Source of the DNA: a virus
DNA length: 24,295 bases
Virus record (IMG/VR): IMGVR_UViG_3300033992_000810
Span: 1 to 24,295 of that record
Direction: 5' to 3' (one strand)
Shown: positions 1 through 24,295 of the stretch, piece after piece
Numbering within the stretch: the first letter of the stretch is position 1
Layout of the letters: each line of letters begins with the position of its first letter
Notes under the pieces: model-generated
The model's database searches: none
Told to the model about the DNA's origin: nothing
The model's input: the letters and a program-made list of their open reading frames with translations, nothing else
Position numbers and translations under genes: made by a program

Positions 1-3000
1 GCCGCTAACCCCACATTCGGCGCGCGCTTGGCGATTTTGTCGAACAAGCTCACGGCCTTTCGCGCGTTCTCTTCGATGGCTTTTGAAAGCATGATTTGGG
101 CAAGATCGGGCTCAACAAGCGCGCGGTTAACGATCTCCTGGATTTGCTGGCGACCGGCGCGGGTTTTCCAGGCCGTGAGCGCCACGAGACCAGTTGCCGC
201 CGTTGTTTTGTAATCCTGAGCGTAGATCGAAACGCCACCGATAGCACCGCCCGCCGCAGCGCCGCCCTTACCAAGCATGAGGCCAAGAATGTTATCCGCG
301 CTCAACATCCGACCTGCGTTTTCTGCTGTAGGGCTGCCGCTGGTCGCGCGGTTGCCCAGCTTTTGAATGCGGCTGACCTGTTCATGCAATGTGTCAAGTC
401 GGCGCATTTCGTCGGGAGAGTATATTTTCTCCATCGTTGCACGGAATTTCTTGCTTTTACCGATAAGGTCTTCAATCGCCGATGCCGAAAGCTTCAACTC
501 GCCGATCTGCTTGCCGCTCGCCGACGTAAACCGACTGGTTTGCGAAGCCTCCTTTAGGATATGGTCAGTGACCGCCTGCTTAACTCCGTCAACCGCGTCT
601 TGCCCGGCTGCATTTGCGGCACTCATAAGCTCGCGCATTCTTTCGGGCGCGTCGGCCTTGCCCAATATCGTTTTGATGGTCGCTTCAGGGTGCCCCCCAT
701 CGGCAAAGAAGCCCGGCATTGATTTCGCCCATTCTCCAGGGGCTTTTTGCGCGGTTTTTTCTGCGGCGGCAAGCGACGCCTTCATCTGAGACAGGTAATC
801 ATCGGCCATTTTGGTGGCAGCCGAAGCGCGGGTCTTTTCAGTCCGCAGCCGATCCGCACCATAGGCTTGGTATTGCTTGGCCTGCCCTTGAGCGTCGGCG
901 ACTATCTTGCTTGCGCCAGATTTAGCCGTTGCAGCGGCGGCGCGGGCATCGGGAACGGCAGTGCTGGCGCGCAGGGCTTCGATAGGCGAGCGTGCTGCGT
1001 CGATCATCCCCCTTGCGCTCAAGCGGGCCTCTTCCACCTGCCGATCAGCGGCTACTCGCGTTTGTGCTGCCCCGGAGACTGCGCGCTCTAACCGTGCGTC
1101 GGCTTCCGAAACAAGCCCTTTAGCTTTTGCCGTAGTTTCAGGCATTGGGCCGCGCGGGGCCGCTTTGACGCTGGCGGTCGCTGCGTCCAAATTGCCTTTT
1201 ACGACGGCGAGTTCGCTGCGCATTGCTTCTAGGGTATTGCGTACCGCCGGAAATTCCGAAAGAAAATTGCTGTAGTCGCGGATAAGCTCGCGGATAGCTT
1301 GGGGGGAAAGCGTGTCGCCCTTAGCCCCGGCAGTTGCTTTGTCCTTCGCCATTTGGGCAAAATGGTCAATCGCCGCGCGCTCTGCTGCCGCGCGGCCTGC
1401 GACCTTAATCATTTCTTGGGCTGCTTCTTTTCCGCCAATGCCGCCGGTCGCGCTGTTTGGGCGGATATAGGCGTTCAGGGCGTTGCTTTCAGCCACATCA
1501 CCAGACAGCAATTTACCCGTCACGCCGTCGCGGAAAGGCATTCTCTCGGCGGCGTAAAAAGAGGAAGCGTTCCGATAGGTTTGGCGAACATTGTCTGACG
1601 CGCCCGGTCCGCTCAGCGCCTCTTTCGCCTTGGCAGCAAGCTCCCCGGCCCGAAAAGCTACGTCGCGTTTGTCGGCGCTGTACCTGAATTGCCTTTCGAT
1701 TTTGCCTGAGACTTGGGCAATAATTTTTAACTCTCCAGCAGTAAAAGGAACTGGAACGGTTTCATTTTCCATAAGCCTGCGGGCAATAAGCAAAAGTTCA
1801 GGGTCATCGACTTGTTTCATTAGGTTATTCAGGCGCGCCTTGCCGCCTTCTTGGCCTGGCGTGTATTTAGCCAGCATCTGAACTTTGTCGAAAATTTCCG
1901 GCATTTGCAGAAAATCGTTCCGCATCGAGCGCACAAGGTTCGATAGCTTTTCCGAGCCGCGCACGATCTCCTTGCTATAGGGTTTCAGTGCGTCGTAGAG
2001 CTTATTGGATTGCTCGCGCGTTTGTTCGTCACGGGCTTTGATTGTCTTTAACAGGGCGTCGGACGCGCTTAACGTCGGCCTGCTGCTGTCTTGGATCAAA
2101 CCTTCGGCCACGCCGGAAACGCGGCTTTGAGCCGCAGTCGCTTCGGCTTGTCGCGCCTCTAATTCCCGCGCGGCGCGGGCTGTGTCGGCGTCGAGCATCG
2201 CTTGCGCACCTTGCTGTGCCGCCTTTTTCTCGCCCCGCGCCGCCGCCAATTGGTTTGCAGCGGTCAAGCGAGCGTCTGACCGCTGGGCAAGCGCGTCGGC
2301 TTCGGCCTGAGACGCCGCCGCTCTTGCCGATGATAGCCCTTGCTGGGCGTCCGAAAGCGCGGACGCCTGCCGCGCCTGCGCTTCAGCGACTAGCCTATCT
2401 CCGGCACCCGTCATATCGGTGGCGAGTTGACGTGCGTTCGCAAGGCGCTGGTCGCCAAGCGCGTTCAGCTTATCCGCGCGTCCTTCGGCCAGCAGCACGC
2501 GTCCAGCCCCTTCAACCCTCACATCGCCACGAAGCTGAGCCGCCGCCTCAGCTTCAGCGCGGGCAAGCGAGGCCGCGTTTTCTGCCTCAGCGATTTTTGC
2601 TTGCCCGATCTCGCCTATCGCGCGTTGCGCTACCGCCGGGTCGCCGCTGTCGAGCGTCCGCAGGTATGCCGTCAAAGCCTCATTATTCTGCGCATCGCGC
2701 GCAATGAACTGATCCGGCGCTTGCAGACGGGCTTTCTGTTCGGCCCCCAGAGCGTTCGGCGTGCCGATGGCTACGCCCGTCGTCGGCTGGTAGGGCTTCA
2801 CGGCAACCTGCTTCGTGACGGGGTCAATCCATTGGTCGCCCGCGCGGATCAATCCACGGCCCATCACGTTTTCAGCGATGCCCTCAAGGTAGCCCAGCGG
2901 CTCATTGATCTGCTGCGCCTGGGCTTGCGCCGCGTCGATATTCTCAATCGCCTTCTGAACGGCGGGCTGAAATTCATCGGCCTTGGTTTTCACGCCGGTC

Positions 3001-3734
3001 ACGCCCTCGGCGAGTTGCTGACGGGCGAGGCGCTGGCGTCCGCCTTCGGTAAGCGGGGCGAGGGCGTCCTTGACCGCATTCACGGCCTTCCCGGCCCCGA
3101 TAGCCACGGGAGGCAAGACCGCGCCGATACCGGCGGCAAGCAGGCCGTCGGACTGCGCTTTCTCCAGCCTATTCTCTACGCCGCCCTCACCTTGGCCGAA
3201 CCCGGTAAGCGCCCCCATCGGGGCTGCGACGGTGGCGGACTTCAGGATTTTACCGCCAATCGTCGGGGCTCTAGCCGCCATCGCAGCCCCAGGCCCAAAG
3301 GACAGCATGGAGCCAGCAATTTGCGCACCAGTCGCCGCGACGGGGTTGCTTTGCTCGAACCCCTTATCGCGCGCGCGCTCTTGGGCTAGGGCCGCGTCAT
3401 AGCTTGGCGCGCTGGCGGTCGGGCCGATGCCGGTGAGTTGCGATGCGCCCGCCGAAAGCTCGTCGGCAAAACCGAAGGTAAGCGCGTTTGCGCCCTGGCG
3501 AACGAGGTTATCGATATACCGCAGCGGCCCGCCGCCCTTATTCGCCGTCGCCTCGGCGTTCACCTGGGCAGGCGTGGGGATGGCGGGGTCTTGCGAGCCG
3601 AGGCCGATGCGACCGTAGAAGTCGGCTTTCGGAATGTCGGCATAGAACTTGCTATGCAGGGCGTCCGCAAGCTGTTGGTCCGACATGTCGGCGTATTGCG
3701 GGTATTTTTGGCGGACTTCGGAAATCGTCGGCAT
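1..3734 (-). CDS. Giant Ala-rich coiled-coil virion protein, candidate DNA-ejection protein (partial, C-terminus outside window)
   Basis: The frame starts with ATG at 3734, touching the TAA of the gene upstream of it in the operon (TAAATG), and stays open for 1244 codons to the left edge. The N-terminus reads MPTISEVRQKYPQYADMSDQ, a short helical leader seen on large phage virion proteins, followed by a TFGFADELSAGASQLTG stretch (about residues 85-105). Next come Gly/Ala-rich hydrophobic segments (about residues 145-215) and then several hundred residues of Ala/Gln/Glu/Arg-rich helix likely to form coiled coil (for example DRLVAEAQARQASALSDAQQ near 2341-2400). A second Gly/Ala-rich stretch lies near 241-300 (LGLMLGKGGAAAGGA). 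No peptidase or lysozyme motif was recognised in the parts translated. Size, composition and its place last in a capsid-adaptor-nozzle operon resemble T7 gp16-type internal core proteins. The ejection role is inferred from position, not from a catalytic signature. Confidence 0.72.
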   Translation of the reverse strand, partial: MPTISEVRQKYPQYADMSDQQLADALHSKFYADIPKADFYGRIGLGSQDPAIPTPAQVNAEATANKGGGPLRYIDNLVRQGANALTFGFADELSAGASQLTGIGPTASAPSYDAALAQERARDKGFEQSNPVAATGAQIAGSMLSFGPGAAMAARAPTIGGKILKSATVAAPMGALTGFGQGEGGVENRLEKAQSDGLLAAGIGAVLPPVAIGAGKAVNAVKDALAPLTEGGRQRLARQQLAEGVTGVKTKADEFQPAVQKAIENIDAAQAQAQQINEPLGYLEGIAENVMGRGLIRAGDQWIDPVTKQVAVKPYQPTTGVAIGTPNALGAEQKARLQAPDQFIARDAQNNEALTAYLRTLDSGDPAVAQRAIGEIGQAKIAEAENAASLARAEAEAAAQLRGDVRVEGAGRVLLAEGRADKLNALGDQRLANARQLATDMTGAGDRLVAEAQARQASALSDAQQGLSSARAAASQAEADALAQRSDARLTAANQLAAARGEKKAAQQGAQAMLDADTARAARELEARQAEATAAQSRVSGVAEGLIQDSSRPTLSASDALLKTIKARDEQTREQSNKLYDALKPYSKEIVRGSEKLSNLVRSMRNDFLQMPEIFDKVQMLAKYTPGQEGGKARLNNLMKQVDDPELLLIARRLMENETVPVPFTAGELKIIAQVSGKIERQFRYSADKRDVAFRAGELAAKAKEALSGPGASDNVRQTYRNASSFYAAERMPFRDGVTGKLLSGDVAESNALNAYIRPNSATGGIGGKEAAQEMIKVAGRAAAERAAIDHFAQMAKDKATAGAKGDTLSPQAIRELIRDYSNFLSEFPAVRNTLEAMRSELAVVKGNLDAATASVKAAPRGPMPETTAKAKGLVSEADARLERAVSGAAQTRVAADRQVEEARLSARGMIDAARSPIEALRASTAVPDARAAAATAKSGASKIVADAQGQAKQYQAYGADRLRTEKTRASAATKMADDYLSQMKASLAAAEKTAQKAPGEWAKSMPGFFADGGHPEATIKTILGKADAPERMRELMSAANAAGQDAVDGVKQAVTDHILKEASQTSRFTSASGKQIGELKLSASAIEDLIGKSKKFRATMEKIYSPDEMRRLDTLHEQVSRIQKLGNRATSGSPTAENAGRMLSADNILGLMLGKGGAAAGGAIGGVSIYAQDYKTTAATGLVALTAWKTRAGRQQIQEIVNRALVEPDLAQIMLSKAIEENARKAVSLFDKIAKRAPNVGLA

Positions 3735-4967
3735 TTATCGAATCCCCAGCGGATCGGCGGGAGATGCAGCGGGCGCGGGACTATTGCGCGGCCCCATATC
3801 GAGCCCGGTTAAGGTATAAAGCTGGTCTTTATCCGCCCCGGCTTTCGCCATAGCATCGACCCGGCGGCGAATGGCCTGTTCAACAAGCACCGCTTGACGG
3901 TTTAGGTTCTGCTGTATTTGGTCAGGGTTCATTCCCGGCTGCACCGAGGACCGATTAAACTGATCTTGCTCGGCTTTGGTTAACGCCGAACCGAAAAGCT
4001 GATTGCGGACAAGATTGATGGTGCCTTGGTAATCCTGCCACCATTGCGACTGACCAGAGTTATCGCCGAAAGTCCGTCCGATCCAGTTGGCCGCGTCGCC
4101 CGTGAAAGGCTGCCCACCGTAATCAGGCTTGAAAGTTTCAGCCAAACGGCTCCAGCTTGCGCGCGTATCGCCCATATCGGCGAGTTGCTTTTGAACGGCG
4201 GCGGCTACGGGCTTCCCTGGCTGCTTCCCCATCACGGGCTGCCCGGTCGCCTTGTCCATCATCGGCGAAAAGTCACCGGTGCGCTTATTCACCATCATCA
4301 TGCCGTTCTGTGTCTCTACCGGCGCGAAGCTCTCACCGCCGCCACTCGTCGCGCGAAGGCGTGCCGCCTGAACCGTGGCGTTCGCCCGCATCTGGTCGCC
4401 GCGCAATCCAGCGTCGATCTTCTGCTGATCGAGCGCGCGCGCAATGTCGAGTTCGGCGCTGCTCACAGCCTGATTGACGCCAACGGGCTTGCCGGTGGCG
4501 ACCGCGAATGTCCGCATCCGGCTATCGTTCGGCTGGGGGGCCATCGCTTCGGCGTTGATGTACATTTGCGCCAGATCGTCCGGTTTTACCCCGGCAAGAA
4601 CGGCCTCCCAGGGCGACGGGCGCGACAGGTTAGGGTCCGGGGGGCCGACGGAATCGGGCGACTGCTGCCAATCAACCGCAATGTTCTTCTGCAAGAAATT
4701 CTGAAGCGCGGTGCGTTGCTGCTGGGCTTGGTCGAAAGCCGCCTGCTTCATTCCGGCCTCGGCCTGGGCCTGCGTCGTCTGCGCCTTCACAAGATCGGTC
4801 CGCGCCCCGTAAAGGTCGCGCTCCATCTGCATTCGGCGCTGATCGTTCACGTCGGGCTGCGAGGCAAGCCATGCCCCCACTGCCGATGCAATGCCGCTGC
4901 CCCAAGGGTCGCCGCCCCCGGCAGGCTTCGGCGGGCCAGCAAGGCCAAGAAACTGCTTTACCGACAT
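3735..4967 (-). CDS. Gln/Ala-rich virion protein, candidate internal (ejection) protein, 410 aa
   Basis: The protein begins MSVKQFLGLAG. The frame extends to an ATG at 4988, but the start at 4967 is preferred because a strong GGAGGGG lies 6 bases before it (minus strand, 4980-4974); the upstream ATG would overlap the preceding gene. The N-terminal third is Gly/Pro then Gln/Ala-rich helix (about residues 45-95, many AQ pairs). The middle holds a low-complexity MMMVNKRTGDFSPMMD segment. The C-terminal part (about 285-385) is a helical block with LTKAEQDQFNRSSVQPGMNP, which I associate with structural proteins of podovirus tails and internal cores. No signal peptide or membrane helix is seen. 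It sits directly before the giant coiled-coil gene, the position of gp15 in T7-like order. The exact role is unknown. Confidence 0.75.
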   Translation of the reverse strand: MSVKQFLGLAGPPKPAGGGDPWGSGIASAVGAWLASQPDVNDQRRMQMERDLYGARTDLVKAQTTQAQAEAGMKQAAFDQAQQQRTALQNFLQKNIAVDWQQSPDSVGPPDPNLSRPSPWEAVLAGVKPDDLAQMYINAEAMAPQPNDSRMRTFAVATGKPVGVNQAVSSAELDIARALDQQKIDAGLRGDQMRANATVQAARLRATSGGGESFAPVETQNGMMMVNKRTGDFSPMMDKATGQPVMGKQPGKPVAAAVQKQLADMGDTRASWSRLAETFKPDYGGQPFTGDAANWIGRTFGDNSGQSQWWQDYQGTINLVRNQLFGSALTKAEQDQFNRSSVQPGMNPDQIQQNLNRQAVLVEQAIRRRVDAMAKAGADKDQLYTLTGLDMGPRNSPAPAASPADPLGIR

Positions 4968-4968
4968 G

Positions 4969-5637
4969 CTAAACCCCTCCGTACCCAAGCCCGGTTAACG
5001 GGTCGCGCCGCACCGCCGTTTGATAAGCTGCCGCCGTCGCCGGGTCTTGCCACAGGCCGCCCAGCGTCGCTGCCCACCCGAGGTTTCCGGCGAGATTGCT
5101 GACCCCGCGCAAGCCCGCGCCCTTGTTGTTGGCCTGGGCAAATTCAGCCGGAAGCACATTGCTCGAACCCTGGCTGAAGCTCGCGGCTTGCCCGATCTGC
5201 TGGCCCGCCCGGCTCATGCCGATGTTCTGGCCCTGCATCCACTGTTGCAGCGCGCCCAAAGCCGCCCGGCGCTGGGCATCCTCGCCGCCTGCCTGCTGCT
5301 GCTTTGCCACGGCGTCTTGATAGACCTGGGCAATCGCGCTGGGAGCCTCGCCGGTCAGCGTCGGCGTCGCGGGGCCGCCGGTCGGGGCAATGGCGGCCTG
5401 ATTGCTGGCGGTAAGCTGCTGCTGGGCCTTGTCGATGCCCTGATTGGCATTGCCCATGTCCCAGCTTTTCAGGGCGTCACCGAGGGCGCTTTCAGCCTGG
5501 GCACGGTAGCGCCGCTGACGATCCACCTCGGCGGCGGCTACGCCCTCGCGCGCTTTGGCAACCTGACGATTGGCGATGCCATTGCCGAGAATCGATGCGC
5601 CGGTCAGCGCAAGGCCGATGGGGAGAAGCGGGAACAT
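4969..5637 (-). CDS. Small virion protein with N-terminal hydrophobic segment, candidate internal protein, 222 aa
   Basis: ATG at 5637 follows AGGAGG (minus strand 5648-5643) at 5 bases; that ribosome site overlaps the TAG of the preceding gene. Residues 1-20 (MFPLLPIGLALTGASILGNG) are hydrophobic and Gly-rich, then a basic and Ala-rich helix (about 25-60). The rest is Gln/Ala/Gly-rich, with a C-terminal Gly-rich hydrophobic patch (about residues 180-200). Composition resembles small phage internal virion proteins (gp14-like), which insert into membranes on DNA entry. This is an inference from composition and from position between the nozzle-like protein and larger coiled-coil proteins. The stop is one base before the start of the next gene, suggesting translational coupling. 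Confidence 0.72.
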   Translation of the reverse strand: MFPLLPIGLALTGASILGNGIANRQVAKAREGVAAAEVDRQRRYRAQAESALGDALKSWDMGNANQGIDKAQQQLTASNQAAIAPTGGPATPTLTGEAPSAIAQVYQDAVAKQQQAGGEDAQRRAALGALQQWMQGQNIGMSRAGQQIGQAASFSQGSSNVLPAEFAQANNKGAGLRGVSNLAGNLGWAATLGGLWQDPATAAAYQTAVRRDPLTGLGYGGV

Positions 5638-5646
5638 GCAAACCTC

Positions 5647-6261
5647 CTATCCGAAAATCTTGCCGGAACCTTGGCTGCCGAACAGACTAAAGCCTGCGCC
5701 TTGCTTGCCGTATTGGTTGCGGGCGATTTCATTGTTCATAATCAGGCCGGTGGTTTGGCCGAAGATATTGCCCAGCACGTCATAGGCGGCAGGCTGGCTC
5801 GCGGCCTTGGCCCGGCTCGCGGCAACCGCCGCTGCCGTCGCAGGATCGGCGGTCGAGGACAGTAACGACAGCGCATCGGCGCGCGCGCCCTCGATATTGC
5901 CGCGCATAGTGTTCGCCGCGCCCTGCGCCCGATCTGCCGCCGAAAGCCGCGCCTGCTGAAACGCCTCAAGCAGCTTGGCCGACTGCTGTGCCCCTACCGA
6001 GCTATCAAGCAATCCTTGACGACTGAGGCCGAAGGTCGTTTGTTCCTGGCCGTCCTTATACTGCTTGTCGATCTGCGGGTAATAGGCGTCGAGATAGCGC
6101 TGTTTAATACCGTCATAGAACGGGTCATTATACCCCGCGAATGTCGCGTTGATTTGCCCGGTGCCTTGGGTGATCCGATTCTGCCGGTCGATTTCCTGCT
6201 GGCGCAAAATATCGCCGGAATTATCCTTACCGCCGCCGAAGAGGGATGAAAGCCAACTCAT
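5647..6261 (-). CDS. Conserved podovirus structural protein of unknown role, 204 aa
   Basis: The start overlaps the stop of the upstream nozzle-like gene as ATGA (6261-6258), with a GGGG-containing ribosome site just before. The N-terminus MSWLSSLFGGGK is short and hydrophobic/Gly-rich. It is followed by a polar helical region with TGQINATFAGYNDPFYDGI (about residues 33-52) and an LSRQGLLDSS motif (about 99-108). I associate this type of sequence with a small protein encoded next to tail nozzle genes in podoviruses of proteobacteria. The middle third is Ala/Arg-rich helix, and the C-terminus is Gly/Phe-rich. By order it could be the first of the internal core proteins (gp13/gp14 position) or a nozzle accessory; the sequence does not settle which. 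Confidence 0.75.
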   Translation of the reverse strand: MSWLSSLFGGGKDNSGDILRQQEIDRQNRITQGTGQINATFAGYNDPFYDGIKQRYLDAYYPQIDKQYKDGQEQTTFGLSRQGLLDSSVGAQQSAKLLEAFQQARLSAADRAQGAANTMRGNIEGARADALSLLSSTADPATAAAVAASRAKAASQPAAYDVLGNIFGQTTGLIMNNEIARNQYGKQGAGFSLFGSQGSGKIFG

Positions 6262-8327
6262 TCCGCGTCCCCTTTCACAAAATGCAGGATGATCGCCGAA
6301 AGCCGGGCCGGGCCGGGCTTGGTGCAGCGCAAGCGCAGCGCGGCATGGGTGCTGATCCCGTTCAGCGGAATGTTCAATTCCGGCGTCGTCGTGCCGGTCA
6401 GGCCGCGCCCCGCCATCGCCACCACGTCGGGGGAATCGGGATTGAGCAGCAGGTCATAATCCCACTCGCCAAGGGGGGCGATTATATCGAGCCCCTTCAG
6501 CGCCTTATGGGTGGCGGGGGCGGTGAGGGACAGGAACGGCGTCTCTACCAAGATTTCGCCATCGTCCCATTCATCGCCCGCCGGGCCGCCGTATTGGTAC
6601 ACCGCCCGGTCGGTCCCCAGGGCGTAAAAGGCCTGCTGGGCGACGACGAACCGATCCACCGTGAACGGCAGATCATAGGCCGACCACGCACTGATTTTGC
6701 TGCTGCGGAAATAGCTGAACACGAAGGCTTTCCGCCCCACCGCAAGCCAATAATGGCCGCCGACCGGCTCCACGGCGCTTTGCGCCCGTGCCACCGTGGC
6801 CGGATGCTGCGACGCAACCCATTCCGTCACCAGCGCGTCAATCGGCGCGCCAATATCGCCGACCTCGCCCAACTCGGTATCCCCGCGTGGGCGCAAAGTG
6901 CGGATGCCCTGTTTCGCCAAATAGAACACGTCGCTATCGCCGTAGGAGGCGACCGACCGGCCCGAGAGCGCGCCGGTATTCGGCATGGTCTGCAAGCGCG
7001 CCATTTTCGCAGGGTCCGCGTCGGTCCGCCAAATCTGCACGGCGGATGCCGAGAATACGGCAAGATTGGTGCCGAAACTCTCGATCCCGGTAATATCCTC
7101 TGACCCGCCGAAATGGCTGTTGAAATTCACGAACCCCGCGCCGTTTTCATGGGGGAAGAAGGTCAGCGGATCGGCAATTTTGCTGAAACTCAGGATGGAG
7201 CCCGAACCGAGATAAAGCTTATCCCCATCGGTCTTCGCAACGCGCCCCACGCCGCCCCGGCCCGACACATAGCCGTAAGCCTGGGCGTTGACGCGGATCA
7301 TCCAAGAATCTTCCTTCTCGAATTTCCCCAGCAGGTAAACCGCGACGCGCTTGCCCGTGCCGCCATAGCCGTTTTTGCCCCCCGCGAACTTGCTTGGCGC
7401 ACCCAAAGCGTTGCCAATTTGGAACAGTACCGGCGCGCGACCGTTCAAACCCGCGCCGATGCTTTCCGGGGCGCGGAGAATGATCGTTGCGCCGTCCCGG
7501 TCGGCGGTGAATAGGCTCCCGCCTGCATTAATCGCCAGTCGAATGCTTTCCGCCCATTCCAGCGGGTCTTTGTCGCCCGGCACCGACGCGCGAATCAGCG
7601 GCACGCCGTCCACCTGAAGGTCGGACAAGGCCGCCGCCGGGTCGCCGGTCAGCACCGTGAAGCGCGCCGTGGCGGCAATCGCGGCAATGGGCAGTTGCGA
7701 GGCCTGTAGCTGCTTCACGTCAGCGGCCTGGGTCGTGTCGGTCTTGCCGTTCAGGACGGACGCGGTAACGGTGAAATCCTGGCCGATAGCGCCTTCGATA
7801 ATTACGGCCGCACTGTTCGCCGTGGTATCGGCCACCGTAGACCAGCCGTCTTCCGCAATCATCGCCGCCAGCTTTTGCGCCACGCTGCCAATCGTCGGCG
7901 TAAATTGCCCCTCGCCGTCCAGAAGTGCTTTTACCGTCTTCCCATCGTAAAAATGCAGTGTGTCGCCGTTGCTGTAGTCGGCGATCACGTAGAATTTCCC
8001 GCTGAAAAGCTCAACATCGACCAGCCGCGTCATAACCGGGTCGTTTGTCGTGCTTGGGTGGTCAAGGCGATGATAGCTCAAGCCCGGCGGCATGGCCTTA
8101 GGCTCGGCAAGGCTCCCGAAGGTCCACAGCCGCCCGCGCGCCCATACCAACCCAAAGCAGTTGGCCGGAAGATCGAAGCGCTTGACCCATTTTTTCCGCC
8201 GCTCAATTTCGCCGCCCGCGTTGATGTGCGCGTTCGTCAGCGTCCAAAGCTGGCCGGGCCTTCCCAGGGCGCGCGCCCGGCGGCGATCAACCCCGGCGCG
8301 GAAATCCTCAATGGCAAGATAAGGCAT
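6258..8327 (-). CDS. Large tail protein, putative nozzle / tail tubular protein B-like, 689 aa
   Basis: ATG at 8327 follows AGGGGG at about 5 bases. The protein begins MPYLAIEDFRAGVDRRR, then a NAHINAGGEIERRKKWVK segment (about residues 31-48). This pattern of a conserved EDF.AG.DRRR start followed by an N.HI..GGEIERR loop is one I associate with the large tail-nozzle proteins of podoviruses. The body is beta-rich with repeated short hydrophobic strands separated by Gly/Asp turns, in keeping with a propeller-like ring protein; length is close to T7 gp12 (about 790 aa). No enzymatic motif is visible. It lies directly after the adaptor gene, as gp12 follows gp11 in T7. The family assignment rests on the N-terminal pattern, length and order. 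Confidence 0.7.
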   Translation of the reverse strand: MPYLAIEDFRAGVDRRRARALGRPGQLWTLTNAHINAGGEIERRKKWVKRFDLPANCFGLVWARGRLWTFGSLAEPKAMPPGLSYHRLDHPSTTNDPVMTRLVDVELFSGKFYVIADYSNGDTLHFYDGKTVKALLDGEGQFTPTIGSVAQKLAAMIAEDGWSTVADTTANSAAVIIEGAIGQDFTVTASVLNGKTDTTQAADVKQLQASQLPIAAIAATARFTVLTGDPAAALSDLQVDGVPLIRASVPGDKDPLEWAESIRLAINAGGSLFTADRDGATIILRAPESIGAGLNGRAPVLFQIGNALGAPSKFAGGKNGYGGTGKRVAVYLLGKFEKEDSWMIRVNAQAYGYVSGRGGVGRVAKTDGDKLYLGSGSILSFSKIADPLTFFPHENGAGFVNFNSHFGGSEDITGIESFGTNLAVFSASAVQIWRTDADPAKMARLQTMPNTGALSGRSVASYGDSDVFYLAKQGIRTLRPRGDTELGEVGDIGAPIDALVTEWVASQHPATVARAQSAVEPVGGHYWLAVGRKAFVFSYFRSSKISAWSAYDLPFTVDRFVVAQQAFYALGTDRAVYQYGGPAGDEWDDGEILVETPFLSLTAPATHKALKGLDIIAPLGEWDYDLLLNPDSPDVVAMAGRGLTGTTTPELNIPLNGISTHAALRLRCTKPGPARLSAIILHFVKGDAE

Positions 8328-8335
8328 AGCGCCCC

Positions 8336-9091
8336 CTAATTGCGTGGGCGGTGATAGCGGATAACGGTTTCGCGCGGGTCAAAGCGCCAATTATGGCCGC
8401 TGCCGTCGCGCGCCCCGGTCAGGTTGGACCAGCCTTGCGGGTTAGCGTTGCGGGCTCGAAGGGTCTGATAATGCCGCGCCGCCTCGGCCTCGATCCGCTT
8501 CCGCAGATTATCGTCGGTCGCCAGCTTGGAGGCCGCCACCAGCACGATAAGCCGCCCATCGACCGAAGGCATATCCTCCTTGCCGCGTAGCTCGCGCATC
8601 GGGCGTAGGGTGATGAACCGCACAAGGCGGCATTTGGTATCCGGCACCGGCCAAATCTGAAACTGCCGGTCGCCGTGAACATCCCAATGGGACGGCGGGT
8701 CGGACCGTTCGCCCGTGCAGCCGCAATGCTCGCCCTTATCGCCATCCTCAATATCGTAAAGCAGCGGGTCAATGCCGCGCACAAGGTCAGACCAACGGTC
8801 ATCCCAACGCAGAACCGCCCGGCGCACCTGGGATGCCTGGATGGGCAAATCAGGTTCACCGGGCGCGCCCGAGGCCAGCGACGGGAGGTCGTAATAACGC
8901 TGGCCGACCTTTAAGGGCTTGTCGGCCCAGGCCCGCAAATCGGGCCACTCATAATCGTACCAAAGCATCGTTTGGGCGGAATTAAGCGCGGCAACCTGCC
9001 GTTCTTCCGCGCCCTGCTGCTGGGCGGCGGTGCTGATCGTCTGGCCGATTTCCAGGCGCAATTCGTCCAGCATCCGCCCCAGCGTCCACAT
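8336..9091 (-). CDS. Head-tail adaptor, tail tubular protein A (gp11)-like, 251 aa
   Basis: The N-terminal part has the pattern of podovirus gp11-like adaptors: a helix with LDELRLEIGQTIS (about residues 8-20), then a second helix LNSAQTMLWYDYEWPDLRAW (36-55), then VGQRYYDLP (about 62-70). The adaptor ring docks under the portal and binds the nozzle. The region around 125-165 contains HCGCTGERSDPP and a WPVPD beta segment, and the C-terminal helix (about 180-215) is basic. The start follows the previous TAA by 3 bases, with no convincing ribosome site, so translation is probably coupled. Position between capsid protein and nozzle agrees with T7-like order. Confidence 0.8.
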   Translation of the reverse strand: MWTLGRMLDELRLEIGQTISTAAQQQGAEERQVAALNSAQTMLWYDYEWPDLRAWADKPLKVGQRYYDLPSLASGAPGEPDLPIQASQVRRAVLRWDDRWSDLVRGIDPLLYDIEDGDKGEHCGCTGERSDPPSHWDVHGDRQFQIWPVPDTKCRLVRFITLRPMRELRGKEDMPSVDGRLIVLVAASKLATDDNLRKRIEAEAARHYQTLRARNANPQGWSNLTGARDGSGHNWRFDPRETVIRYHRPRN

Positions 9092-9094
9092 GGC

Positions 9095-9430
9095 TTACGC
9101 TTCGGCGGTATCCGCCGCCTCCGCGCTTGCAGTATATTCAGTCGGCAGATTGACGCCGCGATTGCCGATAATCCGGCGCACGGGCTCGAGCCCATAACGA
9201 GCGACAAGATCGTCGTAAATCTCGAACACGCTGCGGTCGTCGGTGCGCTCGCTGCGCTTCACCTCGGACAGTGGCGAGGTCAAGCCGCCGTCATGGGTGT
9301 GCAGCTTTTCCAGCAGCGCGAGTTCAGGCGCGGTGCGTTCGAGGGGAACAATGCACTTCGTATCGCCCCCCACAGCAAGAAGGGCGCTGTAGATCGGGTA
9401 GGATTTCGCGTTTGCGCGGGCGGTAGCCAT
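9095..9430 (-). CDS. Small protein of unknown function between capsid and adaptor genes, 111 aa
   Basis: ATG at 9430 is preceded by AAGGAGG (minus strand 9444-9438) at 7 bases, a near-perfect ribosome site overlapping the stop of the capsid gene, so high expression is expected. The product is soluble-looking and mixed alpha/beta. It starts MATARANAKSYPIYSALLAV, carries a charged LSEVKRSERTDDRSVFEIYD stretch and ends in an Ala/Glu-rich tail. I do not recognise a family. Small genes at this spot can encode capsid decoration, head-completion or assembly-control proteins, but nothing in the sequence shows which. Confidence 0.7.
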   Translation of the reverse strand: MATARANAKSYPIYSALLAVGGDTKCIVPLERTAPELALLEKLHTHDGGLTSPLSEVKRSERTDDRSVFEIYDDLVARYGLEPVRRIIGNRGVNLPTEYTASAEAADTAEA

Positions 9431-9442
9431 TCGGAAGCCTCC

Positions 9443-10483
9443 TTAAGCGATGCGGAAAACGGCGCAGCCGGAAAGCTGCCAAGCCGTCAAAGCGCCGGTC
9501 CACGTCATCGCCTTGTACATGACGTATTTTTCCGGCGGGCGGGCGGGGGCGTGCTTTTTCCAGTCTTCGCCCGTCATCGCGTAAAGCTGAATGGCGTTCT
9601 TCAGGTCGAGCGAGAAGCAATACTTATCCATGCCCAATTCATCGAGCGTCGGTTCGTACTGGATTTCGATGCCCTTGAAGTACAGGTCGCCCATGCCGCT
9701 ATCCTGCTTCCCTTGGAAGCCGGTTTGCGTATAGGTGCCCTTCACTCGGCGTTCGCGCTGGTAGGCTTCGATGAACTTCGACCCGGCGAACATATCAGTC
9801 GGCTTGCCCTGGTAACGCCGCTGCTGAAGCCACGTCACTTCCATCGTTTCGGTCAGCGGTTGATCGGGGGCGGTTGCCAGGGTCGCCACAACGGCGGGCG
9901 GCGCGCGGTTGCGCCAGAACGGATAGGTTGCGCGGTTCAGGCCGCCCGTTACCCCCACGGCGGGCGTGGTCGTCACCATCGACAGGATGCCCGGCGGCGA
10001 TTTCGGGTCCGCCGTCCCATCCGACCACAGCGTGCGGTTAAAATCGCGCATCATGCCTTGCAGCATGTCGTAAGTCTTATCGGTCAGAAGATCGGTAATC
10101 TCGACCTTCTCAGTTTCCGAATGCTTCGAGGTGTTTGCGCCGCTCGTGCTGTCAACGATGCTGATACCGGCCTTTTTAAGCTCGGTCAGCGTTACGTTGA
10201 TACCGCCGTGGCCTTCCTTCCACGTAAAGGAAGGTTGAAGCAGGCTGGTGGGGTTAACATAAGTCGCGGTGTCGTCGTGGGTATACCACTGCATCGTCGT
10301 GGTGTAGCTGCCGCGAATATTCTTCTTAATTTCGCCGCGCCCGCCAGGGAAGGTTTTTTGCCGTTTCGTCAGGGCATCGACCAGCAAGTAATCTTGCTTG
10401 ATCTGGTCAAAGGCGTCGCCTTTCAGATAGAAATCCAGAACGGCGTTTTGAATATTGGTCAGTTCGGCAGCAGTGAACGGCAT
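9443..10483 (-). CDS. Major capsid protein (HK97-fold type), 346 aa
   Basis: This is the main shell subunit. ATG at 10483 has AGGAGG (minus strand 10496-10491) 7 bases upstream. Features typical of the podovirus and siphovirus major head protein group include MQWYTHDDTATY (about 64-75, N-arm/E-loop region), TDLLTDKTYDMLQGMMRDFN (130-149, the long spine helix), LWSDGTADPKSPPGILSMV (152-170) and GGLNRATYPFWRN (180-192), the last two being a signature I recognise in these capsid proteins. A P-domain-like segment PTDMFAGSKFIEAYQRERR follows. Length fits an unprocessed capsid protein without a fused delta domain. The separate scaffold gene sits immediately upstream in the operon, as expected. Confidence 0.88.
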   Translation of the reverse strand: MPFTAAELTNIQNAVLDFYLKGDAFDQIKQDYLLVDALTKRQKTFPGGRGEIKKNIRGSYTTTMQWYTHDDTATYVNPTSLLQPSFTWKEGHGGINVTLTELKKAGISIVDSTSGANTSKHSETEKVEITDLLTDKTYDMLQGMMRDFNRTLWSDGTADPKSPPGILSMVTTTPAVGVTGGLNRATYPFWRNRAPPAVVATLATAPDQPLTETMEVTWLQQRRYQGKPTDMFAGSKFIEAYQRERRVKGTYTQTGFQGKQDSGMGDLYFKGIEIQYEPTLDELGMDKYCFSLDLKNAIQLYAMTGEDWKKHAPARPPEKYVMYKAMTWTGALTAWQLSGCAVFRIA

Positions 10484-10494
10484 CGTTCAGCCTC

Positions 10495-11394
10495 CTAATT
10501 CGCTTGCAACGCGAGGTTGACGGCCTCAAGTGCGGATTTCGGGCGCGGCGAGGTAACACCCGTCCGCGTGGGGGAAGGCGCTGCCGGGGTTGCCGGGCGC
10601 GGAACTTTCGGGAATTTGCCGCGCACGAAGGCGTCGGCATCGTTCAGCATTTTCAGCAGATCGGCGGCGGTCGTCGGCGGGTTGGAGCCAACGCGGGCCT
10701 GAACCACTTCCTTAACCAGATCAAGCCGGGCGCTAAATTCCGGGTCGCTGGCGGCCTTCTGCTTTTCCCAGGAATCGGCGGTTCCCAGCATTTGCGATTG
10801 GAAACGCTGGGTTTCGGCCTGGGCGCGCTGCTGTTCTTGGGCCTGCAAGCGCTGTTCGGCGGTTTGGCCGCCCGCAAGCTGCTTTGCAAGCTGCTGGGCC
10901 AGTTCTGGCACGATCTGCCCTTCGTCAACGGCCTGCTGCAAAAATGGCGGCAGAACCTCGCCCGCCGCCGTTTCCAGACTTTCCACCAGCGGCTTGAGCA
11001 TCGCCAGGGCTTTGGCCGGGTCGCCGCTCTTAATCGCCGTCATCACATCGACGCCCAAGCGCAAATCATCGCCGGTCAAGCCGCGCTGGGTCAGCGCCTC
11101 ATTGAACTGCTGAAGCTCTTGGTGCGCCGCGCGCCATTCCTGCTGTTCGGGGGCAAGCTCCAGGGCGGCCTCGGCCTCGGGTTGCGCAGGCTCAACGGGC
11201 GGCGCTTCCGGCGTCTCAGTTGAGGTTTCCTCAAGCGCGGCGTTCACGGCGTCGAGCGGCGTTTGCGGGGCTGCCGGGGCAGACTCGCCATCCAAAACCG
11301 CGTTCACCGTCGCCGCAATACTGCCCTCGGCTGGCTCTTGAGCCTGGGGCTCCGGGGCCTCTACCGGCGCTTGATTAGGGTCATCTTGTGGCAT
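10495..11394 (-). CDS. Capsid scaffolding protein, 299 aa
   Basis: This is the first gene of the leftward operon, directly before the capsid gene. The composition is that of a phage scaffold: Pro/Glu/Ala-rich disordered N-terminal 75 residues, a helical, Gln/Ala-rich, coiled-coil-prone core (about 80-235), and a basic Pro-rich C-terminal segment (about 265-290). Short helix motifs recur: ATVNAVLDGE (28-37) and LDAVNAALEE (47-56) near the N-terminus, and LEAVNLALQA (289-298) at the very C-terminus, where scaffolds usually bind the coat protein. The ribosome site AGGTG (minus strand 11407-11403) is 8 bases before the ATG and lies inside the divergent inverted repeat. The scaffold role is inferred from context and composition, since these proteins share little sequence. 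Confidence 0.85.
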   Translation of the reverse strand: MPQDDPNQAPVEAPEPQAQEPAEGSIAATVNAVLDGESAPAAPQTPLDAVNAALEETSTETPEAPPVEPAQPEAEAALELAPEQQEWRAAHQELQQFNEALTQRGLTGDDLRLGVDVMTAIKSGDPAKALAMLKPLVESLETAAGEVLPPFLQQAVDEGQIVPELAQQLAKQLAGGQTAEQRLQAQEQQRAQAETQRFQSQMLGTADSWEKQKAASDPEFSARLDLVKEVVQARVGSNPPTTAADLLKMLNDADAFVRGKFPKVPRPATPAAPSPTRTGVTSPRPKSALEAVNLALQAN

Positions 11395-11408
11395 AAGAAC
11401 AACACCTG

Positions 11409-11437
11409 TTGCAAAATAGATGTTATATTCGTACTAT
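11409..11437 (+). promoter_or_regulatory. Candidate sigma70-type promoter for the rightward operon
   Basis: TTGCAA (11409-11414, 4/6 to TTGACA), a 17-bp spacer, then TACTAT (11432-11437, 4/6 to TATAAT). This would start RNA near 11444, leaving a leader of about 27 bases that contains the AGGTG ribosome site. Spacing is ideal but both hexamers are imperfect, so an activator bound to the inverted repeat may be needed. Confidence 0.5.
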
Positions 11438-11456
11438 GCTCGCATCATATTTGCAA
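11428..11456 (-). promoter_or_regulatory. Candidate promoter for the leftward (scaffold/capsid) operon
   Basis: Mirror image of the rightward promoter: TTGCAA on the minus strand (11456-11451), 17-bp spacer, then TACGAA (11433-11428, 3/6). The -10 would share two base pairs with the rightward -10, so one polymerase would exclude the other. A better-looking -10, TATAAC (minus strand 11427-11422, 5/6), lies nearby but lacks a well-spaced -35. The exact choice is uncertain. Confidence 0.35.
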
Positions 11457-11470
11457 TAGGTGCGATAAAA

Positions 11471-12211
11471 ATGCCGCATCCGGCCCCCGTGACGCAGCAA
11501 TTCTCTTTCGAGCGGTTTGGCAACACCAACCCGAATACGCCGTTGCCTGGGCAAAAGGTCGATGCCGAGTTCGCGGCGGTCCGCAAGACCGTCAATGAAA
11601 CCGGCGAGCGATTGAAATTAATTCAAGCCGACGATGGGCAGGTTGCGCGCGGTGCAATCGGCATGGACCAGATGCGCGGCGGGGTGATCGATGCGCTGCT
11701 GCTGCGCATGGTCGAACGCATTGAAAACGGTCAGGGCAAGGTTCTACGGCTCGTTTATGTGTTCAGCGAATTGGCCGATGGGGTCAAAAGCACCTTCACC
11801 CTCAGCCGTCCGCTGCCCAGCGCCCGGCAAGCCGTCGTCACGGTGGCGGGCGCGGTTCAAACCGAAGGCAGTTTCCTTGTTTCCGGCATGACCAGCCTCG
11901 TGTTCCCGGGGCCGGTTCCCAGCGGGCAAATTGTCGAGGTCCGCTATTTCGATGGCGATATTCCGCTAGACCGCTTCACTGGCGACGGCGTGAAAAGCGC
12001 GTTCCAGCTTTCGCGGGCATTGCCCGATGCGCCTTGGGGCTGGGTTTCGGTCTCGGGCGTCACCCAGCACGTCGAGGCCTATTCGATTGTCGGGCGCGAA
12101 TTGCGCTTTGTCTCGCCGCCTCCCGCCGATGTGCCGGTTGAGGTGCGCTACTTCTGGGATTTGCCGCTGCCCGCTTCGGTCATCATCGAAGCCGAATGCT
12201 GCGAGTGCTAA
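11471..12211 (+). CDS. Tail fibre / tail appendage protein with two beta-repeat units, 246 aa
   Basis: ATG at 11471 is chosen over an in-frame ATG at 11420 because the latter would lie inside the promoter; AGGTG (11458-11462) is 8 bases upstream. The N-terminus (residues 10-66) holds FSFERFGNTNPNTPLPG, then VDAEFAAVRKTVNET and LIQADDGQVARGAIGMDQ, a pattern I recognise in N-terminal, probably virion-attaching, domains of podovirus fibre proteins. Two copies of an approximately 57-residue beta unit follow (103-160 and 172-228), each starting DGVKS.F.LSR.LP and ending VRYF, a repeat common in fibre shafts. The protein ends with an unusual Cys cluster, AECCEC. It is first in the operon. Confidence 0.78.
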   Translation: MPHPAPVTQQFSFERFGNTNPNTPLPGQKVDAEFAAVRKTVNETGERLKLIQADDGQVARGAIGMDQMRGGVIDALLLRMVERIENGQGKVLRLVYVFSELADGVKSTFTLSRPLPSARQAVVTVAGAVQTEGSFLVSGMTSLVFPGPVPSGQIVEVRYFDGDIPLDRFTGDGVKSAFQLSRALPDAPWGWVSVSGVTQHVEAYSIVGRELRFVSPPPADVPVEVRYFWDLPLPASVIIEAECCEC

Positions 12212-12214
12212 GCG

Positions 12215-12733
12215 ATGACTGACTTAACCAAAGTCAAGCTCTCGCAAAAAACCGTCCCTGGGATGACGTACCCGCCGGTCGGAACGGCGGCATTTCTGGA
12301 CGAAGGCGATTTTCTGCTGCGCGCCAACAATCTTTCGGACGTGGAAGATGTTGTCGAGGCGCGCGACAATTTGGGCCTTGGCACCGCCGCAACCCATGAT
12401 GTTAAGCCCACGCCGCCCGCTGTAGGGCGGGGCGCAGACGATCAAATCCCGCGCTTTGGCGATCTTGGCGACGGTGCCTTCCTGGGCGTCGATAACCTGC
12501 TCGATCAACTGCTGAACCGCCGCGTTCGCCAGATTTTTACGGCCAACGGCACGGCCAACAGCTTCACGCTCGCCTTCGCCGCCGTCGCGCCCGCGTCCTT
12601 CCAATCCGTCACCATTGGCGGCGTCCAGCAAATCCCCTCGGCCTTCACCATCACCGGCACGTCGCTTGCGCTCGCGGGTGCCCCGCCGAATGGCGAGTTG
12701 GTCATGGTCGAATATTTCCGCGCAGCGAGTTAG
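12215..12733 (+). CDS. Short fibre-type protein with NLSD/NLGLGTAA module, 172 aa
   Basis: Starts 3 bases after the previous stop without a strong ribosome site, so coupling is likely. Residues 31-63 contain LLRANNLSDV and DNLGLGTAATHDV, the short helical/turn module frequent in phage tail fibres and collar appendages. Residues from about 110 to 168 form a beta unit ending VEYF, related to the two units of the preceding protein. The N-terminal 100 residues are paralogous to the start of the next gene. It is too short to be a full receptor-binding protein and may be a connector or a partner subunit. The exact role is unknown. Confidence 0.72.
   Translation: MTDLTKVKLSQKTVPGMTYPPVGTAAFLDEGDFLLRANNLSDVEDVVEARDNLGLGTAATHDVKPTPPAVGRGADDQIPRFGDLGDGAFLGVDNLLDQLLNRRVRQIFTANGTANSFTLAFAAVAPASFQSVTIGGVQQIPSAFTITGTSLALAGAPPNGELVMVEYFRAAS
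12305..12403 (+). repeat. Paralogous fibre module, copy 1 (partner at 12860-12958)
   Basis: The 33 codons encode GDFL.RA.NLSDV...NLGLGTAATH.V; 25 of 33 residues are identical to those at 12860-12958 in the next gene. A more distant copy is at 18036-18122 in the fibre gene beyond the portal. This points to duplication of an N-terminal fibre module followed by divergence of the C-terminal parts. Confidence 0.75.
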
Positions 12734-12736
12734 CCC

Positions 12737-13930
12737 ATGCCAACCCCATCGATCAACGACGGTCTAACCCGCGTCCTCCTCAGCCATACCGCGCTCGACG
12801 GGACGGTTATCATCGGCATGACGCGCCCGCTTCTGGGCAGCGCGGCGCTAAAGGGAATCGGGGATTTTCTTCAGCGCGCGCTCAACCTGTCGGACGTGCC
12901 CGATAAACCAACGGCGCGCACCAATTTAGGGCTTGGCACGGCAGCAACGCATAATGTTGGCCCGCACCTCACGCGCGGCCCTGGCCTTCCAGCGGAAGTG
13001 GTCCTATTCCGTCACCTTGGCAGTGCTGCTTTTTCAAATGTCGATGAAATCATCGCCCTGGTGCCGCCGGTCAAGGAAACCTTCATTTCCTTAAACGACA
13101 CGCCGGATGTATACGCCGGGACCGCCACGGCGGGCGCGCTGCTATTCAGCAAGGACAACCAAATCGCCTATACCCAAGGCGCGGGTACGGCCACTTGGGA
13201 CGGCGATCAGCTTGGCGTCAACAATGGCTCGGTCGGCGCGAATAGTGGCGACGGGCTTTTCGTGCTCTACGCCGGGACCGGTACGCAAAACTTCCAAACC
13301 GCCATTGAAAGCAGCGGGCCGCTCGCGGGTGCTTCAGGCAAATTCTTTATCCGCTGCGCCAATAGCGTCCCCGCGCCCGGCGATGGCGGCACGCTCGCTT
13401 TCAGCGTCGATATGCTCGGCAATGTCATGGCAATCAATACCACCATTGCGGCTGCCGACTTTGCCGAATGGATGGAAGCGGCGGGTGATCTTGGTGTGGG
13501 CTATCCGGTTGTCGTGGGTAGTGATGGGCTCGTGCGCGTCGCCACGGCCAGCGATGACCCCGCCAAAATCAAGGGCGTCACGCGCCCCAGGAATACGCGC
13601 GGCGCGATCATCGGCAACGCCGATCTTGGCTATTGGTCCAAGAAATATGTGACCGACGATTTTGGCGAGCCGATTCTAGTGCCCGCGACCGTGCAACAGC
13701 CGGTTAACGGGAACCCGAACATTACCCAAAGCGTCGAAATCGAAACCTGGGCGATCAACCCGGATTACGACGCCAGCCTACCGTATGTGCCGCGTGCCGA
13801 ACGCCCCGAATGGAACTTGATCGGCCTCTTAGGTCAAATCCAGGTGCGCGTCGGCCAGCCGGTTCATCCGAACTGGTGCAAGCTGCGCTCGATTAGCGCG
13901 CAGGCCGATCTTTATCTGGTGATCCGCTAA
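12737..13930 (+). CDS. Tail fibre/spike with C-terminal self-cleaving chaperone domain (peptidase G2-like), 397 aa
   Basis: The N-terminal part (residues 42-74) repeats the GDFL.RA.NLSDV/NLGLGTAATH module of the preceding gene. The middle (about 125-230) is Gly/Ser/Thr-rich and beta-like, with TGTQNFQTAIESSG and FSVDMLGNVMAI, typical of appendage trunk ends. The last 160 residues match the pattern of the peptidase G2 / intramolecular chaperone domain: DFAEWMEAAGDLGVGYPVVV (about 240-259), KIKGVTRP, then YDASLPYVPRAERPEWNLIG and LLGQIQVRVGQ. In phi29-like appendages this domain trimerises the fibre and cuts itself off. The cleavage residue cannot be assigned by eye. The stop overlaps the terminase start by one base (TAATG). 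Confidence 0.8.
   Translation: MPTPSINDGLTRVLLSHTALDGTVIIGMTRPLLGSAALKGIGDFLQRALNLSDVPDKPTARTNLGLGTAATHNVGPHLTRGPGLPAEVVLFRHLGSAAFSNVDEIIALVPPVKETFISLNDTPDVYAGTATAGALLFSKDNQIAYTQGAGTATWDGDQLGVNNGSVGANSGDGLFVLYAGTGTQNFQTAIESSGPLAGASGKFFIRCANSVPAPGDGGTLAFSVDMLGNVMAINTTIAAADFAEWMEAAGDLGVGYPVVVGSDGLVRVATASDDPAKIKGVTRPRNTRGAIIGNADLGYWSKKYVTDDFGEPILVPATVQQPVNGNPNITQSVEIETWAINPDYDASLPYVPRAERPEWNLIGLLGQIQVRVGQPVHPNWCKLRSISAQADLYLVIR
12860..12958 (+). repeat. Paralogous fibre module, copy 2
   Basis: Residues 42-74 of the chaperone-ended fibre. Identical at 25 of 33 residues to the module at 12305-12403; similarity extends weakly to both sides (GMTRPLLGSAAL against GMTYPPVGTAAF upstream, and an LG..AF..VD pattern downstream). 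Confidence 0.75.
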
Positions 13931-15528
13931 TGGGCCGCCCGCTGAAATCGGAGCAAGAGAAGGCGACCGCTGCGGCGGCGGCGCAGGAAGCGCGCATGCG
14001 GCTGGTGCTTGAGCACGCCCATGTCGGCATGCAGGCGCGGGGTGATCTGCTGCGCTTTGCCGAATATATGCGCCCCGACCGGGAAGACCCGGACAATCCC
14101 CATAAGACCCGCTATGAAATCGCGCCGCATCACAAGCTGCTCGCCGATGTGTTGATGGATGTTGAGGCGGGCCGCAAAACGCGGGTTATCGTCACCATGC
14201 CGCCGCGCCACGGCAAGAGCGAGCTTACAACGCGCCTGCTGCCCGCGTGGTTTATGGGCCGCAACCCCCATAAGCAGGTGATTGTCGGGGCCTATAACGA
14301 AGAAAAAGCGCGCGATTTTGGCCGCGACGTGCTGGCGCTGTTCAAGGAAAAATCCTTCGGCGTTGTCTTCCCGCACTTCCAGCTAAACCCATCGGCAAAG
14401 GCCGCCGACCATATCCGCACCACGGACGGCGGCGAAATGCTGTTCGCCGGTCTCGGCGGGTCGGCCACTGGCTATGGTGCCGATTTGCTGGTGATTGACG
14501 ATCCGATCAAAAGCCGGGAAGAGGCCGACAGCGAAACCAATCGGGAGAAGGTCTGGAACTGGTTTCTCGACGTTGCCGATACGCGCCTTATGCCGGGCGG
14601 GGCGGTTATCATCGTCCTTACGCGCTGGCACGAGGATGATCTTGTCGGTCGCATCCTGAACCCCGCCTATGTGCCTGAGGATTTGGCGGCAGGCTGGCAT
14701 GTGGTCAATCTCCCGGCGCTCGCCGAAGCAGGCGATCCGCTGGGGCGGGGGATCGGCACGCCGCTATGGCCGAAATGGTACGATTTCGAGCGCCTGGACG
14801 GTATCCGCCGCACCAATCCGCGTGGCTTTATCTCGCTCTACCAGCAGCGCCCCGCGCCGGAGGAAGGCGCGTACTTCCGCAAGGAAATGGTTAAAACCTA
14901 CGGGCGGGATCACCTGCCCAAGCGCTTGCGCTATTATGGCGTGTCCGACCATGCCGTCACCAAAGACCCGCAGCGCGACGCCTCGTGCTTCATCGTGTTC
15001 GGCGTCGATGAGCGTGACGACGTTTGGATCGTTGATTGCTGGTGGGGCCGGGAAGAGGCGCTACAAGCGTCCGAACGGATGCTTGGGCTCATTAAGCGCT
15101 GGAATCCCCTACGCTGGTTCCCGGCTGACGATAACATCTTCAAAACCTTCCGCCCGTTCCTCGATAAACGCATGCGCGAAGAGGATGCGTGGTGCGTGGT
15201 CGATCCGATCCGCGAAGGCAAGGATATTGAGGCGCGCGCCCAAGCCATTCATGGGCGTATGGACCAAGGCCGCGTGCGCTTCCCGCAGGGCGAGCCGTGG
15301 CTTGCCGATGCTATCGGTGAAATCATGGCCTTCCCGAACGCCAAGCACGATGATTTCGTCGCGGCCCTGTCGCTGATCGGTCTTGCCTTGGGGCAAATTA
15401 TCCGCTCGTCGCGCCCGGCCAACACCAATAACGAGCCGCCGCCGGTCGGGTCGATCCATTGGACCATATGGGCCGCAAAGCGCGAAGAAGCCGCTAAAAC
15501 GCGCGGGGTGATGCGATGGACGGCATAA
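13930..15528 (+). CDS. terL: Terminase large subunit (DNA-packaging ATPase and nuclease), 532 aa
   Basis: The motor docks on the portal, pumps DNA into the procapsid using ATP and cuts the concatemer. Visible motifs: Walker A MPPRHGKS (residues 90-97), Walker B LLVIDD (186-191), coupling motif LTRWHEDDL (230-238), and an RNase H-like nuclease domain with YGVSDHAVTKD (first acidic residue D340) and KHDDFVAAL (D474/D475). Length is normal for the family. The N-terminal 30 residues are an Ala/Glu-rich helix. The start overlaps the stop of the fibre gene by one base, and the end overlaps the portal gene by 13 bases, so terminase and portal are translationally linked. No small terminase was recognised anywhere in the window. 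Confidence 0.96.
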   Translation: MGRPLKSEQEKATAAAAAQEARMRLVLEHAHVGMQARGDLLRFAEYMRPDREDPDNPHKTRYEIAPHHKLLADVLMDVEAGRKTRVIVTMPPRHGKSELTTRLLPAWFMGRNPHKQVIVGAYNEEKARDFGRDVLALFKEKSFGVVFPHFQLNPSAKAADHIRTTDGGEMLFAGLGGSATGYGADLLVIDDPIKSREEADSETNREKVWNWFLDVADTRLMPGGAVIIVLTRWHEDDLVGRILNPAYVPEDLAAGWHVVNLPALAEAGDPLGRGIGTPLWPKWYDFERLDGIRRTNPRGFISLYQQRPAPEEGAYFRKEMVKTYGRDHLPKRLRYYGVSDHAVTKDPQRDASCFIVFGVDERDDVWIVDCWWGREEALQASERMLGLIKRWNPLRWFPADDNIFKTFRPFLDKRMREEDAWCVVDPIREGKDIEARAQAIHGRMDQGRVRFPQGEPWLADAIGEIMAFPNAKHDDFVAALSLIGLALGQIIRSSRPANTNNEPPPVGSIHWTIWAAKREEAAKTRGVMRWTA

Positions 15529-17540
15529 CCCCAACCCCCAACGAAACCGCCGTCAAAAAGCGCCTTGCCGATATTAAGTCGGCGGAAAAGCACTTCGAGA
15601 AATCGTTCAAGCAAATGCTGGACGATCAAGCCTTTGCGCGCGGCAAACAGTGGGAAGGCGAAACCCAGCTTTACCGGGTCAATATGGTGCTGCGCCAAAT
15701 TCACGAGCGCACGGCAGCCCTCTACGCGAAGAACCCAAAGGTCGCGGTTTCCCGGCAGCCGAAGATGGATACGATCACCTGGGACGGTGAGGCCAGCAGT
15801 TTGCAGGAAGCCAAGCAGCGCGCGGCAGAAAATGCGGCGCTGAACTACCCGCCCGATCCGATGGATCAAGCCTTGCTGTCCGAGGCCGAACAGGTGTTCT
15901 TGCGACGCAAGGCGCTTGATCGTGTGGCGCGGTCCCTGCTGATCGTCCAAAATTATCACCTCGATAACACCTACCCGCAGTTCAAGGATAACGCCAAGCG
16001 CGCCGTGCAAACGGTGCAAACCTGCGGCGTCGGCTACTGCAAAATCAGCTTCCACCGCCCCGGCGAAGTTCGCCCCGAACCCGATGCGGTCTTGGGGGAT
16101 GCGCCCGAACGCGCCGCGATTCTGGAAGGTTTGCCCGACGACGCGGACGCCGACGAAACCCAGGCCGAACAAAACAGCCTGTCAGCCTCCTTTGAAGGCG
16201 ATGGCGGGTTTGTTGAGCCGGAAGGGCTAATTTACACTTGGCCGTCGCCGACCGCGATTATCCCCGATCCGAAAACCCGCTGCCTGCAAGGCTGGCAGGG
16301 CACGCGCTGGGTCGCGGAAAAATTCTACCTGACCAAGAACGAGATTAAGGGGATCTATGGCGTCGATTTGGAAGCGGGCGAGTTCGCCAGCTATTCCTAC
16401 AGCCAGATCGACGGCAAGCCGACCTACAGCGAAAACGATAAGCAGATCGATGGCGACCATGCGACCGCCTGCGTTTACGAGGTATGGGACCGGCAGCGCG
16501 GCACGGTCGAAACGGTGTGCGAGGGCTACCGCGATTACCTGCGCGCGCCTGCCGCCCCCTTGCGGGTCGAAGGTTTTTTCCCGTACCGCGCGCTGACCTT
16601 CAACGACATTGTTGACGATCACCACATCTTCCCGCCGTCCGACGTAACCCTGCTGCGCGATATGCAGCGCGACATCAACGAATCGCGCCAGGGCGTGCGC
16701 GAGCACCGCTATGCAAATCGCCCCCGGCAGATCGTGGCGACGGGCGCGTTTGACGAAGAAGAGGAAAAGCGCCTCGCAGGCGCGGGCGTCCATGACGTTA
16801 TCCCCGTCAAAATCGCCCAAGGCGCGAAGATTGCGGATATTATCCAGTCCTTCCCGAACGTGCCGATCACGCGCGAGCTTTACGATACGAGCACGGCAGA
16901 GGTCGATATTGGCCGCGCTGTCGGCTCCCAACAGGCCAATATCGGCCCTGTGACGGGCGCGACGGCAACCGAAGTAGGCGTGGCCGAAAGCAGCCGCCAA
17001 ACCTCTATCGGCTCGCAGATGGATGCGCTCGACCAATTCTTAGGCGCGGTCATGCGCGCGAGCGGTCAACTGCTGCTGCGCTATATGTCCCCGGATCGGG
17101 CGCGCGAGATTGCCGGGCCGGGCGCAAGTTGGCCGGAATGGGACGCCGAAACCATCGTCGCCGATCTGCAACTCTCGATCAAATCGGGCTCAAGCGGCAT
17201 GCCGAACCAAACGGCCAAGGCCGCCGCAATTGAGCGGCTGATGCCCTTTGCGCTGCAAATCGGCGGGCTGAACACGACCAAGCTTGCCGAAATCGTTGGC
17301 GAGGGTATCGCGCCCGATGTGGACCTCGCCGAATTGATCGACCCCGGCACCCCGTCAGTCATCGCCCAAAACGCCCTGTTTAACGCGGGTGCGGCGCTCT
17401 CAGCCGGAAATTCCGCAGGCTCTACCGCCGACAAAAACCCCGCCGCCCAAGGCTCTGCGGGCGGAAGCAACGCCCCACGCGGGGCCGGTCGCCCCGGCGG
17501 CCCGCAACCCGCCATGCCCGCCCCGATGGAAGGATTATAA
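15516..17540 (+). CDS. Portal protein, 674 aa
   Basis: It forms the dodecameric ring at one capsid vertex through which DNA enters and leaves. The N-terminal helical region (residues 1-60) has LADIKSAEKHFEKSFKQMLD and ALYAKNPKVAVSRQP, as in large podovirus portals. The stem region includes LLRDMQRDINESRQGVREH and a basic YANRPRQIV segment (about 400). The crown-side helices carry GATATEVGVAESSRQTSIGS and ALDQFLGAVMRASGQLLLRY (about 480-530). An acidic insert with DDADADETQAEQ lies near residues 208-220. The last 55 residues are low-complexity Gly/Pro/Ala/Asn and probably disordered. The gene starts inside the end of terL. Scaffold and capsid, its usual neighbours, are on the opposite strand. 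Confidence 0.92.
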   Translation: MDGITPTPNETAVKKRLADIKSAEKHFEKSFKQMLDDQAFARGKQWEGETQLYRVNMVLRQIHERTAALYAKNPKVAVSRQPKMDTITWDGEASSLQEAKQRAAENAALNYPPDPMDQALLSEAEQVFLRRKALDRVARSLLIVQNYHLDNTYPQFKDNAKRAVQTVQTCGVGYCKISFHRPGEVRPEPDAVLGDAPERAAILEGLPDDADADETQAEQNSLSASFEGDGGFVEPEGLIYTWPSPTAIIPDPKTRCLQGWQGTRWVAEKFYLTKNEIKGIYGVDLEAGEFASYSYSQIDGKPTYSENDKQIDGDHATACVYEVWDRQRGTVETVCEGYRDYLRAPAAPLRVEGFFPYRALTFNDIVDDHHIFPPSDVTLLRDMQRDINESRQGVREHRYANRPRQIVATGAFDEEEEKRLAGAGVHDVIPVKIAQGAKIADIIQSFPNVPITRELYDTSTAEVDIGRAVGSQQANIGPVTGATATEVGVAESSRQTSIGSQMDALDQFLGAVMRASGQLLLRYMSPDRAREIAGPGASWPEWDAETIVADLQLSIKSGSSGMPNQTAKAAAIERLMPFALQIGGLNTTKLAEIVGEGIAPDVDLAELIDPGTPSVIAQNALFNAGAALSAGNSAGSTADKNPAAQGSAGGSNAPRGAGRPGGPQPAMPAPMEGL

Positions 17541-17543
17541 CCC

Positions 17544-19181
17544 ATGGCCGCCACCAATCTCTTTCACGTTCAAAAGTCCACCGTTCGTAGCAATGGCGAG
17601 ATGCTGGCGCTCCAGTCGCAGGATTTGGGCGATGAATGCATCGTTGAAACGCGCGATTCTGCCGATAATGTGACCGGCCAGAAGAATTATAAGCTCATCG
17701 CTCTGCCGTCGTCGCTTATCTCAAACTGGCAGCAGGTCGGCGGCGACGGTTACTCGCCGGGCAGTGGTGGCGGCGGTAGCGCGTCCTGGCCGGTTCCGGG
17801 CACGCCTGCAACCTTTCCGCCTGAAGCGCATCGTCACGTTTGGGGCGATTTAGACTCAATCCCAGGTCTGCTCACCGCCGTTGCTGCCCTTAGCGGGAAT
17901 GGCGTCATCGAGAAGACCGGGGCTGCGACGGTCGCCACGATTACGACCAGCATTTTCGGTAAAACGCTGCTTGGCATGGCCGATGCGGCGGCCTTGCGGG
18001 CAACGCTCGGCGTTTCATCGTCGGCGGAATCGCTGCTGAAGGCGAATAACCTTTCCGATCTGACGAACGTTACGGCGGCGCGCACGGCCCTGGGTCTTGG
18101 GACCGCGGCGGTTCTCAATACGACCGGCGTTGGGAGCGTGGTTCAGCGCGGCGCTGACCTGAAAATTCCGCTGTCCGATCTTCCGGCCCTGGTGTTCGGC
18201 AGCACTTACGACGCCTCGTCGCAGGCAGAAATGTTGGCGCTGTCGGCGGTCAAGGGCGACGTGTGCCGCCGCCTGGACACGAACGAAACCTATTATCTCA
18301 GCGCCACGCCCGCCAGCACGCTTGCCAATTGGAAGCTCGTGCTGGTCCCGCTCACGTCTTCGATCACAACCGTTTTCGGACAAAGCGGGCCGGATGTGAC
18401 GATTTCCGGCCTTGCGACTTTGGTTGGGGCGATTGACGACGCCGATCAACTGATTGTGTTCGATCAATCCTCCGGCACGCACCGCCGCGTTACCCGCGCC
18501 AACTTCCTGAACGGTATCGGCGCGGTTCTGGCAGTTGCGGGGGATGGTGCCAAGGGTATCGCCGTCAGCACGGCCAGCGGCACGGCGACCGTGGGGCTCA
18601 AAACCGATGGTTTGCCGTCGCTGGTCGCTGACTTTGGCTCGAGCAGCGCTAACTTCCTTGTGGCGAAGGCGGATGGAACGCCGGGGCAAATTACGGCAAA
18701 TGCCCTGTTCCCGGCGCTTCCGGCGCGGGCAACGCCTGCGGATACCGATATTGTCGCCACCAGCACGGCAGCCGGGGCGCTCGGCAAAACCACACTGGCC
18801 GAACTGCTGACCGGGCGCACGATCACCCGTCCGCGCCTTGTCGATCAGACCGAAGCCAAGCAGGTGCGGGTGGATGTTTCTGGTTCCTACACCCTGCCGA
18901 CTGGGGTGAATACCCATCATATCCGCCTCACCAACAACGCCACCGTCACGCTTGCGGACGTGCGCCCGGCGGCGGCGGGAACGTGGCGCGGGCAAACGCT
19001 GATTGTCGATCAGGACGGTACAGGCGGGCGCACGCTCACCCTACAAGCCCCCGCCGGGCAAACGCTCGAATGGACCGGCGGCAGCCCCCCGGCCCTCAAT
19101 AGCGCCACCAATGGCCGTACCCGCTACGTGTTCACCTATGACGGCGGTGAAGCACGCATCGACGGCATTAAGAGCTTCTAA
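17544..19181 (+). CDS. Tail fibre protein, 545 aa
   Basis: ATG at 17544 has GGAAGGA (17528-17534) upstream, overlapping the end of the portal gene. The N-terminal 65 residues form a distinct domain, followed by a Gly/Ser linker (SPGSGGGGS, 71-79). Residues 91-120 hold FPPEAHRHVWGDLDSIPGL, a turn-rich segment common in phage fibres. A NLSD module is at 165-193 (LLKANNLSDLTNVTAARTAL then GLGTAA). The block near 217-270 (YDASSQAEMLALSAVKGDV, then ASTLANWKLVL) is another widespread fibre motif. The C-terminal 120 residues are beta-rich with GRTLTLQAPAGQTLEWTGG. No chaperone or enzyme motif is visible. Confidence 0.8.
   Translation: MAATNLFHVQKSTVRSNGEMLALQSQDLGDECIVETRDSADNVTGQKNYKLIALPSSLISNWQQVGGDGYSPGSGGGGSASWPVPGTPATFPPEAHRHVWGDLDSIPGLLTAVAALSGNGVIEKTGAATVATITTSIFGKTLLGMADAAALRATLGVSSSAESLLKANNLSDLTNVTAARTALGLGTAAVLNTTGVGSVVQRGADLKIPLSDLPALVFGSTYDASSQAEMLALSAVKGDVCRRLDTNETYYLSATPASTLANWKLVLVPLTSSITTVFGQSGPDVTISGLATLVGAIDDADQLIVFDQSSGTHRRVTRANFLNGIGAVLAVAGDGAKGIAVSTASGTATVGLKTDGLPSLVADFGSSSANFLVAKADGTPGQITANALFPALPARATPADTDIVATSTAAGALGKTTLAELLTGRTITRPRLVDQTEAKQVRVDVSGSYTLPTGVNTHHIRLTNNATVTLADVRPAAAGTWRGQTLIVDQDGTGGRTLTLQAPAGQTLEWTGGSPPALNSATNGRTRYVFTYDGGEARIDGIKSF
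18036..18122 (+). repeat. Third, more diverged copy of the NLSD / GLGTAA fibre module
   Basis: Encodes residues 165-193 of the fibre at 17544-19181. It keeps LL.ANNLSD, then AR..LGLGTAA as at 12314-12400, but lacks the following HDV/HNV. It links this fibre to the two fibre genes upstream of terminase. Confidence 0.6.
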
Positions 19182-19191
19182 GGAAACGGCG

Positions 19192-20151
19192 ATGCAGATT
19201 GCAACCCGCATTCAGGGCGTGACAGGAGGGGGCAGCCTTGATTGGCGCGCCGTCACTGCGCCCGTGCCCGCCAACTGGTCCCATATCGACTATGGCAATG
19301 GGCGGTGGGTCGCAATCGGCAATGGGGCTCCCAGCGGCTATTCAGGCCTCGCGGCTACATCGACGGACAATGGCGAGGCCTGGACCTATACGTCGCTCCC
19401 TATCCCGAGTTTCCCTGTGCTCTGCTTTAAATTTTTCAGCAAAGTAGGGCTGTTTATCGGCATGGGCGCGTCAGTGTTCTGGACGACCGCCGATGGGGTC
19501 AATTTCAACTGGTACAGCGGGCCAGCGGCGACAGGCGGCGGCAACTCGTGGCAGGCGCTCGGGGAGTTCGCTAACCGGCTTTGCGCGCTGTCGTCCTATA
19601 GCTCGACCGGCACATTAGACGGTTTTTCGTGGTCGGCGGTCGGCGGCGTTTCTAGCGTCGCGGCCCCCAGCGGCACACAAATCGCCTGCGGCCCTAGCGT
19701 TGCCATGTCGGCGCGGTCAAGCAACCAGTATCTGCGCACGTCGGACGGTATCGGGTGGGGGCTCGTCAGCGCGGCGACCGGAAGTTTCGCTGAGGCCGAT
19801 TACGGCCTCGGGGCCTTCTTCGCCACCGGCACCACGGCGGGGCAATTCTGGAAATCGACCGACGCGGGCATATCGTCTTGGTCCCTCATCACCGCGCCGG
19901 AAAGCTACGGCATCGTCGCAAAAATTAAGGCGAACGCGAATGCGGTTGTTGCTGTGGGCAGGCCCGTAAGCGCCGCCGTTAAGGCCGCCGTTTCGCTTGA
20001 TGGGAACCTGTTTGCGATGACTGGCCCGCTGCTGAGTGGGCACGGCATCAGCGGCCTGTCGGCCAACGGGCGCCGGTTCATCGGCGTCGGCTACGCTGGG
20101 GCGACGCCGCCCTATTGGAGCAATTCGTTCCATATTCTCGATATTCCGTAA
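19192..20151 (+). CDS. Asp-box beta-propeller adhesin-like protein, 319 aa
   Basis: ATG at 19192 has AAGGAAA after the previous stop. A longer frame begins at 19003 but would lie inside the fibre gene, so it is rejected. The protein starts with MQIATRIQ, repeated at the start of the next gene. The body shows about six Asp-box turns of sialidase-type propellers: STDNGEAW (57-64, a perfect SxDxGxxW), TADGVNFNW (99-107), TLDGFSW (141-147), TSDGIGW (183-189), STDAGISSW (222-230) and SLDGNLF (268-274). Strands between them carry repeated GNGRWVAIG / GRRFIGVG cores. Sialidase catalytic residues were not recognised, so a binding rather than cutting role is likely. It is probably a virion surface protein. 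Confidence 0.7.
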   Translation: MQIATRIQGVTGGGSLDWRAVTAPVPANWSHIDYGNGRWVAIGNGAPSGYSGLAATSTDNGEAWTYTSLPIPSFPVLCFKFFSKVGLFIGMGASVFWTTADGVNFNWYSGPAATGGGNSWQALGEFANRLCALSSYSSTGTLDGFSWSAVGGVSSVAAPSGTQIACGPSVAMSARSSNQYLRTSDGIGWGLVSAATGSFAEADYGLGAFFATGTTAGQFWKSTDAGISSWSLITAPESYGIVAKIKANANAVVAVGRPVSAAVKAAVSLDGNLFAMTGPLLSGHGISGLSANGRRFIGVGYAGATPPYWSNSFHILDIP

Positions 20152-20163
20152 GGGCGCGCCATG
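20149..20163 (+). promoter_or_regulatory. Stop / ribosome site / start junction 1 of the adhesin run
   Basis: TAA, then GGGCGCGCC, then ATG. The stop and start are in the same reading frame, and the AAGGG ribosome site overlaps the stop. It matches the junction at 21058-21072 in 7 of 9 linker bases. Confidence 0.75.
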
Positions 20164-21060
20164 CAAATCGCAACCCGCATTCAGCCTTCCGCCGTATCGC
20201 CCGTCGCCTGGGTCACAACCTCGCCGCTTACCGGCGCGGCGTGGGCGGATTATTACGAGGTGGCGCTGACGGCGACGGGCGCGAGCGCTTACGCCGTGCA
20301 GTCCGGGGCTCTTCCGCCGGGGCTGGCAATTGTCGCCGATAAAATCAGCGGCACGCCGTCGCCCAATCCTGATGCGCCGCTGTGGGTTACAGCCACCGGC
20401 AGTCTTGGGAGTGGCGCTCAAGGCAGTAGCTTCTCGGCCTATATTTCGGCTACGGGGGCCGATAGCTACACGGTTCGATCTGGCCTGTTGCCCTGGGGCG
20501 TCATTCTCGATCCGGCGACGGGCTTAATCTCCGGCGATTTTGCCCTGATCGGCGGCGCGGAAGACAGCCCCGGCCCGGCACCGACATGGACCACGGCGGC
20601 GGGCAGTCTCGGGACGCTCAACGAAAGCGCCGTTGCGTCGCTATCCATCGCCGCGACCGGGGCCGCGTCCTACGCTATCGAGGCGGGGGGGCTGCCCTGG
20701 GGGCTGCTGCTCAACCGCGACACGGGAGCGATTACAGGCACGACGGCTGAGGTCGGCGGCGGCGCAACCCCGGAACCGCCGAACACGATCACATGGTCAG
20801 CCCCGGCGTCAACGAACCTAGGCAGCTTCGCCGTGGGCGCATCGGTGAGCATCGCGCAGACAATCGGCCCTGTCACGGGCGTTTTCATGGTCTCTTCCGG
20901 CGTTATGCCTTGGGGGCTGTCAGTCGCACGCAATGGTGGCCTTATCAGCGGTACGGTAGGAGCTACCAACGCAGCAGGCGCGTACTCGTTTACCGTTTTT
21001 GCCTTGAATCCCGGCGACGGCAGCTTCGGCTATCGCACCTACACCATCACGATCACCTAG
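20161..21060 (+). CDS. Ig-like repeat (putative Ig, He_PIG type) surface protein, 299 aa
   Basis: The product begins MQIATRIQ like the previous gene and then consists of four similar units (about 17-67, 75-128, 143-196 and 212-267). Each has the pattern W.T..GSLG, ATGA.SY.V.SG.LPWG and TG.ISG (examples SYTVRSGLLPWGVILD and SYAIEAGGLPWGLLLN). The G.LP.GL...TG.I.GT pattern is that of putative-Ig (He_PIG) domains on adhesins and phage surface proteins. The C-terminus YSFTVFALNPGDGSFGYRTY completes the last beta sandwich. No signal peptide is present, as expected for a virion part. It is in the same frame as both neighbours. Confidence 0.7.
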   Translation: MQIATRIQPSAVSPVAWVTTSPLTGAAWADYYEVALTATGASAYAVQSGALPPGLAIVADKISGTPSPNPDAPLWVTATGSLGSGAQGSSFSAYISATGADSYTVRSGLLPWGVILDPATGLISGDFALIGGAEDSPGPAPTWTTAAGSLGTLNESAVASLSIAATGAASYAIEAGGLPWGLLLNRDTGAITGTTAEVGGGATPEPPNTITWSAPASTNLGSFAVGASVSIAQTIGPVTGVFMVSSGVMPWGLSVARNGGLISGTVGATNAAGAYSFTVFALNPGDGSFGYRTYTITIT

Positions 21061-21072
21061 GGGCGCAACATG
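21058..21072 (+). promoter_or_regulatory. Stop / ribosome site / start junction 2 of the adhesin run
   Basis: TAG, then GGGCGCAAC, then ATG, with stop and start in the same frame. AGGGG overlaps the amber codon and would serve as ribosome site. Readthrough of the TAG would join the two proteins through a three-residue linker (Gly-Arg-Asn). Confidence 0.75.
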
Positions 21073-22050
21073 GCACTTACCTATAATTTCACGGCCCGCG
21101 CCACTAGCGCCCTAGGCGCTTCCGCAGACCGGGCGTTTTCGATCACCGTTAATAACTCGATCATTCAGCGACTCGTTGTTGTCAGCCAATCCGGCGCGGC
21201 GCGAGCGTTGACGGCGGGCGGAACTTGGGCCGCAATCCCCGGCGTCAAGGGCGATAGCGTTGCCTGGGGGGATCGTTGGCTGATTTGGGATCAGGTCGCG
21301 GGCGTCATGTGGCGGTCGCCGGATGCTATCAATTGGGCTAGCCTGACGCCGACCCTGCCGGGCGGCTACACGACCCTCAGCCACATGCGCTGGCGGGCTG
21401 GCGCATGGTGGGCCCTTGGCGGTGACGGCACCAATATCGGCGTGCTCACCAGCACAAACGGCGGCGCAACTTGGACGCTTGTGGGGGCGGCTCAATTGGG
21501 CGCTTTCGCCGCTAGTTTCGAGCGGACGGAGGGGGGCGCGTCGGTCATCGCCAACGGGTCCGATTGGTATTATCGGGCAACGGACGGCGGCGCGTGGGTC
21601 CCCGTGAAAACGTTCGGTGCGTCCGGCGCAAAATTCCAAATTGCCCACCTCAACGGCGTTTGGTTCGGGCCCTCCAGCAACGCCTCTTCTCCGGGGTTTG
21701 CACGTTCTGCCGATGGGTCTGCTTGGTTCGACCAAAGCAATGCATCGGTTCTGACGGCGGGCTATTATCGCGGGTTTGCCTACCTGAATGGCGCGGTGGT
21801 TGGGCACAGCTATTTCGATGCTTTGAGCGGTTACACGACGGATGCGGGTATCACCGTGTCCGCGACAAACGCGCTGCCCGCCGCTTCCGATGTGTTTAAT
21901 ACCGATAGCCCCATTGTCGCCCAGGCCGGGCGCGTTGCGATGATCGGCGATACCGGGCGGACTTTCGCGGTAATTGGAGCGACAGGCACTTGGACCGCGC
22001 AAACCATTCCTGGCGGGTGGCAGGCCACCAGCATTGCAGCGAGGAACTAG
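21070..22050 (+). CDS. Ig-strand plus Asp-box propeller adhesin-like protein, 326 aa
   Basis: Residues 1-30 (MALTYNFTARATSALGASAD, then RAFSITVNN) look like the last strands of an Ig/cadherin-like unit. A propeller with Asp-box-type turns follows: RSPDAINW (82-89), STNGGATW (128-135), ATDGGAW (170-176) and SADGSAW (213-219). Repeated W-rich strand cores (AWGDRWLIW, GAWWALGG, NGVWFG) separate the turns. It therefore combines domain types of the two genes before it and is probably a paralogue or rearranged form. No catalytic motif was recognised. A virion adhesin is the simplest reading. Confidence 0.7.
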   Translation: MALTYNFTARATSALGASADRAFSITVNNSIIQRLVVVSQSGAARALTAGGTWAAIPGVKGDSVAWGDRWLIWDQVAGVMWRSPDAINWASLTPTLPGGYTTLSHMRWRAGAWWALGGDGTNIGVLTSTNGGATWTLVGAAQLGAFAASFERTEGGASVIANGSDWYYRATDGGAWVPVKTFGASGAKFQIAHLNGVWFGPSSNASSPGFARSADGSAWFDQSNASVLTAGYYRGFAYLNGAVVGHSYFDALSGYTTDAGITVSATNALPAASDVFNTDSPIVAQAGRVAMIGDTGRTFAVIGATGTWTAQTIPGGWQATSIAARN

Positions 22051-22052
22051 GC

Positions 22053-22415
22053 ATGAGTGATGGATTGCAGACGATCCAGATTATGCTTGCCGACGCAGCG
22101 GCGTGGCGCGGGCGCATGGAAGATCGAATGGATGAGACGATAACGACGCTGCACACTGTAGCGGCATCGGTAGAGCGTTACGCCATGCAGTCAACCGCCA
22201 GCAATGCTTTGATGGAAGCAAGGCTAGACGCTATCACTAAAGGCAACGAACATGTCGAAGAGCGCCTTTCCGCTCTTGAAGGCGCGCGTCCCGGAGGCAA
22301 GAAGCCTGTCGCTGTGGCAGCGAGTGTTGGCGGTGGGGTTGGCTTCCTGAGCGCGCTGGCAAGCAGCGGCGCGATTGATTTTTTTGTTGCTGTCGGCAAA
22401 AGGATATTCCCATGA
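22053..22415 (+). CDS. Small coiled-coil membrane protein at the head of the lysis cassette, 120 aa
   Basis: ATG at 22053 (MSDGLQTIQ) has GAGG 8 bases upstream. A longer frame to 21990 would overlap the adhesin gene, so it is rejected. Residues 15-78 form an amphipathic helix rich in Met, Arg, Glu and Thr, likely coiled coil. Residues 80-84 are basic (PGGKK), followed by a hydrophobic Gly/Ala/Ser stretch (about 85-115) ending KRIFP, a probable C-terminal membrane anchor. The shape recalls small phage lysis-region proteins of the XhlA kind, but family membership is not shown. The stop overlaps the endopeptidase start as ATGA. Confidence 0.65.
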   Translation: MSDGLQTIQIMLADAAAWRGRMEDRMDETITTLHTVAASVERYAMQSTASNALMEARLDAITKGNEHVEERLSALEGARPGGKKPVAVAASVGGGVGFLSALASSGAIDFFVAVGKRIFP

Positions 22416-22789
22416 TCTTGACCGAGCGCGACCGCAGCCGACTGACCGGAGTAAACCCCGACTTGATCCGCGTGATCGAACACGCGGCGGCAATTACGAC
22501 CATCCCCTTCACGATTATTGAGGGCGTCCGCACGCTTGAGCGGCAGAAACAGCTTGTGAGGCAGGGGGCGAGTTGGACGCTCGATAGCCGCCACCTCACC
22601 GGCCATGCCGTCGACCTGACGCCTCTCGATAACGGCCAGCCTTCCTGGCATTGGCCCCTTTATCACCGCCTCGCCCCGATCATCAAACGCGCCGCCGAAC
22701 AAGTAGGTGTGCCGGTCGAATGGGGCGGCGATTGGAAGCGGCGCAAGGATGGGCCGCACTGGCAACTGCCCAATAATATTTACCCCTGA
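22412..22789 (+). CDS. Endolysin: peptidase M15 (L-alanyl-D-glutamate or DD-type peptidoglycan endopeptidase), 125 aa
   Basis: It cuts peptide cross-links or stems of peptidoglycan at lysis. The M15 zinc signature SxHxxGxAxD is complete as SRHLTGHAVD (residues 59-68), giving H61 and D68 as ligands. The third ligand is H116 in DGPHWQL, and D107 in WGGDW is the likely catalytic acid/base region. The EGVRTLERQKQLVRQG segment (37-52) is the usual substrate-cleft helix. Length is typical of single-domain T5-endolysin-like enzymes. No signal peptide or wall-binding domain is present, so export depends on the holin encoded 16 bases downstream. The peptide bond cut cannot be told from sequence. Confidence 0.93.
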   Translation: MILTERDRSRLTGVNPDLIRVIEHAAAITTIPFTIIEGVRTLERQKQLVRQGASWTLDSRHLTGHAVDLTPLDNGQPSWHWPLYHRLAPIIKRAAEQVGVPVEWGGDWKRRKDGPHWQLPNNIYP

Positions 22790-22805
22790 CCGAAAGGAAC
22801 TGACC

Positions 22806-22967
22806 ATGAAATACCTTCTCGACCGCCTCGGCGAACGCAGCACTTGGCTAGGGCTGATCGGCATAGTTACGGCCTTCGGCGTCTCGCTTTCGCCGGAACA
22901 GGCTGAAGCGATTATCGCGGTAGGCTCGGCGGTCGCCGGGGCCGTCGCGGTCTTCACCAAGGGCTGA
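22806..22967 (+). CDS. Small holin-like membrane protein, 53 aa
   Basis: ATG at 22806 follows AAAGGAA. The peptide MKYLLDRLGERSTWLGLIG has a basic N-terminus and a first hydrophobic helix (about 14-28). SLSPEQAEA forms the short loop, and a second hydrophobic helix (about 36-50, AVGSAVAGAVAVF) ends in TKG. Two short helices and this RLGERSTW.GLIG...GV.LSP pattern are typical of very small holins from proteobacterial phages. It would form inner-membrane holes that release the M15 enzyme. Position directly after the endolysin gene supports the call. Confidence 0.82.
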   Translation: MKYLLDRLGERSTWLGLIGIVTAFGVSLSPEQAEAIIAVGSAVAGAVAVFTKG

Positions 22968-22968
22968 C

Positions 22969-23175
22969 ATGGCCGAAACCCTAATTGCCGGGGGCGTGAT
23001 CGTTTTTACGGTCGTGGCCCTGGCGTGGGTGGCCTTCGCCTTTGGCAAGTCCGTGGCCCGCAAGAAAGCCCTGGCCGACACGCTCGAAACTGGAAAGGCG
23101 GTGCGCGATGCGCTTAATCGCTCTGCTTCTGACCCTGCTTCCCTTGCTGACCGGTTGCGGCGCAACGGCGGGTAA
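22969..23175 (+). CDS. Small single-span membrane protein, possible inner-membrane spanin, 68 aa
   Basis: ATG lies one base after the holin stop. The N-terminal helix (about residues 5-25, LIAGGVIVFTVVALAWVAFA) anchors it in the inner membrane, followed by a charged helical tail (VARKKALADTLETGKAVRDA and on). The last third overlaps, in another frame, a lipoprotein gene, the arrangement of Rz/Rz1 spanin pairs. At 68 residues it is much shorter than usual inner-membrane spanins, which need a long periplasmic coiled coil, so it may instead be a holin accessory. Confidence 0.6.
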   Translation: MAETLIAGGVIVFTVVALAWVAFAFGKSVARKKALADTLETGKAVRDALNRSASDPASLADRLRRNGG

Positions 23176-23323
23176 CTGCGATTTTCTGCCGCTTCCCGCC
23201 TATCAGGTGGCGGAAGAAAGGTTGCTGGCTGAAGAACTCGACGCCGCCGCGCCCGGCACGGTCTGGCCGTGGCGCGTGGTTGATTATTACCGGCTGCGGG
23301 ATGCCGTCGCCGCTTGCCAATGA
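23108..23323 (+). CDS. Small lipoprotein nested against the preceding gene, possible outer-membrane spanin (Rz1-like), 71 aa
   Basis: ATG at 23108 (MRLIALLLTLLPLLTGCG) is selected because it starts a clear lipoprotein signal; the frame is open upstream, but that would destroy the signal. The lipobox is LTGC, with acylated Cys at residue 17 and Gly at +2, which favours the outer membrane. The mature part is about 55 residues with two further Cys (NCDFLPLPAYQ near the start and AACQ at the end). It overlaps the previous gene by 68 bases in a different frame, as Rz1 does with Rz. It lacks the Pro-rich stretch of classical Rz1. Confidence 0.68.
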   Translation: MRLIALLLTLLPLLTGCGATAGNCDFLPLPAYQVAEERLLAEELDAAAPGTVWPWRVVDYYRLRDAVAACQ

Positions 23324-23332
23324 GGTAGAAAA

Positions 23333-23953
23333 ATGCCCTTCGTAGCCCCCACAATCAATAACGCGCTCGTCAGGATCGTTGATGGCGACGGCAACCCCGT
23401 TGATGTCGGCGGCGGCTCGACGGGCGGTAGCGTTACGGTAACAGATTCCGTGCTGCCCGATAACGCGGCAACCGAAACCACGCTGGACGCTATCAACGAC
23501 AAAACCCCTGCGCTGGTTGGCGGGGCGGTGCCTGTTGTTGGGCCGTTGACGGATGCGCAGCTTCGAGCGGCAGCGGTCAACGTTTCAGCAGTCGGCGCGG
23601 CAACCGAGGCCACGGCGGCGGCAACCGACGCGACGCTATCGGCCCTAAACACCAAAATCCCGGCCCAGGCTATTGCTGGCCTCCTGCCCGTGGACACGCT
23701 TGGGACGCCTGGCGTTCCCCGTGTGCAGGCTACAGCAGGCATCGCGGCCACCGTCACTCTGACCACGACCTGTCGGCGGGTGTCAATGTTTGCCACCCAA
23801 GGCACGTGGTATTCAATTTCGGGCACGGCCACGGCCACGAGCCACTACATCGGCGCGGGCGAGCGGCTGGATTTCGACGTACCCGCTAGCACCGCGATCA
23901 GCGTTTTGCGCGAGACCACTGACGGGTTCATTCGCATCACGGAGTTGGTGTGA
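23333..23953 (+). CDS. Appendage / tail-associated protein of unknown role, 206 aa
   Basis: ATG has GAGGT 6 bases upstream, overlapping the previous stop. The N-terminal part contains NALVRIVDGDGNPVDVGGGS. The middle holds two related helical units, ATETTLDAINDKTPALVGG (about 44-62) and ATDATLSALNTKIPA, separated by GPLTDAQLRAAAVNVS; the TDAQLRA...VS motif is frequent in phage tail and baseplate-adjacent proteins. The C-terminal 75 residues are beta-rich (VTLTTTCRRVSMFATQGTWY and after), resembling a small carbohydrate-binding or fibre-tip sandwich. Placement after lysis genes and before another appendage gene suggests a surface role. Confidence 0.68.
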   Translation: MPFVAPTINNALVRIVDGDGNPVDVGGGSTGGSVTVTDSVLPDNAATETTLDAINDKTPALVGGAVPVVGPLTDAQLRAAAVNVSAVGAATEATAAATDATLSALNTKIPAQAIAGLLPVDTLGTPGVPRVQATAGIAATVTLTTTCRRVSMFATQGTWYSISGTATATSHYIGAGERLDFDVPASTAISVLRETTDGFIRITELV

Positions 23954-24295
23954 TGCGGCTTCGCGCAACACGGCTGTTCTCAATCGGCAGCGGCAGGCGG
24001 CTTAGCCCTGCGCCCATCCTCGACCAGCTTGGCATCACCGCCGCTGCGGCATACAGCCTGCGCCAGGTGCGATCGGCTGCATCTTTGGCTTGTCGTGTGC
24101 GGCGCTCGGCGGACAACGCCGAGGCCAATTTCGGCTTTGCTACGGCAGCGCAGACGCGAACGAACCTTGCGGCTATCCCGATTAACAATAATGCTGGCGC
24201 GACAGCCGCCGGCGTCACCATGACCGTCACCGGCACGGGCACCGAGTTTGGACAGCCCTACGTAGAGGTGCGTTGGCAAGGCACGGCATCTGCTG
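23953..24295 (+). CDS. Appendage protein, N-terminal part (runs off the right edge)
   Basis: ATG at 23953 overlaps the previous stop (TGATG), and 114 codons are open to the edge. Residues 30-60 read AAAAYSLRQVRSAASLACRV followed by RRSADNAEANFGF. This AYSLR...R.RRS.DNAE..FGF pattern is one I recognise at the N-terminus of phage tail proteins sometimes annotated as arabinofuranosidase-B-like or LamG-like. A beta-type segment follows (VTMTVTGTGTEFGQPYVEVR). Enzymatic activity cannot be judged from this fragment. It is probably another host-recognition protein. Confidence 0.65.
   Translation, partial: MRLRATRLFSIGSGRRLSPAPILDQLGITAAAAYSLRQVRSAASLACRVRRSADNAEANFGFATAAQTRTNLAAIPINNNAGATAAGVTMTVTGTGTEFGQPYVEVRWQGTASA

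Follow-up and report, generated by a model that had tools for sequence, protein, structure and literature searches.

Two copies of one start module, set head to head, may underlie a mirror-symmetric divergent start region in a phage contig

Two groups of virion genes diverge from one short gap in an unclassified virus record, and the start codons, ribosome sites and candidate promoter boxes on one side of this gap recur in reflection on the other. Does this symmetry exceed chance, and does it mark a regulatory switch, as the original prediction had it, or two copies of one late start? The window analysed here is the whole stretch of 24,295 nt (IMGVR_UViG_3300033992_000810, positions 1 to 24,295), and this 24.3-kb record is probably a fragment of a phage genome. 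The gene content of the 24-kb contig consists of virion and lysis genes. Leftward run scaffold-like, major capsid protein (MCP), tail-tube-like, stabilisation-like and injection-like genes, assigned by homology or position relative to the phages Mae-Yong1326-1 and RHph_N65, and rightward run a fibre-like gene, a Peptidase_G2 protein, the terminase large subunit (TerL), the portal, more appendage-like genes and an M15 peptidase. The genes that frame the question are as follows.

9443-10483, minus strand: MCP (phrog_9953, E=5e-45; 41% identity to the MCP of Mae-Yong1326-1)
10495-11394, minus strand: scaffold-like protein, heading the leftward capsid unit; it precedes the MCP, and in RHph_N65 and Mae-Yong1326-1 the gene lying between portal and MCP is a distant tblastn match
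11471-12211, plus strand: fibre/appendage-like protein, heading the rightward unit (phrog_21488, of unknown function; N-terminal homology to genes 5' of TerL in relatives)
13930-15528, plus strand: TerL (phrog_38, E=4e-106; Pfam Terminase_6N)
15516-17540, plus strand: portal protein (phrog_12082; Pfam P22_portal)

Homologues of the TerL, portal, scaffold, MCP, tail-tube and stabilisation genes of Mae-Yong1326-1 and RHph_N65-like phages are present in the window, with identities of 39-42% for TerL, 34-36% for the portal, 38-41% for the MCP and 31-41%, by segment, for the stabilisation-like protein of 689 aa. Among the genes from 17544 to 23953 almost nothing was matched in the related loci, the M15 peptidase being the sole exception. 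A protein with a Peptidase_G2 (intramolecular chaperone) domain at 12737-13930, located between the fibre-like genes and TerL, is probably a self-cleaving tail appendage.

The two units are separated by 76 bp, whose elements are listed below.

11395-11470, no strand: divergent intergenic region of 76 bp, 34% GC within a contig of 62% GC
11403-11422, minus strand: left arm, leader and Shine-Dalgarno (SD) copy of the scaffold unit; minus-strand sequence CATCTATTTTGCAACAGGTG
11443-11462, plus strand: right arm, leader and SD copy of the fibre-like/terminase/portal unit; CATCATATTTGCAATAGGTG
11409-11414, plus strand: TTGCAA palindrome, putative rightward -35
11451-11456, minus strand: TTGCAA palindrome, putative leftward -35
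11432-11437, plus strand: TACTAT, candidate rightward -10 with a predicted +1 A at 11444; promoter match at chance level
11428-11433, minus strand: TACGAA, candidate leftward -10 with a predicted +1 A at 11421 and no T at -7; promoter match at chance level
11421-11429, plus strand: TGTTATATT, alternative rightward extended -10, from the comparison of hexamers in the gap
11444-11449, minus strand: TATGAT, alternative leftward -10, from the same comparison

The geometry claimed originally was borne out in every part. The repeat was recovered independently, with coordinates read directly from the sequence, and its arms at 11403-11422 and 11443-11462 pair at 16 of 20 positions. Its centre at 11432.5 falls exactly midway between the ATGs at 11394 (minus strand) and 11471 (plus strand), AGGTG stands 8 nt from the ATG on both sides, TTGCAA occupies 11409-11414 and 11451-11456, and the candidate -10 hexamers TACTAT (plus) and TACGAA (minus) overlap at 11432-11433. 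The ATGs, AGGTG sites, TTGCAA boxes and proposed -10 hexamers are thus all mirrored exactly about 11432.5. The uninterrupted core of the arms matches at 12 of 13 positions (CACCTRTTGCAAA). When each start is read in the direction of its gene, the two sequences, TACTATGCTCGCATCATATTTGCAATAGGTGCGATAAAAATG and TACGAATATAACATCTATTTTGCAACAGGTGTTGTTCTTATG, share 25 of 42 positions, and the block common to both reads CATC...TTTGCAA.AGGTG........ATG.

The dyad is real and beyond chance, as shuffled sequences, a control set of divergent gaps and folding all indicate. A centred 16/20 never arose in 20,000 shuffles that preserved the dinucleotides of the whole gap, and when only the inner 50 bp were shuffled, with the SDs and their spacers held fixed, the centred dyad still had P=2.2e-4. 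A 20-mer common to the two half-gaps at 16/20 had P=0.001. As an empirical control, divergent gaps of 45-200 bp were roughly called across the window and the related loci; of the 36 obtained, the window's own scored 16/20 and the best of the 35 others 11/20. Single-strand folding likewise exceeded that of shuffles, with z-scores of -2.9 for DNA and -4.9 for RNA. In these respects the original proposal stands: two late (virion) units start divergently from the gap, and its symmetry is beyond chance.

The promoters proposed within it fared differently. The rightward TTGCAA-17-TACTAT fits the sigma-70 consensus at 8/12 positions and the leftward TTGCAA-17-TACGAA at 7/12, and shuffled gaps match or beat these scores in 79% and 99.8% of cases, respectively. 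Shuffled sequence of like composition does at least as well, and the proposed sigma-70 promoters are not evidence. Other hexamers in the gap fit equally well or better, namely TGTTATATT as a rightward extended -10 and TATGAT leftward, and a promoter-scanning tool reported none in the 76 bp. TTGCAA by itself shows no enrichment across the window either (5 observed, 7.4 expected).

The order of the two units is itself unusual. Relatives were sought by single-sequence scans with the MCP and scaffold, which covered viral contigs, genome contigs, a collection of phages and 385 genomes from a single class. The 187 loci compared are those with an MCP plus a portal or TerL (some loci share a contig). 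Terminase, portal, scaffold and capsid genes were co-directional in 187 of 187 of these loci and divergent in none, and an additional prophage had the same co-directional order. The window alone lacks the relatives' co-directional TerL-portal-scaffold-MCP order and has its scaffold/capsid and fibre-like/terminase/portal units head to head; since every relative is co-directional, the head-to-head layout is taken to be derived. The search returned no close relatives of the window, the best MCP identity being 50%, and no relative with the divergent order or the arms. The double arm had no match among the viral contigs searched, and in the distant relatives TTGCAA arms were not found beyond chance. 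A site-specific inversion between the arms was considered and rejected, as the arms lie 20 nt apart and flank no segment.

The relatives nevertheless have something to say about late starts in this group. Among 99 distinct portal-scaffold gaps, 16% contain sigma-70 matches of at least 10/12, mostly with 17-nt spacers, against 1.6% in shuffles. The promoter-like element before the relatives' scaffold gene has the form TTGAWW-17-TANAAT, for example TTGAAA-17-TAGAAT, and in many scaffold gaps a dyad, TGTTGA-N9-TCAACA (more fully TTGTTGA-N9-TCAACAA), covers the -35 and spacer. The comparison thereby also reveals a recurrent dyad promoter before the scaffold gene of many relatives, of which a limited literature search found no published description. 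The dyad element was seen in the portal-scaffold gap of loci L122 (5576-5596), L141, L147, L155, L160, L182, L193, L010 and others, usually as one copy per locus. Five further loci (L169, L184, L188, L207 and L236) have a portal-scaffold gap of only 31-39 nt, with an AT-rich, -10-like sequence near the ATG and no clear SD, which suggests from sequence that these very short scaffold leaders belong to short or leaderless mRNAs.

In three genomes (L010, L209 and L012) a copy of the scaffold element also precedes the fibre-like gene at the head of the TerL unit, at a distance of 40-60 nt. Copies before the fibre-like and scaffold genes were located at 3539-3560 and 8907-8927 in L010, at 1383-1406 in L209 and at 2589-2612 in L012. 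One element before both genes of a genome suggests that a late regulator may be shared by them. Across 19 genomes the fibre leader was closer to the scaffold leader of its own genome than to those of other genomes (permutation P=1e-5), an effect that comes mainly from a few genomes; compared with shuffled versions of a genome's own leaders, the within-genome similarity gave a Fisher P=6e-5, and without the three strongest genomes the signal was weak (P=0.045). For some relatives it is established that both units share a start element, and the data point only faintly to a general rule. When the window was scored with a profile built from the scaffold promoters of the relatives, the gap did not rise above background: the best score near the gap was 10.9 and that elsewhere 9.6, while the training sequences scored mostly 14-32. 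The window promoter is therefore no clear member of the relatives' type.

With moderate confidence, we favour the reading that the mirror repeat consists of two copies of one late start module, inverted relative to each other by rearrangement, and that the gap is most likely one compact bidirectional late promoter. The module would comprise an initiation region and a leader, CATCWWWTTTGCAAYAGGTG, followed by 8 nt and the ATG; one copy would drive the scaffold/capsid unit and the other the fibre-like/terminase/portal unit. In the relatives the two units lie in line, both preceded by a promoter-like leader of their own, and in some a genome-specific element is shared between the leaders. In the window phage a rearrangement would have set the units head to head, so that the common module shows as a reflection: the starts would look mirrored only because the units themselves are opposed. 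As the gap offers only 76 bp, both promoters would have to overlap largely within the dyad, and the two modules possibly form a small two-way promoter that RNA polymerase would enter in one orientation at a time. If both promoters are active, we infer that polymerase binding is likely to be exclusive. This origin is simpler than the switch first proposed and is consistent with the comparative data. Against it stand the facts that the relatives' element spans -35 to -10 whereas the strongest identity in the window is in the leader and SD, that the sequence of the window's module differs from that of the relatives, and that just one contig shows the head-to-head arrangement.

A model closer to the original prediction, and one that we consider possible if rather unlikely, assigns the symmetry to protein binding. 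The palindromic TTGCAA in each arm would bind a dimeric regulator of phage or host, and the two sites, separated by 42 bp (some four helical turns, on the same face), would flank both promoters and co-regulate the late units. TTGCAA is indeed palindromic in both arms, with centres at 11411.5 and 11453.5; P2-type late promoters offer a precedent in which one dyad serves terminase/portal and scaffold/capsid units (PMC3931495), and the TGTTGA-N9-TCAACA of the relatives' scaffold promoters is operator-like. However, that dyad differs from the window's in sequence and spacing, and the core of the arm includes the SD, which would be conserved without any need of a regulator. The consensus arm occurs at no other place in the window, and none occurs beyond chance in the relatives; no regulator gene was identified in this fragmentary contig. 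We are more doubtful still that the 76 bp act as a single palindromic element, both ribosome sites included, in which the choice made by polymerase, together with one regulator on two in-phase TTGCAA sites, would set the ratio of capsid/scaffold to packaging/fibre products through transcription and translation.

The symmetry might also act in RNA, which seems to us improbable. In any transcript reading through the gap, the arms would fold into a hairpin and conceal the downstream AGGTG; translation would then be confined to transcripts initiated in the gap, and the mirrored ribosome sites would shield the two units from antisense read-through. The predicted RNA fold is stable (-27.5 kcal/mol, z -4.9) and AGGTG pairs with CACCT in its stem. 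This opposition of CACCT and AGGTG is forced by the geometry, though, and mirrored SDs of any kind would pair; the same hairpin is predicted by a regulator site or a shared leader. We give equally little credence to an ordinary divergent spacer, with independent leaders and similar ribosome sites, whose likeness would be due to chance and the constraint on the SD. Such a spacer would explain why neither the promoter hexamers nor the number of TTGCAA boxes exceeds chance and why the SD makes up part of the arm, but not the centred dyad with SDs fixed (P=2e-4) or the standing of the window gap as an outlier among 36 divergent gaps. Least probable is an assembly or amplification chimera with its junction in or near the gap and an artefactual head-to-head order: the layout is unique against 187 related loci and rests on a single virus record, but the flanking genes are both complete with good ribosome sites, and the tetranucleotide distance between the contig halves (0.148) is typical of a single genome (within-genome median 0.161, 5-95% range 0.115-0.236; between-genome 5th percentile 0.188), a value that speaks against a join between two genomes and remains compatible with one inside a single genome.

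How, then, does the shared-module reading, with its two-way promoter, compare with known systems? By analogy, the PP/PO pair of P2, which separates terminase/portal from scaffold/capsid transcription, is the closest working analogue. The terminase/portal genes of P2 are P and Q, and its scaffold/capsid unit consists of O, N, M and further genes. P2 and Smp131 late promoters depend on Ogr and carry TGT-N12-ACA, and in Smp131 the late-promoter dyads of PP' and PO' fall on the same 18 bp of opposite strands (4398-4381 and 4381-4398; PMC3931495). As in P2-type phages, the terminase/portal and scaffold/capsid units of the window diverge from one gap; a fibre-like gene rather than the terminase adjoins the gap on the right. 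The window phage belongs to a family unrelated to that of P2, and its symmetric element is TTGCAA/AGGTG and not TGT-N12-ACA. A TGT-N12-ACA dyad common to both promoters is absent from the gap, the nearest match lying off the dyad centre and overlapping the scaffold start. This match, TGTGGCATAAGAACAACA at 11387-11404 beside the dyad, fits the P2 Ogr consensus and was rejected as an Ogr site, such matches being at chance level in the window (3 against 1.7 expected).

Bacterial bidirectional promoters, described by Warman, Grainger and colleagues, share the pseudo-symmetry of the window layout and have, as predicted for the window, overlapping -10 elements and exclusive polymerase binding (PMC10268837, PMC12825309). 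By definition their divergent start sites are separated by 7-25 bp, most often by 18, and their -10 elements overlap (PMC10268837); exclusion is slight at basal activity, and competition arises only with one direction strongly active (PMC12825309). The predicted starts of the window, 11421 and 11444, both A, are 23 bp apart and fall within 7-25 bp, although they derive from weak hexamers and the spacing departs from the usual 18 bp. Of the reciprocal -11A/-7T of bidirectional promoters, the rightward candidate has both and the leftward TACGAA has -11A but an A at -7. Like Mae-Yong1326-1 and RHph_N65-like phages, in some of which the element is repeated before the fibre-like gene, the window has a promoter-like leader directly before the scaffold gene; unlike these phages, with their co-directional units and TTGAWW-17-TANAAT enclosing the TGTTGA/TCAACA dyad, it does not carry that dyad. 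The window thus differs from P2-type and bidirectional promoters in the sequence hallmarks tested and resembles both in layout. If its head-to-head late promoter works, an unrelated phage group would have arrived independently at a counterpart of P2 PP/PO, through rearrangement of units kept in line by the relatives, and the promoter would offer a system for testing whether mutually exclusive initiation sets the ratio of scaffold/capsid to terminase/portal.
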